Shown here: positions 1-64,000 of the stretch, in pieces | How the letters are laid out: each line of letters starts with the position of its first letter | Position numbering within the stretch: the first letter of the stretch is position 1 | Assembly (NCBI RefSeq): GCF_014203325.1 | Contig: NZ_JACHIV010000001.1 | Coordinates: 4,031,501-4,095,500 of the forward strand | Origin: Saccharopolyspora gloriosae | GTDB lineage: Bacteria; Actinomycetota; Actinomycetes; Mycobacteriales; Pseudonocardiaceae | Length of the DNA stretch: 64,000 nucleotides | Direction of reading: 5' to 3' | The notes under the pieces: generated by a model | What the model was told of the DNA's origin: nothing | The model's input: only the letters and a program-made list of their open reading frames with translations | Databases searched by the model: none | Translations under genes and position numbers: made by a program

Positions 1-1
1 C

Positions 2-643
2 GCCTCGGTGTGGCGCGACTTCCGCGCTGCCACCGGAATCCGCGTCATCGACGGGATCGGATCGACCGAGATGCTGCACGTGTTCGTGTCCGCCGCCGAC
101 GACGACATCAGGCCCGGGGCCACCGGCCGGGCGGTTCCCGGCTACCGGGTCGACGTCGTCGACGACCTCGGGCGCAGCGCGCCCGACGGCGTGCCGGGGC
201 ACCTCGTGGTGCGGGGGCCGACCGGCTGCCGCTACCTGGACGGGCGCAGGCAGCGGGAGTACGTGGTGCACGGCTGGAACCGCACCGGCGACATCTACGT
301 CCGCGACGCCGACGGCCTGTTCTGGTTCCAGGCCCGCTCCGACGACATGATCATCACCGCCGGGTACAACGTGGCCGGGCCGGAGGTGGAGCAGGCGCTC
401 CTGCAACACCCCTCGGTCGCCGACTGCGCGGTCGTCGGCACCCCGGACGCGGAACGCGGCCACGTGGTCACCGCCCACGTCGTGCTGCGGCCGGGGGAAA
501 CGGCCACCGCCGCCGAGTTGCAGGCGTTCGCGAAGGGCGTGATCGCCCCGTACAAGTACCCGCGCCGCATCCACTTCGCCGACGCGCTGCCGCGCAACAG
601 CACCGGGAAGTTGCAGCGGTCCGCGCTCCGCGAGGCGGTCTGA
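2..643 (+). CDS. aryl-CoA ligase (2-aminobenzoate-CoA ligase type), 3' part
   Basis: This is the C-terminal part of an ANL-superfamily acyl/aryl-CoA ligase; the start lies left of the window and the frame is open to the edge. Visible motifs are the A5-type stretch GIGSTEMLHVF, typical of benzoate/aminobenzoate-CoA ligases, the hinge motif near WFQARSDDMI, and the C-terminal catalytic lysine in NSTGKLQR. Such enzymes make aryl-AMP and then aryl-CoA in the cytosol. The next gene encodes an aminobenzoyl-CoA type monooxygenase/reductase and a fused anthranilate synthase lies downstream, so anthranilate is the likely substrate. Benzoate or salicylate cannot be excluded without the N-terminal substrate pocket. 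The stop is 10 bases before the next start, which suggests co-transcription. Confidence 0.85.
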   Translation, partial: ASVWRDFRAATGIRVIDGIGSTEMLHVFVSAADDDIRPGATGRAVPGYRVDVVDDLGRSAPDGVPGHLVVRGPTGCRYLDGRRQREYVVHGWNRTGDIYVRDADGLFWFQARSDDMIITAGYNVAGPEVEQALLQHPSVADCAVVGTPDAERGHVVTAHVVLRPGETATAAELQAFAKGVIAPYKYPRRIHFADALPRNSTGKLQRSALREAV

Positions 644-653
644 GGTGGCGGGC

Positions 654-3035
654 ATGCGGATCGCGATCGCGGGCGGCGGACCGGGCGGCCTCTACCTGGC
701 CGCCCTGCTGGCGCAGCTCGGCCCGCACGACATCACGGTGTGGGAGCAGAACGCCGCGGACGACACGTTCGGCTTCGGCGTCGTGCTCTCCGACGAGACC
801 CTCGGTGGGATCGAGCAGGCGGACCCCGCCGTGTTCGCCGCGATGTCGGAGCGGATGGCGCGCTGGGACGACATCGACGTGCACCACCGCGGGGCCGTGT
901 CCACCTCGGGCGGGCACGGGTTCGCCGCGATCGGCCGGCGGGAGCTGCTGGGCGTGCTCCAGCGCCGCTGCGCGGAACTCGGGGTCACCGTGCACTACCG
1001 CACGCGGTGCCCGGACGCGGCGGTCCTGCAAGCCGATCACGACCTGGTCGTCGCGGCGGACGGGGTGAACTCCGCGGTCCGGGCGGCGCGCGCGGCGGAC
1101 TTCGGCGCGCGCATCACGACCGGGCGCAGCCGGTACATGTGGCTCGGCACCGACCGCGTCTTGCCCGCGTTCACCTTCGACGTCGTGGAGACCCCCTGCG
1201 GCGTCGTGCAGCTGCACGGCTACCCCTATTCCGACCGGGCCTCGACGATCGTGGTGGAGACCTCGGAACCGGCTTGGGAGCAGCTCTTCCGCGACCGCTG
1301 CACCCGCGATCCGGGGCCGGGCGAGAGCGACCTGGCGTCGATCGAGCTCGTCGAGGAGCTGTTCGCGGACCGGCTCGACGGCGCCGCGCTGCTGGCGAAC
1401 GCCTCGCGCTGGTCGCGGTTCCGGACCTTGCGGACCGATCGCTGGCACGCGGGGAACCTGGTGCTGCTCGGCGACGCCGCGCACACCGCGCACTTCTCCA
1501 TCGGGTCGGGGACGAAGCTGGCGATGGAGGACGCGCTCGCCCTGGCGGCGTGCCTGCACGAGCAGGGGGACGTCGCGACCGCGCTCGCCGCGTACGAGGC
1601 GGAGCGGCGACCCGTGGTCGCCTCCACCCAGCGCGCGGCGGCGGCGAGCCAGGCCTGGTTCGAGGACATCGACCGCTACGTCGGCCAGGAACGGCAGCAG
1701 TTCGCGTTCAACCTGCTCACGCGCAGCCGCCGCGTCACCCACGACAACCTGCGCACGCGGGACGCCGCGTTCGTCGAGAACGCCGAGCGCTGGTTCTGCG
1801 GCAGGAGCGCCGGAGCAGACCCCGTGCCGCCGATGTTCACGCCCGTCCGGATCGGCGGTCTCGCGCTGCCGAACCGGGTCGTCGTCTCGGCGATGGACGT
1901 CTACTCGGCCCGCGACGGGGTGCCCGGGGATTTCCACCTCGTCCACCTCGGCGGCAAGGCGCTCGGCGGCGCGGGGTTGGTGATGACCGAAATGGTGTGC
2001 GTCTCCCCTACCGGCAGGATCACCCCGGGGTGCACCGGCCTGTGGAACGCCGAGCAGGAGACCGCGTGGCGCCGGGTGGTCGACTTCGTCCACTCGTCGA
2101 CCTCCTCCCGGATCGGTGTCCAACTAGGACATTCGGGCCGCAAGGGCTCGACCCGGTTGATGTGGGAGGGGATCGACGAGCCGCTGGACACCGGCGGATG
2201 GCCGGTGGTGGGGCCGTCGGCGATCCCGTACTCCGCGCGGAACGCGGTGCCGCACGAGCTGACGGCGGACGAGCTGCGCGGCATCCGGGACGAGTTCGCC
2301 GCTTCCGCCCGCGCCGCCGCCCGCTGCGGGTTCGACCTGCTGGAGCTGCACGTCGCGCACGGGTACCTGCTGTCGTCGTTCGTCTCCCCGCTGTCGAACC
2401 GGCGCACCGACCGCTACGGCGGCGACCTCGACGGGCGGTTGCGCTTCCCGCTGGAGGTCTTCGACGCCGTCCGCGAGGCGTGGCCGGCGGACCGGCCGAT
2501 GTCGGTGCGGATCTCGGCGACGGACTGGCATCCGGGCGGTGTCGACGCGGACGACTCGGTCGAGATCGCCCGGATGTTCGCCGAGCACGGCGCCGACGCC
2601 ATCGACGTGTCGACCGGCCAGGTGGTGCGCGAGGAGACCCCCGAGTTCGGCCGGAGCTACCAGACCCCGTTCGCCGACCGCATCCGCAACGCCGTCGGGC
2701 GCCCGCACGACGGGCCCGCGGTGATCGCGGTGGGCGCGATCTCCAGCTGGGACGACGTCAACTCGATCCTGCTGGCCGGGCGCGCCGACCTGTGCGCCCT
2801 GGGCCGCCCGCACCTCTACGACCCGCAGTGGACCCTGCACGCCGCGGCCGAGCAGGACTACGCCGGCCCCGCCGCGGTGTGGCCGGAGCCGTTCGCGGCG
2901 GGTTCCCGTCGTCCGCGGACGGGCCGCACCGACGGGCCGCCGCCACGGCTGGACCTCCTCCGGAGCGGCCCCGTCCGCGCGCGCCACGCCAGGTGGAACC
3001 CGGCCGGTTTCCCGCCCGAGCCCGCCGGTGGATGA
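654..3035 (+). CDS. fused FAD monooxygenase / old yellow enzyme (2-aminobenzoyl-CoA monooxygenase/reductase type)
   Basis: A two-domain protein of about 793 residues. Residues 1-390 are a class A flavin monooxygenase (IAGGGPGGLYLA at the N-terminus, GDAAHTAHFSIGSG as the second FAD motif). Residues 395-760 are an old-yellow-enzyme/NADH:flavin oxidoreductase barrel (FTPVRIGGLALPNRVV, then HVAHGYLLSSFVSPLSNRR). Known proteins with this fusion are 2-aminobenzoyl-CoA monooxygenase/reductase of Azoarcus evansii, which hydroxylates and reduces the aromatic CoA thioester to a non-aromatic cyclohexene, and salicylyl-CoA 5-hydroxylases. The adjacent CoA ligase and the anthranilate synthase favour 2-aminobenzoyl-CoA. 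I chose ATG 654 because a GAGGTGG element precedes it; GTG 645 is an alternative. The last 40 residues are Arg/Pro-rich and look like an unstructured tail. Confidence 0.85.
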   Translation: MRIAIAGGGPGGLYLAALLAQLGPHDITVWEQNAADDTFGFGVVLSDETLGGIEQADPAVFAAMSERMARWDDIDVHHRGAVSTSGGHGFAAIGRRELLGVLQRRCAELGVTVHYRTRCPDAAVLQADHDLVVAADGVNSAVRAARAADFGARITTGRSRYMWLGTDRVLPAFTFDVVETPCGVVQLHGYPYSDRASTIVVETSEPAWEQLFRDRCTRDPGPGESDLASIELVEELFADRLDGAALLANASRWSRFRTLRTDRWHAGNLVLLGDAAHTAHFSIGSGTKLAMEDALALAACLHEQGDVATALAAYEAERRPVVASTQRAAAASQAWFEDIDRYVGQERQQFAFNLLTRSRRVTHDNLRTRDAAFVENAERWFCGRSAGADPVPPMFTPVRIGGLALPNRVVVSAMDVYSARDGVPGDFHLVHLGGKALGGAGLVMTEMVCVSPTGRITPGCTGLWNAEQETAWRRVVDFVHSSTSSRIGVQLGHSGRKGSTRLMWEGIDEPLDTGGWPVVGPSAIPYSARNAVPHELTADELRGIRDEFAASARAAARCGFDLLELHVAHGYLLSSFVSPLSNRRTDRYGGDLDGRLRFPLEVFDAVREAWPADRPMSVRISATDWHPGGVDADDSVEIARMFAEHGADAIDVSTGQVVREETPEFGRSYQTPFADRIRNAVGRPHDGPAVIAVGAISSWDDVNSILLAGRADLCALGRPHLYDPQWTLHAAAEQDYAGPAAVWPEPFAAGSRRPRTGRTDGPPPRLDLLRSGPVRARHARWNPAGFPPEPAGG

Positions 3036-3098
3036 CCGCCCAGGCGGGCGTGCTGCGGGAGCGCATCGCCACAGCCGCGACCAGATCGGTCAAATGTC

Positions 3099-3126
3099 TT
3101 GTCTTATGCCGCACCGTGGATACACT
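3099..3126 (+). promoter_or_regulatory. candidate promoter upstream of the enoyl-CoA hydratase
   Basis: The gap between the flavoprotein gene and the hydratase gene is clearly more AT-rich than its surroundings. It contains TTGTCT (3099-3104), a 16-base spacer and TACACT (3121-3126), a fair match to actinobacterial housekeeping promoters. A good ribosome site, GAGGGG, sits seven bases before the ATG at 3195. The downstream genes may therefore have their own transcript. Confidence 0.45.
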
Positions 3127-3194
3127 TGAGTAATATTCTGCGGCAAAATCGCTCAATCGTTCATTTCCGACCGGTTCATCCGAGGGGTTGCCAG

Positions 3195-4151
3195 ATGGCG
3201 CGCGTACCGCAGCAGGATCGACCCGCCGAGGCGAGCACGATCACCTACACCCGGCGCGAGGGGCAGGCGATCATCGCGATCGACCGCCCGAAAGCCCTCA
3301 ACAGCCTCAACTTCCTCGCCTTCCAGGAGATCCAGGACGCGCTGCGGGTGGCCGAGCGGGACGACTCGGTCGCCGTCATCGTGATCACCGGCACCGGGAG
3401 CAAGGCGTTCTGCGCGGGCGCCGACCTGCACGAGCACTGGGAGCTGTGCCAGCGCCCGCGCGACTACGTCCCGTGGGTGCGCGAGTTCATCGCCATGCAG
3501 ACGGCCATCGTGCGCTGCGGCAAGCCGACGATCGCCCGGCTCAACGGCCTGGTGGTCGGCGCCGGGAACGAGCTGGCCCTCGCCTGCGATCTCGCGATCG
3601 CCGGCGACGACGTCGTGATCCGGGAAGTGGGGCCTCTGGTCGGCAGCGTCTCCGGCATCGGCGTCACGCAGTGGCTGCCGCTGATGATCGGCGACCGGCG
3701 CGCCCGCGAGGTCGTCCTGCTCTCCGAAGACCTCCCGGCCGCGACGGCGCACGACTGGGGATTGATCAACAAGGTCGTTCCGGCGGCGGAGCTGGACTCC
3801 GCCGTCGACGCCGCGGCGCGACGGCTCACCGACACCTTCCCGGAATCCCTCCGGTTCACCCGCGCACTGGTCAACCAGGCCAAGGAAGCGGCGTGGGCGT
3901 CGAGCGCCGCGCTCGCAGGCGAGTGGCTGGCGATCCACAGCGGGTCCGTCGAGACCCGTCGGGGCATGGGGTCGTTCATCGAGAAGCGTCCCGTCGACCA
4001 CGCGGAACTGCGGGAGCGGGCGGCCCGGGACGAGTCGCCGGAGTTCCCGCACGGACCGCCCGTCGGATCGTGCCCCAGCTGCGGGACCGCGGACCTGCCC
4101 GCGACGTTCCGGTGGTGCGGGGCGTGCGGCGCGGAACTGGCCGCGAGCTGA
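3195..4151 (+). CDS. enoyl-CoA hydratase/isomerase with C-terminal zinc ribbon
   Basis: A crotonase-fold protein of 318 residues. The oxyanion-hole strands AFCAGADLHEH and LVVGAGNELALACDLAIA are intact. The acidic catalytic position lies in the EVGPLVGSVSG segment. It should hydrate or isomerise an enoyl-CoA. Unusually, the last 28 residues form a C-X2-C-X11-C-X2-C motif (Cys293, 296, 308, 311), a zinc ribbon like those on DUF35-type acyl-CoA binding proteins. Ordinary crotonases end near residue 260-290. ATG 3195 is chosen for its GAGGGG site; longer open frame upstream is AT-rich leader. In context it would act on the ring-reduced aminobenzoyl-CoA product, which is inference. Confidence 0.85.
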   Translation: MARVPQQDRPAEASTITYTRREGQAIIAIDRPKALNSLNFLAFQEIQDALRVAERDDSVAVIVITGTGSKAFCAGADLHEHWELCQRPRDYVPWVREFIAMQTAIVRCGKPTIARLNGLVVGAGNELALACDLAIAGDDVVIREVGPLVGSVSGIGVTQWLPLMIGDRRAREVVLLSEDLPAATAHDWGLINKVVPAAELDSAVDAAARRLTDTFPESLRFTRALVNQAKEAAWASSAALAGEWLAIHSGSVETRRGMGSFIEKRPVDHAELRERAARDESPEFPHGPPVGSCPSCGTADLPATFRWCGACGAELAAS

Positions 4152-4162
4152 GGGCGGCGACG

Positions 4163-5347
4163 ATGGACCACACCGCCGACGAGGGGCTCTCCTCGGTGCT
4201 GATCGACGACGCCGCCCGCGCGGAGTTCCGGGGACGGCTGCGCGAATGGCTGCCGGAGCACCTGCCCAGCACCCCGGAACCGGACGGCGTCGAGGACCGG
4301 TTCTGGTGGCGCCACGCCTGGCACCGGACGCTGCACAGCGGTGGCTGGATCGGGGTCGACCTGCCCGCCGAGCTCGGCGGGCACGGGCTCGACGTGCTGC
4401 ACCGGGCCATCGTGATCGACGAGCTCACCACCGCCGACGCCCCGCCGATCGCGAACTGGGTCGGGGTCGAGCTCGTGGCGCCCACCCTGGTGGCCTGCGG
4501 CAGCGCGGACCAGCGCGCCGAGCACGTGCCCGCGATCCTGGACGGCGGATCCGTGTGGTGCCAGGCCTTCTCCGAACCGGAGGCCGGTTCGGACCTGGCC
4601 GCGGTGACGACCCGGGCCACCCCGGACGGCGACGGTTTCGTGCTGCGCGGACGGAAGCGCTGGAGCAGCTGGTCGCGGTTCGCCGACCAGGTCCTGGTGC
4701 TCGCCCGAACCGGCAGCGCGGAGGCTCGGCACAAGGCCCTCTCGTGCTTCATCGTGCCGCTCTCGCACCCCGGAGTGCGCGTGCTGCCCGTCCCGATGCT
4801 GTACGGCGATGCCGAGGAATCCGACATCGTGTTCGACGACGTCCGCGTCGGGCCGGGCGCCCTGGTCGGGGAGCTCGACCGCGGCTGGTCCGTGCTGATG
4901 ACGAGCCTGTCCCTGGCGCGCGGGCTCTCCACCCTCACGCGGGTCGGCGCGCTGCGCCGGGCACTGGCCCGCCTGATCTCCGAACGCATCGAGGTCTGCG
5001 GGTCAGCCGCGGACCTGCCGCCGACCGAGGTGATCGCATTGACGGACTTCCACGCCAGGACGGAGGCGCTGCGCGGCCTCGCCTACCGGAAGGTGGCCGA
5101 CCTGGCGGCCGACGGGGTGCCGGGCCCGGTCGCGTCGACCGAGAAGCTGCTCTGGGGCGAGCTGTCCCGGCAGGTCGCCGATCACGCGGTGCTGCTGGGC
5201 GGGCTCGACGCGCTGGCCCCCTCCGGCGGGATGGCCACCGGGTGGCTGATGGAGCTCTACCGGGGGATCGGCAACGCCATCGAGGGCGGCACCAGCGAGA
5301 TCCAGCGCACCACGATCGCCCGCCACGTCCTGGGACTGCCCGCATGA
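4163..5347 (+). CDS. acyl-CoA dehydrogenase
   Basis: A full-length acyl-CoA dehydrogenase of 394 residues. The FAD/substrate motif is WCQAFSEPEAGSDLA and the C-terminal catalytic region is IEGGTSEIQRTTIARHVLG. It oxidises an acyl-CoA to a 2,3-enoyl-CoA and passes electrons to ETF. The start lies 11 bases after the hydratase stop. The stop overlaps the next start as ATGA, so it is probably translated together with the shorter acyl-CoA dehydrogenase that follows, and the two may form a heteromer as ChsE-type pairs do. The substrate is not evident; a cyclic acyl-CoA from the upstream flavoenzyme is the contextual guess. Confidence 0.88.
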   Translation: MDHTADEGLSSVLIDDAARAEFRGRLREWLPEHLPSTPEPDGVEDRFWWRHAWHRTLHSGGWIGVDLPAELGGHGLDVLHRAIVIDELTTADAPPIANWVGVELVAPTLVACGSADQRAEHVPAILDGGSVWCQAFSEPEAGSDLAAVTTRATPDGDGFVLRGRKRWSSWSRFADQVLVLARTGSAEARHKALSCFIVPLSHPGVRVLPVPMLYGDAEESDIVFDDVRVGPGALVGELDRGWSVLMTSLSLARGLSTLTRVGALRRALARLISERIEVCGSAADLPPTEVIALTDFHARTEALRGLAYRKVADLAADGVPGPVASTEKLLWGELSRQVADHAVLLGGLDALAPSGGMATGWLMELYRGIGNAIEGGTSEIQRTTIARHVLGLPA

Positions 5348-6195
5348 GCCCGGAACGCGGTACAGGACCGTCCCCTGTGGACGGTGATGTGCTCGCCGAA
5401 CTCGCGCTCGGCTGCCTCTCCGCGGAGCGGGAGGGGACGGCGGAGTGGCCGGCCGGTGCGGCCGTCGCCGGGTGGCTCCGGGCGCGGCTGGCCCCGGACG
5501 CCCTCCCGGGCACCGTCGCCACCGGAACCGGCGGGCGGTTCGACGTCGTCGCGGTCTCGCCGCCGGACGTGCTGCTCGAACGCCGCGAACCCGGCGCGGG
5601 GTGGGTGCTGCGCCCGGTCGGGTCCGCCGAGGGCACCGAGCTCACCGACCCCTCGGTCCGCCGGTGGCGGGGCTCGGTGGAACCGGACGCCCCGGCCGAA
5701 CCCGCCCTCCTGCCCGGAGACGCGGCCGAGCGGCTCGCGGTCGTCGACGACATCGCCGTGGCCGCCGCCCTCGTCGGGGTCGCGGACCGCTCGCTCGGTC
5801 TCGCCGTCGCCCACGCCCGCGAGCGCACCCAGTTCGGGCGCCCGATCGCATCCTTCCAGTCGGTCGCCCACCGGCTGGCCGACATGTACTGCGCCGTCGA
5901 GCTGGCCCGCTCCGGGGTGCTGCTCGCGGCGGCCACCGGCGCCGCGACCGACGCACGGCTGTCGCGCAGGCTCGCGGTCACGACCGCGCCCGACGTCGCG
6001 ATCTCCGCCGTGCACCTGCACGGCGCGATCGGGCTGACCGGCGAGGTCGCGGTGCACACCGCGCTGCGCCGGGCGCTCGTGCTGCGCGCGCTGCCCCCGC
6101 ACCCCGACCACGTCCTCGACGCGCTGCGCGGCGATCTGCAGGACCTCGCCGAACGCGCCCGGCGGACGACCTCGATCCCAGGAGCCCAGCCATGA
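5344..6195 (+). CDS. short acyl-CoA dehydrogenase-like subunit
   Basis: A protein of 283 residues, about 100 shorter than a standard acyl-CoA dehydrogenase. The C-terminal helical domain is recognisable (GVADRSLGLAVAHARERTQFGRPIASFQSV and HLHGAIGLTGEVAVHTALRRA), while the N-terminal half is abbreviated and Ala/Gly/Pro-rich. In actinobacterial steroid and side-chain pathways such short partners pair with a full-length subunit in alpha2beta2 enzymes where only one partner carries the catalytic base. Here the ATGA overlap with the full-length gene supports the same arrangement. I cannot see a clear catalytic glutamate, so its role may be structural or in sharing FAD binding. Confidence 0.8.
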   Translation: MSPERGTGPSPVDGDVLAELALGCLSAEREGTAEWPAGAAVAGWLRARLAPDALPGTVATGTGGRFDVVAVSPPDVLLERREPGAGWVLRPVGSAEGTELTDPSVRRWRGSVEPDAPAEPALLPGDAAERLAVVDDIAVAAALVGVADRSLGLAVAHARERTQFGRPIASFQSVAHRLADMYCAVELARSGVLLAAATGAATDARLSRRLAVTTAPDVAISAVHLHGAIGLTGEVAVHTALRRALVLRALPPHPDHVLDALRGDLQDLAERARRTTSIPGAQP

Positions 6196-6317
6196 TCGTC
6201 GAGCTAGAGCGCCGACGGCCCGCCCTCCCCGGTCCGGGCGCGGTGCGCGGCACCAGCGCGTGCCGGGAGCACCAGATCCGCACGACGCCGAACTCTCCGA
6301 AGGCGGTGGCGCGATGA
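6192..6317 (+). CDS. 41-codon small ORF between acyl-CoA dehydrogenase and KARI genes
   Basis: A short Arg/Pro-rich open frame that begins in an ATGA overlap with the dehydrogenase stop and ends in an ATGA overlap with the reductoisomerase start. A clear AGGAG lies seven bases before its ATG. No domain, membrane segment or signal peptide is visible in MIVELERRRPALPGPGAV and what follows. It may be a real micropeptide or simply a device that carries ribosomes from one gene to the next. Protein-level evidence would be needed to call it a gene. Confidence 0.35.
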   Translation: MIVELERRRPALPGPGAVRGTSACREHQIRTTPNSPKAVAR

Positions 6318-7327
6318 CCCGCCCGACGAACGACGCGACCGTGCACTACGCGGACGAGGGGCGGATTCCCCTGCTGCCCGACCGCCGCGTCGCGGTGCTG
6401 GGCTACGGCTCGCAAGGCCGCGCGCACGCGCACAACCTCCGCGACTCCGGGATCGCAGTCCGAGTCGGGCTCCGGCCGGACTCGGCTCGCGTGGCCAGCG
6501 CCCGCGAAGAGGGCTTCACGGTGACCGACACCGGGTCGGCCGCCGAGTGGGCCGATGTGATCGTCATGCTGGTTCCGGACACCCTCGCGCCCGCGGTGTT
6601 CACCGAGTCGGTGGAGCCGAACCTGGCACCCGGCGACGCGCTCGTCTTCGCCCACGGGTTCGCCGTGCACCACGGCCTGATCACCGCATCGGACGAGGTC
6701 GACGTGGTCATGGTGGCCCCGAAGGCACCCGGCCGGGACGTGCGGGCGAGCTTCGAGCACGGCCACGGCTGCCCGGCGCTGGTCGCCGTGGCGCAGGACG
6801 CCACCGGCACCGCGTCCTCGCTCGCCCTGGACTACGCCGACGCGCTGGGCGCGACCCGGGCCGGGGCGTTGGAGACGACCTTCGCCGAGGAGACCGAGAC
6901 CGATCTGTTCGGCGAGCAGGCCGTGCTGGTCGGCGGGGTCACGGAACTGATCAAGACTGCCTTCGAGGTGCTGGTCGACGCCGGGTACCAGCCGGAGTCG
7001 GCGTACTTCGAATGCCTCCACGAGCTCAAGCTGACCGTCGATCTGATCCAGCGGCACGGTCTGGCCGCCATGACCGACCACATCTCCGACACCGCCGAGT
7101 ACGGCGGCTACAGCCGGGGTCCGCGCGTGATCGACGCGCACGTCCGCGCATCGATGGAGGCCGTGCTCGACGACATCAGGTCCGGCGGGTTCGCCTCGGA
7201 GTGGGTGGCCGAGGACCGGGGCGGTCGCCCGCACTTCCGGTCGGCGCGGGCCACCGCGAGGGCGCACGCGATCGAGGCGGTGGGGGCACCGCTGCGCCGG
7301 ATGACCGGCGGCTCGGCCACCTCCTGA
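6314..7327 (+). CDS. ilvC: ketol-acid reductoisomerase, class I, cluster-borne
   Basis: A 337-residue class I KARI. The NAD(P) loop is VLGYGSQGRAHAHNLRDSG. The metal-binding residues lie in ETDLFGEQAVLVGG and in the FECLHELKLTVDLI helix, and the serine of DHISDTAEYGG is kept. The enzyme normally isomerises and reduces acetolactate to dihydroxyisovalerate. The usual APKGPG loop reads APKAPG here. No acetolactate synthase is present in the window, but a dihydroxy-acid dehydratase lies 8.7 kb downstream. It may supply a branched 2-oxo acid for the cluster or act on another 2-acyl-2-hydroxy acid. ATG 6314 gives the family length; the upstream in-frame extension is rejected. Confidence 0.85.
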   Translation: MTRPTNDATVHYADEGRIPLLPDRRVAVLGYGSQGRAHAHNLRDSGIAVRVGLRPDSARVASAREEGFTVTDTGSAAEWADVIVMLVPDTLAPAVFTESVEPNLAPGDALVFAHGFAVHHGLITASDEVDVVMVAPKAPGRDVRASFEHGHGCPALVAVAQDATGTASSLALDYADALGATRAGALETTFAEETETDLFGEQAVLVGGVTELIKTAFEVLVDAGYQPESAYFECLHELKLTVDLIQRHGLAAMTDHISDTAEYGGYSRGPRVIDAHVRASMEAVLDDIRSGGFASEWVAEDRGGRPHFRSARATARAHAIEAVGAPLRRMTGGSATS

Positions 7328-7376
7328 CGAGGCGCCCGAACAACACGTTCCTCACCTTCTGATCAATGGAGTGGTT

Positions 7377-9644
7377 ATGCGGGTGGACTTCGCTTGGATT
7401 GCCCGGGCGTTGGAGGAGGGCGCGCAGAGCGCTGCTCGGTACCGCACGGCGGGCGGTCTCGACGTCGAACGGCGCGTTCGCCCGCTACCCGGGCCGAACG
7501 CCGCTTCGAGATCCCTGAGCCGGGTCGCCGCCGCGCTCGATTCCGCGCCGGGAGCGCTGTTCCACGGGTCAGTGACCCAACCCGGGCGCTACTCGCCGTG
7601 GACCCGCGCCACGGAGCGGGTGGCGCTGGCCTTCGAGGCCCGCGGTCGCGCGTTCCGCGTGCTCGCCCTCGACCCCGGTGCGGGCCCGCTGCTGGAGCTG
7701 GCCACCACCGCGCTGGCCGCCGACCCGCAGGTGCGCGGCCTCGCGGTGCTGCCCGACGGTTCGGGACTGCGCGGCGCCGTCGCCCCCATCGGCACCGGCT
7801 TCGCCGAGGAGGACCGCACCCGGCAACCGTCGACGGTCGGCGTGCTGCGCACGCTCACCCGGGCCCTCGCCCATCCCGACGAGCCGGTGCTGGGCTGGTA
7901 CGGGGCCTTCGGCTACGACCTGATGCTCGGGTTCGACCCCATCACCCGGCGGCACCGCCGCCCGGCGGGCTACCGGGATATCGTCGCGTTCCTGCCCGCC
8001 TCGGTGATCGTGGCCGATCCCGAGCGCGAGCTGGCGCTCGAGGTCGACTACACGTTCTCCGGTCCGCCCGGCACCTCCGGGCCGGTCGCGACCGTCGACC
8101 TCGCCGGTGCTCGCCGGGACCCCGACCCGCCCGCGCGGACCGATCCCGGGCACTACCGGGCAGGTGTGCGCGCGGCGCTGTCGAAGTTCCACGCGGGCGA
8201 CGCCTTCGAGACCGTGCTGAGCCAGACGTTGACCGCCGACCGCGGCGGCGAGCGGGCGAGCGTGGTCTTCGAGCGGCTCACCGCCGCGAATCCCAGCCCG
8301 TACGGCTTCCTCATCAACCTGGGGCGCGGCGAGTCGCTCGTCGGCGCCTCGCCGGAGATGTACGTGCGGGTCGCGGACGGCGTCGTGGAGACCTGCCCCA
8401 TCTCCGGCACCATCGCGCGGGGTGCGTCCGCGATCGAGGAGTCCCGGAACGTGGCCGCGCTGCTGGGCTCCGAGAAGGAGGCCGCCGAGCTGACGATGTG
8501 CACCGATGTGGACCGCAACGACAAGAGCCGCGTCGCGGTCCCGGGCTCGGTGCGGATCGTCGGCCGACGCCAGATCGAGCTCTACTCCCGGCTGATCCAC
8601 ACCGTGGACCACGTGAAGGGCGACCTCGAACGCGGTTACGACGCCTGGGACGCCTTCCTCAGCCACATGTGGGCCGCCACGGTGAGCGGCGCGCCGAAGC
8701 GCGCCGCCGCCGAGTTCATCGAGCACTGGGAGACCTCGGCTCGACGCTGGTACGGCGGCGCGGTCGGCTACGCCACAGTGGACGGAGCGATGGACACGGC
8801 GCTGACCCTCCGGACGGCGCGCTTGACGGACACGACCACCGAGGTCCGCGCGGGAGCGACCCTGCTCATCGGCAGCGACCCGGACGCCGAGGAGGCCGAG
8901 ACGCGGCTCAAGGCGTCCGCCGTGCTGGACGCGCTGCGCGGCAGGACGGCCGCACCCCCGCGCACCGAGCACCCGCTCGGATCGCGCGGCGGAGCCAGGA
9001 CCGGCGCACGAGGGCCGCGGGTCACGCTCGTGGACCACGAGGACTCCTTCGTCCACACGCTCGCGGCCTACCTCCGGCAGAGCGGCTGCGAGGTCGTCAC
9101 GCGGCGGTGGTCCTCGCTGACCGGGTTCGACGAGGGCACCGATCTGGTGGTGCTCTCCCCCGGGCCGGACCGACCGGCGGCCTTCCGCATGAGCGGCACC
9201 ATCGACGCCGCACTCGCAGCGGGAGCCGCCGTGTTCGGCGTCTGCCTGGGGATGCAGGGCATCGTGGAGCACTTCGGCGGGCACCTGCGCGTGCTCGCCG
9301 ATCCGATCCACGGCCGCGCGTCGCAGATCCGCGCGGTCGACGGCGGCGGCGCGCTGCTGCGCGGACTGCCCGCGCGGTTCACCGCCGGGCGTTACCACTC
9401 GCTCTACGTCACCTCCCCCGAGGTACCACCGCCGCTGCGGGTCACCGCCGTCACCGACGACGGCGTCGTCATGGCCATCGAGCACCCCGTTCTGCCCGTC
9501 GGCGGGGTCCAGTTCCACCCCGAGTCCCTGCTGTCGCTCGACGGCGAGGTGGGGCATCGCGTCATCGCGAACCTCATCGAAAGCTGCCGGACCGGTTCGG
9601 CTTCCGGCAGGCGCACCGCCGCGGCCCAGGTCAGGCCAGCATGA
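7377..9644 (+). CDS. trpEG: fused anthranilate synthase (TrpE-TrpG)
   Basis: A 755-residue fusion. Residues 1-530 form the chorismate-binding synthase (NPSPYGFLINLG, CPISGTIARG, DVDRNDKSRV, TVSGAPKRAAAEFIEHWE) and residues 545-735 a class I glutamine amidotransferase (VFGVCLGMQGIVEHFGG with the catalytic cysteine, and FHPES with the catalytic histidine). It converts chorismate and glutamine to anthranilate. PhzE of phenazine pathways has a similar fusion but makes aminodeoxyisochorismate; this protein is longer and its motifs read like alpha-proteobacterial TrpEG, so anthranilate is preferred. ATG 7377 has GGAG five bases upstream. A dedicated copy beside DAHP synthase signals pathway-specific precursor supply. 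Confidence 0.88.
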   Translation: MRVDFAWIARALEEGAQSAARYRTAGGLDVERRVRPLPGPNAASRSLSRVAAALDSAPGALFHGSVTQPGRYSPWTRATERVALAFEARGRAFRVLALDPGAGPLLELATTALAADPQVRGLAVLPDGSGLRGAVAPIGTGFAEEDRTRQPSTVGVLRTLTRALAHPDEPVLGWYGAFGYDLMLGFDPITRRHRRPAGYRDIVAFLPASVIVADPERELALEVDYTFSGPPGTSGPVATVDLAGARRDPDPPARTDPGHYRAGVRAALSKFHAGDAFETVLSQTLTADRGGERASVVFERLTAANPSPYGFLINLGRGESLVGASPEMYVRVADGVVETCPISGTIARGASAIEESRNVAALLGSEKEAAELTMCTDVDRNDKSRVAVPGSVRIVGRRQIELYSRLIHTVDHVKGDLERGYDAWDAFLSHMWAATVSGAPKRAAAEFIEHWETSARRWYGGAVGYATVDGAMDTALTLRTARLTDTTTEVRAGATLLIGSDPDAEEAETRLKASAVLDALRGRTAAPPRTEHPLGSRGGARTGARGPRVTLVDHEDSFVHTLAAYLRQSGCEVVTRRWSSLTGFDEGTDLVVLSPGPDRPAAFRMSGTIDAALAAGAAVFGVCLGMQGIVEHFGGHLRVLADPIHGRASQIRAVDGGGALLRGLPARFTAGRYHSLYVTSPEVPPPLRVTAVTDDGVVMAIEHPVLPVGGVQFHPESLLSLDGEVGHRVIANLIESCRTGSASGRRTAAAQVRPA

Positions 9645-10855
9645 TCCACAGTCGCACCGCCGAGGCCCGGCGCACCCCGTGGACACCTGATTCCTGGCGA
9701 TCGCTCGTCGCGCACCAACAGCCCGCGTGGGATCCCGCCGAGCTGGAGCGGGCCGTGGCAGAGCTGCGGAGCCTGCCCGCCCTGGTGCAACCCGGCGAGA
9801 TCTCGAACCTGCGCCGAGCGCTCGCCGACGCGGCGCACGGCAGGGCGTTCGTCGTCCAGGCGGGCGACTGCGCCGAGTCCTTCGAGGACGCCACCACCGA
9901 GCACATCACGAGCCGGGGTCGGCTCATCGCCCGGCTCGCGCGCGGCTTCGAGCAGATCTCCGGCCGGCCCGCCGTCGCGATCGGCCGCATCGCCGGGCAG
10001 TACGCGAAGCCGCGCAGCGCGCCGACCGAACTCGTGGACGGACGGGCCCTCCCGGTGTTCCGCGGGCACATGGTCAACGGTGCCGCCCCCACGGCCTCGG
10101 CGCGGCGCGCCGACGCCTCCCGGCTCGTGCAGGGCTACTACCGATCGGCCACCACGCTCAACCTGCTCCGCACCCTGCACGCGCACCCGGCCGGGCAGCT
10201 GTGGGTCAGCCGCGAGTGCCTGCTGCTCCCCTACGACCGGTCGACGCTGCGCAACGACCCCGCCAGCGAGCAGTGGTTCCTGTCCAGCACCCACTTCCCG
10301 TGGATCGGCGAGCGGACCCGTGACATCGGAGGGGCCCACGTCGAGCTGCTGAGCGGCGTGGTGAACCCGTTGGGGGTGAAGGTGGGACCGGCGGTCACGC
10401 CGGAGGAGCTCGTGGCGCTCTGCGCCCGGCTCGATCCGGAGCGCGCACCGGGCCGCCTGACCTTGATCACCCGGTTCGGCGCGAACGCCGTCCGCCGCGT
10501 CCTGCCCGAGCTCGTCGCGGCCGTGTCCGCCGCCGGGCACCCGGTGGTCTGGATGTGCGATCCGATGCACGGCAACACGATCCGGCTCCCCTCGGGGATC
10601 AAGACCCGCCGGGTCGCCGATCTGCTGGCCGAGCTCGACGGCTGGTTCGACGTGCTAGCCGGAGCCGGTGCGCACCCCGGTGGCCTGCACCTGGAGTGCA
10701 CGCCCGACGACGTCCGGGAGTGCGTGGACGAGGACACCTCCGAGGTCGGCGAGCAACAGTCCCTGTGCGATCCCCGCCTCGACGCCGACCAGGCCTCGAC
10801 CCTGGTGCGCGGTGCGGCTCAGGGCGTCCGGCGCGGTGCCCGGCCGGTGCCCTGA
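9641..10855 (+). CDS. class II DAHP synthase
   Basis: A 404-residue class II 3-deoxy-D-arabino-heptulosonate 7-phosphate synthase. Diagnostic stretches are FVVQAGDCAESFED, RIAGQYAKPRS, LVNPLGVKVGPA, WMCDPMHGNT and GLHLECTPDDV. It condenses phosphoenolpyruvate with erythrose 4-phosphate and so opens the shikimate pathway. It starts in an ATGA overlap with the anthranilate synthase stop, so the first shikimate step and the anthranilate branch step are translated together. The short form without a long N-terminal extension resembles PhzC and other secondary-metabolism copies, which often escape feedback inhibition. That last point is inference from the family. Confidence 0.9.
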   Translation: MIHSRTAEARRTPWTPDSWRSLVAHQQPAWDPAELERAVAELRSLPALVQPGEISNLRRALADAAHGRAFVVQAGDCAESFEDATTEHITSRGRLIARLARGFEQISGRPAVAIGRIAGQYAKPRSAPTELVDGRALPVFRGHMVNGAAPTASARRADASRLVQGYYRSATTLNLLRTLHAHPAGQLWVSRECLLLPYDRSTLRNDPASEQWFLSSTHFPWIGERTRDIGGAHVELLSGVVNPLGVKVGPAVTPEELVALCARLDPERAPGRLTLITRFGANAVRRVLPELVAAVSAAGHPVVWMCDPMHGNTIRLPSGIKTRRVADLLAELDGWFDVLAGAGAHPGGLHLECTPDDVRECVDEDTSEVGEQQSLCDPRLDADQASTLVRGAAQGVRRGARPVP

Positions 10856-10865
10856 GCCGACGACG

Positions 10866-11840
10866 TCACGCCTCGTCGCTCACCGCCGGGCTCTGCTCGT
10901 TGCCGGCGACCGCGGCGGGCCGCCGGGCCCAGTAGGTGGCGACCAGCGAACCGGAGATGTTGTGCCACACCGAGAAGATCGCCCCGGGCAGCGCCGCGAC
11001 CGGGGAGAAGTAGGTCGACGCCAGGCTGGCCGCGAGGCCGGAGTTCTGCATGCCGACCTCCAGCGCGATCGCGCGCCGGGCCGCCTCGTCGATCCCGACC
11101 ACCTTGGCGGCCACGTAGCCCAGCGCGACGCCGAGCAGGTTGTGCAGCACGACTGCGAGCACCACGATCGGTCCCACGCTGAGCAGCTTGTCCGCGCTGC
11201 CCGACACCACGGCGACCACCACGCCGGTGATCCCGATGACCGAGATCAACGGCAGCACCGGCAACGCCTTCGCCACGGCGGTTCCGGCGACCCGCCGCAA
11301 GGTGAAGCCGAGGATCACCGGGATCAGCACGATCTGCAGGATCTCCACGATCAGCTCGGTCGGATCCACCGGCAGGTAGCTGCCCGCCAGCCAGAGCACC
11401 AGGAACGGCGTGACGACCGGGGCGACCAGAGTGGACACGCTGCTCATCGCCACCGACAACGCGGTGTCCCCCTTGGCCAGGAAGACCATCACGTTCGACG
11501 AGGTACCGCTGGGAGCGCAGCCGACCAGGATCACCCCGACCGCCAGCTCCGGGCTCAGCGGGAGGACCAGGGTCAGCAGCCACGCGAGCAGCGGCATGAT
11601 CACGAAGTGCGCGACGACCCCGATCGCGAAGGCGACCGGACGGCGTGCCACGTAAGCGAAATCCCGCGGTTCGAGGGTCATGCCCATCCCGAGCATGATC
11701 ACCGCGAGGAGCCAGGGGACCACCGAGGTCAACCCGGCGAACGTGTTCGGGAAGGACAGTGCGATCGCTCCGGCGATCAACACGATCAGCGGAAACCAGC
11801 GGCCGACCAACTGGCTGAAAGCGCCTATGCGCGAGGTCAT
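10866..11840 (-). CDS. bile acid:sodium symporter family transporter
   Basis: A 324-residue integral membrane protein with about ten hydrophobic segments. The family signature GCAPSGTSSNVMVFLAKGD and the second-repeat motif LEVGMQNSGLA mark the BASS fold, whose members move organic anions such as bile acids, pyruvate or ketopantoate. The start at 11840 has a strong TGGAGGAACG site. It converges on the DAHP synthase gene with only ten bases between stops and is divergent from the MFS exporter gene. It may move an acidic intermediate or product of the cluster; the substrate is not readable. Confidence 0.85.
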   Translation of the reverse strand: MTSRIGAFSQLVGRWFPLIVLIAGAIALSFPNTFAGLTSVVPWLLAVIMLGMGMTLEPRDFAYVARRPVAFAIGVVAHFVIMPLLAWLLTLVLPLSPELAVGVILVGCAPSGTSSNVMVFLAKGDTALSVAMSSVSTLVAPVVTPFLVLWLAGSYLPVDPTELIVEILQIVLIPVILGFTLRRVAGTAVAKALPVLPLISVIGITGVVVAVVSGSADKLLSVGPIVVLAVVLHNLLGVALGYVAAKVVGIDEAARRAIALEVGMQNSGLAASLASTYFSPVAALPGAIFSVWHNISGSLVATYWARRPAAVAGNEQSPAVSDEA

Positions 11841-11913
11841 CGTTCCTCCACACCGGGCGGTCCCGGCTACGCTGCCGATGCCACGGTCGATGGCACGTGG
11901 CGAAATGAAGCTA

Positions 11914-11947
11914 CCCCACGCGGGCATACGAGTTCTAGATCGTGGGG
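11914..11947. promoter_or_regulatory. inverted repeat in divergent transporter promoter
   Basis: Between the two divergent transporter genes, CCCCACG (11914-11920) and CGTGGGG (11941-11947) form a perfect seven-base inverted repeat with a 20-base spacer. The right arm also belongs to a second small palindrome, CGTGGGGCACG. The spacer is AT-richer than its surroundings. This is a plausible operator for a regulator of both transporters, perhaps the nearby FadR- or Lrp-type protein. Confidence 0.35.
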
Positions 11948-12060
11948 CACGATCGCGGAGCACCTCACATTTCCTCTTGGGCCAGAATGGTTTCTGCCAC
12001 GAGCGGACCGGTTCTCCGCGCCGCTGCTCGGATTTCGGATCGACGAAGGTGGTGCTGCCC

Positions 12061-13497
12061 GTGGACACCGGGGCTGAGTCCGGTCCGGAAGCGGCGGACG
12101 AGCGCGGCGAACCGCGCCGCTGGCTGATCATGGCGGTGCTGAGCGCGGTGGCGTTCATGGCCCAGTTGGACTTCTTCATCGTCAACGTCGCCGTGGACGG
12201 CATCGGGCGGTCCTTCGGCGGGGCGTCGACACCGGCGATGTCCTGGGTGCTGTCGGCCTACGCCATCGTCTTCGCCGCGCTGCTGGTGCCCGCGGGCCGG
12301 CTGGCGGACCTGCACGGCCGGAAGCGGATGCTGCTGGCCGGTGTCGCGGTGTTCACGATCGGCTCCGCGCTGGCGTCGTTCGCGCCGTCGCTGCCGGTGC
12401 TGGTGGCCGCTCGGACCGTGCAGGCGGTCGGCGCGGCGATGAGCGTGCCGCCGTCGCTGGGTCTGCTCTACCCCAGCTTCCCGCCACGCCAGCACGCCCT
12501 GGTCGTCGGGTTGTGGGCCGGGGTGGCCGGAGTGGCCGCCATGGCCGGACCGCCCCTCGGCGGGCTGCTCGCCAGCCTGGACTGGCGGTGGATCTTCCTC
12601 ATCAACCTGCCGATCGGTGCCCTCACGCTCCTCGGAGGTGCCCGGCTGCTGCCGGAGGTCCGGGAGCCGAGCGGCCGGCCCCTGCCCGACGTCGTGTCCA
12701 CCGCGACCCTGCTCGCGGCGGTGAGCGCACTGGTCCTGGCCACCACCCAGGGTCCGCAGTGGGGCTGGGGCAGCCCGTGGACGATCGGGCTGTTCGCCTC
12801 GGCCGCGCTGCTCGCGGCGGTGACGGTGCGACGCGGCTTCACCGCGTCCGCACCGATCATCGAGCCCGCACTGTTCCGCAGCCGGGAGTTCACCGCCGCT
12901 GCGCTCGCGCTGCTCAGCCTGTTCGCGGGCTTCGCGGTCTACCTGTTCGGCGGAGCGCTGTTCCTCCAGCAGGTGTGGCACTTCAGCGTGCTGGAGGCCG
13001 GGATCGGCATCGCCGCCGCCCCGATCGTCTCGGTCTGCTTCGCCGTGAACGCCGGTCCGATCCGGCGCAGGTTCGGCCGGGTGCTGCCCGCCGCCGTCGG
13101 AACCCTCACGATGTCCGCGGCGGCGGGGTACTGGCTGCTCACCGTCACCGACGTCCCCGCCTACTGGTCGGCGATGTTCCCCGGCCTGGTCCTGATGGGC
13201 GTCTCGGGCGGTCTTTCCCAGGCGCCCCTGTTCGCCGCGGCCGGGGCGCTCGCGCCCGACCGCGCCACGACCGGCAGCGCGGTGCTGAACATGAGCCGCC
13301 AGATCGGCAGCGCGATCGGGGTGGCCCTGCTGGTGGCGATGGTGGCCGCCGCACCGTCGGCCCGGACTTTCAGCCATGCCTGGGTTCTCCAGCTGGCGCT
13401 GGGGATCCTGGCCTCGGTCAGCGTCCTGCTGCCGCACCGCCGCGGCGTCGCCGACCGCGCGCACCGGCGCACCACCTCGCGGGCGGCGCAGCGGTGA
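12061..13497 (+). CDS. MFS drug exporter, DHA2 (EmrB/QacA) type
   Basis: A 478-residue transporter with about fourteen membrane segments. The loop 2-3 motif GRLADLHGRKRMLLAG and the segment MSVPPSLGLLYPSF are typical of the DHA2 family of proton-driven multidrug exporters. GTG 12061 is chosen because AAGGTG lies nine bases upstream. Being divergent from the BASS transporter and next to the anthranilate-derived pathway, it is a candidate exporter or self-resistance gene for the product. Its stop is 11 bases from the stop of the convergent FadR-type regulator. Confidence 0.85.
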   Translation: MDTGAESGPEAADERGEPRRWLIMAVLSAVAFMAQLDFFIVNVAVDGIGRSFGGASTPAMSWVLSAYAIVFAALLVPAGRLADLHGRKRMLLAGVAVFTIGSALASFAPSLPVLVAARTVQAVGAAMSVPPSLGLLYPSFPPRQHALVVGLWAGVAGVAAMAGPPLGGLLASLDWRWIFLINLPIGALTLLGGARLLPEVREPSGRPLPDVVSTATLLAAVSALVLATTQGPQWGWGSPWTIGLFASAALLAAVTVRRGFTASAPIIEPALFRSREFTAAALALLSLFAGFAVYLFGGALFLQQVWHFSVLEAGIGIAAAPIVSVCFAVNAGPIRRRFGRVLPAAVGTLTMSAAAGYWLLTVTDVPAYWSAMFPGLVLMGVSGGLSQAPLFAAAGALAPDRATTGSAVLNMSRQIGSAIGVALLVAMVAAAPSARTFSHAWVLQLALGILASVSVLLPHRRGVADRAHRRTTSRAAQR

Positions 13498-13508
13498 CCG
13501 CGCGTCTC

Positions 13509-14396
13509 CTACACCGCGGTCGGGGGCGCGTTCGAGGTGGCCGCCGCCACGAACGCCTCCAGCGCGCTCAACGTGCCCACCTCGTCGTCCTCGGCCAGCG
13601 GTAGGTAGTAGTCGACGATGTCCCGCCGGGCGCACGACGACGCCAGGTCCGGGTCGCCGAGCCGGATGGCGTCGACGACGGCACCGTGGCGGCGGACGAA
13701 GTCGCGCTTGACGGCATCGCCGCCCTTGAGCGTGGCGTCGCCGATCAGTCCGGCCATCGCCGCCCGCACGGCGCTGGTGGACAGCTCCAGCAGCCGATTG
13801 CCCGAGGCGCGGGCGACCGAGACGTGGAACTCCACGTCGGCGGCGATGTACTCCTCGTTCGTGCCGCTCTCGACGGCCGCCTCGACGGCCAGCTGAGCCC
13901 GGACGATGCCGTCGATCTGCGCTTGGTCGCGGCGCTGCGCGGCGAGGTGGCAGGCGGTCGTCTCGACCAGCATGCGGAACCCGATGAGGTCGCCGAGCGA
14001 GAGCTGGGAGTACCGGACGAGGTCCAGCAGCGAACGCTCCAGGTTCGCGCCGTCGGGCATCCGGACGATGGCGCCGCCGGTGGGGTCGTTCGGGCGCAGG
14101 ACCACGACTCCCGCGCTCTCCAGCGTGCGCATCGCCTCGCGCACGGTCGGCCGGCTCACGCCCATCTGGGCGCAGAGTTCGCGTTCCGACGGCAAGCGGT
14201 CGCCCGGCTGGAGCTGCCCCTGGAGGATCTTCTCCTCGATCTGCGCCTTGACCGCCTCGTGCGCGCGCGTTCGGGCGACCGGAGCGAACTTCGGGGTGGG
14301 CACCTTCGCACTCCACTCGTCGAGCCGTTTGCGTGACAGCGACCTCTCCGCCTCCGCCGACCCGCGGAGCGGCGCCGACGTGCGCAGCATAGACAC
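13509..14396 (-). CDS. FadR/GntR-family transcriptional regulator
   Basis: A 295-residue regulator. The winged helix lies near residues 45-115 (GDRLPSERELCAQMGVSRPTVREAMRTLE), followed by a six- to seven-helix FCD ligand domain (FRMLVETTACHLAA, EYIAADVEFHVSVARASGN). FCD proteins sense acids or CoA-linked metabolites and usually repress. The N-terminal 40 residues are charged and less conserved in character, so the start is uncertain: GTG 14396 has a better-spaced AGGTCGAC than ATG 14390. It lies 57 bases downstream of an Lrp-type gene on the same strand and may share its transcript. Confidence 0.82.
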   Translation of the reverse strand: MSMLRTSAPLRGSAEAERSLSRKRLDEWSAKVPTPKFAPVARTRAHEAVKAQIEEKILQGQLQPGDRLPSERELCAQMGVSRPTVREAMRTLESAGVVVLRPNDPTGGAIVRMPDGANLERSLLDLVRYSQLSLGDLIGFRMLVETTACHLAAQRRDQAQIDGIVRAQLAVEAAVESGTNEEYIAADVEFHVSVARASGNRLLELSTSAVRAAMAGLIGDATLKGGDAVKRDFVRRHGAVVDAIRLGDPDLASSCARRDIVDYYLPLAEDDEVGTLSALEAFVAAATSNAPPTAV

Positions 14397-14453
14397 GTCG
14401 ACCTGCGCGGATACCCCGGCCCCGCAGGCGGGTGCCGCTTGACTCGCGCGCCG

Positions 14454-14978
14454 TCACCGGATCGTCTGGGTCGACCGCAGCAGCGTCGACGGCTCGCCGG
14501 TCGTGCCGGTGGTCGCCCCCTGCCGGCCGTGCGCCACCGGGAGCAGCGCGATGTCGGCCTCGTGCCCGAGCAGCGTGCCGCCGCCGGGAGCACCGCACGC
14601 GGCGAAGCAGGACTCGGCCGCCTCGATCATGTAGTCCCAGCCGGAGGACAGGACGTGCACGCGCTGCACCCCCGCGAGACCGCTCAGATCACCCGCGGTG
14701 GGACGTCCGTCGCCGGTGAACCGCACGAAGGCGAGCACGCAGCCCTCGACGACCGCGCGGGCGCTGATCCGCGCGTGGTAGCCGCGCACGACGCCGGAGC
14801 GCTCCAACCGTCGCAACCGCACGCGCACCTGGGAGCGGGACAGGCCGATCCGGCTCGCCAGGTCGTGCGTCTCGGCGCAGGCGTTCGATCGAAGCAGGCT
14901 GATGAGCATCCTGTCGGCCACGTCGACCTCGGGCCGGGACGACGTCTCGGGTTCAGGACAGCCGGTCCATTGGTCCAT
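14454..14978 (-). CDS. Lrp/AsnC-family regulator A
   Basis: A 174-residue protein with an N-terminal helix-turn-helix (VADRMLISLLRSNACAETHDLASRIGLSRSQVRVRLRRLERSGVV) and a RAM-type effector domain behind it. The RAM domain is atypical in its last third, with Gly/Thr-rich sequence. Family members bind amino acids and regulate amino-acid metabolism or secondary metabolism. It is divergent from a second Lrp/AsnC gene at 15390, across 411 bases that contain a perfect -35 hexamer and a palindrome on this gene's side. Confidence 0.8.
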   Translation of the reverse strand: MDQWTGCPEPETSSRPEVDVADRMLISLLRSNACAETHDLASRIGLSRSQVRVRLRRLERSGVVRGYHARISARAVVEGCVLAFVRFTGDGRPTAGDLSGLAGVQRVHVLSSGWDYMIEAAESCFAACGAPGGGTLLGHEADIALLPVAHGRQGATTGTTGEPSTLLRSTQTIR

Positions 14979-15225
14979 CTCTGCCTCCGTCTCGACACCG
15001 GAGAGCTGGTGGCTCCGGTGGTTCTCCCGACGGCGGAGCTCGGCGATCGGCCGGAGTCCGCCATCGGCGCGCGGGAAACCTGGTCTGCCGGTCCGCCGCA
15101 GCAGGGGGCGAGCACGGACGAAGTGCGGCGACCGGGCGGACGCGCTCGCCCCTTCGGCCGCACCTCACGGGTTCTCGCTCCAGCGCTTCCCGGCGGTGGC
15201 CCCGGTCACTGGATCTGGGTGACAT

Positions 15226-15258
15226 CAGCATGCTGGTCAGTCCAGTAATCCATGTCAA
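15226..15258 (-). promoter_or_regulatory. candidate promoter and palindrome for regulator A
   Basis: On the minus strand TTGACA (complement of 15253-15258) is followed after 17 bases by CAGCAT (complement of 15230-15235). The -10 match is weak, but it overlaps the perfect ten-base palindrome CAGCATGCTG (15226-15235), a possible autoregulatory operator. The transcript would have a leader of roughly 240 bases. I see nothing else convincing in the remaining 14979-15389 gap. Confidence 0.35.
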
Positions 15259-15389
15259 TCGTGCAAATCGTGGTGATCGCGGAGAGCGCCGCGGCGCGAA
15301 GCGCACCGCGAGCCCGCGGAACAGACGTACGATATGCGCGCCGAAACATCGTCAAGTGTCATCCGGCACCGGCAGAGGAGGAGCGTCCG

Positions 15390-15914
15390 ATGACGGAGAA
15401 GGTGCGTGCGGCCCCGGTCGACCATCAGGCGGCGGCAGGACCGGTCGTCCTCGACGAGTTGGATCGATCGGTCCTGGCGTTGTTGCGCGCGGATGCGCGG
15501 ATGTCCGTGCGGGCGATCGCCCGGGAGCTGAACCGCTCGCCGGGCGCCGTGGGCGAGCGGATCGCGCGGCTGGAAGCGGCGCAGGTCATCACCGGCTACC
15601 ACGCCGAGGTCGACCTGGCCCGGCTCGGGTACCTGCACACGCTGGTGGTGGTGCGTACCAACGACGACCAGCACAGCGACAGCTGCGCGGAAACCCTTTC
15701 GCACCTGGAGGAGGTGCACACGGTCTGGGTGGTGACGGGGTCGTGGGATCTGGTCGTCGAGTGCTACGTCCGGGACGCGTTCCACCTGCGGGAATTGCTG
15801 CAGGGGACGTTGCGCGGCATCGAAGGCGTGATCCACACCGAGGCCATGATCGTGCTCGACAGCGTCGGCGCCGCGGGCGAGCAGGCGGACGAGCACGACC
15901 GGCCGGTCGGCTGA
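15390..15914 (+). CDS. Lrp/AsnC-family regulator B
   Basis: A 174-residue Lrp-type regulator: HTH at about residues 22-65 (LDRSVLALLRADARMSVRAIARELNRSPGAVGERIARLE) and a RAM domain with the usual GSWDLVVECYV strand. ATG 15390 is preceded by GAGGAGGAG. It is divergent from regulator A and 115 bases upstream of the dihydroxy-acid dehydratase gene. Control of ilv-type genes by an Lrp protein that senses a branched amino acid or 2-oxo acid would fit the family, but this is inferred. Confidence 0.85.
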   Translation: MTEKVRAAPVDHQAAAGPVVLDELDRSVLALLRADARMSVRAIARELNRSPGAVGERIARLEAAQVITGYHAEVDLARLGYLHTLVVVRTNDDQHSDSCAETLSHLEEVHTVWVVTGSWDLVVECYVRDAFHLRELLQGTLRGIEGVIHTEAMIVLDSVGAAGEQADEHDRPVG

Positions 15915-16017
15915 CCTCGACGCCCCGCTCACCACCGGATCGATCACACGGTGACCCTGATCCCCCGCGATCAATCAATTGTCGTTTTCAACATGTAAAA
16001 ACTGGCCGATTGACTGC

Positions 16018-16023
16018 TACGCT
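16018..16023 (+). promoter_or_regulatory. possible -10 element for a leaderless ilvD transcript
   Basis: TACGCT lies with its end seven bases before the ATG at 16030, and no purine-rich ribosome site precedes that ATG. A TANNNT box at this distance is the usual arrangement for leaderless transcripts in actinobacteria. The upstream stretch is AT-rich for this genome. A -35 element is not clear. Confidence 0.3.
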
Positions 16024-16029
16024 GCCGGA

Positions 16030-17898
16030 ATGGGAGCACTTCGATCAGCGACGATCACCGGTGTCCGATCCATGTCCGGGGCGCGATCCCTGCTGATGGC
16101 GGCCGGGGTGGCGCGGCGTGATCTGGGCAAGCCGATCGTGGCCGTCGCCAACAGCTACACGCAGTTCGTGCCGGGGCACGTGCACCTGGACCAGGTGGCC
16201 GAGATCGTCGCCGAGTCGGTGATCGCGCACGGCGGCGTGCCGCGCGAGTTCAGCACGATCGCCGTCGACGACGGCATCGCCAACGGTCACCTGGGGATGC
16301 TGTACTCCCTGCCCAGCCGCGAGCTGATCGCGGACTCCGTCGAGTACATGACCAACGCGCACTGCGCCGATGCGCTGGTGTGCATCTCCAACTGCGACAA
16401 GATCACGCCGGGAATGCTGATGGCGGCCCTGCGGCTCAACATCCCGACCGTGTTCGTCTCCGGCGGACCGATGGAAGCCGGCCGCCCCCCTGCCTCGATC
16501 CCCGAGCGGCTGCGCACCCAGGACCTCGATCTGATCAGCGCGTTCTCCGCCTCGGCCGATCAGCGGCTGTCCGACGAGGAGCTCGCCGCGGTCGAGGACA
16601 GCGCCTGCCCCACCTGCGGGTCCTGTTCGGGCATGTTCACGGCGAACTCGATGAACTGCCTGGTCGAGGCGATGGGGCTGGGCCTGCCCGGCAATGGGAC
16701 GCTGCTGGCCACGCACGCCGACCGGCGCGCCCTCTGCGCCGACGCGGGCCGCGCCGCGATGGACCTGGTCCGCCGCTTCTACGACCACGACGACGAGACC
16801 ACGCTGCCACGCGCGATCGCCTCGCGGGCGGGATTCCGCAACGCGATGGCCCTCGATCTCGCCATGGGCGGGTCGACCAACACGATCCTGCACATCCTGG
16901 CCGCCGCTCGCGAGGGACAGGTCGACTTCGCGCTGGAGGACATCGACGAGCTGTCCCGGTCGGTGCCCAACCTGTGCAAGGTCGCCCCGAGCAGCCGCTA
17001 CCACGTGCAGGACGTGCACCGGGCGGGCGGAATCCAGGCCATCCTCGCCGAGCTGGACGGGGCCGGACTGATCGACCGATCGCTGTCGACCATCAGTGGC
17101 GCCACGGTGGGCGAGCAGCTCGACGCGTGGAACATCCGGTCGGCCACGGCCGCGCCGGACAAGGCCCGGTTCTTCCGAGCCGCTCCGGGCGGAGTGCGCA
17201 CGATCGCACCGTTCAGCTCGACGCAGCGGTACCCGGACCTCGACACCGACCGGGAGAACGGCTGCATCCGCTCGCCGGAGCACGCCTACTCCCCCGATGG
17301 CGGCCTGGCGGTGCTGTTCGGGAACCTGGCGCTCGACGGCTGCGTGGTGAAGACCGCCGGGGTCGCCGCCTCGATGCTGCGGTTCACCGGACCGGCGAAG
17401 GTGTTCGAGAGCCAGGAGGAGTGCACCGAAGGCATCCTCGGCGGACTGGTCGAGTCCGGCGACGTCCTCGTGGTCCGGTACGAAGGACCGCGAGGAGGCC
17501 CCGGCATGCAGGAGATGCTGCAACCCACGTCCTTCCTCAAAGGACGCGGCCTGGACACCTCCTGCGCCCTGATCACCGATGGCCGGTTCTCCGGAGGATC
17601 CGCCGGGCTCTCCATCGGGCACGTGTCCCCGGAAGCGGCCGCGGGCGGGACGATCGCCCTGGTGCGCGACGGCGACCCGATCACCATCGACATTCCGGAG
17701 CGGGCGATCTCGGTGGAGGTGCCCGATGCCGAGCTCGTCCGGCGGCGCAGTGAGGTGCGCGAGCAACCGGGCGGTTTCCGGCCCGCCGCGCGGGTCCGGC
17801 CCGTCAGCGAGGCGTTGCGGGTGTACGCCGCGCTCGCGACCTCCGCGTCGACGGGCGCGGTACGAGATCTGGACGAGGCGTTCGCGCAGCGCCCGTGA
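16030..17898 (+). CDS. ilvD: dihydroxy-acid dehydratase
   Basis: A 622-residue member of the IlvD/Edd family, full length. Cluster-ligand cysteines are visible in [12 protein letters not shown] and [17 protein letters not shown]. The N-terminal [26 protein letters not shown] and the C-terminal [19 protein letters not shown] are all canonical for the long bacterial (E. coli-like) form. It dehydrates 2,3-dihydroxy acids to 2-oxo acids, normally the step after KARI in valine and isoleucine synthesis. A KARI gene lies in the same region, so the two may supply a branched 2-oxo acid to the cluster. No acetolactate synthase, IlvE or LeuA gene is nearby. Confidence 0.92.
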
Positions 17899-17917
17899 CG
17901 ATCCGCTCCCCGCGTGA

Positions 17918-18085
17918 CGTGTAGGCGCCGTGGACCGAGTCCGTGACGATCTCGCCGGTCAGCGTCGCGATCAGAAAGTCCTTCGGGGTGAGCAGATCCC
18001 GCACCCGAACGGCGAGCGCCGGGTCCCGAAGCAGCGCGAGTGCCCGAGCGAGGGCACCGCCGGTGACGGCGCGGCCCGCAACAGC
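17918..18085 (-). pseudogene. relic of an FGGY-family carbohydrate kinase
   Basis: A short minus-strand stretch reads like the middle of a xylulokinase-type FGGY kinase: RVRDLLTPKDFLIATLTGEI followed by VTDSVHGAY. No start, no ATP-binding motif and no C-terminal half are present, and the frame runs into unrelated sequence. It sits just after the ilvD stop, in a gap that holds a second unrelated relic. I call it a gene fragment left by deletion or rearrangement. Confidence 0.5.
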
Positions 18086-18095
18086 GCGTCGGCGG

Positions 18096-18230
18096 AATCT
18101 GTCCGGTGTGGATCGACAGCAGCGCCACCTGCGCCCCGGCCTGCTCCACGGCCTGGCGGGGCCGGGTCGGTTCGACCTGCTCGACACCGTCGGCGGCCAG
18201 GATCGCGAACCGCCGGCCGCGCAGCTCATC
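18096..18230 (-). pseudogene. relic of a PfpI/DJ-1 family protein N-terminus
   Basis: In a different minus-strand frame from the kinase relic, about 45 residues match the start of PfpI/DJ-1-like proteins: LRGRRFAILAADGVEQVE, then AVEQAGAQVALLSIHTGQI. The fold's nucleophile-cysteine region and everything after it are missing. Sequence quality breaks down on both sides. The two relics lie end to end, so this gap looks like the scar of a deletion. The rest of the gap up to 18508 shows nothing I can identify. Confidence 0.5.
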
Positions 18231-18508
18231 TGCCCTGCGAAGGCCCCTCCTCCTAGCGTGGCGAGAGCTACCGGTGTTGCCCGGTCCGACCGGATCGAAA
18301 CCAACCCGCACGCCTGGAGCTGTCCCCGCGTCGACGTGTCGGCAAGCGAACAGCTGCCGACCTCGCGGACTCCCGATGCCGACGAGCATTCCGGTCGCTG
18401 GATGCGGAGCGCGACGGGCGGCACCAGTCCTTCGTGATCTTCAGGTGTCGCGGAGATGTGTCGACGCTACGGACGAGTCATGCCATCGCCAGACGGGAAG
18501 GTTCGGTC

Positions 18509-19645
18509 ATGAGGTTCGAGTCGGGAAAGCCCGATGTCATTCCGGCGGAGGGACATCACCGGCGGCTGGCGAGCATGCGCGAGGTGATCCACGGCTTCCT
18601 GGACGGGGTGATCGACGGTGCCACCACCGTCATGGGCCCGCACACCCGGCGCTTGGAAGCGCTGCTCTACGAAAGATGGGGTCGTCGTGCGGTGGCCACG
18701 TCATCGGGCACGGAGTCGCTGCACTTCTCGTTGCGCGCCGCGGGGATCGGCCCCGGCGACGAGGTGATCGTGCCGGACATGACGTTCGCGGCCACCGCCT
18801 TCGCCGTCAACGCGGTGGGGGCGACTCCGGTGTTCGTCGACGTCGAACCGGGATGCTGGCTGATCTCGCCGGAAGCGATCCGCAACGCGGTGACGACGAG
18901 AACCAAGGTGATCATCGTCGTTCACCTGTACGGGCAGATCGCGGAAATGGACGAGATCTCCGCGATCGCGGCCGAACACGGGCTGACCGTCGTCGAAGAT
19001 TGCGCGCAGGCGCACGAAGCGACCTACCAGGGCGAGCCCGCGGGATCGTTCGGCGATTTCGGTTGTTTCTCGGTGTGGGCCGGCAAGAACGCCGGAGGGC
19101 TGGGCGACGGCGGAATGGTCGTGGTCAAGGACGAGGAGACCCTGGTGGCCGTGGAGCGGCTGCGCAATCTGGGCCGTGACCCGGATGACCGCTACGTGCA
19201 TCATTCGTGGGGCAGCCGGGCCAGGTTGAGCGAACTCGACGCGGCGGTGCTGTGCCACCAGATCCCGATGCTCCCGGTGTGGAACGAGCGGCGGCGGCTG
19301 ACGGCGGACCGCTACGACAAGGCGTTCGCCGACCTTCCGCTGACGACGCCGGTCGTGCTGCCGGGCCGCGAGCACGCGTTCTACAAGTACGCCGTGCACA
19401 CCGAGCACACCACCGCGCTGGCAACTCACCTGGCCGAGCGGGGAATCCAAGCGGAACGCGTCTACCCCCGCCTGCTGTCCCAGCAGCCCGCGTTCGCGGA
19501 TCTGCCGCACCGCGCCGCCCCGACTCCGGTCGCCGAAGCGAACAACCCGAAGTTGCTGTGCCTGCCGATCTACCCGGAACTCCGGGACGAGGAACGGCAC
19601 GCGATCATCGCCGGCGTCAGGTCGTTCTTCGACGGCGGAGCCTGA
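18509..19645 (+). CDS. DegT/DnrJ/EryC1/StrS aminotransferase
   Basis: A 378-residue PLP-dependent enzyme of the sugar-aminotransferase family. ATSSGTESLHFSLRAAG, VIVPDMTFAATAFAVNAVGA and VEDCAQAHEATYQG are canonical, and the Schiff-base lysine is expected in SVWAGKNAGGLGDGG, where most relatives have FYPTKNLGA. Members aminate keto sugars or cyclitols; AHBA synthase is a relative that acts on a C7 cyclic keto acid. ATG 18509 has GGGAAGG seven bases upstream. Its place at the right edge of the anthranilate/branched-acid block suggests a transamination step in that pathway, on a cyclic ketone or a sugar. The substrate cannot be read from sequence. Confidence 0.85.
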   Translation: MRFESGKPDVIPAEGHHRRLASMREVIHGFLDGVIDGATTVMGPHTRRLEALLYERWGRRAVATSSGTESLHFSLRAAGIGPGDEVIVPDMTFAATAFAVNAVGATPVFVDVEPGCWLISPEAIRNAVTTRTKVIIVVHLYGQIAEMDEISAIAAEHGLTVVEDCAQAHEATYQGEPAGSFGDFGCFSVWAGKNAGGLGDGGMVVVKDEETLVAVERLRNLGRDPDDRYVHHSWGSRARLSELDAAVLCHQIPMLPVWNERRRLTADRYDKAFADLPLTTPVVLPGREHAFYKYAVHTEHTTALATHLAERGIQAERVYPRLLSQQPAFADLPHRAAPTPVAEANNPKLLCLPIYPELRDEERHAIIAGVRSFFDGGA

Positions 19646-19661
19646 CGCGGAAGGGACCGCA

Positions 19662-19680
19662 CGTCCCGCAGGACGGGACG
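19662..19680. terminator. hairpin between convergent genes
   Basis: CGTCCCG (19662-19668) and CGGGACG (19674-19680) form a perfect seven-base stem with the loop CAGGA. It lies between the aminotransferase stop and the stop of the convergent EF-hand gene. There is no T-tract, which is common for actinomycete terminators. It could work in both directions. Confidence 0.5.
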
Positions 19681-19697
19681 CACGCCCCCTCGTGCCA

Positions 19698-20231
19698 TCA
19701 GGCCATCATGGCGTTCGCGCCCGCGGTGACGTCGTCGCTGCTGACGTAGGTCTTCCAAGCCTGGTGGTACGCCTCGCGGGAGATAGCGCCGTCGGTGGCC
19801 AGCCGATCGAACCCGGCAGAGGCGGCCACCGGCGTCTGACCGAACCCGGCCATCAGCGTCGCGAACTCGTCGCGGTCGAGCTTGCCATCGCCGTCGACAT
19901 CGACGTTGTCGAACTCGACGTCGCAGGTCGGGCCCCAGATGTCGTCGAACCGAGCCTCGCGGTCGGCCTGCGTGGCCATCGCCGCGTGGAACTCGTCCCG
20001 GTCGATCGTGCCGTCGCGGTCGGTGTCGGCGTGCGCGGCGAAGCGCTCGAACGCGCGACGGTATGCCGAGAACACCGCTTCCGCCGACTGGGCGTGCGGG
20101 TTGTCGGTACCTGCCTTCACCAGGTCGGCGGCGAGCTGTTCGAAGTCCGCGAGTTCGATCGCGCCGTTGCCGTCGTAGTCGAGCAGGTCGAACAGCTTGT
20201 CGTGCTTGGTCTTCAGCAATGCGGTGGTCAC
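19698..20231 (-). CDS. EF-hand calcium-binding protein (calerythrin/CabD-like)
   Basis: A 177-residue soluble acidic protein with four EF-hand units. Loops one to three are intact (DYDGNGAIELADF, DTDRDGTIDRDEF, DVDGDGKLDRDEF). The fourth loop, ATDGAISREAY, lacks the leading aspartate pattern and is probably silent. Size and layout match calerythrin of Saccharopolyspora erythraea and the CabD-type proteins of streptomycetes, thought to buffer or sense cytosolic calcium. GTG 20231 has AAGGAG seven bases upstream. It has no operon partner. Confidence 0.9.
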   Translation of the reverse strand: MTTALLKTKHDKLFDLLDYDGNGAIELADFEQLAADLVKAGTDNPHAQSAEAVFSAYRRAFERFAAHADTDRDGTIDRDEFHAAMATQADREARFDDIWGPTCDVEFDNVDVDGDGKLDRDEFATLMAGFGQTPVAASAGFDRLATDGAISREAYHQAWKTYVSSDDVTAGANAMMA

Positions 20232-20836
20232 CGGTGATCTCCTTGAACGTCGTGCCGAACACGATGATCTTGTCCGCCGAGATCAACCGATGCGGCCGCC
20301 ACGCCTGACACGATGGGATGATCACGCCTCGATGCCTGCTCCGAGCTCGCGACGATTTTCCTCAGCGTCAGCAGGAAGAACACGTCGGGAATGAACCTGG
20401 CCGAGCCGGAGGGCGGGCAGGTCGACCTGGGATCGCGGAGCCCCGAACGCCGTGGTGGTCTTCCATCAGAACGGAGCTTCGTCAACCGGCCTCGGGGTGC
20501 TCGGGCGGGTTCGCCGTCGCTTCGCTTCTTCGCCAGGAAGGACTTCGCCGTCAACAGCAAGACCGTGGCACGGGGCCTGGCTCTGCGGGCGACCTGTGCC
20601 GACTTCCAGGAAGGCGACGGCCCATTGCTGTCCCTGGTCACGCCGATGGCCGTTCCTGACCGATCTCCGCGGCGACGAAGTCGCCGATCTGAGCAGGAGG
20701 CAAGGTTCCTCCTGAACGACGCATCTCGGCTGCTACGGGAGAACATCGCCGTCCCGGCGGCCGAACCAGCAGGTCAGACACCTGTCGCGCAGGCAACGTG
20801 ACAGGCGCTGCCTGCGACCGACCGACTCTCCCGGCA
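20232..20836. other. 605-base gap without a recognisable gene
   Basis: The stretch upstream of the EF-hand gene has lower GC than its neighbours and frequent interruptions in all frames. Open frames of 110-170 codons exist on both strands, but none has a family motif, a convincing start or the third-position GC bias of the flanking genes. It should hold the EF-hand promoter; I could not place it with confidence. Confidence 0.4.
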
Positions 20837-21256
20837 TCAGGCGCCGGCCGAACTCCGGGCAGCTTCGAGCGGAGCGAAGAACTGAACGGGATCGCCCTGC
20901 CACCGCGTCTTGAACTCATCGCTGAAGTGCCCGAAGAGTTCGGCGGAAACCGATCCGGTGCTGAGCATCGCGGGCAGCAGAGCACCGATGTTGGCGTTGT
21001 GCTCGAGCAGTGCGTCGACGTCCCGGTAACCTTCGATGAAGACGCACTCGGACTCGTCGGCGCTGAGGTGGATCTCGTACCGCAGCGTTCCGGTGTCCCG
21101 GGTGCGGGTGGCTTCTCGGCACTTCGCCGCCGCACGCTTGAACTCTTCCAGCTTGCCTTCGTGCGGTTTCAGACGCGCGACGGCCCAGACTTCGGTTCCG
21201 CTTTCGGCCGCCCGGGTCATCGGTCGTACCGGGCCGTTCGGGCCGGGTGTGAGCAT
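20837..21256 (-). CDS. antibiotic biosynthesis monooxygenase (ABM/YgiN fold) family protein
   Basis: A 139-residue small protein with the dimeric alpha/beta-barrel features of the ABM family: WAVARLKPHEGKLEEFKRAA, LRYEIHLSADESECVFIEGY and HFSDEFKTRW. Relatives oxidise quinols or polyketide phenols without a cofactor, or degrade haem-like substrates; many are general quinol monooxygenases. ATG 21256 has GGAGG six bases upstream. It follows two SDR genes on the same strand with a 142-base gap, so it is probably the last gene of a small oxidoreductase operon. Confidence 0.8.
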   Translation of the reverse strand: MLTPGPNGPVRPMTRAAESGTEVWAVARLKPHEGKLEEFKRAAAKCREATRTRDTGTLRYEIHLSADESECVFIEGYRDVDALLEHNANIGALLPAMLSTGSVSAELFGHFSDEFKTRWQGDPVQFFAPLEAARSSAGA

Positions 21257-21398
21257 CTTCTGCCTCCGTCATGTCTCGGGGTATGTGGTCGACGTGCTCG
21301 TCCTGGCGCGGGCGGTGCTTCGCCCGCGCCGTCGTGATCCTCCCGAACAGCGCGCCCGCAGCTCGAAGCGAGCGCGGCGCGCCGTTCGGGCGAAGTCG

Positions 21399-22151
21399 TC
21401 AACGGGCGGCCGGATACCTCCACGTGGTCGCGGCGCCGAGGTCCACGTCGAGGGTGGTGCCGGTGATGTGGCCGGCTCGCTGGGAGGCGAGGAAACGGAT
21501 CGCCTCGGCGATCTCCTCGGATTGCGCCAACCGCGGGATCCCCAGGATCTCGGTCACGGCCTTGTCGGCCTCCGGGCCCATTTCCCGCAGCACTCCTTCA
21601 GTGCGGGTGGATCCGGGAGACACGGCGTTGACCCGGACCCCGCCGGATGCGAATTCCGCAGCCCAGCTCCGGGTCAGCGCGTCCAGCGCCGCTTTGGACG
21701 CGCTGTACGCGGACGACCCGGCGAAGCCCCGGGACGCGGTGATCGAGGTGACGTTGACGATGGCGCCCTCGCCTTTCGCGAGCATGTGCGGAACGAGCGC
21801 GGCGACGAGGAAGTAGGCGCCGCGGACGTTGACGTCGAAAATCTGCTGGTAGCCCTGGACGCTCTGTCCCACGGTCGGTGCGGCCGGGTAGATGCCCGCG
21901 TTGTTCACGAGCACGTCGACCGGGCCGCTCTGCCGGGCGAGATCGCGGACCGAGTCCAGATCACCGAGGTCGGCGGCGACGAATCGGACCGCGCCGTCCT
22001 CTCCCGCCGCCCGTTCGGCGTCCTTGCCGCGCTGCTCGTCACGGCCGGAGATGACGACCTCGGCACCGTCGCGGGCCAGCAGCCGAGCGGTCGCCAGCCC
22101 GATTCCAGAAGTCCCGCCGGTGATGAGAGCGGTGATGCCTCGCAATTCCAT
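21399..22151 (-). CDS. SDR-family oxidoreductase 1
   Basis: A 250-residue classical short-chain dehydrogenase. The cofactor motif TGGTSGIG, the NNAG motif, Ser in VTSITASRG and the catalytic YSASK are all intact, and the C-terminus ends in the usual GTTLDVDLGAATTW. Asp in VAADLGDLDSV and the Arg in SGRDEQRG suggest NADP(H) use. The substrate is unknown. It lies 77 bases after SDR 2. A 41-codon relic closely resembling its residues 54-92 occurs at 30198-30320. Confidence 0.88.
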   Translation of the reverse strand: MELRGITALITGGTSGIGLATARLLARDGAEVVISGRDEQRGKDAERAAGEDGAVRFVAADLGDLDSVRDLARQSGPVDVLVNNAGIYPAAPTVGQSVQGYQQIFDVNVRGAYFLVAALVPHMLAKGEGAIVNVTSITASRGFAGSSAYSASKAALDALTRSWAAEFASGGVRVNAVSPGSTRTEGVLREMGPEADKAVTEILGIPRLAQSEEIAEAIRFLASQRAGHITGTTLDVDLGAATTWRYPAAR

Positions 22152-22228
22152 GCTGGGCGGCCTTTCGTGATGAGGTGTCGGACCCGTCGTTCTCGCCGGG
22201 CCCGGTGCGTACCGGAATTCCGGCGACG

Positions 22229-22996
22229 TCAGCGCCGGGGGAATTCCGCGCCGTCGACGACGAGATTGCCGCCGGCGATCCAGCTCGCCCGGTCGGAAAC
22301 GATGAACAGGACCGCTTCGGCGATGTCCTCGGGCAGACCGTCACGTCCCAACGGCACGTCGGGGAATTCGATCGCGCCCTCGCCCATGAGAGCGATCTCC
22401 TCCCGGTTGCGCGCCCCGCCCGGGGTGTCTGTTCGACCGGGAGTCACGACGTTCACCCGGACCCCGAAGGGGGCGAGTTCCGCCGTCATCCCGCGGCTGT
22501 AATTCTCCAGCGCCGCCTTCGTCGACGTGTAGTGCACGACCTGGGGCACCGGCGGGAAGGCGGCGGCCGAGGAGATGTGCACGATCGCGCCCGAACGCCG
22601 CTCCCGCATACCCGGCGCCACCAGCGCGTCCAGGCGCACCGCCGACATGAGGTTCAGGTTTAGCACGTCCTGCCACTCGTCCTCCGAGATGGCCAGCGCG
22701 CTCGCGTGCGGGCCCGCGCCACCGGCGTTGTGGACCAGGACGTCCACACCGCCGAGCCGCTCCAACGCGGCGGCCGCGACTTCCTCCACCCCGGTCGGCG
22801 TCCGCAGATCGGCCGCTACGTAACCGGCCCCTTCCGGCACGGTGTCCGGCACCGACCTCGCTGCCGCGAGCACCTCCGCTCCCTCTTCCACGAACCTGCG
22901 CACGATCGCGGCACCGATTCCGCGAGTACCGCCCGTGACGAGAGCCCGCTTTCCCTTGAGCTCCTGCGTTGCCGATCCGTGCTGGATGGATGTCAT
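22229..22996 (-). CDS. SDR-family oxidoreductase 2
   Basis: A 255-residue classical SDR: TGGTRGIG cofactor loop, HNAGG, SSAAAF with the catalytic serine, and YTSTK. The C-terminus, SWIAGGNLVVDGAEFPRR, is full length. ATG 22996 has AGGAC close upstream and leads a three-gene minus-strand run (SDR 2, SDR 1, ABM protein). It is divergent from a LysR gene across a 385-base gap holding a perfect LysR box, so this operon is the likely target of that regulator. Confidence 0.88.
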   Translation of the reverse strand: MTSIQHGSATQELKGKRALVTGGTRGIGAAIVRRFVEEGAEVLAAARSVPDTVPEGAGYVAADLRTPTGVEEVAAAALERLGGVDVLVHNAGGAGPHASALAISEDEWQDVLNLNLMSAVRLDALVAPGMRERRSGAIVHISSAAAFPPVPQVVHYTSTKAALENYSRGMTAELAPFGVRVNVVTPGRTDTPGGARNREEIALMGEGAIEFPDVPLGRDGLPEDIAEAVLFIVSDRASWIAGGNLVVDGAEFPRR

Positions 22997-23143
22997 GTCC
23001 TGGTTCCGCTCTTCATTCCGGATTCGATCGACGCGAATGACTCGTTCGCACAACTCCAGTGCGCTTTGCGGTGTCCGCATCGCTGATTTCTTCAAGCTAC
23101 GGAGGCTCGTATTCGGAAAGCAAAGACGCATTCTTGGTCGGGA

Positions 23144-23162
23144 CCATAGGAGACTCCTATGG
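23144..23162. promoter_or_regulatory. perfect 19-base palindrome, LysR box
   Basis: CCATAGGAG, a single A, then CTCCTATGG form a flawless 9-1-9 palindrome. Its core fits the T-N11-A rule of LysR-type operators (T at 23147, A at 23159). It lies 148 bases before SDR 2 and 220 bases before the LysR gene, between their divergent starts, the classic place for an operator controlling both. Confidence 0.75.
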
Positions 23163-23381
23163 CCGCACTCGGGCACGCCGGGTAGCGGGTGCGGCAGCTC
23201 GGTCGCCTTTTCGCGAACCGGTGCCTGAACGGCCGGCGGCTGCGGTTCAGGCACCTGCGAGAATGCGGAGGCGCGGCGCGCCGTTGGCCGGGAACGGGAA
23301 TCTCCGGCGGCGGAACTCGGTTGCTCCCGGTGACGACGCGGTGGACCGCGCGGTCCACCGGAGCGGAGGGACGGGGAACCG

Positions 23382-24359
23382 ATGAGCCTGCGCCAGTTCG
23401 ACTACGCCCTGGCCGTGGCCGCCGCGGGCTCGGTCACGGCGGCGGCGGAACTGCTGCACGTCGCTCAACCGTCGGTGTCCCAGCAGATCCGCAGCTTGGA
23501 GCGGGACCTCGGCGTGGAGCTGTTCGCCCGCACGCCGACCGGGTTGGTGCCCACCGTCGTCGGCCGGGCGTTCCTGCGGGACGCCGAGATCGCCGTGCAG
23601 GCGGCGCGCCGGGCGAGGACGACGGCGCGGGCCGGTGCCGAGGACCTGGTGGGCGAGCTGGTCGTCGCGGCGCAGATGGGCCTGGGCACGCGGCAGCTGC
23701 CCGGCGCGCTGGGCGCCCTGCGCCGTCGCTTCCCCCGGCTGGAGGTCACCGTTTTCGAGGAACCGAACCCCACCGAGCTGGGTCGGCTGGCGCGCCGCGG
23801 CGTGCTGGACCTCGCCTTGGTGACCGGGTCGTGCGACGAGGGCCTGTACGAGGGGCACCACCTCGGCGAGGAGGAGTTCGTCGTGGTGTTGGCCGAGGGA
23901 CATCCGCGGCTCGCCGCGGAGCGCGTCGAGCTGCGCGACCTCGCTCGGGAACCGTGGGTGCGGTTCGACCAGGACAGTGCGCTCGACGGCGTGCTGCGCA
24001 CCGTACTGCGGGACAACGGCCTCACCCCGACCGCGGTCGCGCGGGCGACCCAGACGGCTACGGCCGTGCGGTGGGCTGCTCACGGATTGGGCGCGACCCT
24101 CGTACCCGCCTCCGCGGTGCCGCACGGTCACGAGCATCTCGCCCGCCCGGTGTTCCCGGCCGTGTCCCAGACCGCGATGGCCGCCATCCGGCCCGGTGCG
24201 GGCCCGGCGGAGAAGGCCCTGCTCGGCTTCTTGCGCCAGGAGTCCTGGCACGTGCCCGCCACCGTCTCACCGGCGCGGCCGAACCGCGTCGACCAGGACG
24301 GCCGGTTCCGGGAAGCGCCCTTGACCCTGGCCGAGGGGGAATCACGTTCGGAGGCTTGA
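23382..24359 (+). CDS. LysR-family regulator of the SDR operon
   Basis: A 325-residue LysR protein with the N-terminal HTH (SVTAAAELLHVAQPSVSQQIRSLERDLGVELF) and a periplasmic-binding-like effector domain (LPGALGALRRRFPRLEVTVFEE). The C-terminus carries an extra Pro/Arg-rich tail of about 40 residues. It is transcribed away from the SDR/SDR/ABM operon, with a perfect LysR box between them, so it probably activates that operon in response to a small ligand and represses itself. ATG 23382 is preceded by GGAGGGACGGGG. Confidence 0.88.
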   Translation: MSLRQFDYALAVAAAGSVTAAAELLHVAQPSVSQQIRSLERDLGVELFARTPTGLVPTVVGRAFLRDAEIAVQAARRARTTARAGAEDLVGELVVAAQMGLGTRQLPGALGALRRRFPRLEVTVFEEPNPTELGRLARRGVLDLALVTGSCDEGLYEGHHLGEEEFVVVLAEGHPRLAAERVELRDLAREPWVRFDQDSALDGVLRTVLRDNGLTPTAVARATQTATAVRWAAHGLGATLVPASAVPHGHEHLARPVFPAVSQTAMAAIRPGAGPAEKALLGFLRQESWHVPATVSPARPNRVDQDGRFREAPLTLAEGESRSEA

Positions 24360-24770
24360 TGAATCGCGGAAACCCGGGCCGAGCAAGAGCTCGCCGCCCG
24401 GCGACGGGACCGGCCGCACCCGGCGACTCCCCGGATTCGGCCGAGCGCGCAGGTGCGGGCGACCGCGACTTGCGGGCGAACTCGCCCCTCCCGTCGTAGC
24501 GCACCTCGATCTGGGCGGCTCGGGCGCCAACCCTGCCGCGACGGCGAAACGGGACGGTGTTCTCGACGCCGCTTCTCGGTCGTCCGGCCGGGAGGCACTC
24601 GACGGGAAACCGAATCGGCATCGGGAAAAGCGCGCACCGCATGTCATCGGGGCCTCGGCAGGCACCAAGGACGGTGTGCGCGGCTCCACCGCGGCTCGGG
24701 CGCCGAGAGCAGCGTCTCCCGCCACCACCTCTTCGCCGGAGGGGCGCGCTGGCAACCCCGACGGCGAGCG
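24360..24770. other. 411-base gap between convergent genes, nothing recognised
   Basis: The sequence between the LysR gene and the YbaK-like gene is GC-rich and open in several frames, but no frame shows a family motif or a ribosome site with a plausible start. Since both flanking genes end here, no promoter is required. I found no strong hairpin. Confidence 0.4.
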
Positions 24771-25337
24771 TCAGTTCGCCGCGACCCGCACCGTCCGGCC
24801 ACCGGTGAGCGCGGTGAGCTGGTCGACGGTGAGCGGCACGACCGCGTGCGGGGTTCCCGCGGCGGCCCAGATGATCTCGTGATCGGCCAGCGCCCGGTCG
24901 ATCACCGTGCGCACCGGCGCCGGATGCCCTACCGGGGCCACCCCGCCGATGACCTGGCCGGTGACGGCCCGGACCTGTTTCGCGGTGGCCATCCGGATGG
25001 TCGTCGCACCGAGCTCATCGGCGAGGACGGCCGTGTCCACGCGGTGCCGTCCGCTGGTCATCACCAGCAACAGTTCCTCGTCCGCCAGGAACAGCAGACT
25101 GCTCGCGATCGCACCGACCTCGCAGCCGAGCGCCGCGGCCGCCTCCGCAGCGGTGCGGGTGGAATCGGGCAGCTCGCGGACGCGAGCGGTCAGGCCCGCG
25201 TCGGCCAGGTGCCGCTGCACGATCCGGCTGCGCTCCGGCAGTTGCTCGACCTCGGTCGTGGTGAACCCTTCCTCACTCGGCGGTGCGGCGGGTTCGCGCA
25301 CCGGCGGAACCGCGGGATCAGCACCGAAAACCGCCAT
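24771..25337 (-). CDS. YbaK/ProX-type aminoacyl-tRNA deacylase
   Basis: A 188-residue protein with the YbaK/prolyl-tRNA-editing fold: ELPDSTRTAAEAAAALGCEVGAIASSLLF, then GRHRVDTAVLADELG and VIGGVAPVGH, where GxxxP lines the editing pocket. Relatives hydrolyse mischarged tRNAs (Cys-, Ala- or Ser-tRNA) in trans. The N-terminal 20 residues are Pro-rich and variable. It is divergent from the XRE-cupin regulator gene, with only 45 bases between starts, so the two share a control region. Confidence 0.85.
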   Translation of the reverse strand: MAVFGADPAVPPVREPAAPPSEEGFTTTEVEQLPERSRIVQRHLADAGLTARVRELPDSTRTAAEAAAALGCEVGAIASSLLFLADEELLLVMTSGRHRVDTAVLADELGATTIRMATAKQVRAVTGQVIGGVAPVGHPAPVRTVIDRALADHEIIWAAAGTPHAVVPLTVDQLTALTGGRTVRVAAN

Positions 25338-25382
25338 CGCCGTCTTCCCGCCTTCCTCCCAGTGTCTATCACAGCAGTCACC

Positions 25383-25967
25383 ATGACTGACATGATGGTC
25401 AGCATGAGTGAGATCGGGAAGGTGCCGCTCGCAGCGAACCTGCGCAGGTTGCGCCGTCAGAACGACCTGTCCGTCGTGGAGCTGGCGCGTCGAGCGGAGA
25501 TGTCGAGAGCAACGCTGACCCAGATCGAAGCCGGTGGCGGGAACCCCACGCTGGACACGCTCTACGCGTTGGCCACGGCCCTCGACGCAGGTCTCGCCGA
25601 TCTGATCACCGAACCGGACGCGGTCGTGCCGCCCCGCGTCGTACCGCGTGGCGAAGGGACGCGCGTGGCGGGCGAGGCCGTCGAAGCATGGTTGCTCCAC
25701 ACCACCGCCGGCAGGGCGACCTCGACGGAGATCTACGACTTCCGCCTGCACAACGCGGTGGCGCAGCACTCGACCGGCCACCCGCGCGGCACGCACGAAC
25801 ACCTGCACCTCTACTCCGGCCGCATCCTCGTCGGCCCCGTCGGCGCCACCGTCGAGATCGGCGCGGGCGACTTCGCGACCTTCGACGCCGGCCGGGACCA
25901 CCTCTACCAGCGCGTCGGAAAGCAACAAGTGCGCGGACTGCTGGTCATCACTCGCAACCAGCCGTGA
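25383..25967 (+). CDS. XRE-family regulator with cupin domain
   Basis: A protein of about 194 residues. An XRE HTH lies at residues 15-70 (LRRLRRQNDLSVVELARRAEMSRATLTQIEAG) and a small cupin sensor at 115-190 (THEHLHLYSGRILVGPVG, ATFDAGRDHLYQRVG). Such proteins repress transport or catabolic genes and bind small ligands in the cupin. Four in-frame ATGs (25383, 25392, 25395, 25404) lie close together without a clear ribosome site; if the CTGAC/GTCAG repeat is an operator in the leader, 25404 may be the true start. It is divergent from the YbaK-like gene. Confidence 0.82.
   Translation: MTDMMVSMSEIGKVPLAANLRRLRRQNDLSVVELARRAEMSRATLTQIEAGGGNPTLDTLYALATALDAGLADLITEPDAVVPPRVVPRGEGTRVAGEAVEAWLLHTTAGRATSTEIYDFRLHNAVAQHSTGHPRGTHEHLHLYSGRILVGPVGATVEIGAGDFATFDAGRDHLYQRVGKQQVRGLLVITRNQP
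25387..25402. promoter_or_regulatory. inverted repeat at the start of the XRE-cupin gene
   Basis: CTGAC (25387-25391) and GTCAG (25398-25402) flank six bases and overlap the alternative start codons. Flanking ATG and CAT extend the symmetry with one mismatch. This is a candidate autoregulatory operator that could also control the divergent YbaK-like gene. Confidence 0.35.
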
Positions 25968-26160
25968 ACCGACCGGCCCGGCTGCAGCACCACCGGTTCT
26001 GCCAGGCTCGGGAGTCACCGACTGAGGGCCGCCCGGTCCGCGCCGGGCGCGGTAACCGGAACGGCAGCAGGATCGGCTTCACGGCAGCGAATACCGACGC
26101 CGCACCACCGAAAGTCTTCACACCCGCTGAACACCAGCACCGACAGGAAGCGAGCACACC

Positions 26161-26574
26161 GTGCAGATCACCCGCAGCAGCCTCGACACCCAGAAGGGTC
26201 CCGCCGACTGGTTCACCGGTGACGTCTACATCGACCCCGTCGCCGCGCCCGCGGGCAGCTCCACCTTCGCCGCCGCAGCCGTGCACTTCACGCCCGGTGC
26301 TCACACCGCCTGGCACACCCACCCCCACGGCCAGACCGTCTTCGTCACCGAAGGCATCGGGCTGTGCCAGCGCGAAGGCGGCCCGGTGGAGACCATCCGC
26401 GCCGGTGACCGGGTCTTCTTCGAGCCCGGGGAGAACCACTGGCACGGCGCCGCCCCCAACCGGTTCATGGTGCACATCGCCATCCAGCAGAACGACGAGT
26501 CCGGAAACGCCGTCACCTGGGGACGGCACGTCACCGATGACGAGTACCACGTCGAACCCGAGAACCCCGCCTGA
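26161..26574 (+). CDS. small metal-binding cupin (hydroxynitrile-lyase-like)
   Basis: A 137-residue single-domain cupin. HTAWHTHPHGQTVFVTEG is metal-binding motif 1 and GENHWHGAAPNRFMVHIA motif 2. The beginning (KGPADWFTGDVYIDP) and end closely follow the Granulicella tundricola manganese cupin that cleaves hydroxynitriles, and many annotated carboxymuconolactone-decarboxylase-associated cupins. The physiological substrate in actinomycetes is unknown. GTG 26161 has AGGAAG about ten bases upstream. A 193-base gap separates it from the XRE-cupin regulator, which may control it. Confidence 0.85.
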   Translation: MQITRSSLDTQKGPADWFTGDVYIDPVAAPAGSSTFAAAAVHFTPGAHTAWHTHPHGQTVFVTEGIGLCQREGGPVETIRAGDRVFFEPGENHWHGAAPNRFMVHIAIQQNDESGNAVTWGRHVTDDEYHVEPENPA

Positions 26575-26596
26575 CGACCACCGGATCCACGGACGC

Positions 26597-26611
26597 GGCG
26601 CGGACCGCGCC
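26597..26611. terminator. short GC hairpin after the cupin gene
   Basis: GGCGCG, loop GAC, and CGCGCC form a six-base stem 23 bases beyond the cupin stop. No T-tract follows. It is a weak candidate terminator. Confidence 0.3.
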
Positions 26612-27305
26612 CGGCACGGCACAGCACGAGGAGTCACCGGCGAACCCGATTCACCGGCCAAGTCGCGCTCGGCACCGGCTCGGGGATGAGACGGCCCGTG
26701 AATTCGCCCGAGCGGGCGCCGTCGTCGTCCTCCGGCATCAACGGCGCTGCCGCGAACGAGGCCGCCGACGACCTCTTGCTGGAGCGGTGATCGCGGCGGC
26801 GGAGCCGAACCGCGCGTTCCCGTCGCAATGCCCGGTCGGAGTCCGCAGAGGACGGTCGCGCCCCGCTGCCGGATCGGCTGCGGGGTGCGACCGGGCCGGC
26901 GTGATCGCCGCGCGAGTTCGCAGGCGACCATGGCGTGCTCCGGCGTCACCCCCGCGCGCTCAAGGCCCGTGATGCGGTACCACGGCTTGGGGAACCGCCC
27001 CGAACCCAAGCCGCGGCTGGTCTGCACCTGAGGCGCGACGATGAAATCGGCTCCGAGATGGGTCGTGCAATCCTGGGCGCGCTGTGGCGAGCGGCATCGC
27101 TGCCGCCGCGATGGCCACGCCGCGAGCCGCACCTAGACGTCGCTTCATTCAATCCCCCCCCAGTTGGTCGCCCTTGACGCGCCGAAGCTGATCCTCAGCC
27201 ACTTCCGCCTTCTGCCATGCCCTGAACGGATCACTGGAACGGGACGGCGCGGCGCGCGTTCGGAGAAATCAGGAACGGGGAAGGCGCACGCCGCGACTCC
27301 GTCGT
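26612..27305. other. 694-base gap, no confident gene
   Basis: No complete gene is visible between the cupin and the second LysR gene. On the minus strand around 26930-27080 about 45 residues read like real protein (GLGSGRFPKPWYRITGLERA is one stretch), but no family, start or continuation could be identified, so it may be decayed coding sequence. The segment 27150-27170 has a run of Cs. Confidence 0.35.
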
Positions 27306-28208
27306 TCAGGCGCCGCCCTGATCGATCGCCCGGCCGGCCCGCGATGCCATGTGCCGCAACCAGTTGTGGGCGGGATCGCGTTCGTGAACCGGGTGCCACC
27401 AGAAGGATTCGTTGAGGTAGCCGAGTTCGAAGGGCAGGTCGACGACGGTGATGCCGGCCGATTCCGGTTGCATGCGGGCGATCCGCTCCGGCATCAGGCC
27501 GAGCCGGTCGGTGCCCGCGACAAGGTGCGGGACCGACAGGAAGTCCTCGGTTATGACGGCGACGTCGAGCCGCGCGTGCTCGGCGAGCGGGCCGGGCATG
27601 GGCGACAGCGCGGAGAACGGGGGCCGGTAGGCCGCCACCCAGGGTCGGCCGCCGAGGTCGGCGACGGTCCCGGACGGCTCCGACCCGATCGAGGCGACGC
27701 AGACCCACCGATCCCGGTACAGGTGCGTGGAGGGGAAGTTCACCAGCACTCCCTGCGGGAGCACGATCCCGTCGACCGTGCGCAGGTGCTCGGACGCCCG
27801 CTGCACTACGTGGGTCGTGCTGTGCTGGAACTTCAACCTGACGTGCGGCGCGTGCCGCCGGACGAGGTCGACCAGCGCTCTGCCGAACGTCGGCAGGTGG
27901 CAGTCCGCCACGACCAGGGTGAACTCGTGCTCGGAGCGTTCCGGGTCGAAGTCCGAGCGGGTCTGGAAGACCCGGTCGGTCCACGACAGGGCGTGCGTCG
28001 TGTTCTCGGCGAGGCGTTCGCCCAGCGCGGTCAGCTCGTGGCCGTTGCCGACGCGGACGAGGAGCTCGTCGCCGAAGTGGCGGCGCAACCGGGCCAGCGC
28101 GGTGCTCAAGGTCGGTTGGCTCAGCCCGAGCCGCCGTGCCGCGTTGGTGACGCTGCGTTCCTGCAGCAGCGCGTCCAGCGATACGAGCAGGTTGAGATCG
28201 AGCCCCAC
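27306..28208 (-). CDS. LysR-family regulator (NodD/NahR-like)
   Basis: A 300-residue LysR protein. The N-terminus MGLDLNLLVSLDALLQERSV with the HTH SVTNAARRLGLSQPTLSTALARLRRHFGD is typical of the NodD/NahR/LinR group, whose members often respond to aromatic compounds. The effector domain is full length (GLMPERIARM, YLNESFWWHP). GTG 28208 is the start. It is divergent from the FAD monooxygenase gene, 163 bases away, and probably regulates it. Confidence 0.87.
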   Translation of the reverse strand: MGLDLNLLVSLDALLQERSVTNAARRLGLSQPTLSTALARLRRHFGDELLVRVGNGHELTALGERLAENTTHALSWTDRVFQTRSDFDPERSEHEFTLVVADCHLPTFGRALVDLVRRHAPHVRLKFQHSTTHVVQRASEHLRTVDGIVLPQGVLVNFPSTHLYRDRWVCVASIGSEPSGTVADLGGRPWVAAYRPPFSALSPMPGPLAEHARLDVAVITEDFLSVPHLVAGTDRLGLMPERIARMQPESAGITVVDLPFELGYLNESFWWHPVHERDPAHNWLRHMASRAGRAIDQGGA

Positions 28209-28371
28209 GACACCTCGCCTCGGTCATCGGTCATACCGATGACCAGCATAGGGAATTTCGGGTTCCCCGATGCGGATCGCCGGGCCAGGGTGGGAGGTCC
28301 CAGGTCGAGCAGCTGTGACCCGGCGGGGAACGGACTTCGCCTTCCCCGCCACCGGATTCGAGGAGGAAACC

Positions 28372-29655
28372 GTGTCGTCGTTCCACGTCCTGATCGCCGG
28401 AGGCGGCATCGGAGGTCTCTGCCTGGCGCAAGGACTGCGCAGCAGGGGCATCGACTGCTCGGTGCACGAGAGCGCCCCCGGGATCGTGCGGTCCGGGTAC
28501 CGGCTGCACATGAACGGCGCGGGCGGCGGCGCGCTGCGGCACTGCCTGCCGGAGAACCTCTACGAGCTCTACGCGCAGACCTCCCGGGAGACGCCGCGCC
28601 GCGAATGCCTGGTCGTGCTCGACCACCGGGCGCGCGAGCTCGGCACCCGCCCGCACATCGGCCCGGCGAACGATGCCGCCCGCCCGCACACCGCGGTCGA
28701 CCGGCGCGCCTTGCGCCAGATCATGAGCGCGGACTTGGACGAGATCGTCCACTTCGGACATACCGTCAGTGGTTTCGAGGACGACGGGGACCGCGTCCGG
28801 TTGTCGTTCACCGACGGGTCATCGGCCACCGGGGACGTGCTCGTCGCCGCGGACGGCATCCGCTCCGCGGTCCGGCGGCAGCTGCTCCCGGACGTGCGAA
28901 CCGTAGACACCGGCATGCGGGGCCTGGCTTCGCGGGCGCCGCTGACCGACGAGCTGGCCGCCGCGTTGCCGGAGGCGCTGTTCGACGGCTTCGTCATCGC
29001 GACCGGTCCGGACGGAACCACGTTCGCCTACGGCGCTTACCGGCCGCGGCGCCCGGTCGCCGAAGCGGCGGCCGAGCTGGCCCCGGACGCCGTCATCGAT
29101 CCGGTCGAGCCGTACATGATGGTCAACGTCAACTTCCCGCCCGGCGCACCGGACGTCCCGGACCTGTGGAGTGCCGCGCCCGATCGGCTCCACGCCGCGA
29201 TGCGCGCCGCCACCACCGGCTGGCACCCGGCGCTGGCCGGCCTCGTCGAGCACGTGGACCCGGCGACGCTGTTCCCGCAGTCCGTGCGCCACCTCGAACC
29301 GGCCGAGCCATGGGAGACCAGCAGGGTGACGCTGCTCGGCGACGCCGTCCACGCCATGCCGCCGACCTTCGGCGCCGGGGCCAACAGCGCCCTGCGCGAC
29401 GCCGCGGCGCTGACGACCGCATTGCACCGGGCCGCCAGGGGCGAGGCGGAGCTGCTGGAGGCGATCGCCGGCTACGAGGCGGACATGCGCGCCGAGGTCT
29501 TCCCCGTCTTGCGCGCTTCGGCCGATCCGCGCGCCATGAACAGCGACTTCATGCCCACCGACCTGCTCTCGCGGACGAGCCGGAAAGAGCGCCGCAGGAA
29601 CGGCACGTTCGCGGAGTGCTCGACGGGAGTCGGCTCGGATGTCACGTCCGCATGA
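28372..29655 (+). CDS. FAD-dependent aromatic monooxygenase
   Basis: A 427-residue class A flavin monooxygenase. The three marker motifs are present: VLIAGGGIGGLCLAQGL (ADP binding), DVLVAADGIRSAVRRQL (DG motif) and LLGDAVHAMPPTFGAGANSA (GD motif). Relatives hydroxylate aromatics or polyketides, or inactivate antibiotics such as tetracycline and rifampicin. GTG 28372 is supported by AGGAGG five bases upstream. It is divergent from a NodD-like LysR gene, so substrate-induced expression is plausible. No substrate can be assigned. Confidence 0.87.
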   Translation: MSSFHVLIAGGGIGGLCLAQGLRSRGIDCSVHESAPGIVRSGYRLHMNGAGGGALRHCLPENLYELYAQTSRETPRRECLVVLDHRARELGTRPHIGPANDAARPHTAVDRRALRQIMSADLDEIVHFGHTVSGFEDDGDRVRLSFTDGSSATGDVLVAADGIRSAVRRQLLPDVRTVDTGMRGLASRAPLTDELAAALPEALFDGFVIATGPDGTTFAYGAYRPRRPVAEAAAELAPDAVIDPVEPYMMVNVNFPPGAPDVPDLWSAAPDRLHAAMRAATTGWHPALAGLVEHVDPATLFPQSVRHLEPAEPWETSRVTLLGDAVHAMPPTFGAGANSALRDAAALTTALHRAARGEAELLEAIAGYEADMRAEVFPVLRASADPRAMNSDFMPTDLLSRTSRKERRRNGTFAECSTGVGSDVTSA

Positions 29656-29822
29656 CACCCCGTCGAGCGTCGCACGTGCAGTGGCGAGGCGTCGCCGGAG
29701 GACATGACACCGCGGCACTGGCCGCGACCGACTTTGTCCTCAATGGACGGACGATCGCGGTTCATCGCCGCGGGCCCGGCGTCCCCGGCGGACCGGAGCC
29801 TGCCGCCGGGCCCTGGTTCGGG

Positions 29823-30077
29823 TCAGCCGCCGAGTTCGCGGCCGAATTCGAGCAGCGAACCGAAGAAGTCGATGGGAGCGCCCAACACGGCTCGGGCTCC
29901 GTCACCGAGTTGCCCCCACCAGTAGTTGACTCCGCCAGCCGCACCGGTCGGATCCTGAGCGATCGCCGCGAGCAGGATGATCAGCCCCAGCAGGATCAGC
30001 AACACGATCAGCCCGATCAGGCAACCGGTGTTGCGGAGTCGTTTGCGGACGGGCTTGCGATCCGAATGGCCGGACAT
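29823..30077 (-). CDS. small single-pass membrane protein
   Basis: An 84-residue protein with a basic N-terminus (SDRKPVRKRLRN), one strongly hydrophobic segment rich in Leu/Ile at residues 18-41, and a short outer or cytosolic tail (WWGQLGDGARAVLGAP). ATG 30077 has AAGGTGG about seven bases upstream. The basic N-terminus suggests an N-in topology. No family is recognised. It stands alone between the FAD monooxygenase gene and a gene relic. Confidence 0.7.
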   Translation of the reverse strand: MSGHSDRKPVRKRLRNTGCLIGLIVLLILLGLIILLAAIAQDPTGAAGGVNYWWGQLGDGARAVLGAPIDFFGSLLEFGRELGG

Positions 30078-30197
30078 GGCACCACCTTCGGTCGGGTTCG
30101 GGGACCGGAGCCTAGGGCAGCTCGGCCGCCCCGAGGCTTTTCGCATCCGAACCGTTGCACGCGGCGCACCGCCGCCGTCCCAGGCGCAGAACCTTGA

Positions 30198-30320
30198 TCA
30201 GCGTCTCCCGACGCCCGTCGCCACGAGCCTCGCGTCGTGCACGAGCACATCGACCGGCCGCGCGATCTCGGGTACCGCGTCCAGATCACCGAGGCCGGTG
30301 GCGACGAATCGGACCGCGCC
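30198..30320 (-). pseudogene. relic of an SDR gene resembling SDR 1
   Basis: A 40-codon minus-strand fragment ending in TGA reads GAVRFVATGLGDLDAV, then RPVDVLVHDARLV. This corresponds to residues 54-92 of SDR 1 (GAVRFVAADLGDLDSV, then GPVDVLVNNAGI), and the DNA is visibly similar to 21909-21995. The cofactor loop and active site are absent and the NNAG motif has decayed to HDAR. It looks like a broken copy or a close paralogue remnant. Confidence 0.7.
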
Positions 30321-30362
30321 TGCCGCATGCTCGGCATTGAGGCCGGTGCGCCGCTGCCCGGA

Positions 30363-31286
30363 TCACTCCAGGGAGAGCAGTTCCTCGGCCGCGGTGGCGT
30401 CGGTGACGAGGCCGTGGATGAGGCCGGAGCGGATCGCGGCGAGCATGGCCCTGATCTTCGTGGCGCCGCCGCCGACCGCGATGACCTCGGGAACCTGGCG
30501 CAGCAGTTCCGCCGGGATGGCGATGCAGCGGTCTTCGAGCCCGCCGACCACTCCGCCTCGGGCGTTGAGCAGCGTCCCGCACACCTCGGCCTGCACGCCC
30601 TTCGCCAGCAGCGCCCGCCGCTCCTCGACGGGCAGCGAATCGTGCATCTTCGAATCGGGCGGGTCCCAGCTGCCGACTCCGACCACCGCGCGGGTCACCG
30701 TCCGGTGCAGCTCCAGGGCGCGGGCGATCCCGGACTGGCTGCGCAGCCCGCGGGCCGTCGCGGTGTCGGCGACGACGAACGGCGCGTAGATCGGGGTCGC
30801 CGGGCCGCCGTTGACCGCGGACATCTGCCGCACCAGCTCGACGGTGTTCTCCGAGACGGAGCCCGCGACGCCCGTCAGCTGGACCACCGGGCACGTCGCC
30901 AACCTGGTGAGCGCGGCGGGGATCGAGCCGAGCGTGCGCCCCCACGCGACACCGAGGCAGTCGTCCTCGGTGACCACGTCGCCGAGCAGGTCGGCGGCGA
31001 CCTTCCCGAGCTGGCGCCGACGCGTCGCGGGATCGTCGGCCGTGACGACGGCGAGCGCGCGGGTGAGCCCGAAGCGGCGGCGGAGCCGGTCCGAGAGCTC
31101 GGCGTCCACACCGGACGGGAGCTCCACGGTGATCCGCACGATGCCCTCGGCGTGCGCCGCGTCGAGCAGCCGCGCGACCTGGAACCGCGACAGCTCCAGC
31201 TCGTCGGCGATCTGCGACTTGGTCTGCTTCTCGAAGTAGTGCTTCGTCGCGACGAGCGCGGCCAGCATCTGGCGCTCCGGACCCAC
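30363..31286 (-). CDS. SorC/DeoR-family sugar-binding regulator
   Basis: A 307-residue regulator with an N-terminal HTH (KQTKSQIADELELSRFQVARLLDAAHAEGIV) and a SorC-type sugar-phosphate-binding domain (GVAWGRTLGSIPAAL, GVGSWDPPDS, AVGGGATKIRAMLAAIRSG). GTG 31286 is the start. It is divergent from a polyol dehydrogenase and permease operon, with a perfect 20-base interrupted palindrome 25 bases upstream of its own start. It most likely controls polyol use and itself, with a phosphorylated sugar or polyol as effector. Confidence 0.88.
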   Translation of the reverse strand: MGPERQMLAALVATKHYFEKQTKSQIADELELSRFQVARLLDAAHAEGIVRITVELPSGVDAELSDRLRRRFGLTRALAVVTADDPATRRRQLGKVAADLLGDVVTEDDCLGVAWGRTLGSIPAALTRLATCPVVQLTGVAGSVSENTVELVRQMSAVNGGPATPIYAPFVVADTATARGLRSQSGIARALELHRTVTRAVVGVGSWDPPDSKMHDSLPVEERRALLAKGVQAEVCGTLLNARGGVVGGLEDRCIAIPAELLRQVPEVIAVGGGATKIRAMLAAIRSGLIHGLVTDATAAEELLSLE

Positions 31287-31310
31287 TTGGTCTCCCGACT
31301 GCCCGCCGTC

Positions 31311-31349
31311 GACCGCTCATCTGAGCGGTCGGTGTTGACTGATGAGCGG
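31311..31349. promoter_or_regulatory. SorC-type operator with repeated half sites
   Basis: GACCGCTCA (31311-31319), two bases, and TGAGCGGTC (31322-31330) form a perfect interrupted palindrome. A further half site GATGAGCGG (31341-31349) pairs exactly with CCGCTCATC (31313-31321), giving a second possible geometry. TTGACT (31335-31340) lies between them and could be a -35 element of the divergent polyol operon. The position is right for a SorC tetramer. Confidence 0.65.
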
Positions 31350-31858
31350 CGCGGGTCGGAAGGTTAGCACTTCGTCGACATCGGGGTCAGACGTGCGAGG
31401 AGAGCAGTGCACGGCAACGCGACAGGACCGGCTGGCCGAAGCCGGACCGAGCGGCGGGGACGAACCGCCGCCGGCGCTCGACGCTGCCCGGACCTCCTCC
31501 GCACGGCGACCTGCGAGCGCCCGGCTGATCGCCGCCGAGGCGGCTCGGCAACACCGAGCTCCTCCCCCACCCCGCCGCACCTCCCCTCGATCGGGCGAGG
31601 CGGCACCCCGGCGGCAGTGGCGGCGATCCCGCGGAACCGAACCGCGCGGGACGATGCCGGAAGCGGCGGAGATCTCCGACGGATCCGCCGGTCCGGCCGT
31701 TCCCGGCGGCTTCCGCGCCGCCGGCGGTCCGCGCCGCGCGTCGGCGGTGGCGGGCGCTCAGCTCGCCGCCGCGGCCCGCGGCCGACCCCGAGAGCGAACA
31801 GGACCCGCCGCTGCGGCGAGCGGGTCGATCGAATGTGATGGAACCACTGGAGGCAAAG
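31350..31858. other. 509-base leader region of the polyol operon
   Basis: Between the SorC-type operator and the dehydrogenase start lies about half a kilobase with no recognisable gene. A plus-strand frame is open through most of it but has Arg/Pro/Ala composition without motifs. If transcription begins near the operator, the transcript has an unusually long leader. Confidence 0.4.
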
Positions 31859-32950
31859 GTGCCGAACCCCATTCCCAGCCGGATGACGGCCGTCGTCGTC
31901 CACGGCCCGGAGGACTACCGCCTGGAAGAGGTGGACGTCCCCCGGCCGGCCGCGGGCGAACTGCTGATAGAGGTGGAGGCCGTCGGCGTCTGCGCCAGCG
32001 ACCTGAAGTGCTACCACGGCGCGGCGAAGTTCTGGGGCGACGAGAACCGCGCCGCCTGGGCGCAGAAGGGCATCACTCCCGGGCACGAGTTCGTCGGGAC
32101 GATCGTCGCCGGTGACCAGGAGGCGCTGGGCCACCACAAGGTGGAGATCGGCGACCGGATCGCCTGCGAGCAGATCGTGCCCTGCGAGGAGTGCCGCTAC
32201 TGCCGGCGCGGCCAGTACTGGATGTGCGGGCCGCACGACATGTTCGGCTTCCGCAACTACAACGGCGCCATGGCCCAGTACACGCTGGTGCCGAAGAAGG
32301 CGCGGGCGCACAAGGTCTCGCACGACCTGAAGCCGGAGCACGCGGCCTACGCCGAACCGCTCTCGTGCGCGCTGCACGCGGTGGAGCGGGCGGACATCAA
32401 CTTCGGCGACGTGGTCGTCGTGGCCGGGTGCGGACCCATCGGCCTCGGGCTGATCGCGGGGGCGCGGCAGAAGAACCCGATGACGCTGGTGGCGCTCGAC
32501 CTCGACGACGACAAGCTCGAACTGGGCCGCCGCTGCGGCGCCGACGTCACGTTCAACCCCGCCAAGGAGGACGTGGTCGCGAAGGTCGCGGAACTGACCG
32601 AGGGCTACGGCGCCGACGTCTACCTGGAGGGCACCGGCGCCACCCCGGCGGTCGGGCAGGGGCTGAACCTGCTGCGCAAGCTCGGGACCTACGTGGAGTA
32701 CTCGGTCTTCGGCTCGGACGTGACGGTCGACTGGTCGATCATCTCCGACGACAAGGAGCTCAACGTCCTCGGCGCGCACCTCGGGCCGCACTGCTGGCCC
32801 GCGGCGATCAAGCTGCTGGAGCAGGGCAAGATCCCGGTCGACGAGATCTGCACCCACCAGTTCGGCTTGAGCGATTTCCAGCAAGCCCTGGACCTGGTCG
32901 CCGACACCTCGGGTGCGTCGGTGAAGGTCTCGATCCTGCCCAACGCGTGA
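31859..32950 (+). CDS. zinc-dependent erythritol/L-threitol dehydrogenase
   Basis: A 363-residue medium-chain dehydrogenase. GVCASDLKCYHG gives the catalytic-zinc cysteine, GHEFVG the histidine/glutamate, CEECRYCRRGQYWMC the four structural-zinc cysteines, and VAGCGPIGLG the NAD loop. The sequence reads like the erythritol/L-threitol dehydrogenases described from mycobacterial tetritol catabolism; sorbitol dehydrogenase-like activity is the broader call. GTG 31859 is chosen because GGAGG lies five bases upstream; earlier in-frame starts lack one. The polyol permease gene follows after 14 bases. Confidence 0.85.
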   Translation: MPNPIPSRMTAVVVHGPEDYRLEEVDVPRPAAGELLIEVEAVGVCASDLKCYHGAAKFWGDENRAAWAQKGITPGHEFVGTIVAGDQEALGHHKVEIGDRIACEQIVPCEECRYCRRGQYWMCGPHDMFGFRNYNGAMAQYTLVPKKARAHKVSHDLKPEHAAYAEPLSCALHAVERADINFGDVVVVAGCGPIGLGLIAGARQKNPMTLVALDLDDDKLELGRRCGADVTFNPAKEDVVAKVAELTEGYGADVYLEGTGATPAVGQGLNLLRKLGTYVEYSVFGSDVTVDWSIISDDKELNVLGAHLGPHCWPAAIKLLEQGKIPVDEICTHQFGLSDFQQALDLVADTSGASVKVSILPNA

Positions 32951-32964
32951 AGGCGGAGAACACC

Positions 32965-34278
32965 ATGACCGACACCGCCACCACGGGCGCGCAGCGCGAG
33001 ACGTTCCTCGACCGGATCGGCATCCCGCACTCCCTGCGCTGGGGATTCCTCGCAGTGCTGATCTTCATGACCGGCAACGGGACCGAGACCAACTTCATCT
33101 CCCCGCACATCGAGACGGTACTGGGCAGTCCCGCCACCACCGTCAGCACGATCATCTCCATGTACGGCGTGTCCGTGCTGGTGGGCAGCTACCTCTCCGG
33201 GGTGCTGGCCGACCTGTGGGGGCCGCGCCGCGTGATGCAGCTCGGCGTCGTCGTGTGGGTCGTGTTCGAGCTGCTGTTCCTGGCCAGCCTCGCGCTGGGC
33301 AGCCTGCCGCTGGTGTTCCTGACCTACTTCCTGCGCGGGTTCGGCTATCCGCTGTTCGCGTTCGCGTTCCTGGTGTGGGTCAACGTCGTCACCCCGGTCG
33401 AGCGCAACGGCAAGGCCGTCGGCTGGTTCTACGTGATGTTCACCGGTGGCCTGCCGACGCTGGGCTCGCTGTACGCGCTGGGCATGATCCCCGCCTTCGG
33501 CGGCGGCACGGGTGGTGAGACCGGGGCGATGGTGGCCTCGATCGCCCTCGTGGTGATCGGGTTCCTGATCGCCCAGTTCGCCGTCCACGAGCCGCGGGGC
33601 GACCGCCGCGTCGCCTCGGCGGAGCTGTCCACCACCGAGGTGCTCACCGCGGGCCTGCGGTTGACCGCGCGCCGGCCGAAGATCCTCATGGGCTTCCTGG
33701 TGCGGCTGATCAACACCGCGCCGCAGTACGGCATGTTCATCATCCTGCCGACGGTGATCGCCGACGAGCTCGGCTGGGGCCAGTCCCGCTGGCTGATCAT
33801 GACGACGCTGGTCTACGCGTCGAACATCCTGCTCAACGCCGTGTTCGGCGCCATCGGCGACAAGTGGGGCTGGCGGCGCACCGTGCAGTGGTTCGGCGTC
33901 TTCGGATCCGCGCTCGGCCTGCTCGCCTGGTGGTACGTGGCGCACCTCGTGCCCGCGGGCTCCGCGTGGGGCTTCTGGGCCGCCACCGCCGCGGGCTGCC
34001 TGTTCGGCGCGCTGCTGGCCGGATTCGTGCCGATGGGCGCGATCATGCCGGCGCTCGCTCCGGAGCAGAAGGGCGCCGCGATGGCCATGTACACCACCGC
34101 GGCGGGCGGCGCGGCCTTCCTCGGCGCGGCCGTCCCGGCCGTCGTCCTCGCCATCGGCCTCGGGAACGCGAGCGTCGTGTGGGCGTTCGTCCTGCTCTAC
34201 GTCGCCGCCTTCGTGATGGTCGGCTACCTGAAGGTCCCGGAGGACGAGAACCGCTCGGCGGTGGCCGCGAGCCGCTGA
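32965..34278 (+). CDS. MFS polyol permease (RbtT/DalT/CsbX family)
   Basis: A 437-residue transporter with twelve membrane segments. It shows the family's FMTGNGTETNFISPHI near the N-terminus, SYLSGVLADLWGPRRVMQLG in loop 2-3, FLRGFGYPLFAFAFLVW and MFTGGLPTLGSLYA. Members import ribitol, arabitol or related polyols by proton symport. Paired with a tetritol dehydrogenase and a SorC-type regulator, it is the likely importer for erythritol or threitol. The later kinase or isomerase steps are not in the window; the FGGY relic at 17.9 kb is not a working substitute. Confidence 0.88.
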   Translation: MTDTATTGAQRETFLDRIGIPHSLRWGFLAVLIFMTGNGTETNFISPHIETVLGSPATTVSTIISMYGVSVLVGSYLSGVLADLWGPRRVMQLGVVVWVVFELLFLASLALGSLPLVFLTYFLRGFGYPLFAFAFLVWVNVVTPVERNGKAVGWFYVMFTGGLPTLGSLYALGMIPAFGGGTGGETGAMVASIALVVIGFLIAQFAVHEPRGDRRVASAELSTTEVLTAGLRLTARRPKILMGFLVRLINTAPQYGMFIILPTVIADELGWGQSRWLIMTTLVYASNILLNAVFGAIGDKWGWRRTVQWFGVFGSALGLLAWWYVAHLVPAGSAWGFWAATAAGCLFGALLAGFVPMGAIMPALAPEQKGAAMAMYTTAAGGAAFLGAAVPAVVLAIGLGNASVVWAFVLLYVAAFVMVGYLKVPEDENRSAVAASR

Positions 34279-34298
34279 TCGAGTCCGGTAGATCCCCC

Positions 34299-34335
34299 AG
34301 GTCCGCCCGTGGTCCCCTCGACCACGGGCGGACCT
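34299..34335 (+). terminator. strong terminator after the polyol permease
   Basis: A perfect 16-base stem (34299-34314 with 34320-34335, core TCCGCCCGTGGTC) closes a five-base CCCTC loop, 20 bases after the permease stop. Only a short T-poor tail follows, as is usual in this group. It is the strongest hairpin I found in the window. Confidence 0.8.
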
Positions 34336-34404
34336 GCGTCTTGCGGGGAAGACCGCCCCGTCGGGCGCCTGGTGTGCGGCGACACGTTGTTCTCGCCGCC
34401 AACT

Positions 34405-34423
34405 GAGTGAACGATGTTCACTC
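34405..34423. promoter_or_regulatory. perfect palindrome upstream of the MmpL gene (TetR-like operator)
   Basis: GAGTGAAC, three bases GAT, and GTTCACTC form a flawless 8-3-8 palindrome. Sites of the form TGAAC-N-GTTCA are typical operators of TetR-family repressors that control efflux and MmpL genes. It ends 85 bases before the chosen start. No TetR gene is present in the window, so the regulator would act in trans. Confidence 0.65.
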
Positions 34424-34508
34424 GGTGTGCGCCGAGGGATCGGCGGACGACGCCGACTCGGGCGGCACCGGCGCCGCGTCCGGGCAGCGAGCCGACGAAG
34501 GAGGGTCC

Positions 34509-36998
34509 GTGTTCGTGTCCTGGGGCGCGGCCGCCCACCGGTTCCGACTGCCCGTGCTGCTCCTCGTGCTGCTCGCCGTGGTCACCGGCGGCGTCTGGGG
34601 CCTCGGCGTGTTCGACCGCCTCGGCCACGGCGGCTACGACGACCCCGGCAGCCAGGCCACCCGGGCGGAGCGGGTCGGGGACGCCGCGCTGCGCGAGCAA
34701 GCCGCCGACGTCCTCGTGCTCTACACGGCCCCGCCGGGACGGACGGTCGACGACCCCGAGATGGCCTCGAAGATCGGCGCGCGGCTGGACGCGCTCCCTC
34801 CCGGCGCGGTCACCCGGGTGCGGTCGTACTGGCGCACGCCGGTGCCGGAGCTCGCGACCCAGGACAAGCAGGTCGCGCTGGCGGTGATCGACTTGGCCGG
34901 CGACGACGCGAACGCCGAGCTGCGCTCCTACGAGCGGATCGCGGGACTGCTCCAGGTCGAAGGCGTGTCGACGCAGGTGGCGGGCGAGACGCCCATGCAG
35001 GCCTCGTTGCAGGAGCGGGCGACCGCGGATCTGGCCAGGGCCGAAGCGGTGTCCATGCCGGTCGTGCTGGTGCTGCTGGTGCTCATCTTCGGCGGCGTGG
35101 TCGCCGCGAGCCTGCCCGTGCTCGTCGGCGGGCTCGCCGTGTTCGGCTCGCTCGGCCTGCTCCACCTGATCAGCTTGTTCACCAGCGTCAACGTGTTCGC
35201 GGTGAACGTGGCGAGCCTGCTCGGCCTCGGCCTCGCCATCGACTACGGGCTGTTCATCGTGGGGCGGTACCGGGAGGAACTGGGCCAGGGCCGACGCGGC
35301 GCCGAGGCGGTGCGGCGCACCGTGGCCAGCGCCGGGCGCACGGTGGCCTTCTCCTCCACCCTGCTGATCATCGCGCTGTCGGGGCTGCTGTTCTTCCCGC
35401 AGGACTTCCTGCGTTCGCTGGCGTACGGCGGGATGTCGGCCGTGGCGCTGGCCGCGGCGATCTCGCTGACCTTGCTGCCCGCGCTGCTGGGCCTGCTCGA
35501 ACACCGGGTGGACGCGCTCGCGCTGCCCTGGTACCGCGGGGCCGCGGGCGACGGGTCCGAGGGGCGGGGCTGGCGCGGGCTCGCGGACCGGGTGATGGCA
35601 CGACCGCTGCTCACCTCGGTGCCGATCGTCGTGGTGCTGCTGGCGCTGGGGGCGCCGTTCCTGCACGTGCGGTTCGGCAGCCCCGACGAAGCGATGCTGC
35701 CCGCCGACGATCCCGTCCGGCAGGCCGTCGAGTCGGTCGCGCGCGAGTTCCCCGCGATGAGCGACGACGACGTGCGGATCGTGCTGCGCGGCGACGGCAC
35801 GGCCCCGCCCCCGCCGCAGGACGTCGAAGGCTTCCGGTCCGCGGCGGGCGACGTCGCCGGTGTGGGCGAGCTGCGACCCGCGGGAGCGCACGAGAACGTC
35901 GTCGTCTTCAACGCCGCGCTGGAGCAGGACGCCTTCAGCGACCGCTCCGTCCGATCGGTCGAAGACCTCCGGGCGCTGGCGCCACCGGCCGACACCCTGG
36001 TCCTGGTCGGCGGTCCGACGGCGGCGAACGCCGACAGCCTGCAGGCCACCGCCGACCGGCTGCCGTGGATGGCGCTGCTGATCGTGGGCGCGACCGCGGT
36101 GCTGATGCTGCTCGCGTTCGGATCGGTGCTGCTGCCGGTCAAGGCGGTGGTGGTCAGCGCGCTCAGCCTCTCGGCGACGTTCGGCGTGCTCACCTGGGTC
36201 TTCGACGCCGGGCACGGCGCTTCGCTGCTGGGCGTCACGCCGTCACCGCTGGAGGCCAGCGTGGTGGTGCTCATGGCGGCCGTGGTGTTCGGCCTGTCCA
36301 CCGACTACGAGGCGTTCCTGCTGTCCCGCATGGTGGAGGCGCGGGCCGGCGGCGCCACCACCGAGGAGGCGGTGCGGACCGGGCTCGGCCGGACCGGCCG
36401 GATGATCAGCGCCGCCGCGCTGCTGCTGATCGTGGTCACCGGAGCGTTCGCGTCCTCGGGCATCCTGATGATGCGGTTCATCGGTGTCGGCATGGTGCTG
36501 GCGTTGGCGTTGGACGCCACCGTCGTGCGGATGGTGCTGGTACCGGCCGTGCTGCGGCTGCTCGGCGACGCCGCGTGGTGGGCGCCGGGGCCGCTGCGGC
36601 GCTTGCAGGAGCGGGCCGGGGTCGAGGAGCCGCGCGACGAGGCGGAGCCGCCGGACGAGCCGGGGCGGCCGGACGAGCTCGACGAGTGGCCGGTGGACGA
36701 GTCGCTCGACGACCTGTGGCCGGTCGACGATCCGGAACCGTTCCACGAGCCGTGGCCGGTGGACGACCAGGAGGGGGCGACCCGGCTGATCGAGCCCGCG
36801 GAGGGCTGCGGGGAGATCACCCGGCCGATCCCGCTCGCGGAGCACCCCTGCGAGCGCACCCTGCCGATCGAGCCCGTGCGCCCCCACGAGATCACCCGCC
36901 CGATCCCGCCGGTGGAGTCCGCTGCCGAGATCACCCGGCCGATCGCACCGGTGGAGAGCTCCGCCGAGATCACCCGACGGCTCGCACCCGTGAGATGA
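34509..36998 (+). CDS. MMPL-family RND transporter with repetitive C-terminal tail
   Basis: An 829-residue transporter with two MMPL halves. Each half has a leading membrane segment, an extracellular domain and a five-helix bundle; the proton-relay regions LLGLGLAIDYGLFIVGRYREEL and VVFGLSTDYEAFLLSRMVEA are intact. MmpL proteins export lipids, siderophores or drugs. GTG 34509 follows GAAGGAGGG; the upstream GTG at 34407 lies inside a palindromic operator and is rejected. The last 150 residues are an acidic cytosolic tail with WPVD(D/E) repeats and then ITRPI-type repeats, not usual for the family. Confidence 0.85.
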   Translation: MFVSWGAAAHRFRLPVLLLVLLAVVTGGVWGLGVFDRLGHGGYDDPGSQATRAERVGDAALREQAADVLVLYTAPPGRTVDDPEMASKIGARLDALPPGAVTRVRSYWRTPVPELATQDKQVALAVIDLAGDDANAELRSYERIAGLLQVEGVSTQVAGETPMQASLQERATADLARAEAVSMPVVLVLLVLIFGGVVAASLPVLVGGLAVFGSLGLLHLISLFTSVNVFAVNVASLLGLGLAIDYGLFIVGRYREELGQGRRGAEAVRRTVASAGRTVAFSSTLLIIALSGLLFFPQDFLRSLAYGGMSAVALAAAISLTLLPALLGLLEHRVDALALPWYRGAAGDGSEGRGWRGLADRVMARPLLTSVPIVVVLLALGAPFLHVRFGSPDEAMLPADDPVRQAVESVAREFPAMSDDDVRIVLRGDGTAPPPPQDVEGFRSAAGDVAGVGELRPAGAHENVVVFNAALEQDAFSDRSVRSVEDLRALAPPADTLVLVGGPTAANADSLQATADRLPWMALLIVGATAVLMLLAFGSVLLPVKAVVVSALSLSATFGVLTWVFDAGHGASLLGVTPSPLEASVVVLMAAVVFGLSTDYEAFLLSRMVEARAGGATTEEAVRTGLGRTGRMISAAALLLIVVTGAFASSGILMMRFIGVGMVLALALDATVVRMVLVPAVLRLLGDAAWWAPGPLRRLQERAGVEEPRDEAEPPDEPGRPDELDEWPVDESLDDLWPVDDPEPFHEPWPVDDQEGATRLIEPAEGCGEITRPIPLAEHPCERTLPIEPVRPHEITRPIPPVESAAEITRPIAPVESSAEITRRLAPVR
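36778..36995 (+). repeat. degenerate ITRPI repeats in the MmpL tail
   Basis: The end of the MmpL tail has about six copies of an 11-14 residue unit with the core I-T-R-P-I-x-P-x-E (EITRPIPLAE, EITRPIPPVE, EITRPIAPVE, EITRRLAPVR, and two looser copies). Upstream, WPVDE/WPVDD occurs three times in an acidic stretch. Nearly every unit has one threonine in the same place, which would suit multisite phosphorylation. That role is inference. Confidence 0.7.
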
Positions 36999-37309
36999 CG
37001 TGCCGGCGCATCGCGCACGGGGAATTCACCGGTGGTTCGCACTTCCGATGCTCCGCCCTGCCCGTTCTCGGCGAATCGAATCGCGACCGCGGGCGACCGG
37101 ACGATTACTCGGCGAACACATTCCCGAATCCAGCACTCGGTCCTTCCGGACGAATGAGGGCGAGCCCCTTCCGGCATCGCCGCACTCGAACCCGAACCGC
37201 GAATGTCCGAATGGTGAGATGACCGGCCGATCCGCGTCGTCAAAATCGATCGGGCGGCACTCCCCCGGCATCGGCGCACAGCGCGAAAGCGCATTCACAG
37301 CGCGCGCGA
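36999..37309. other. 311-base gap between convergent genes
   Basis: The space between the MmpL and ketosynthase III stops is less GC-rich than the genes around it. No frame has a motif or a convincing start. I saw no strong hairpin, although two stops meet here. Confidence 0.4.
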
Positions 37310-38284
37310 TCAGAAGCGCAGCAGAGCCACGGCCACCGACATTCCGCCTCCGAAGGTAGCCAGCAGCGCGATCGACCCGGGTTCGACGCCGGGGCTGCGA
37401 CGCGCCTGGTCCAGCGTGATCGCCGCCGAGGCGGCGCCGGTGTTGCCGTAGCGCTCGACGGTGGTGTGCAACCGGGCGCCGGTGAGGCCGAGGTCGTCGA
37501 CCAAGGTCCGGATCAGGTGCCCGTTGCCCTGGTGGGTGATCACGTGGTCGACGTCGCCCCTGGTCAGGTCCAGGTCCGCGAGCAGCCGGTCCACCTCCGG
37601 CGGCACCCGGCCGCGGACGAAGTTCACGACCTCGCGGCCGTCCATGCGGAAGTGGTGCAGCCCCGCCTCGACCGTCTCGGCGCTGGTCGGCATCCGGCTG
37701 CCGCCCGCCTCGACCCGCACCACCCCGGCCAGCTCGCCGTAGGACGACAACCGGACGCCGAGCACGCTGCGGTCGTCGGCCGCCGGGCCGATCACCGCCG
37801 CGCCCGCACCGTCGCCGAGCAGCACCGCGGTCCGCCGATCGGTGGGGTCGATGACGCGGGAGTAGACCTCGGCGGCGATCACCAGGGCGGTGCCGCCGCC
37901 GGCGACGTAGCGCCGGGCCAAGTCGAGGGCGAAGACGAAACCGCTGCACACCGCGTTGAGGTCGAAGGCGGCCACCTGCTGCGGCGCGCCGAGCCGGTGG
38001 GCGACGACCGCGGCCGTCGGCGGCTGCGGGGAGTCCGGCGTGGAGGTCGCGACGACCAGGAGGGACAGGTCGGCGACGTCGGTGCCCGCCGCTTCCAGCG
38101 CGCGGCGGGCCGCGGCGACGGCGAGGTCGGAGGTGGCGTCGCCGGGTTCGGCGTAGCGCCGCTCGCGGATGCCGGTCTTGCGCCGGATCCACTCGTCGTC
38201 GACCCCGGCGGGTGCTCCCGCGGTGGCGTTGTCGACGACCCGCGGCGGTACGTGGGAACCCGTTCCCACTACTCCGACACCCAT
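37310..38284 (-). CDS. 3-oxoacyl-ACP synthase III (FabH-like ketosynthase)
   Basis: A 324-residue thiolase-fold ketosynthase III. The triad is readable: Cys in DLNAVCSGFVFAL, His in THQGNGHLI and Asn in ERYGNTGAASAA. DDEWIRRKTGIRERRY and the C-terminal FGGGMSVAVALLRF are family features. KSIII enzymes condense an acyl-CoA with malonyl-ACP, but cluster-borne ones also make esters or amides or prime unusual starters. ATG 38284 has GGGAGG seven bases upstream. It is divergent from the NRPS operon across an AT-rich region, so it probably belongs to that cluster and may supply or attach an acyl group. Confidence 0.87.
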   Translation of the reverse strand: MGVGVVGTGSHVPPRVVDNATAGAPAGVDDEWIRRKTGIRERRYAEPGDATSDLAVAAARRALEAAGTDVADLSLLVVATSTPDSPQPPTAAVVAHRLGAPQQVAAFDLNAVCSGFVFALDLARRYVAGGGTALVIAAEVYSRVIDPTDRRTAVLLGDGAGAAVIGPAADDRSVLGVRLSSYGELAGVVRVEAGGSRMPTSAETVEAGLHHFRMDGREVVNFVRGRVPPEVDRLLADLDLTRGDVDHVITHQGNGHLIRTLVDDLGLTGARLHTTVERYGNTGAASAAITLDQARRSPGVEPGSIALLATFGGGMSVAVALLRF

Positions 38285-38411
38285 TGACGACCTCCCGGGC
38301 CGCACTCGGCCACATGCGTCGGAATTCATTTCCGCAAACATTTCGAGAATCAATTTTCGCGCCGCGAATGGCACACTAACACGTCACCTCGGCATATTCC
38401 ACCGTCATCAT

Positions 38412-38448
38412 CGAGTGGATTTAACAGTCTTTTTACACTATAAGACTC
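38412..38448. promoter_or_regulatory. AT-rich divergent promoter of the NRPS locus
   Basis: The gap 38285-38575 is the most AT-rich stretch near the cluster. Within it AGTCTT (38426-38431) and AAGACT (38442-38447) form an inverted repeat around TTTACACTAT. TACACT (38434-38439) or TATAAG (38439-38444) could be a -10 for the NRPS operon, and minus-strand elements overlap it for the ketosynthase gene. Exact boxes cannot be fixed by eye. Confidence 0.45.
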
Positions 38449-38575
38449 GCTCCGCCCGGATCACTCGTGAGGGATTTCCCCTTCTTTTCCATTGCGGCGA
38501 GATGGGTCGACGCGGAAATGGCTTTCGGTGCCGTTTGTTTGTTCCGGGATCCGCGACGAAAACAGGAGGTGCCTC

Positions 38576-39112
38576 GTGCAATTCGGAGGGGCGCTGGTGA
38601 TCGTGGACCTCCAAGTCGAGTACGTGGAATCGGCGTTCAACGGAGCCGCGACCGTCCAGGTGCTGACCGGCCTCCGCGATCGAGCGGTGCGCGCCGGAGC
38701 CCCGGTGGTGCAGATCCAGCACCGCGAGCCGGGCTTCGGACCGGATCGGCCGGGATGGGAGCTCGCGATCCCGCCGACCCGCTCGGAACGGGTCCTGGTC
38801 AAGGACACGCCGGACGCGTTCGTCGGCACCGGCCTCGACGAACTGCTGCGCGCGGAAGGCGCGAGCACGCTGGTGATCGGCGGGTTCAGCACCGAGTACT
38901 GCGTGGACTCCACGGTGCGCGCCGCGCTGAGCGGCGCGTTCGACGTCCTCGTTCCCGGCGACGGGCACACCACCGCCGCGACCGGCGGGGTGCTGCCCCC
39001 GGACCGGGTCGTCGCCCACCACAACCACGTGTTCCCCGGTCTGTCCGCGGCGGCCCGCTGCCACGTGGCGCCGGCGGCGGAGATCGACTTCGGGGCGGAG
39101 CACCACCGATGA
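38576..39112 (+). CDS. isochorismatase-like cysteine hydrolase
   Basis: A 178-residue protein of the isochorismatase/nicotinamidase fold. The Asp-Lys-Cys triad is complete: Asp11 (VIVDLQ), Lys76 (VLVKDTP) and Cys109 (FSTEYCVDST). True isochorismatases act on isochorismate in catecholate siderophore pathways, but this short, single-domain form lacks a carrier domain and could equally hydrolyse an amide. GTG 38576 has AGGAGG six bases upstream. It is the first gene of the NRPS operon and overlaps the next gene by ATGA. No isochorismate synthase or DHB ligase gene is nearby, which argues against a simple catecholate role. Confidence 0.85.
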   Translation: MQFGGALVIVDLQVEYVESAFNGAATVQVLTGLRDRAVRAGAPVVQIQHREPGFGPDRPGWELAIPPTRSERVLVKDTPDAFVGTGLDELLRAEGASTLVIGGFSTEYCVDSTVRAALSGAFDVLVPGDGHTTAATGGVLPPDRVVAHHNHVFPGLSAAARCHVAPAAEIDFGAEHHR

Positions 39113-39915
39113 GCCCGGCCTGGACCGCGCTGCGCGACGGCCCCGGCTCCGAACTCGTGCTGGCCTGCGACTTCGCCACGGCGGGACGGCGGATCGCGAC
39201 GTTCGCCGACCTCGTCGCGCTGACCGGTGACGGGCCGACCGTCTGGGAGAGCGCACCGGCACCACCGGCCGGCTCGCCGGACGGTGACGCGCAAGTGGCG
39301 CGCTGGGCGGAGGCCGTCCGCGCGAGCGGGCGCCCGGTCCGCGCGGTGCTGGGGTTCTGCACCGGGGCGGTGTACGCCGCCGCGCTGGCCGCGGAGATCT
39401 CCCGGTCGCAGCCCACCCGGTTGATCCTGCTCGACCCCGAACCCGGTGACGCGCGCCCGATGCTGGCGTTCCACCGCGAAGTCGTCGCCCGGTTCGCCGC
39501 GCTCGCACCGCCCGGCGCCGCGGACACCCTCGCCGCCGCAGAAGCCGCGGCGACCGAGGACGACCTCACGACCCTGGCCGAGCGGCTCGTCGCGCTGTGC
39601 GCCGAGGTCGTGGAACCGGCGTGCGCGAACGCCGGGCTCGGTGCCGCCCGCACCGCCGACTACCTCGACGTCGCCGCCTCCTACCTGCACTGGCTGGCGG
39701 GCGCCGGGTCGTTGCGCCCGCGGCCGTCCTGGACGACGGCCTCGGCGATCAACTCGTCGACGCCGGGCTCGGGCCTGCTCGGCTTCTCGCCCGCCGAGCG
39801 CGCCGGGCTCGTCGCCGACGCCGTCCACCTCGACGTCTCCCACGAGGACCTGATGCGCACGCCGGAGGCGGCGCGCACCACCGCACGACTGGTGAGAGAG
39901 AAGGAGCCGACATGA
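39109..39915 (+). CDS. alpha/beta-hydrolase-like thioesterase homologue with Cys nucleophile (1)
   Basis: A 268-residue protein resembling NRPS thioesterase folds. The nucleophile elbow is GFCTG with Cys84 in place of Ser, inside GRPVRAVLGFCTGAVYAAAL. Asp in LILLDPEPGD and His in LDVSHEDLM are the likely triad partners. It is a clear paralogue of the protein at 45161. It overlaps the genes on both sides by ATGA. It may offload, transfer or edit a carrier-bound acyl group; Cys-type thioesterases in NRPS systems often act as acyltransferases. No firm family name can be given. Confidence 0.7.
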   Translation: MSPAWTALRDGPGSELVLACDFATAGRRIATFADLVALTGDGPTVWESAPAPPAGSPDGDAQVARWAEAVRASGRPVRAVLGFCTGAVYAAALAAEISRSQPTRLILLDPEPGDARPMLAFHREVVARFAALAPPGAADTLAAAEAAATEDDLTTLAERLVALCAEVVEPACANAGLGAARTADYLDVAASYLHWLAGAGSLRPRPSWTTASAINSSTPGSGLLGFSPAERAGLVADAVHLDVSHEDLMRTPEAARTTARLVREKEPT

Positions 39916-40175
39916 CCGAGGACCTCGAGTCCGTTCTGCTGGCGCTGTGGCGGGAGACGCTGTCCCACGACGACCTCGACGCCGACTCCAACTTCTTCGT
40001 CCACGGCGGGCATTCGCTGCTGGGGCTGGTCATGCTCGAACGCGTCCAGGAGCTCACCGGCGCCGACCTGCCGCTGGCCGATCTGTTCGAGTGCCCCACC
40101 CCGGCCCGGCTGGGTGAGCGGGTGCGGGCCGCGACGGCGGATGACCCGGCCCCGGCGCCGGATTCGCCGTGCTGA
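39912..40175 (+). CDS. free-standing peptidyl/acyl carrier protein
   Basis: An 87-residue carrier protein. The phosphopantetheine serine lies in FFVHGGHSLLGLVMLERV and helix 3 in PLADLFECPTPARLGERV, which is the NRPS (PCP) pattern. It would carry an amino acid or acyl thioester between enzymes. It starts in an ATGA overlap and its end overlaps the SHMT-like gene by seven bases. A free PCP next to two thioesterase-like proteins and an SHMT-like enzyme suggests that a building block is modified while tethered. Confidence 0.9.
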   Translation: MTEDLESVLLALWRETLSHDDLDADSNFFVHGGHSLLGLVMLERVQELTGADLPLADLFECPTPARLGERVRAATADDPAPAPDSPC

Positions 40176-41497
40176 GCACCGGTACCACCCGGTTGCGCGC
40201 CGAGGACCCGGAACTGGCCGGGCTGCTCGAAGACGAGCTGACCCGCCAGGACGAGACGCTGTCGCTGGTCGCCTCGGCCGGTGTCGCGGACGCCTCGGTG
40301 CTGGCCGCCGGGGCGGCGGCGCTGTCGGACGTGACCGCCGAGGGCTACCCCGGTTCCCGCTTCCACCCCGGGGCCGAGGGGTTCGACGCGGTCGAGCGGC
40401 TGGCCGTCGCGCGGGCGCGCGCGGCGTTCGGCGCGAGCCACGCCAACGTCCAGCCGCACTCCTGCTCCGCCGCCAACCTCGCCGTGCTCACCGCGCTGCT
40501 GCCGGTCGGCGGCGTCCTGTTAGGACTGCGCCTCGACGCGGGCGGTCACCTCACCCACGGGGCCCCGGCGTCGGTCACGGGGCGCTGGTTCCGGCCGGTG
40601 TCCTACGGCGTCGGCGACGACGGCCGCATCGACTACGCCGCGCTCGCCCGCGCGGCGCGCGAGCACCGGCCCGGCGTGATCGTGGCCGGGGCCAGCGCGC
40701 ATCCGCGCCGGATCGACCACGTGCGGTTCCGGGAGATCGCCGACGAGGTCGGCGCCTACCTGCTCGCGGACATCTCGCACGTCGCCGGGCTGGTGGCCGC
40801 CGGGCTGCACCCGAATCCGGTGGACGTCGCGCACGTCACCACGACGAGCACCTACAAGCAGCTCGACGGCCCGCGGGGCGGCCTGATCCTGCTCGGCCGC
40901 GACCACGACCGCCCCGGACCCGGCGGCGCTTCGCTGGCCCGGCTGATCGACCGAGCGGTCTTCCCCGGCACCCAGGGCACCCCGGCTCCGGCGGCGATCG
41001 CGGCGAAGGCCCGCGCGCTCGACCGGGCGCGGGGGCCGGAGTTCGAGCGCACCGCGCGTCTCGTGCTCGACGACGCGGCGGCGCTCGCCACGGCCCTGCG
41101 GGGGCTCGGGTACCGGTTGCTCACCGGCGGCACCGAGACCCACATGGTGATGCTCGACCTGCGTCCTGACGGCCCGTCCGGGCTGGTGGCCGAACGCGCG
41201 CTGGAGGAGTGCGGCATCCTCGCCAACCGCAATTCCGTACCCGGCGACACCGCACCGCCCACCGTGACGGGCGGTCTGCGGCTCGGCACCAACGTGCTCG
41301 CCCGCCGCGGCATGGGACCGGCGGAGATGGCGCGGTGCGCCGGGCTGCTCGACCGCGTGCTGCGGTGCGCGGAGCCGGTCGATGCGACGCGGTACCGGCT
41401 CGACCCGGTGGTGCGCGACGAAATCCGCGCCGAAGTGCGGGAGTTGACCCGGTCCTTCCCCTTGCCCGGTCGGCCCGTGCCGGAAGGAGTCCGATGA
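40169..41497 (+). CDS. SHMT-like PLP enzyme (hydroxymethyltransferase or transaldolase)
   Basis: A 442-residue relative of serine hydroxymethyltransferase. DISHVAGLVAAGLHPNPVD and the Schiff-base lysine, Lys230 in TTTSTYKQLDGPRGG, are clear. Differences from housekeeping SHMT are Tyr instead of His before that lysine, and loss of the active-site tyrosines in the region that reads SDVTAEGYPGSRFHPGAE (SHMT has NKYAEGYPGKRYYGG). Such homologues make alpha-methylserine or beta-hydroxy amino acids for NRPS products. It may build the unusual amino acid used by the neighbouring A-T protein. The start is GTG 40169. Codon 118 is a rare TTA leucine (40520-40522). Confidence 0.82.
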   Translation: MLSTGTTRLRAEDPELAGLLEDELTRQDETLSLVASAGVADASVLAAGAAALSDVTAEGYPGSRFHPGAEGFDAVERLAVARARAAFGASHANVQPHSCSAANLAVLTALLPVGGVLLGLRLDAGGHLTHGAPASVTGRWFRPVSYGVGDDGRIDYAALARAAREHRPGVIVAGASAHPRRIDHVRFREIADEVGAYLLADISHVAGLVAAGLHPNPVDVAHVTTTSTYKQLDGPRGGLILLGRDHDRPGPGGASLARLIDRAVFPGTQGTPAPAAIAAKARALDRARGPEFERTARLVLDDAAALATALRGLGYRLLTGGTETHMVMLDLRPDGPSGLVAERALEECGILANRNSVPGDTAPPTVTGGLRLGTNVLARRGMGPAEMARCAGLLDRVLRCAEPVDATRYRLDPVVRDEIRAEVRELTRSFPLPGRPVPEGVR

Positions 41498-43929
41498 TGG
41501 GGCGGAATCCCGGCACCGCGAGCTCGGCCGCGCCGGAACCCGGTGCCGGGGCGACCGCCGTCCGGTTCCCGGCCGACCGGCGTCGTGACCCGGACGCCCC
41601 GCGCGTCGACGGCGGCGAACCGGCCCGGCCGCTGCCCGCCGAGGCGGTCCGGGAACTGGCCCGAGCCACCGGCGCCGGTACCGACGCCGTGCTCGTCGCC
41701 GCGGCGGCGGCCCTGCTGGCGCGCTGCACCGGCTACGGCCACCGGGCGTTCACCCTGCACAGCCCGGGAAATCCGTCTCGGATCGTCGCCGTCGAGGTCG
41801 ACGAGGACCTGCCGTTCACGACCTTGGTCGCGCGGATCTCCGCCGAGCAGGAGCCGATGACCGCGGCCTCGCCCGGCACGGGCGTGGCGATCGTGGCACC
41901 GGACGCACCGTGGCCCGGCACCACCGACGAACTGTGCCTGCGCTTGATCGGCGGTGCGTCCCCGCGAGTCGCGGTGGACTACGACGCCGCCGTGTTCGCC
42001 GCTCCGACCGCGCGCCGACTCGTGGAGCAGTTCGCGACGTTGCTCGACGGCGCCGCCGCTGCACCCGGCGCTCCGGTGTCCGCGCTGCCGGTGTCCTCCG
42101 CCGACGAGCTGCACGCGATGCTCGTGGCCTGGAACGCAACCCGCACCGACCTGCCGCTGCCCGGCCCGACGCTGCACGAAGCGGTGGCCGCCGTGGCACG
42201 CCGGGACCCGACGGCAGTCGTGGCCGTCGACGGTGCTCGGCGGGTCACCCGCGGCGAGCTCGACGCCACCGCCGACCACGCGGCCTCGCAGCTGCGCGCC
42301 GCGGGGGTGCGCCGTGGCGTGCGCGTGGGCGTGTGCCTGCACCGGTCGCTGGAGCTGCTGGTGGCGGTGCTCGGCGTGCTGCGCGCCGGAGCCGCCTACG
42401 TGCCGCTCGATCCAGCGCACCCGCAGGCCCGGCTGCGCTCCGCGCTGGAAGGCGCGGGCTGTGCCGCCGTCGTCATCGGGGACGGCACGGCCGGGCTGCC
42501 CGGTTCGGCGTCGGTCCCCGAGATCCGCCTCGACCCCGGCGCCGAACACGCTCCGGTCGGCCCTGCGGGAGCGGAGCCGGACGATCCCTGCTACGTCATC
42601 CACACCTCCGGCACCACCGGCAGCCCCAAGGGCATCGAGCTGCGCCACGCGGGAGTGCTCAACAACCTCGTCGACCTCGGCACCCGGTTCGGCATCGGCC
42701 CGGACGACTCCGCGCTGGCGCTGTCCGCGCCGGGCTTCGACATGTCGGTGTTCGAATTCCTCGGCCTGCCGGTTGCCGGTGGCGCGGTCGTGCTGCCCGA
42801 ACCGGAGCGGGCCGGGGACCCCGCGCACTGGGTGGAACTCGTGCTGCGGCACCGGATCACGGTGTGGAACTCCGCGCCGGCGCTGCTGGAACGGCTCGTG
42901 GAGCGGGCCGAGCGGACCGGCACCCGCCTGGACTCGCTGCGGCTGGCGCTGCTCGGCGGGGACTGGGTCGGCACCGACCTGCCCGCGCGGTTGCGCGCCC
43001 TCGCCCCGCGGCTGCGGTTCGTCGCGCTCGGCGGCGCCACGGAGGCGTCGATCCACTCCACGGTGCACGAAGTTCCCGGGTCCGGGCCGGATCCCGGCCG
43101 GGCGAGCATCCCGTACGGCCGTCCGATGGCGAACCAGCGCGCCTACCTGCTCGACGAGCACCACCGTCCGGTGCCCGCCGGGGTGCCGGGAGAGCTGCAC
43201 CTGGCCGGCGCGGGCCTGGCCACCGGCTACGTCGGCGACGACGAGCGCACCGCCGACCGCTTCACCGACTGGTCCTTCGGCCCCGTCCGGCACGAGCGGC
43301 TCTACCGCACCGGCGACCGGGCGCGGCTGCACCCCGACGGGGAGCTGGAGCTGCTCGGCAGGATCGACGCCCAGCTCAAGATCGGCGGGGTGCGGATCGA
43401 ACCCGCCGAGGTGGAAGCGGTGCTGCTCACCCATCCCGCCGTGGTGGCCTGCGCGGTGGCCGCGCCCGCGGGGAAGCTGACCGCGCACGTGGTGGTGCGC
43501 GCGGACGGGCCTGCTCCGGCGGGCGACGAGTTGCGGGCGCACGCCGCGCGGAGCCTGCCCGCGGCGTTCCTGCCCACAGCCTGGGCGTGGCCGGCCGCGC
43601 TGCCGCTGAGCCCGAACGGCAAGGTCGACCGGCGGGCGCTGGCCACCGCGCCCGCCCCGGAACCGACCGGCACCGGTGAGCCGCCCCGCGACGAGTGGGA
43701 GCACCGGGTCGCGCAGGTGTGGCAGCAGGTGCTGGGCACCGGACCGCTCGGCCGCGACAGCGAATTCCACGCCTCCGGCGGTGATTCGCTCGCCGCGATG
43801 ATCATCGTGCAGCGGCTCGACCCCGACCTGCCCACCACCGAGCTCTACTCCGACCCCACCATCCGCGGGTTGGCGCGGCGGCTTCGCGACCGCTCCGACC
43901 CGAACGCTCCCGGAGGGCCAGACGCATGA
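41494..43929 (+). CDS. NRPS, condensation remnant-A-T
   Basis: An 811-residue NRPS. Residues 1-205 match only the C-terminal half of a condensation domain, without HHxxxDG. The A domain spans about 215-710: YVIHTSGTTGSPKG, FDMSVFEFLG, ALGGATEASIHST, YRTGDRARL, and LSPNGKVDRR with the A10 lysine. The T domain has its serine in HASGGDSLAAM. The pocket can be read in part as D-M-F-N...A-I-H-K, with the GGATEASI core seen in Cys/Ser-type siderophore A domains; the substrate is not assignable. The gene starts in an ATGA overlap. No methyltransferase is inserted in this A domain; a free one follows. Confidence 0.88.
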   Translation: MMGRNPGTASSAAPEPGAGATAVRFPADRRRDPDAPRVDGGEPARPLPAEAVRELARATGAGTDAVLVAAAAALLARCTGYGHRAFTLHSPGNPSRIVAVEVDEDLPFTTLVARISAEQEPMTAASPGTGVAIVAPDAPWPGTTDELCLRLIGGASPRVAVDYDAAVFAAPTARRLVEQFATLLDGAAAAPGAPVSALPVSSADELHAMLVAWNATRTDLPLPGPTLHEAVAAVARRDPTAVVAVDGARRVTRGELDATADHAASQLRAAGVRRGVRVGVCLHRSLELLVAVLGVLRAGAAYVPLDPAHPQARLRSALEGAGCAAVVIGDGTAGLPGSASVPEIRLDPGAEHAPVGPAGAEPDDPCYVIHTSGTTGSPKGIELRHAGVLNNLVDLGTRFGIGPDDSALALSAPGFDMSVFEFLGLPVAGGAVVLPEPERAGDPAHWVELVLRHRITVWNSAPALLERLVERAERTGTRLDSLRLALLGGDWVGTDLPARLRALAPRLRFVALGGATEASIHSTVHEVPGSGPDPGRASIPYGRPMANQRAYLLDEHHRPVPAGVPGELHLAGAGLATGYVGDDERTADRFTDWSFGPVRHERLYRTGDRARLHPDGELELLGRIDAQLKIGGVRIEPAEVEAVLLTHPAVVACAVAAPAGKLTAHVVVRADGPAPAGDELRAHAARSLPAAFLPTAWAWPAALPLSPNGKVDRRALATAPAPEPTGTGEPPRDEWEHRVAQVWQQVLGTGPLGRDSEFHASGGDSLAAMIIVQRLDPDLPTTELYSDPTIRGLARRLRDRSDPNAPGGPDA

Positions 43930-45164
43930 CCGACCCCATCGGCACCCGACCCGACACCGGCCCCACCGGCGAGGAACGCATCCTCGCCCAGTGGACCGGC
44001 ATCTACGACGCCGTCTACCGGCACGTCGGGGACCGCCCGGACCGGGACTTCGCGGGATTCCGCAGCGGCCTCAGCGGCGAGAACTACACCGACGCCGAAG
44101 TGATCGAGTGGATCGACGGCACCGTCGCGCAGGTGCTGGCGCTGCACCCGCGCAGCGTCCTCGACGTCGGCGCCGGAACCGGCCTGATCGCCCGCGGACT
44201 GCTGCCGCACGTGGACCGGTACGCGGGCACCGACATCTCGCCGCGCGGCGTGGACCGGCTCCGGTCCGGGCTCGGCGGCTGGGCGGGCGCCGAGTTCGCG
44301 GTGCGCGACGCCGACGGGATCGGCGATCTCGGCTCGTTCGACGCCGTCGTGGTCAACTCGGTGATCCAGCACTTCCCCGGCGCCGACTACCTGCGGCGGG
44401 CGCTGGCCCGGATGGCCGAGGTGAGCGCCCCGGCTGGCGCGGTGTTCATCGGGGACGTGCCCGGCCTGCACCTGCGCGACCTGCACCACCTGTGCGTGGT
44501 CGCGAACCGGCTGCGCGCCACGTCGAAGGTCCCGAGCGCCGGGGACGTGCGCGAGCAGCTGTCCGGTTCGGCCGCGCTGGACCGGGAACTGGTCGTGCAC
44601 CCCGATTTCTTCACCGCGTTCGCCGCCGAGCACGGCCTGTCCGCCGACGTCCGGCTCAAACCGGGCCGCCGTCCCATCGAGATGAACCTGTTCCGCTACG
44701 ACGTGCGGCTGCACCACCGCGCCGACGACCTGCTCGACCCGACCGAGGTCGAGCGCACCCCGTGGGACGGCGCCCCGGCGGCGGCGCTGGCCGAGCGGGC
44801 GGCGGCGAGCTCGGCACCGACCGCGATCACCGGCATCCCGAGACCCGAGCTGACCCCGATCGCGGCGGCCCTGGACCGGCTGCGGGAGCTCACCGCGGAG
44901 GCTCCCGTCGACCCCGGGTCGCTGCCGACCGGATCCGGCGCCGACGCGCCCGGACCGGGGATGCACCACGCCGACGTGGTCGACGCCGCCGCCGCGCTGG
45001 GACGGGCCTGCTTCGTCACGCCGTCGGCGACCGACCCCACGGCCTACGACGCCGTGTTCGCCGGGGCCGGGCGGACCCGCGGCCTGGCCGTGCCGACCTC
45101 CCCCGGCTCCGACCGGCCGTGGACCACCGGGCCGTCGCCGCTGACACCGGCGGGTGGCCGGTGA
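43926..45164 (+). CDS. free-standing NRPS-type methyltransferase
   Basis: A 412-residue SAM-dependent methyltransferase with the layout of the N-methyltransferase domain normally embedded in A domains. It has the leader QWTGIYDAVYRHVGD, ENYTDAEVIEWIDGTV, motif I VLDVGAGTGLIARGLL, GTDISPRGV and AVVVNSVIQHFPGADYL. The C-terminal part also tracks the domain embedded in the second NRPS (residues 926-1330). It starts in an ATGA overlap with the A-T gene and probably methylates the amino acid on that protein in trans. C- or O-methylation cannot be excluded. Confidence 0.8.
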   Translation: MTDPIGTRPDTGPTGEERILAQWTGIYDAVYRHVGDRPDRDFAGFRSGLSGENYTDAEVIEWIDGTVAQVLALHPRSVLDVGAGTGLIARGLLPHVDRYAGTDISPRGVDRLRSGLGGWAGAEFAVRDADGIGDLGSFDAVVVNSVIQHFPGADYLRRALARMAEVSAPAGAVFIGDVPGLHLRDLHHLCVVANRLRATSKVPSAGDVREQLSGSAALDRELVVHPDFFTAFAAEHGLSADVRLKPGRRPIEMNLFRYDVRLHHRADDLLDPTEVERTPWDGAPAAALAERAAASSAPTAITGIPRPELTPIAAALDRLRELTAEAPVDPGSLPTGSGADAPGPGMHHADVVDAAAALGRACFVTPSATDPTAYDAVFAGAGRTRGLAVPTSPGSDRPWTTGPSPLTPAGGR

Positions 45165-45973
45165 CGCCGCGCGTGCACGCGGTCCTGCGCGCGGGCGGTG
45201 ACGGGCTCGTCGTCGCGGCGGACTTCGCGATGGCGGGACGTCCCGCGGCGAACTTCACCGAGCTCGTGGCGGGTCTGAACACCGCGCACACCACGTGGGA
45301 GACCCTGCCCCCACCGGGCGGGCCGACGGCCGGGACGGGCGGGCAGGACCACGTCGAGACCTGGGTCGCCGAGATCCGGGCCGCCGGGCGCCCGGTGCGC
45401 GCGGTGCTCGGGTTCTGCAGCGGCAGCGTCTACGCCGGTGCGATGCACCGCGAGATCTCCCGCTTCCAGGACCCGCCGGAGCTGGTGCTGTTCGACCCCG
45501 ACCGGGCCGACCGCGCGATGGTCATCGACTACTTCGCCGAACTCGCCACGACCCGGCTGTCCGCGCTGCTCACCCCGGAGGAGGTCGAGGAGTCGGTCCG
45601 CGCCGGGCGGGCCGTCGACGCCGACGCGGCCGGGCCGCTGGAGCTGGCCGCCGGGCTCGGCGCGCTGTGCGCGGAGATCCTGCCGCCCGCGTGCCGCCGG
45701 GCCGGTCTCACCGGGCGGCGCAGCACCGAGCTCGCCGACGTCCTCGCCGCCTACCTGCACTGGCTCGCCGCCGCGACCGAGTTCGACGTACGACCGCTGT
45801 GGTCCTCGGCGACCGCGCTGAACTCGGCCACCGACGGCTACGGCCTCGACGCGTTCCCCGCCGCCGAACGCCCCGGTCTGGTCGGCCGGGTCGTGCAGTG
45901 CGAGGCCCCGTACCAGGACCTGCTGCGCGCCCCCGGAACGGCGCGGCTGGTCGACGACCTGCTACCGCGCTGA
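45161..45973 (+). CDS. alpha/beta-hydrolase-like thioesterase homologue with Cys nucleophile (2)
   Basis: A 270-residue paralogue of the protein at 39109. Shared stretches include GRPVRAVLGFC(S/T)G, the strand ending LFDPD and AAYLHWLA. Cys86 is the putative nucleophile. At the position of the first copy's candidate histidine (SHEDL) this copy reads APYQDL, so the triad histidine is lost. It starts with GTG in a GTGA overlap. The two copies may form a heterodimer with one active and one structural partner, or act at different steps. Confidence 0.7.
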   Translation: MTPRVHAVLRAGGDGLVVAADFAMAGRPAANFTELVAGLNTAHTTWETLPPPGGPTAGTGGQDHVETWVAEIRAAGRPVRAVLGFCSGSVYAGAMHREISRFQDPPELVLFDPDRADRAMVIDYFAELATTRLSALLTPEEVEESVRAGRAVDADAAGPLELAAGLGALCAEILPPACRRAGLTGRRSTELADVLAAYLHWLAAATEFDVRPLWSSATALNSATDGYGLDAFPAAERPGLVGRVVQCEAPYQDLLRAPGTARLVDDLLPR

Positions 45974-46035
45974 CCGATCCCGCCGACCGAGCCGCGTCCC
46001 CCAGATCGGGCCGCCCGCCAGCCGAAGGAGCCGCC

Positions 46036-49000
46036 ATGGACGTCACGTCGTCGCCGCGGGACACCGTTGCCCAGCACACCGCGCCGGACTCGCTGCCGCT
46101 GACCGCCGGGCAGCACGAGGTGTGGCTGCTGCACCGGCTCGACGGTTCCGGTGCGCGCTGCCGCACCGGGGCGAGCACCCGCATCGACGGCCCGCTCGAC
46201 GTCGCGCTGCTCGAACGGAGCCTGCACCGGGTCGTCGACGAGACCGAGGCGCTGCGGATTCGCATCGTCGAGGACGGCGACTCGGCCGTCCAGACCGTCG
46301 GCGCCCGTTCCGGGCCGGTGCTGGAGGTCGTCGACCTCGGCGCGGACGCCACCACCGCCGACGCCCACCGGGGCATCGAGGAGCGGCTCGCGGTGCCGAT
46401 GGACCCCACCCGAGGTGAGGTCTTCTTCGCCGTGCTGTTCCGCCTCGGACCCGAGCACCACCACCTCTACCTGGACTTCCACCACGTGGCCTCGGACGCC
46501 ACCGGGATGACGCTGGTGCTGCGGCGGCTCGCGGAGATCTACACCGACCTCGCCGACGGCGGGACCGTGCGCGCCGGCCGGGGCGGGTCGCTGGCCGAGC
46601 TCGTCGCCGTCGACGCCGCGTACCGCGCTTCGGATCAGCACGGGCAGGACCGCCGGTACTGGCTCGACCGGCTCACGGTGCTGCCGTCGCTGTCCGAACC
46701 CGACCCGGCCGTCGGGGTCTCCTACTCCCGCCACGTGCTCGGCCCCGACGTCATCGGGAGGTTGCGGGGCGTCACCTCGGCGCTGCGGGTGCGCCGCACG
46801 GCGGTGCTGCTGGCGGCGGTGGGGCTGCTCGTGCGACGGCTCACCGGTCGCGACGTCGTCGGGGTGGGGCTGGCCGTCGCCGCCCGCGTCCCCGAGCAGG
46901 CCGAGACGCCGGGGATGGTGTCGAACATCGTGCCGGTGGCGCTCGACCTCGGCGGTGTCCACGACGTCGCCGAGCTCGTCGCGCTGGCCCAGTCCGAACT
47001 GGTCGCGGCGCTGGAGCACCAGCGCTACCGGGGTGAGCAGGTGGTGCGCGACGGCGGTGGGCGCGGCCGGCTGTCCGGCCGGGTGGACGCCCAGCTCAAC
47101 GTGCTGCCGCCCGTCGTGGACGTCGCGTTCGGGCCGTGCCTGGCGCGCGAGGACCGCGGTGTCATGAGCGCGGTCGACGTGCCCTCGTTCTGGGGCCGGA
47201 TGGTGTCGTCGGACGAGATGCTGCTGGAGACGCTCACCGGTCCGGGCACCGACCGCACCCGCACCAGCGCCGACCTCGGCGCGCTGCTCGCACGGGTGCT
47301 CGACGTCGTCGGCGACCCGGCGGCGTCGGCGCGGCCGCTGGCGGAGATCGGCCTGACCACCGCGCGGGAGCACGCCGTGCTCACCGCCCCGCCCGCTCCC
47401 CGGCCGGTGGGTCCGGCCCGGACGCTGACCGCCGCGTTCGACGAGGTCGCGGCGGCCCGGCCGGATGAGATCGCCGTGGTGTGCGACGGCGTCACGACCA
47501 CCTACCGCGAACTCGACCGCGCCGCGCACGTCCTCGCCGAGCGGCTGGCCCGGCTGGGCGCCGGTCCGGGGCGGCGGGTCGCGGTCGTCGTCCCCCGATC
47601 GGCGGGGATGGTGATCGCGGCGCTGGCCGTGGTGCGCTGCGGCGCGGCGTACCTGCCCGTCGAGCCGGGCGGGCCGCGGTCGCGGTGGGAGTTCGTGTGC
47701 GCCGACGCCGCGCCCGTCGCCGTGGTGACGACCGATCCCGACCACGCCGGGCCGGAACTCCCGGCGGTGCTGATCGATCCGGCGGGCCACCCGCTCGACC
47801 CGGCGCCGCCCGGTCCCGGTGCCGCGCCCGAACCGTCCGATGTGGACGATCCCGTGTACGTCATCTACACCTCGGGATCGACCGGCGCCCCGAAAGGGGT
47901 CGTCACCTCCCACCGCAACGTCCTCGACCTGCTCGACGCCGCGAGCGGCTGGTTCCCGGTCGGACCGGGCGCGGTGTGGGCGTCGACGCATTCGTTCGCG
48001 TTCGACTTCGCCGTCTGGGAGGTCTGGGGCGCGCTGCTGACCGGCGGGCGGGTCGTGCTGGCCACCGACACCGAACGGCGCGATCCGGCGCTGCTGCTGA
48101 GCCTGCTGGCGGCGGAAGGCGTGCAGGTGCTCAGCCAGACACCGACCGCGCTGGCGGCGCTGCTGGACGCCGCGGCGCACGGCCCGGAAGCGGCGGACCT
48201 CGCCTGGGTGCTGGTCGGCGGCGAGGCCCTCGACCGCGAGCTGGTGTCGCGCTGGTTCGCCCGGCCGCCCGGCACCGGCGCTCGGCTCTGGAACGTCTAC
48301 GGCATCACCGAGACCACCGTGTTCGTCAGCGGCCAGGAGATCACCGCCGCCGAGGCCGACGGCACCGGCCCGCTGCCGATCGGGACGGTGCTGGCGCACC
48401 TGCACGGCCACGTCCTCGACGGCGACGGCCGTCCCGTGCCGCCGGGCGTGGCCGGTGAGCTGCACGTGGCCGGGACCGGTGTCGCCGCCGGCTACCTGAA
48501 CCGGCCGGAGCTGACCGAGGCCCGGTTCGTCGCCGACCCGTTCGCCGCCGACGGCAGCCGGATGTACCGCAGCGGTGACGTGGTGCGCCGCCGCGACACC
48601 GGCGAGCTGGAGCACCTCGGCCGCGACGACGACCAGGTGCAGCTGCGCGGCCACCGCATCGAGCTCGGCGAGATCGAGTCGGCGCTGATGGCCCACCCCC
48701 GGGTGTCGCGAGCGGCGGTGGCGGTGCACGGCGACCGCGGCGCCGACGCCCGCCTGATCGGCTACGTCGTGGAACACCGCACGGCCGCCGACCCGGACGC
48801 GCACACCGGCGGCTGGCAGCGCATGTTCGACGGCCTCTACGACAGTTCCGCGCCCGGCCGAGCGGAGGCCTTCCACGGCTGGTCCGACAGCGTCGACCGC
48901 AGCGCGATCCCCGTTCGGGAGATGCGGCGCTGGCGCGACGGGATCGTCGCCCGGATCCGCGAACTGCGACCGCGCCACCTGCTCGAAGTCGGTGTAGGCG

Positions 49001-51135
49001 AAGGCTTGCTGCTGACCGAGCTGGCCCCGGAGTGCGACGACTACTGGGCCACCGACATCTCCGCCGCCGCGCTGGACCTGGTGGCCCGGCGTTGCGCCGA
49101 CCTGCCGGAGGTCTCCGACAAGCTGGTGCTGCGCTGCCAGCCCGCGCACGACTTCTCGGGCCTGCCGGCGGGCCGGTTCGACACGATCGTCGTCAACTCC
49201 GTGGTGCAGTACCTGCCCGACGCCGAGCACCTCGCCGAGGTGCTGCACGGGCTGGCCGCGCTGCTCGCCCCCGGCGGCCGGATCGTGGTCGGTGACGTGC
49301 GCCGGTGGGGCCTGGCCCCGCTGTTCCACGACGCGCTGGCGGTCCGCCGCGCCGCCGACACCGACGAGCCCACCCCGCCGGACGCGGAACTGGCGGCGCT
49401 GGCCGACCGGGCCCGCGCCGCGGAATCGGAGTTGCTGCTCGAACCGGCCTGGTTCGACCGGCTCGTGTCGACGAGCCCGGTGCTCATCCGCGCGGAGAGC
49501 GCGTTGCAGCACAGCGGCACCACCGAGATGGGCCGCTACCGCTACGACGTGGTGCTCTCCACCGACGACGCGCTCCGCGACCCGGACCCGGTGCGGCTGC
49601 GGTGGGATGCCGACGTCGACGGGCCCGCCTCCTTCCAGGCCGCGCTGCGCGCCTCCGGGGCGCCGTCGGTGGTGCTGCGCGGCGTTCCGAACGGGCGCCT
49701 CGCGGCGGATCTCGCCCGCACCGCCGGAGTGCGCGCGGCTCGCGATCGAACCGACCCGGCCCCGCCGGACCGGCGCGATCCGGTCGAGCCGGTCGACCTG
49801 CTGGCCGCCGCGCAAGCCTGCGGATACCTGGGGCGGGTGGACTTCGCGGCGGACGACGCGCACGCGGTCGACGTGCTGGTGCACCGCGAGGGGAACCCGC
49901 CGCCCGCCGCGGTGCTCGCGGGGGCGGGCGCGACGGCGAACACCCCGGTCGCCCCGCGGTCCGCCGAGCTGGGCGCCGGACTCCGCGAACAGCTGCGCGG
50001 TCGCCTGCCCGGTTACATGGTTCCGGCGCAGATCGTCACCGTGCCCGAGCTGCCCCGCACGGAGAACGGCAAGCTCGACCGGGACCGGCTTCCCGCACCG
50101 GAGCCGGTGGCGCCGGTGCGACGGCCCGCGACCGGCGGGGTCGAAGGCACCCTGTGCCGGTTGTTCGCGGAAGTGCTGGGGCGGCCCGAAGTCGGACCGG
50201 ACCAGAGCTTCTTCGACCTCGGCGGGCACTCGCTGATGGCCGCGACGCTGGTGGGGCGCATCCGCGACGAGCTCGGCGTCGGACTCGGCGTCCGGTCCCT
50301 GTTCGGCGCACCCACCGCGGCGGGGGTGGCCCGGCTGGTCACCGGGGTGCACGGCCGCGCCGAGGACGGGGCGACGCGGCGACTGCTGACGCTGCGCCCC
50401 GGCGACGGCGGGCGTCCGCTGTTCTGCATGCATCCGGGCGGTGGGCTGTGCTGGTCCTACGCCCACCTGCTGCCGTACCTGGACCCCGCGATCCCGGTGC
50501 ACGGCATCCAGTCCCCGCGCCTCGGCGACCCGGGCGCCCCGCCGCTGACCACGCCCGACCTGGTGCGCGACTACGCGAAGCTGATCCGCGAGACCCAGCC
50601 GTCGGGCCCGTACCGCCTGCTCGGCTACTCCCTCGGCGGGCTGATCGCGTTCGCCGTGGCCTGCGCGCTGCAGGACGACGGCGACGAGGTCGAGAGCCTG
50701 GTGCTGGTCGATTCGTACCCGCCGTCGCACGCGGCGGGCTACGAGCGCCCGGTCGACGAGTTCACCGACGACGAGGTCGCGGAGTTCCAGCGCAACGCGA
50801 TCGGCAACCTCACGACGCTCGGCGCCGCCGCCCCGCTGACCGACGTCCGGCTCGACGACGAGGTCGTCGCGGGCCTGCGCCGCTGCATGGAGGACGCCGC
50901 CCCGATCGCGGCCACCTTCGGTGACCCGGTGTTCCGCGGCACCGTCGAGCACCTGCAGGCCGACCGCCCGCAGTACGGCCCCGTGCCGGACGGCCGTGCG
51001 CTGTGGCAGCCGCTGGTCGACGGCGAGGTCCGCGGCCACCTGTTCGACGTGGGGCACAACGAGATGATGCGCCCGCACTCGATGCTCACGGTCGGCCCGC
51101 GCATCGGCGAGATCTTGGAAGGGAGGCGGCCGTGA
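46036..51135 (+). CDS. NRPS, C-A-MT-T-TE termination module
   Basis: A 1699-residue NRPS. The C domain (about 15-430) has HHVASDA, keeping both His and Asp. The A domain (about 455-925) has YVIYTSGSTGAPKG and FDFAVWEVWG with YGITETTV. A methyltransferase with LLEVGVGEGLLL at 982 is inserted between A8 (LRGHRIELGEIE) and A10 (ENGKLDRDRL, about 1345). The T serine is in FFDLGGHSLMAA (about 1400). The TE has GYSLGG and GHNEMM with the catalytic histidine near 1673. The pocket (D-F-W-S...V-V-F) is near the Thr code, so Thr or a similar amino acid is the guess. The ATG has GAAGGAG five bases upstream. Confidence 0.92.
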   Translation: MDVTSSPRDTVAQHTAPDSLPLTAGQHEVWLLHRLDGSGARCRTGASTRIDGPLDVALLERSLHRVVDETEALRIRIVEDGDSAVQTVGARSGPVLEVVDLGADATTADAHRGIEERLAVPMDPTRGEVFFAVLFRLGPEHHHLYLDFHHVASDATGMTLVLRRLAEIYTDLADGGTVRAGRGGSLAELVAVDAAYRASDQHGQDRRYWLDRLTVLPSLSEPDPAVGVSYSRHVLGPDVIGRLRGVTSALRVRRTAVLLAAVGLLVRRLTGRDVVGVGLAVAARVPEQAETPGMVSNIVPVALDLGGVHDVAELVALAQSELVAALEHQRYRGEQVVRDGGGRGRLSGRVDAQLNVLPPVVDVAFGPCLAREDRGVMSAVDVPSFWGRMVSSDEMLLETLTGPGTDRTRTSADLGALLARVLDVVGDPAASARPLAEIGLTTAREHAVLTAPPAPRPVGPARTLTAAFDEVAAARPDEIAVVCDGVTTTYRELDRAAHVLAERLARLGAGPGRRVAVVVPRSAGMVIAALAVVRCGAAYLPVEPGGPRSRWEFVCADAAPVAVVTTDPDHAGPELPAVLIDPAGHPLDPAPPGPGAAPEPSDVDDPVYVIYTSGSTGAPKGVVTSHRNVLDLLDAASGWFPVGPGAVWASTHSFAFDFAVWEVWGALLTGGRVVLATDTERRDPALLLSLLAAEGVQVLSQTPTALAALLDAAAHGPEAADLAWVLVGGEALDRELVSRWFARPPGTGARLWNVYGITETTVFVSGQEITAAEADGTGPLPIGTVLAHLHGHVLDGDGRPVPPGVAGELHVAGTGVAAGYLNRPELTEARFVADPFAADGSRMYRSGDVVRRRDTGELEHLGRDDDQVQLRGHRIELGEIESALMAHPRVSRAAVAVHGDRGADARLIGYVVEHRTAADPDAHTGGWQRMFDGLYDSSAPGRAEAFHGWSDSVDRSAIPVREMRRWRDGIVARIRELRPRHLLEVGVGEGLLLTELAPECDDYWATDISAAALDLVARRCADLPEVSDKLVLRCQPAHDFSGLPAGRFDTIVVNSVVQYLPDAEHLAEVLHGLAALLAPGGRIVVGDVRRWGLAPLFHDALAVRRAADTDEPTPPDAELAALADRARAAESELLLEPAWFDRLVSTSPVLIRAESALQHSGTTEMGRYRYDVVLSTDDALRDPDPVRLRWDADVDGPASFQAALRASGAPSVVLRGVPNGRLAADLARTAGVRAARDRTDPAPPDRRDPVEPVDLLAAAQACGYLGRVDFAADDAHAVDVLVHREGNPPPAAVLAGAGATANTPVAPRSAELGAGLREQLRGRLPGYMVPAQIVTVPELPRTENGKLDRDRLPAPEPVAPVRRPATGGVEGTLCRLFAEVLGRPEVGPDQSFFDLGGHSLMAATLVGRIRDELGVGLGVRSLFGAPTAAGVARLVTGVHGRAEDGATRRLLTLRPGDGGRPLFCMHPGGGLCWSYAHLLPYLDPAIPVHGIQSPRLGDPGAPPLTTPDLVRDYAKLIRETQPSGPYRLLGYSLGGLIAFAVACALQDDGDEVESLVLVDSYPPSHAAGYERPVDEFTDDEVAEFQRNAIGNLTTLGAAAPLTDVRLDDEVVAGLRRCMEDAAPIAATFGDPVFRGTVEHLQADRPQYGPVPDGRALWQPLVDGEVRGHLFDVGHNEMMRPHSMLTVGPRIGEILEGRRP

Positions 51136-52214
51136 ACGTCCCCGGAGTGCGCTACGACGAGACGTTCGACTGCTGGGTGGTGACCGACCCCGAGCTGGTC
51201 CGGCGCGCGCTGCGCGATCCGGCGCTGTCGGCGCAGACCTTGGAGGCGGCCACCGTCGCGTTCCTGCCGCCCGAGGTGCGCGCGGAGTGCGCGCCGCTGC
51301 TCGACGCCTTGCGCCGCTGGTTCGTCACCCTCGACGGCGAACCGCACCGGGAGCGGCGCCAGGCCGTGGCGCACCTGTTCGCGACCCGGCGCATCCGCGA
51401 GCTCGACGACGTCCTCACCGGGATCGCCGACGCGGCGGTCGGGCGGTGCGCCGCCGCCGGTGGTGGCGACGTGGTGCCCGCGATCGCCGACGTCGTGGCC
51501 GCGCGGGGGATCGCGGCGCTGCTCGACCTCGACGGCGTGGCGCACGAGCGCCTCAACGACTGGGCGCGGGCGGTGTCGGCGTTCCTCGCGACGTCCTACC
51601 GGGCGGACCGGGCCCGCGCCGCGCAGGCCGCGCTCGACGAGATGGCGGCGTCCGTCCTCGACGTACCGGGCGCCATGCCCACCGTCGCGCCGGGCGATCC
51701 CGCCGAGCGCTTGGCGACGGCGTCGATGCTGCTGTTCGGCGGCATGGAGACGACGTCCGGGCTGGTGGGGTTCGCGTTGTGGTACCTGGTCTCCAACGGC
51801 CTGTCCGACCGGGTAGCCGCCGATCCGTCGGGCGCCGAGGCCGACGCGGTCGTGGAGCGGGCGCTGGAGCTGTTCGCCCCGGTCGGGCACGTCGCGCGCC
51901 TCGCGCTGCGGCCGGTCCCGCTCGGCGACGCCGAGATCCCCGCCGGGGCGCTGGTGATGGTCGCGCTGCACGGCGAGGACGTCCTCGCCGCGCCCGGAAT
52001 GCCCACCCGCTGCCCGGCGCACGGCCCGGCCCGCCGCGATCACCTGGCGTTCGGCGGCGGACCGCACTTCTGCATCGGCGCCCCGCTCGCGCGGGCGATC
52101 GCCACTTCCACGGTGACGGCGTTCGCCCGCGCGCTGCCGGACGTGGCGGTGCAGGAGCTGCGCTGGCGGGACAACCCGACCTTCCGCGGCCCGGCGACCC
52201 TCGTACTGCGATGA
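51132..52214 (+). CDS. cytochrome P450 lacking the ExxR arginine
   Basis: A 360-residue P450. The haem loop FGGGPHFCIGAPLARA (Cys314) and the I-helix FGGMETTSGL are intact. The K-helix should read ExxR but is E242-R-A-L245, with leucine for arginine, and the protein is about 40 residues short at the N-terminus. P450s without this arginine are rare; the CYP157 group is a known example. GTG 51132 overlaps the NRPS stop, so it is the last gene of the operon and probably tailors the peptide or acts on a carrier-bound residue, if still catalytic. Confidence 0.85.
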   Translation: MNVPGVRYDETFDCWVVTDPELVRRALRDPALSAQTLEAATVAFLPPEVRAECAPLLDALRRWFVTLDGEPHRERRQAVAHLFATRRIRELDDVLTGIADAAVGRCAAAGGGDVVPAIADVVAARGIAALLDLDGVAHERLNDWARAVSAFLATSYRADRARAAQAALDEMAASVLDVPGAMPTVAPGDPAERLATASMLLFGGMETTSGLVGFALWYLVSNGLSDRVAADPSGAEADAVVERALELFAPVGHVARLALRPVPLGDAEIPAGALVMVALHGEDVLAAPGMPTRCPAHGPARRDHLAFGGGPHFCIGAPLARAIATSTVTAFARALPDVAVQELRWRDNPTFRGPATLVLR

Positions 52215-52231
52215 GGCGGACGGCGGCCTCG

Positions 52232-52274
52232 ACCTGCTCGGCGGATGATCGCCTCGGCGCAGCGCCGAGCAGGT
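52232..52274. terminator. alternative hairpins ending the NRPS operon
   Basis: ACCTGCTCGGCG (52232-52243) pairs perfectly with CGCCGAGCAGGT (52263-52274). Within the loop, a second copy of CTCGGCG (52253-52259) can pair with the same right arm (52263-52269) around a CAG loop. The element lies 18 bases after the P450 stop and before the convergent OmpA-like gene, so it probably terminates both. Confidence 0.6.
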
Positions 52275-52378
52275 GCGAACGGCCGGTCGGTGGCGGCTCG
52301 CGGGCGAATCCCGCGCTGGACCGACGAACTCCCGCCCCCCCCGGAAGTCGACGTGCGCAACGCCGGGCGCCGAGGTCG

Positions 52379-53308
52379 TCACCGCCGACTCGGGCTGATC
52401 CGCAGCGTCACCGTCCGGTTCCGGTCCCGGCCCTCGGCGGTGGTGCCGGGGTGCGGTGGTCGGGCGGCGCCGGCGCTGGTCAGCGCGACTCCGGACGGCG
52501 GGATGCCGCTGCCCGCGACCAGCGCTTCCGCGGCCACCTTCGCGCGGGACAGCCCCAACTCGATGTTGCCGTCGTACCGGCCGTCGTCGGAGACCCGCAC
52601 GCCGTCGACGTGGCCGACCACCGTCAGGTCCACCTCCGACCCGAACCGCCGCAGGTGCCCGGCGAGTTCACCGAGCGCGGCCTCCCCCTCCGCCGAGAGG
52701 ACGACCGTCCGCGAGAACAGGCCGATCGGGAACACCGCGGTCAGCACGTCCCCGTCGCGCTCCAGCACCAGCGAGGTCCCGGACAGTTCGGCCTGCAGCT
52801 CGTCCAGCGACCGCTGCCGCCCCGGCACCGTCCCGGCGAGTTCCGTTCGCAGATCGGCGAACCGGTCCTGCAGGTCGCGCTGCGCGTCCTCGGCGCGGGA
52901 CAGGCCTGCCAGCACTTCCGCGTCAGCCCGGTCGTCCCGGACGACCAGCGCACCGCCCGTCACCGACGCGGCCAAGCAGGCGACGACCGCCGCCCACAGC
53001 ACCGGCCTGCCCGCTCCCGATCGCCCGCGGTCCCGGATTTCGGCGATGCGCCGCCTGCCGTCGCGCGCTGCGGGCGAGCCGTCGCCGAACTCCTGCGCGC
53101 GGGACCAGCACTCGTCGGCTTCCGAGAATTCGCCCTGCTGGGCGCAGATCCGCGCCAGCAGGTCGAGCACGTCGGGGTCGGTCGCGTCCCGGCCGCCCAG
53201 CTCCGCCAGGACGTGCCGGGCGCCCGCGTACCGGCCGGCGCGGGCGAGCCGGTTCGCATGCGCCAGGCGCGACTCCCGGTCCCGGACGTCGGTCTCCGTC
53301 GCCGTCAC
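52379..53308 (-). CDS. TPR / single-pass membrane / OmpA-like protein
   Basis: A 309-residue protein. Residues 10-85 are TPR-like helices (LAHANRLARAGRYAGARHVLAELGG, LLARICAQQGEFSEADECW). One membrane segment follows near 104-126 (VLWAAVVACLAASVTGGALVV), then a coiled-coil-like stretch, and an OmpA/MotB-like domain at about 205-305 (VDLTVVGHVDGVR, ELGLSRAKVAAEAL, DRNRTVTLRIS). OmpA-like domains bind peptidoglycan outside the membrane. GTG 53308 overlaps the Hsp70-like stop. It is the last gene of the four-gene chaperone-like operon and may anchor the system to the wall. Confidence 0.8.
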   Translation of the reverse strand: MTATETDVRDRESRLAHANRLARAGRYAGARHVLAELGGRDATDPDVLDLLARICAQQGEFSEADECWSRAQEFGDGSPAARDGRRRIAEIRDRGRSGAGRPVLWAAVVACLAASVTGGALVVRDDRADAEVLAGLSRAEDAQRDLQDRFADLRTELAGTVPGRQRSLDELQAELSGTSLVLERDGDVLTAVFPIGLFSRTVVLSAEGEAALGELAGHLRRFGSEVDLTVVGHVDGVRVSDDGRYDGNIELGLSRAKVAAEALVAGSGIPPSGVALTSAGAARPPHPGTTAEGRDRNRTVTLRISPSRR

Positions 53309-55800
53309 CACCGCGTGCCTCCCGTGACGGTGCTCCCGTGCCCGGTCCGGCCGGCCGGTCCTTCGGGCAGCCTGCGCCGGAGCTCCGCGAGCACGGTCCG
53401 CAGGCCGTGCGCGTCCTCCCCGGCCAGGTACCTCTTGCCGTCCTTGAGCAGCCGTTGCACGTCGCGGTCGGCGTGCTGGGCGAACTCCCGCTCGAACTGA
53501 CCGAAGACCACGGCGTCGAGCACGCCCGCGTTCTCCAACATGCGTCGCAGAATCCGTTGCAGCGCCTCGATCTGGCGGCGGATCATCGTCTGGGAACCGA
53601 CCTTGACGGCCGCGGTCAAAGCCGCCTCGGCGGCGCGGAAGTCCAGGTGATCCGCATCGTTGCCGGCCTTGGCGACGAGATCGCGGACCGTTTCCAGCAA
53701 CGACCGGGCTTCGCTGATCGTCCTCGGCAGCTCCAGGTCGTCGTCGACGTCGTCGAGCACCGCCTCCGCGTCGCGCATCCGCGACGCGCAGGTCGGCGCC
53801 GCGTCCGGATCGACCTCGGCCGCGGACACCAGGCGCCGGATCTCGGCGAGCGCGCCGTCCTCCGCGAGCCGGTCCAGCTGCTGCAGCGCGGACGGCGCCT
53901 CCAGCTCGGCGGCCTCCTGCCGGAGGTTCCGGTGGCGCTGGTCCAGCTGGTCGTACTCGTGGCGCAGCAGCGCCACATCCGTCGTCCGGGTGCGGCCCAG
54001 GTCCACTTCGATCTCGAACTCCTCGTCCAGCACGGGCACGTACGCGTCGGCGCGCGGGCTGAAGCTCCGGTCGATGCGCAGCGACACCTCGATCTCGGAA
54101 CCCGCCGGCACGTCGCGGCGGACCTCGTCGGGCCGGATGTCCAGGCCGCCGATCAGCGTGTCGAGATCGGCGCGTTCCCGCTCCCCCTCCACGAGCGGGA
54201 CCCGGATCAGCCCGGCGTCGCTGTGGCGCCGGACGTCGACCGCGGTCCGCAGCACCACCCGTCGGCTCGCGGGCAGTTCCGTTCCCTTCTGCAGCAGCCA
54301 CGCCACGTCGTTGTCGCTGAGCCCGACCCCGACGGAATGGCTCAGCACCGGCGGCCTGCCGACAGTGCCGTGCCGATACCCGATCTCAGCGGGATCGGTG
54401 TCGACGAGGGTGCCCTGCGGATCGCGGAACTCCACAGCGAAGGTCGTGGTGGTCTGCTCCGCCGCCCGCAACCGCGTGGTGAACGCGCCTTCGGCGGTGA
54501 GCGCGATCTGCCCGCTGCGCCACGCGGGGCGCGCGGCGGCGTCGACGAACTCGATCGTGCTGCCCGCCCATTCCTGCGGTCGCTCGGCGCGAGCTTGCCC
54601 GCCGACGAGCGGTTCGGTGTCCGGTCCCACGGGTTCGTACTCGAAGTCGAGCGCCACCTGTCCCGGCGGCACCGGCCGGTCCTTCGCCGCGGGCAGCCGC
54701 TGGGTGCCCGCGAAGATCGCAGCTCCCCGCGCCACCACCGTGACCGGGTCCTGGCTGTGGTCCAAGCGGATCCCCAGCCCCTCGACCGGATCGGCGAGCA
54801 GTTCCCGCAGCGACGGGGCGAGCGTCGCGCCGCCGACGAGCAGCACCCGTTCGACGTCACCGGGTCCGAGCCCCTTCTCGTCGAGCGCCCGCCGGCACAG
54901 GGCGATCGAGCGGACGTAGAGCGGACGGGCCACCCGTTCCACCTGGGCGCGGGTCAGCTCGCAGGCGAACTCCAGGTCGGCGCCTTGATCGTCCTTGAGC
55001 TCCACGACGACGTCGACGGAGTCGGTGTTCGAGAGCTGGATCTTCGCGCTCTCCGCCGCGGCCTTCAACTTCGCGACGTTGCCCGCGGAACGCGGGTCGT
55101 CCCGCGTCAGACCGGTCAACCCGGATTCGCGCACCGCCGGGATGAGCACCTCGTCGACCAAGGCCCAATCGATGAGCTTGCCGCCGAGGAAGTTGTCCCC
55201 GGCGTGGTTGACCACCACGAACTCGCCGTCGTCCACCTTGATCACGGCGGCGTCGAAGGTACCGCCACCGAGGTCGTAGACCAGCCAGAACGCGCGCTGC
55301 GGGGCCTCTCCCGCGCTGTAGGCCCACGCCGCGGCGGTGGGTTCCTGGATCAGCGGCGCGAAACCGAGCCCGGCCAGTTCGGCGGCACGCCGGGTGGCGT
55401 CGTTCTGGTCGAGTTCGAACGCGGCGGGCACGGTGATCACCGCGGACCCGATCGCCTCGGCGAAGGCCTTCTGCGCGTCGCCGCGCAACGACTTCAGCAC
55501 CTCGCCGGAGAGCTCCTCCGGGGACATGGTCCGCTGCGCCGCCTCGAACGTCTTGCCGCTGCCCTGCACACCCATCTGCAGCTTGAACTCGGAGCACGCG
55601 TTCTCCGGGTCCGCCGCGACGCGGTCCTTGGCCATGTCGCCCACGTACACCTTGCCGGTGCGGCTCACGTACACCGCGGACGGCGTGCACTCGCGGTGGT
55701 GGTTGTTGCGCACCACCGCCGCATCGCTTCCCCCGGCCACCGCGATCGCGCTGTTGGTGGTGCCGAGGTCGATGCCGAAATCGATCATCGTCCGGTTCAT
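53305..55800 (-). CDS. Hsp70/DnaK-like ATPase
   Basis: An 831-residue Hsp70-family protein. The ATPase domain (1-385) has the phosphate loops IDLGTTNSAIAVAGG and VYDLGGGTFDAAVI and the adenosine motif LLVGGATLAPSLRELL. The following 170 residues resemble a substrate-binding domain but are diverged, and the last 270 residues are mostly helical and charged. It is much longer than housekeeping DnaK (about 620 residues) and has no standard DnaK C-terminus. ATG 55800 overlaps the GrpE-like stop. It probably works with the GrpE-like and J-like neighbours as a specialised chaperone or signalling ATPase. Confidence 0.88.
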   Translation of the reverse strand: MNRTMIDFGIDLGTTNSAIAVAGGSDAAVVRNNHHRECTPSAVYVSRTGKVYVGDMAKDRVAADPENACSEFKLQMGVQGSGKTFEAAQRTMSPEELSGEVLKSLRGDAQKAFAEAIGSAVITVPAAFELDQNDATRRAAELAGLGFAPLIQEPTAAAWAYSAGEAPQRAFWLVYDLGGGTFDAAVIKVDDGEFVVVNHAGDNFLGGKLIDWALVDEVLIPAVRESGLTGLTRDDPRSAGNVAKLKAAAESAKIQLSNTDSVDVVVELKDDQGADLEFACELTRAQVERVARPLYVRSIALCRRALDEKGLGPGDVERVLLVGGATLAPSLRELLADPVEGLGIRLDHSQDPVTVVARGAAIFAGTQRLPAAKDRPVPPGQVALDFEYEPVGPDTEPLVGGQARAERPQEWAGSTIEFVDAAARPAWRSGQIALTAEGAFTTRLRAAEQTTTTFAVEFRDPQGTLVDTDPAEIGYRHGTVGRPPVLSHSVGVGLSDNDVAWLLQKGTELPASRRVVLRTAVDVRRHSDAGLIRVPLVEGERERADLDTLIGGLDIRPDEVRRDVPAGSEIEVSLRIDRSFSPRADAYVPVLDEEFEIEVDLGRTRTTDVALLRHEYDQLDQRHRNLRQEAAELEAPSALQQLDRLAEDGALAEIRRLVSAAEVDPDAAPTCASRMRDAEAVLDDVDDDLELPRTISEARSLLETVRDLVAKAGNDADHLDFRAAEAALTAAVKVGSQTMIRRQIEALQRILRRMLENAGVLDAVVFGQFEREFAQHADRDVQRLLKDGKRYLAGEDAHGLRTVLAELRRRLPEGPAGRTGHGSTVTGGTRW

Positions 55801-56303
55801 CGCTCGTTGTCTCCCTTCGGTCGTCCGACGATCACTTGTCCCACTTGGATGCAGCGGTCGGCCCGGTAAACGGACGGCCGCACCGTTTCCACCACGACTT
55901 CCCTGGTGATCCCGGGTCTCGGCTCGTACGCCGAGACGTCCAGCGCCATGCCAGGGTCGAAGTCGAGCCGGTCGTGGTCGTGCGCCTCGATGCCGGCCGC
56001 CGCCAGCGCTTCCCACGCCGCGCGCAGGTGGCGCACGCCCGGGCGTCGCGACCGGTCCGGTTCGGTGCCGTCGCCGAGGACCTTCCGCGTGGTGCGCCAG
56101 AGGTGCGTCACGACCTCGGCGAGCACGGGGTCGGTCAGGTCGACGACGGCCTGCGGTTCCACGGCCTGCTCTGGCGCGACCACGGGCGCCGCCGTCGACG
56201 GGGCCGGTTCGGCGGCCACGGCCGCCGGTTCGATGCGGAACTCCGGCGGGAACCGTCGCTGCCGGATGTTCCCGCGCATGCTGAACACCACGTCGCCCCT
56301 CAT
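55797..56303 (-). CDS. GrpE-like nucleotide exchange factor
   Basis: A 168-residue protein with a Pro/Ala-rich N-terminus and a C-terminal half that follows the GrpE beta-wing pattern: LRAAWEALAAAGIEAHDHD, LDFDPGMALDVSAYEPRPG and VVVETVRPSVYRADRCIQVG, then QVIVGRP. GrpE releases ADP from DnaK. The long N-terminal coiled coil of classical GrpE is shortened. It overlaps the J-like stop and the Hsp70-like start by ATGA on both sides, which strongly supports partnership. ATG 56303 is chosen for that overlap; ATG 56279 is an alternative. Confidence 0.72.
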   Translation of the reverse strand: MRGDVVFSMRGNIRQRRFPPEFRIEPAAVAAEPAPSTAAPVVAPEQAVEPQAVVDLTDPVLAEVVTHLWRTTRKVLGDGTEPDRSRRPGVRHLRAAWEALAAAGIEAHDHDRLDFDPGMALDVSAYEPRPGITREVVVETVRPSVYRADRCIQVGQVIVGRPKGDNER

Positions 56304-57820
56304 TCCGCTCCGGTCCGCTGTTCCCGCAACCAGCGGTGCAGGTGCCACCGCCGCACCAGCAGGCCCGCCGCGACCGCGCCGAGGATCAGCAGTGCGACCA
56401 CCGCCCCGAAGGCCCACGTCGCCCCCACGGCGCCGAGCACCCCCATCCCCCGCCGCCACCAGCGGCTGAAGGTGCTGAGCGGGACCTTCGCGTAGAAGTA
56501 GTGCGAATCCCGCTCGTAAGCGGCGAGCGGAACGATCAGGATCAGCCACGGCACCACCAGCACGTGCGTCGCGATGTGGGTCCCGGCTTCACGACCGGGC
56601 CTGGTGCCGACCCAGCCGAGACCGGCGAAAGGCCCCAGCCATCCGTCACCCGGCGCCCGCTCCACCGGGGCCCTCGGCTCCGTCCCGTCGGCGAGCAGCT
56701 CGACGAGCCGTTCCCGTTCCTGCTCGTCGTGGAGGCGCCGAGCAAGGGCCCGCAGGTAGCCGGCGGCGCGGTCCACCCGGCCCGATTCGCACAGCGCCGC
56801 CACCGCGAGCAGGTGGGGGTCGCGTCCGACCACCGCGAGGTTGGAGTCGATGAGCTCGATCGTCGCGGGATCCATCGCCAGCTCCCGAGCACGGTGCAGC
56901 ACGCCCAGCACCGGTCCGCAGCCGCCGCTGTGCTCGTAGTGCACGACCGCGCCCTTGTTCGCGGCGGCGGCCACCTCGTCGCGCAAGGCGGGCACGAGCG
57001 GATCGCGGTCGGTGAGGATCGTCGCCACCACCCGCAGCTGCACCGCCGTGCGGTCCAGCAGTTCGCGAGCCGACTCGGCCGCATCCGCCGCGGTGGCCCG
57101 CTGCGCCGCCTCGCACGCCTGCCGGATGCCCTGTTCGCAAACCCGGGTCACTTGGCGCAACCCTCGTTCGACGACGTCGTCGTCGAACGGGGACTCGTCC
57201 GCCAACCGCACGAAGCGGTCCGCGTCCTCGTCCCCGGATTCGACGGCCAGCGCGGTCAGCGCCGCGTGCACCGCGACGATGTGCACCGGCAGCGACTCCC
57301 GGAGCCTGCGCACGGTGCCCCTGGTCAGCCGCGGATCGTCGAGCTCGCCCACTCTCGCCGTGGCCCAGTCCCACAGCCGTTCGGAGGACAGGACCTCCGC
57401 CCACGCGGCGAGACCGCGCCGCCACATCTCGTCGAGCCGGTCCGCGTCGAGCGCGTTCCGGGACGGCTCCGCCTCCATCGCCTCGCGGTGCAACCGCAGT
57501 TGCGCGCCGCGATCGGACAACGCGGCCAGTTCCGGGGGCACCGCGTCATCGGCCTGCCACAGCCACAGCACTTCGTGGATCAGGCGGTGCACCGGGTCGC
57601 CCAGCGACTCGAACGCCGCGCGCAGGTCCTGCGGATCGATGTGCGGTCCCACGCCCGCAGAGGTGCCCAGCCGCGCGGCGAGCTCGGTCTCCGCCCGCCT
57701 GCTGCGGATCAGCCGCGCCGTCGCGCCCACCGGAAGCCCGGTGAGGTGGAACGCGTTGCCGTGGTACAGCCCGGGGCCGGCCAGCGGTCGCAGCGCGGTG
57801 CCCAGATCGGTGGGACTCAT
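56300..57820 (-). CDS. J-domain-like membrane protein
   Basis: A 506-residue protein. The N-terminus (GNAFHLTGLPVGATARLIRSRR) resembles the first helices of J-like domains found next to atypical Hsp70 genes, but no clear HPD tripeptide is visible. The middle is helical, perhaps TPR- or HEAT-like (HLLAVAALCESGRVDRAAGYLRALARR). Two membrane segments lie at about 420-440 and 460-490. It leads the four-gene minus-strand operon and could recruit the Hsp70-like protein to the membrane. The J-like assignment is tentative. Confidence 0.65.
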   Translation of the reverse strand: MSPTDLGTALRPLAGPGLYHGNAFHLTGLPVGATARLIRSRRAETELAARLGTSAGVGPHIDPQDLRAAFESLGDPVHRLIHEVLWLWQADDAVPPELAALSDRGAQLRLHREAMEAEPSRNALDADRLDEMWRRGLAAWAEVLSSERLWDWATARVGELDDPRLTRGTVRRLRESLPVHIVAVHAALTALAVESGDEDADRFVRLADESPFDDDVVERGLRQVTRVCEQGIRQACEAAQRATAADAAESARELLDRTAVQLRVVATILTDRDPLVPALRDEVAAAANKGAVVHYEHSGGCGPVLGVLHRARELAMDPATIELIDSNLAVVGRDPHLLAVAALCESGRVDRAAGYLRALARRLHDEQERERLVELLADGTEPRAPVERAPGDGWLGPFAGLGWVGTRPGREAGTHIATHVLVVPWLILIVPLAAYERDSHYFYAKVPLSTFSRWWRRGMGVLGAVGATWAFGAVVALLILGAVAAGLLVRRWHLHRWLREQRTGAE

Positions 57821-57859
57821 GTCCCCGTCCCCTCTCTCGTCGGTCCACGGCGCACGGAG

Positions 57860-57892
57860 CCGTTGCACCGTTGCCGCCTTGCAGTGCAACGG
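57860..57892. promoter_or_regulatory. nine-base inverted repeat upstream of the chaperone-like operon
   Basis: CCGTTGCAC (57860-57868) and GTGCAACGG (57884-57892) pair perfectly across 15 bases, 40 bases upstream of the J-like start and within the 379-base divergent gap to the SARP-like gene. It may be an operator, possibly for the SARP-like regulator, or a leader hairpin. SARPs usually bind direct repeats, so another regulator is equally possible. Confidence 0.45.
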
Positions 57893-58199
57893 GAACGGCC
57901 CCGCGCGCCCGGCGGGTCGACCCAGCGGTGGCGCGGAGCGACGCCCCCACCCCCAGTGCTTCGCAGAGGCGTCGCTCCGCGGCGGCCGGCCGACCACACC
58001 TCCGGGTGGAGTCCGCCGAACCGCCGAACCGATCCGCTCGCCGTCGATCACCGGACCGACTCTGCCGACATCGGGTCCACCGCAGGTCAAGTGCGGTTCA
58101 GCAGCGGTACATCGAATCCGTGAATGTGCGGACACGCTGCGTATCCGACGCTCTAGACTCCGGGCGACCTCCAAGATCCCGGTGCAGCGAGGAGCCGAT

Positions 58200-60149
58200 G
58201 TGGCCGAACCAGACACCAGCGCCATCAGGTACTTCGTGCTGGGGCCGGTGCAGGTGCGCGACGCGAGCGGCACCTTGAACACCGTCAACGCGGAGAAGCC
58301 GCGGCTGCTGCTGGCGGAACTGCTGCTGCGCCCCAACGTCTGGGTCGGCAACGACGAGTTGATCGAGGCGCTGTGGGCGGAGCCGCCCGCGACGGCCCGC
58401 GGCAGCCTGAAGACCTACGTGCACCAGCTGCGCAGGCTGAGCACGCGGGAGGGCGAGGAATCCCCGATCCAGAGCCGGCACGGCGGCTACCGGCTCGTGG
58501 TGGCTCCGGGGGAACTCGACACCGGCGCCTTCACCGACCTCGTCCACGCGGGCTGCGCGGCGATCAACGACGGTGACCGGGCCGCCGGGGTGCGGACGCT
58601 GCGCGCGGCGCTGCGCCTGTGGCGGGGCGATCCGATGCGGGAGACCGCCGGGACGGGCGGCTTCGCCGAAGTGGAAGAACTCCGGGAAACCCGGGCGCAC
58701 GCGCAGGAAACCCTCGCCGAGGCGCTCATCGCCGATGGCCGCCCCGACGAAGCCGCCGACGAGATCCGCAAGCTCACCGCGGCGAACGGGTTGCGCGAAT
58801 CGGCCTGGGAACTGCTCATCACCGCGCTGCGGGCGGCGGGGCGACCGGCCGAGGCGGTGGCGGCCTACGGCGAAGCGCGCAGGGAGCTGGCCGACGAGCT
58901 GGGAATCGACCCCGGCCAGCGGCTCCGCGCGCTGTACGCCGACCTGCTCGCCGACGACGATCCCGCCCCGAAGGCCACGTCCACACCCGCACCGCCGCAA
59001 GAGGCGCTCGACAGCGCATTACCGCGCGACGTCCCGAAGTCCGCTGCCACGAATCCCGCCCAGCGGTGGCTGACGCTGCCGTTCGCGGCCCGCGCCGGGA
59101 CGGTCGCCGTCGTGGTGGCCCTGATCGTCGCCGGGGTCGTCGCAGTCACCCGCCCGGCCGCGCCGCCGCCGGATCGCGCCGCCGAGGTACCGCCGGAGCT
59201 GCGCTTGGACGCGATAGCCCCGAAGCGACCGGTGCCCACCTATCCCGCCGGGACGAGCGAAAACCCGAAGCTGCTGTTCGGCCTGGGCCCCGAGGCCCCT
59301 GCCGCGTCCCGCGAGCCGCTGTTCTACCAAGCTCCGATCGGCATGTTGACCACCTGGTACGACGATCCCGACGACCTCCCCCGGTTCGAGTCCTGGAGGC
59401 GGGACCTGCTCCCGAAGCACTACGCGGCGGGCACCGCGCTGCACCTGCTCGTGGCCCCCACCTTCGACGAGGGCGAACCGGTCGACACCCCGCGCGGACC
59501 GGGCTGCGGCCAGGCGTACCAGATGTCCCCGCGGTTCCTCGACGACATGCGCCGGTTGGCGACGTCCTTCGCCGGTGCGGAGAACGGGCCGCCGCTGTAC
59601 GTGTCGATGTTCAACGGCATGGAGAAGGTCGCCTGCACCACCCACGGCTACGACAAGGACCCGGCGACGACGAACTACTACCTGGCGCTCAAGGACCGCT
59701 ACCTGCAGGTTCGGCAGATCTTCCACCGGTACGCGCCGAACGCACGAGTCGCGCTGAACTGGGACGGCTGGCAGACCGACGGCTCGACTCCCGAATCGAC
59801 CGCCCGCCGCGAGGCGATGGTCGATCAGTTCTCCGACGTGATGACGGTGTCGGACTTCCAGAGCTTCAACGCGTTCCAGGACGAGGACAACGCCGAAGAC
59901 GTCGACCGGATGGTCGGCCGGCTCAGCCGGTACGGACCGGTGATGGTGTCGAACTTCGGGCCGGACAAGGACGGCACGGGCGCCCGCGCGCGCAGCGACT
60001 TGGAGCGCGTCTTCGCCCCCCGGCAGATCTCGAAGCTCACCGCGCAGGGCCTGTTCGCGTGGAGCTTCTGGGACCACGAGTACGTGGACGTCACGCCGGA
60101 GACCTATACGCTCGCCCGAGATGTGGTGAACCGCTACGGGCTCCGATGA
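58200..60149 (+). CDS. membrane-anchored SARP-like regulator with extracellular domain
   Basis: A 649-residue fusion. Residues 8-100 are an OmpR-type winged helix (RLLLAELLLRPNVWVGNDELIEALW) and 105-255 a bacterial transcriptional activation domain (LADELGIDPGQRLRALYADLL). After a linker, one membrane segment lies near 300-322 (AGTVAVVVALIVAGVVAVT). The 320-residue C-terminal part would be outside the cell; it has aromatic-rich strands and helices (YVSMFNGMEKVAC, ARVALNWDGWQTDG, GLFAWSFWDHEYVDV) like a glycosidase-type barrel. GTG 58200 has GAGGAG nine bases upstream. Codon 274 is TTA (59019-59021). A secreted GH16 gene follows after 54 bases, so sensing of wall or polysaccharide is plausible. 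Confidence 0.82.
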   Translation: MAEPDTSAIRYFVLGPVQVRDASGTLNTVNAEKPRLLLAELLLRPNVWVGNDELIEALWAEPPATARGSLKTYVHQLRRLSTREGEESPIQSRHGGYRLVVAPGELDTGAFTDLVHAGCAAINDGDRAAGVRTLRAALRLWRGDPMRETAGTGGFAEVEELRETRAHAQETLAEALIADGRPDEAADEIRKLTAANGLRESAWELLITALRAAGRPAEAVAAYGEARRELADELGIDPGQRLRALYADLLADDDPAPKATSTPAPPQEALDSALPRDVPKSAATNPAQRWLTLPFAARAGTVAVVVALIVAGVVAVTRPAAPPPDRAAEVPPELRLDAIAPKRPVPTYPAGTSENPKLLFGLGPEAPAASREPLFYQAPIGMLTTWYDDPDDLPRFESWRRDLLPKHYAAGTALHLLVAPTFDEGEPVDTPRGPGCGQAYQMSPRFLDDMRRLATSFAGAENGPPLYVSMFNGMEKVACTTHGYDKDPATTNYYLALKDRYLQVRQIFHRYAPNARVALNWDGWQTDGSTPESTARREAMVDQFSDVMTVSDFQSFNAFQDEDNAEDVDRMVGRLSRYGPVMVSNFGPDKDGTGARARSDLERVFAPRQISKLTAQGLFAWSFWDHEYVDVTPETYTLARDVVNRYGLR

Positions 60150-60203
60150 TCGTCGGCTTCCCCGACGCCGGGCCCGTGCGCACCCTCGGCCTGGGGAGGT
60201 CCT

Positions 60204-60944
60204 GTGCAGTTCCGCATGTCGCGCCGTCCGACGGCGTCCGCGTTATCCGCTCTCGTGCTGACTCCGATGCTGCTGGCCGCACCCGGCAGCGCCGCCGCCG
60301 ACCCCGGCAGCGCCGCGACCCGGTTCGGCTGGGCCGGTGATCTGGTGCGGGAGGACGACTTCGACGGCGACGAACTCGGCCCCGGCTGGAACCTCTACGA
60401 CGGTCCCGGCCACGCGGGCAACGGCGTCCGCTCACCGGAGCAGGTCGGCGTCGCCGACGGCGTGCTGCGCATCGACGGCACCGAGGACGGCACCACCGGC
60501 GGCGTGTCCTGGGAACCGGGACAACTGCACGGCCGGTGGGAGGCGCGGGCGAGGTACACGCCGGGAACCGCCGCGTACCACCAGGTCCTGATCCTGTGGC
60601 CGGACGCGGAGGACTTCCCGGTGGGCGGTGAGGTCGACTATTCCGAGGTGTCCGATCCGCAGCGGCGGCGGCTGGAGTTCTTCCTGCACTACGGGGAGAA
60701 CAACGACCAGGTCAGCGCCGAGCGGACCGTGGACATGACGACCTGGCACGACTACGCCGTCGAGTGGACGCCGCAGCACGTGATCGGCTACGTCGACGGG
60801 GTCGAGTTCTTCCGCTCGGAGGACCCGGAGACGATCCCGCCGCGCGCGATGCACCCCACGATCCAGCTCGACTGGTTCCCCGACGGCGGCCCGCGCGGCA
60901 CCGGCGCGATGGAGGTGGATCGGATCCGGCAGTACCGGCTCTGA
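60204..60944 (+). CDS. secreted glycoside hydrolase family 16 protein
   Basis: A 246-residue protein with a signal peptide (basic start MSRRP, hydrophobic core, cleavage likely after GSAAA) and a GH16 jelly-roll. The catalytic motif ExDxxE is present as E143-V-D145-Y-S-E148. LHGRWEARARYTPG and WHDYAVEWTPQHVIGYVDG are family strands. Members cut beta-1,3(4)-glucans, galactans or transfer glycans. GTG 60204 has GGGGAGG about five bases upstream. A TTA codon (60243-60245) lies in the signal peptide. It is probably co-transcribed with the membrane SARP-like gene. Confidence 0.87.
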   Translation: MQFRMSRRPTASALSALVLTPMLLAAPGSAAADPGSAATRFGWAGDLVREDDFDGDELGPGWNLYDGPGHAGNGVRSPEQVGVADGVLRIDGTEDGTTGGVSWEPGQLHGRWEARARYTPGTAAYHQVLILWPDAEDFPVGGEVDYSEVSDPQRRRLEFFLHYGENNDQVSAERTVDMTTWHDYAVEWTPQHVIGYVDGVEFFRSEDPETIPPRAMHPTIQLDWFPDGGPRGTGAMEVDRIRQYRL

Positions 60945-60997
60945 ACCGCCGAATCCTCGGCAGGTGACGGAGATCCGGCCGGGCGGATGCTCCGAGC

Positions 60998-62086
60998 TCA
61001 GGCCCGCACCGGTCGCCAGCCTCCATCGTCGTCGTCGAGCCATTCCTGACCCACCGGGTCCGGCCGGGCGGTGTCGGTCAGCCACGCGGTCGCGTCCGGG
61101 TCCCAGCCCGCCAGCACCGAGGCGAGGCCGTCCTCGACGGGAACGGCGAGCCCGGCGGTTGCGAGGTAACCGGCCGCGGTGAGGTGCACGGCGTCGAACT
61201 CCCGCGCCACCGCCGACCAGTCGGGGATCACCCAGCGCCCGTCCCGGCCCGTGGCGCGGAACCAGTCGTGCCGTCGCCCGGCGGTCACCTCCAGCGGGAA
61301 GCGGCGGCAGAGCCGCGCCCACGCCTCGGGCCCGTCGATCTCGTGCACCGCCACGTCGGACGGGACCGCCACGTCGCGGACCGTCGCGCGCTCCCAGCCC
61401 ATCGAGTCCTCCACGAACCGCAGGCCCGCCGGACCGAGCTCACCGAGGCGCCGCGTGGTGTGGAGCAGGTCGGCGAGCACCGGCGCGGACCACCAGCTCC
61501 CGCTGACCGGCGCGCCGAGCTCGCGGGCCCGCGCCCGGGAGCGGGCTTCGCCCTCGTCCTCGTTCTCCCGCCACCGCACCAGGTTCTCGGCCGCGGCTCC
61601 GGAGCGCGTGCGCCCCGGCGCATCGCTGAACTCCACCACGCACTGCGCGGTGGGGTCGATCCCCGCCGCCCACCAGTGCGCCGCGGCGCTCGTGGCGACC
61701 TGGGCGGCGATCCGCCCGAGCGGGGCGTGGAACTCCGGCCCGGCGATCAGGACGTCCCCGCCGTCCGGTTCCTGCCAGTAGCGCGCGCGGTCGACCGCCG
61801 CCGCCAATGCGTGCGCCAGTTCCCGCTCGCCGGGTTCGCGCAGCGGCACGTCCACCAGCAGCTCGGCGACCTCACCGGGAGTCGGGTGCGGCCTGGGCAG
61901 GTCGGCTCCGGGGCCGAAGAGGACGCCCGCCTCACCACGGGCCAGATCGAGGTCGTACGTCGCGTAGAAGGCCGCGCGGTGGAGGGCGATGCCTTCCGGT
62001 GTGCCTTGCCCCAGCACCCGCGCCAGCTCGAAGCACAGCCGACGCCCGCGCGGACCCGCGAGCAGCACGTGCGGTTCGATCGACAT
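60998..62086 (-). CDS. hypothetical protein, actinobacterial
   Basis: A 362-residue, acidic, apparently cytosolic protein with no membrane segment or signal peptide. Coding bias and the GGAGGGGGAACCT site before ATG 62086 support a real gene. The first lines (LLAGPRGRRLCFELARVLG) and the Trp-rich middle (SAAAHWWAAGIDPTAQ, VSGSWWSAPVLADLLHT) do not match a family I know. It stands alone, convergent with the GH16 gene and divergent from the dienelactone hydrolase gene. Confidence 0.75.
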   Translation of the reverse strand: MSIEPHVLLAGPRGRRLCFELARVLGQGTPEGIALHRAAFYATYDLDLARGEAGVLFGPGADLPRPHPTPGEVAELLVDVPLREPGERELAHALAAAVDRARYWQEPDGGDVLIAGPEFHAPLGRIAAQVATSAAAHWWAAGIDPTAQCVVEFSDAPGRTRSGAAAENLVRWRENEDEGEARSRARARELGAPVSGSWWSAPVLADLLHTTRRLGELGPAGLRFVEDSMGWERATVRDVAVPSDVAVHEIDGPEAWARLCRRFPLEVTAGRRHDWFRATGRDGRWVIPDWSAVAREFDAVHLTAAGYLATAGLAVPVEDGLASVLAGWDPDATAWLTDTARPDPVGQEWLDDDDGGWRPVRA

Positions 62087-62444
62087 AGGTTCCCCCTCCC
62101 GCGATCCGAGGCGCGTGCAGCAGAACACGCGAAAACCCGTCCCCGCCACGAAATTTCGCAGCGGTACGGCTGAGCGTCGACGAGGACCCGCCCGGTCATG
62201 CGCGGTCGCCTGCGCCGCGAGCCAGGAAACCGGTCCCGCACCGTCGCCGGTGGGCTAAGCTGCGCGACGATGACCACCGGGATGGCCACGTGCCGCGCAC
62301 AGATCGGTGACCCGGTGCTCCGCTGAGCGCCGCGGGGACCGGCACGGTCCCGCCGATCGAACGAGGACTTCGCGCCACCGCACGAGGTCCGCCTCCGTCG
62401 TGTCGTTCGCAGTTCCGACGAAACGACCACGACAGGACGGATTC
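62087..62444. other. 358-base divergent intergenic region
   Basis: The region between the hypothetical protein and dienelactone hydrolase starts should hold both promoters. I could not place a convincing -35/-10 pair, inverted repeat or small gene in it. Confidence 0.4.
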
Positions 62445-63191
62445 ATGGCCACCAGGACCTTGCAGATTCCCACCACCGACGGCCGGGCCGAGGCTTTCGC
62501 CGCGTTCCCCGATGACGGCGAGCGGCACCCGGGAGTGCTGATGTACATGGATGCCTTCGGCATCCGCCCCGCGCTGCGGCAGCTGGCCGTCGAACTGGCC
62601 GAGCACGGGTACTACGTGCTCGTGCCCCACGTCTTCTACCGCCACGGCCCGGTACCCGTCGTCGAGCTCCCCGACCACATCGGAGGTGAGGACCGGGACG
62701 CGCTCATCGGCCGGCTGATGCCCTTGATCGAACTGCACACGACCGATCGCGTCCTCAGCGATGCCGACGCCTACCTCCGGTTCCTCACCACCCGGCCCGA
62801 AGTCGTCGCCGGTCCGGTCGCGGTGACCGGCTACTGCATAGGCGGCCTCCTCGCGATGCGCACCGCGTCGGCGCACCCGGACGAAGTAGCCGCCGTCGCC
62901 GGATTCCACGGTCCCGTCGTCGCCGACGGACCTGACGGCCTGCGCCGCATGCTCGCCACGATCACCGCCCAGGTCCACCTCGGCCACGCCGAATCCGACC
63001 TGACGCCCGACGATCTCGACGAGCTCAGCCGGACGCTGGAGGCCGCGGGGCTCGACCACACCTCCGAGATCTACCCCGGAACGCTCCACGGCTTCACCAT
63101 GTCCGACACCGACGCCTTCGACCCCGCCGCGATGCGACAGCACTGGGACCGCCTGCTCCCGCTCCTCGACCGCGCGCTGACCGACGGCTGA
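62445..63191 (+). CDS. dienelactone hydrolase family protein
   Basis: A 248-residue alpha/beta hydrolase. The nucleophile elbow VTGYCIGGLLAMRTA carries a cysteine, as in dienelactone hydrolases; Asp is expected near LGHAESDLTPDD and His in PGTLHGFTMSD. Classical members open dienelactone in chloroaromatic degradation, but genomic copies are mostly of unknown substrate. Start ATG 62445 has ACAGGACGG upstream. It is monocistronic, followed by a long hairpin. Confidence 0.87.
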   Translation: MATRTLQIPTTDGRAEAFAAFPDDGERHPGVLMYMDAFGIRPALRQLAVELAEHGYYVLVPHVFYRHGPVPVVELPDHIGGEDRDALIGRLMPLIELHTTDRVLSDADAYLRFLTTRPEVVAGPVAVTGYCIGGLLAMRTASAHPDEVAAVAGFHGPVVADGPDGLRRMLATITAQVHLGHAESDLTPDDLDELSRTLEAAGLDHTSEIYPGTLHGFTMSDTDAFDPAAMRQHWDRLLPLLDRALTDG

Positions 63192-63204
63192 GGGTTCCGC
63201 TCTC

Positions 63205-63255
63205 CGCCGGATTCGCCGCCCGCACCCTGATCCGCAGGCGGAGGCGAATCCGGCG
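63205..63255. terminator. long inverted repeat after the dienelactone hydrolase gene
   Basis: CGCCGGATTCGCC (63205-63217) pairs perfectly with GGCGAATCCGGCG (63243-63255) across 25 bases, 13 bases after the stop. Position and stability suit a terminator. It also lies between this gene and the convergent tatA-like gene. No gene is visible in 63256-63502. Confidence 0.6.
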
Positions 63256-63502
63256 TGGCGGCTCCCGCGTCAGCGGCCGGTCGCCACGGACGGCCCGAGC
63301 ACGAGCCCTGGGTCCGATCGGTCAGCCGCCGTCCCGAAGCCGCGTCGCAGGACGCGCAGCAGAACGCCTGGTGCAGCGCCCTCCGGTGCCCCACCACGCA
63401 CGGTGCGGCGACGTCCGCGCGGCGGGTTCTTCCTCGTCGTACCTGACGGGCGCGGACGGTGATCCGAACGCCGCGGCCTCCGCAGCAGCGGACGGCGCCT
63501 CG

Positions 63503-63757
63503 TCAGCTCGCGGTCTCGTCGCGCCGTTCGCCGCGGGCCCCGGAGCCGTTCGGGGAGTTCTCGCCGGGGTTCGCCGAGGGCCGGTCCCGCGCGGCGCGGG
63601 CCGCTGCCTCGTCCTCCTGCATCCCGCGCGCCTCCGCCTTGAACACGCGCGCCGACTGCCCGAGGGAGCGCGCCACCTCCGGCAGCTTGCTCGCGCCGAA
63701 CAGCAGCACCACGACGCCGACGAGGACGACCAGCTCCCACCCGCCCGGCAAACCCAT
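63503..63757 (-). CDS. tatA: twin-arginine translocase subunit TatA
   Basis: An 84-residue TatA/E family protein. A short N-terminal membrane helix (ELVVLVGVVVLLFGASKLPE) with the FGxxKLP hinge is followed by an amphipathic helix (ARSLGQSARVFKAEARGM) and a charged tail. TatA oligomers form the pore that exports folded proteins. ATG 63757 has GAGAGG eight bases upstream. No tatC or tatB gene is adjacent; in many actinobacteria tatAC lies near the proteasome genes, so this may be an extra copy. Confidence 0.88.
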   Translation of the reverse strand: MGLPGGWELVVLVGVVVLLFGASKLPEVARSLGQSARVFKAEARGMQEDEAAARAARDRPSANPGENSPNGSGARGERRDETAS

Positions 63758-64000
63758 CTCCTGCACCTCTCCTCTGGTTCGACGCACTTCCCGCCCGGGT
63801 GCGGACGCGGAAGGCCGGACGGCCGAACGAAGTTCGATCTCGGGGCCCGTCCGGGTCCGCCGGGCGACGATCACCGGGTTCGGCCCGACCGGGGCCTGCC
63901 CCGAAGTCGAGCGCGGCAGGCCGGACGGGGTGGGCCGAGGGCGTCGGCGCGTGCTCGCCGACGGTCTCTCTCGGGCATGACTCCTCGTTCCAGGTCACCT
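63758..64000. other. right edge of the window, upstream of tatA
   Basis: About 240 bases of GC-rich sequence upstream of the TatA start run to the window edge. Open frames here show no motif. The tatA promoter should lie here but was not pinpointed. Confidence 0.3.

Follow-up and report, generated by a model that had tools for sequence, protein, structure and literature searches.

Among the closest described systems are those for the aerobic catabolism of 2-aminobenzoyl-CoA in Azoarcus evansii and in Arthrobacter sp. Rue61a (pAL1), which have in common with the locus described here a CoA ligase, an ACMR-type fusion of an FAD monooxygenase and an OYE-like reductase, and a nearby gene for a Rid protein (enamine deaminase). 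Anthranilate-CoA ligase activity is reported for the pAL1 ligase gene, and cells of Rue61a grown on anthranilate are described as containing CoA esters compatible with hydroxyanthraniloyl-CoA and with cyclohexanedione-carboxyl-CoA, the latter a tentative reading of a C7H8O4-CoA (PMC3534580; the old locus tags of this source were matched to the pAL1 genes via gene order). The reaction sequence proposed below for ligase, ACMR and Rid is the one outlined for this aerobic pathway (PMC3534580, PMC4539516).

Whereas the loci of A. evansii and pAL1 degrade anthranilate, the block found in the soil actinomycete Saccharopolyspora gloriosae (G000) carries its own fused anthranilate synthase (TrpEG) and DAHP synthase (DAHPS). 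It is likely that anthranilate is made and dearomatised here for a product; the fuller proposal, of a dedicated specialised-metabolite cluster of ~20 kb converting chorismate-derived anthranilate into a non-aromatic acid, is given an even chance. The novelty lies in the combination of genes, not in any single family.

A block of 16 genes shared with a second strain of the genus

The S. gloriosae genome is a single contig of 6.83 Mb, and the window is the whole stretch of 64,000 nucleotides analysed (C1:4031501-4095500). Genes were called with a codon-usage script across 110 kb and named through Pfam and NCBIfam profiles. The resulting block comprises 16 genes between about -2.2 and 17.9 kb of the window (~20 kb), in the order given in Table 1.

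Table 1. Genes of the shared block. Positions are those of the window; negative positions lie upstream of it.
Gene product	Position	Strand	Remarks
SDR	-2073..-1411	+	upstream, outside window
Rid (enamine deaminase)	-1414..-1004	+	upstream, outside window
Putative anthranilate-CoA ligase	-976..643	+	3' part (1..643) in window; AMP-binding; pAL1 homology
ACMR-type FAD monooxygenase and OYE-like reductase fusion	645..3035	+	PF01494 and PF00724; NF006101
ECH, crotonase with C-terminal zinc-ribbon-like tail	3195..4151	+	PF00378
ACAD1, acyl-CoA dehydrogenase	4163..5347	+	all three domains (Pfam)
ACAD2, partner-like subunit	5344..6195	+	PF00441 on C-terminal part only
KARI (IlvC) paralogue	6314..7327	+	both Pfam domains; NF004017
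Fused TrpEG anthranilate synthase, TrpE-clade3	7377..9644	+	TIGR01815, NF010081
Short class II DAHP synthase	9641..10855	+	PF01474
BASS/PanS-like transporter	10866..11840	-	PF01758; PanS model 312 bits, below cut-off 400
MFS transporter	12049..13497	+	PF07690
GntR/FCD-family regulator	13509..14303	-	PF00392 and PF07729; 34% relative in G179 cluster
AsnC-type regulator-like protein	14454..14921	-	PF13404
Lrp/AsnC regulator	15390..15914	+	PF01037 and PF13404; 48% relative in G179 cluster
DHAD (IlvD) paralogue	16072..17898	+	last gene of shared block; NF009103 986 bits, cut-off 710

A preliminary description had placed the unit at positions 2-10855, on one strand, with overlaps, short gaps and a pair of acyl-CoA dehydrogenases. 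All the genes it named are present on the + strand with profile support, ATGA overlaps join ACAD1 to ACAD2 and TrpEG to DAHPS, and the gap between ACMR and ECH measures 159 bp. Its limits were too small: the leftward extension that it had recommended revealed the 5' part of the ligase gene, Rid and SDR upstream of the window, and further genes follow DAHPS as far as the end of DHAD at 17898, so that SDR, Rid and DHAD were missing from its inventory. The gene set is therefore real, and larger than first described.

In Saccharopolyspora sp. NFXS83 (G005), all 16 genes occur in identical order with 94-98% protein identity. The genes flanking the NFXS83 block do not correspond to those around the window block, and beyond the 16 genes the 65.5 kb compared contain only a 30% GntR match elsewhere and a 47-residue match (68%) to one later window gene; 5' of SDR, similarity begins near -2237. 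In a survey of six genomes of the genus, ECH was detected at E<=1e-60 in these two strains and in none of G001-G004.

Control of the cluster probably lies with its GntR and Lrp/AsnC proteins. Within window positions 1-18200 no sigma-70-like promoter was detected, a single weak terminator-like site was found, below the shuffled mean, and the one guessed operator searched gave no match; no tRNA was found in the sequence L009. The region of the ACMR-ECH gap (3030-3200) is less GC-rich, at 58% GC, and the gap includes a TGCCGCA/TGCGGCA inverted repeat, for which no link to a regulator was made. Open reading frames resembling pieces of integrases or transposases, as judged by eye, lie to the left of the block.

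The ligase-ACMR-Rid cassette

The identification of the flavoenzyme fusion in the preliminary description as ACMR or salicylyl-CoA 5-hydroxylase type holds, both Pfam parts being present and NF006101 scoring 1148 bits against a curated cut-off of 1078. Since NF006101 takes its name from salicylyl-CoA 5-hydroxylase, its score does not decide which substrate is used. The ligase scores 349 bits with the benzoate-CoA ligase model, below its cut-off of 375. In Arthrobacter pAL1, a ligase 57% identical to that of the window and an ACMR 61% identical are adjacent, with a RidA gene near. Thus, the anthranilate specificity assumed earlier agrees with the homology to pAL1, where an anthranilate ligase is reported (PMC3534580), although a preference over salicylate or benzoate is not settled by it. 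On the basis of its neighbours and this homology, ACMR would act on anthraniloyl-CoA, yielding 2-amino-5-oxocyclohex-1-ene-carboxyl-CoA. Given the presence of TrpEG and Rid, which indicate an amino acid as the substrate, salicylate is disfavoured.

A scan for ACMR relatives gave 350, and the best 80 of these were retained for locus comparison, a gene being counted when it matched more than half of the query with >=44% identity. The ligase was present in 70/80 of these loci, Rid in 67/80 and SDR in 29/80, whereas ECH, ACAD1, ACAD2, KARI, TrpEG and DAHPS were each found in 1/80, that of NFXS83. The remaining 79 of these best 80 contained no KARI, TrpEG or DAHPS match at E<1e-10, an absence that is weaker for 30 of them because only 50 of the 80 loci extend over >=22 kb. 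Less similar ECH-like (<=35%) and ACAD-like (<=43%) genes occur in many ACMR loci, and the cassette itself may thus include activities of this kind. In the ACMR tree the window protein is nested, on a long stem, with those of Pseudonocardia and Geodermatophilus. The ligase-ACMR-Rid set is an old, widespread cassette. The S. gloriosae block has these three traits of a catabolic cluster; the absence of anthranilate-making genes, which would complete the picture, is not seen in it.

Supply of anthranilate

TrpEG scores 792 bits with TIGR01815 (TrpE-clade3; equivalog cut-off 739) and also exceeds the cut-off of NF010081; having passed two anthranilate synthase cut-offs, it was rejected as an ADIC synthase (PhzE-like). 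DAHPS passes the Pfam cut-off but, at 413 bits, stays below the 615 required by the class II equivalog model, and is thus a short form. Its best PDB match, covering residues 4-370 of a 384-residue query, is 6bmc, which we take to be Pseudomonas PhzC (the profile searches covered 9701-10852, the gene start being placed upstream of this segment). Elsewhere, the genome encodes another TrpE over the cut-off, a PabAB-like protein, two isochorismate synthase-like proteins and, at 1393302, a long class II DAHPS.

Within 20 kb around it, TrpEG is accompanied by a ligase and DAHPS, without ACMR, in G081, G383 and G226, and by DAHPS, likewise without ACMR, in G169. The clusters of G383, G081 and G226 resemble the window block in having their own anthranilate supply together with a ligase 54-61% identical to that of the window, and differ from it in that no ACMR or KARI match occurs within 20 kb around each. 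A profile search of G383, alone of the three, identified a PaaABCDE-type oxygenase and a BBE oxidase.

The joining of an anthranilate supply to a normally catabolic dearomatising cassette, which had been proposed from the sequence, is thus borne out by the presence of TrpEG and DAHPS alongside ligase, ACMR and Rid.

KARI, DHAD and the ring-modifying candidates

The KARI of the block scores 467 bits with NF004017 (cut-off 336) and conserves the metal ligands D197, E201, E233 and E237, the D/E/E/E set that, together with both domains, marks a class I KARI. These residues lie six positions after the ligands of Sac-KARI, the offset being the same in the alignment with 5yeq, presumably the structure of Sac-KARI. 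The magnesium ligands given for that enzyme are D191, E195, E227 and E231 (PMC5940873). The housekeeping KARI of the genome is encoded at 5244389, and the cluster copy is separate from it both in place and in the tree, where the proteins of the window, NFXS83 and G179 form their own clade with 99/99 support against 21 other KARIs of the family. The comparison set includes the housekeeping copies of S. gloriosae, NFXS83, G004 and G001, and the outcome is unchanged with or without the own housekeeping copy and the three of the same genus; the branch of the G179 protein is long, making its exact place unsure. Near the metal-ligand motifs, all three cluster KARIs carry PKAPG, VLVGG and PESAYFE in place of PKGPG, VLCGG and PE(I/V)AYFE, changes seen in 0/21 of the others. 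DHAD passes the IlvD equivalog cut-off (Table 1) and is 63% identical to the DHAD of the genome at 5249515.

None of the 16 genes was identified in the profile searches as encoding a thiamine-diphosphate enzyme (AHAS) or a transaminase. With KARI and DHAD present but AHAS lacking, the 2-hydroxy-3-oxo acid appears to have another source, and the pair points to a pathway ending in a 2-oxo acid, a possibility that did not figure in the earlier interpretation.

Other members of the KARI family are connected with specialised metabolism. The cyclopropanol synthase BurG belongs to a separate clade (PMC9359912), and the window protein shows greater similarity to the usual class I KARIs, its best PDB chains giving E-values of 1e-98 to 1e-128 against ~4e-44 for BurG (7pce, 7pco). 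The ilvBNCE genes adjoin the valanimycin genes, and the KARI among them, described as selective for valine precursors, is likewise a paralogue recruited near a specialised cluster; that locus has AHAS and transaminase genes for valine, whereas the 16 genes of the window block include neither (PMC4353338). Enzymes of alpha-ketol rearrangement are rare, a 2021 review naming only KARI and AuaG (PMC8551875).

High-ranking models for ECH are MenB, BadI and dearomat_oah, all of them below cut-off; its zinc-ribbon-like tail is kept in G179, and the second crotonase active-site position, as we presume it to map, differs between the window and G179 clusters. ACAD1 has, as in G179, an IEGGT(S/N)EIQ motif whose Glu is presumably the catalytic base, and ranks with the pimeloyl-CoA dehydrogenase (PimC) model, below cut-off. 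ACAD2 reaches 88 bits with the IpdE2 model, below the cut-off of 450 (search started at 5377, within the gene).

A related cluster in another genus

A related cluster is found within ~17 kb in G179, from another genus of the family. Its order is MFS, luciferase-like monooxygenase, ACMR (43%), SDR (49%), Rid (50%), GntR/FCD relative, MFS, PaaK-like ligase, hexapeptide protein, TrpEG (50%), Lrp/AsnC relative, ECH (61%), ACAD1 (55%), ACAD2 (45%) and KARI (60%). The PaaK-like ligase is of another type than that of the window, and the ACMR, with a very long branch and an uncertain place in the tree, scores 736 bits with NF006101 (cut-off 1078) and has LDMADG instead of LHVAHG in its OYE domain, so the reduction step may differ there. 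Neither DAHPS nor DHAD was matched at E<=1e-8 within 60 kb around this cluster; the DHADs of G179 are on other contigs, leaving KARI as the only one of the pair in the cluster. The luciferase-like monooxygenase is intact in G179, is represented in the S. gloriosae genome by a C-terminal fragment outside the block, and has no match around the NFXS83 block.

Searches of 390 genomes of the family, which scored no more than the top few candidates of each genome, detected ECH at E<=1e-60 in three and TrpEG at E<=1e-100 in seven, while nine had two matches to KARI at E<=1e-60; the three traits coincide only in S. gloriosae, NFXS83 and G179. Among genomes sampled evenly across the class, ECH at E<=1e-70 was limited to the own genome (1/394), with none in the 393 others, and the plasmid collection had none at E<=1e-40. 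S. gloriosae and NFXS83 represent one lineage, so that there are only two independent cases, and the long branch of the G179 ACMR and its other ligase type imply that the partnership is old or has arisen twice.

It had been considered that the TrpEG/DAHPS half might be a separate locus joined by chance. The KARI, ECH and ACAD core is found only beside ACMR, in 3/3 genomes and two lineages. The pairing in G179 of a diverged ACMR-SDR-Rid set with the same ECH-ACAD1-ACAD2-KARI-TrpEG core argues that the joining of cassette and core is not fortuitous, and the conservation of the 16-gene order in NFXS83, together with the recurrence of the core in another genus, shows the gene set to be more than chance.

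Proposed pathway and alternatives

The early steps, from DAHPS to ACMR, are proposed from the enzyme families. Thus, the short class II DAHPS and TrpEG would supply extra anthranilate, which the ligase would activate to anthraniloyl-CoA; C5 hydroxylation and reduction by ACMR would then give 2-amino-5-oxocyclohex-1-ene-1-carboxyl-CoA. Rid may speed the hydrolysis of this enamine to 2,5-dioxocyclohexane-1-carboxyl-CoA, a loss of the amino group suggested by Rid itself and by the pAL1 precedent. The SDR is a candidate for reducing a ketone, and ECH, with the ACAD1/ACAD2 pair, for altering or opening the ring. KARI and DHAD, whose use within the pathway is judged about even, would convert a carbocyclic or ring-derived 2-hydroxy-3-oxo acid, through a 2,3-dihydroxy acid, to a 2-oxo acid; a transaminase from elsewhere could finish the product, and the MFS pump could export it. 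The shared block contains no obvious gene for introducing the alpha-hydroxyl that the normal substrate of KARI needs.

In its boldest form, this proposal has KARI contracting the ring of dearomatised anthranilate by an alpha-ketol rearrangement, which from the sequences at hand appears quite unlikely. Its substrate would be 1-hydroxy-2,5-dioxocyclohexane-1-carboxylate, the C1-hydroxylated form of 2,5-dioxocyclohexane-1-carboxylate and a cyclic analogue of acetolactate, although no C1-hydroxylating enzyme was found in the block. Rearrangement and reduction would give 2-hydroxy-2-(1-hydroxy-3-oxocyclopentyl)acetate, which DHAD could convert to (3-oxocyclopentyl)glyoxylate and a transaminase to a cyclopentylglycine, an isoleucine-like antimetabolite. 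Cycloalkylglyoxylate antibiotics, e.g., ketomycin, are a chemical precedent.

Of the two products suggested in the preliminary description, a 2-amino-oxocyclohexenyl-CoA is the less likely, since Rid argues against retention of the amine, and a ring-opened form survives as a competitor. A 2-amino-5-oxocyclohexene-carboxylate, or a C7 chain opened through ECH and the ACADs (4-oxopimelate-like), with KARI merely reducing a 2-keto acid, is a doubtful outcome. The ranking of ECH with the ring enzymes MenB and BadI and of ACAD1 with pimeloyl-CoA dehydrogenase, all below cut-off, is in line with it, as is the activity of KARI reductase on various 2-keto acids (PMC5940873); the retention of DHAD in the block would be left unexplained, and Rid speaks against keeping the enamine. 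A different role for KARI, perhaps with DHAD, would be that of self-resistance copies insensitive to a dearomatised acid that inhibits branched-chain synthesis. Both are paralogous to housekeeping enzymes, the KARI metal ligands are intact, and the changes in PKAPG, VLVGG and PESAYFE near them (3/3 against 0/21) would suit such insensitivity; moreover, duplicated target enzymes are a known pattern in clusters. Even so, this seems rather unlikely, taking into account that duplication of two consecutive enzymes is unusual for resistance, that a branched-chain-like sequence accounts for both, and that the G179 cluster holds KARI only, its DHADs being on other contigs.

That KARI and DHAD top up valine or ketoisovalerate, for the product or for pantoate, has a slim chance: the ilvBNCE genes beside those for valanimycin are a precedent (PMC4353338), and a PanS-like transporter lies next door. 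However, AHAS and transaminase genes are lacking among the 16, and KARI is alone in the G179 cluster. AHAS is the usual controlling step of the branched-chain pathway, and its absence weighs further against such a role. Finally, the landing by chance of a catabolic anthranilate cassette beside unrelated biosynthetic genes is disfavoured as highly improbable. Such cassettes are widespread, the window ACMR nests among them and integrase- or transposase-like reading frames were seen by eye to the left, but G179 pairs the same core with a diverged ACMR-SDR-Rid set, and a degradation pathway gains nothing from its own DAHPS and TrpEG.

Significance

The block probably makes a small molecule that has not been described; in accordance with what had been stated before, no product with the full set of genes was found in the open-access literature, among the matches listed. 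Given that no PKS or NRPS gene was identified among the 16 with Pfam profiles, general cluster tools may not flag such clusters, for which the combination of ACMR, a KARI paralogue and TrpEG offers a specific search query.

If KARI acts on a carbocycle, an enzyme of primary metabolism would carry out a ring contraction that a single purified protein would suffice to test. Possible products would then be a branched-chain antimetabolite or a herbicide-like acid. Were the contraction true, the shikimate pathway would be linked to the branched-chain enzymes through a five-membered ring. In sum, these clusters would represent, in two lineages, a degradation module that has been rebuilt as a biosynthetic one and equipped to make its own substrate.

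Accessory domains and flanking regions of the anthranilate block

The crotonase of the anthranilate-dearomatising block ends in a C-terminal CxxC...CxxC tail (window 4065-4148) that resembles a zinc ribbon and is, to our knowledge, unusual for the crotonase family. The tail is also kept in G179, a genome of another genus of the Pseudonocardiaceae. In this same genome, the homologue of the 2-aminobenzoyl-CoA monooxygenase/reductase-type fusion (L134:5131-7206, 692 aa) has an eroded OYE domain, and this protein may catalyse hydroxylation only.

The left flank of the block contains gene debris (L009:2244-6195, about -13.3 to -9.3 kb, upstream of the window). A hexapeptide gene located in this flank matches that of the G179 cluster (51%), a luciferase-like monooxygenase is present only as a C-terminal fragment of 186 aa, and other ORFs resemble, by eye, integrase and transposase pieces.

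On the other side, the stretch 27306-36998 lies between the block and a distinct, compact NRPS cluster (38576-52211).

Features of the intervening stretch and the NRPS cluster (window positions)
Feature	Position	Remark
FAD monooxygenase	28315-29655	adjoining LysR gene
MMPL-family transporter	34407-36998	
KAS III	37310-38284	immediately left of isochorismatase-like gene
Isochorismatase-like protein	within 38576-52211	
SHMT	within 38576-52211	
AMP-binding protein	within 38576-52211	stand-alone
Methyltransferase	within 38576-52211	
NRPS	within 38576-52211	1699 aa, C-A-MT-T-TE

Other loci with a putative anthranilate supply of their own

In the family genome G383, TrpEG, DAHP synthase and an anthranilate-type CoA ligase (L138 1-16535) are adjoined by PaaA, PaaB, PaaC, PaaD and PaaE-like oxygenase genes. 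The neighbouring genes also encode an oxidase of the BBE type and a hotdog thioesterase. This Paa-type locus is perhaps an alternative route for anthraniloyl-CoA oxidation. Genes of similar size are found in G081 and G226, two further genomes of the family. Besides the short class II DAHP synthase of the window, a further one (44% identical) is encoded in the same-genus genome G001 (L140, G001:C5:39805-40956), and thus a second Saccharopolyspora locus may carry its own supply enzyme.
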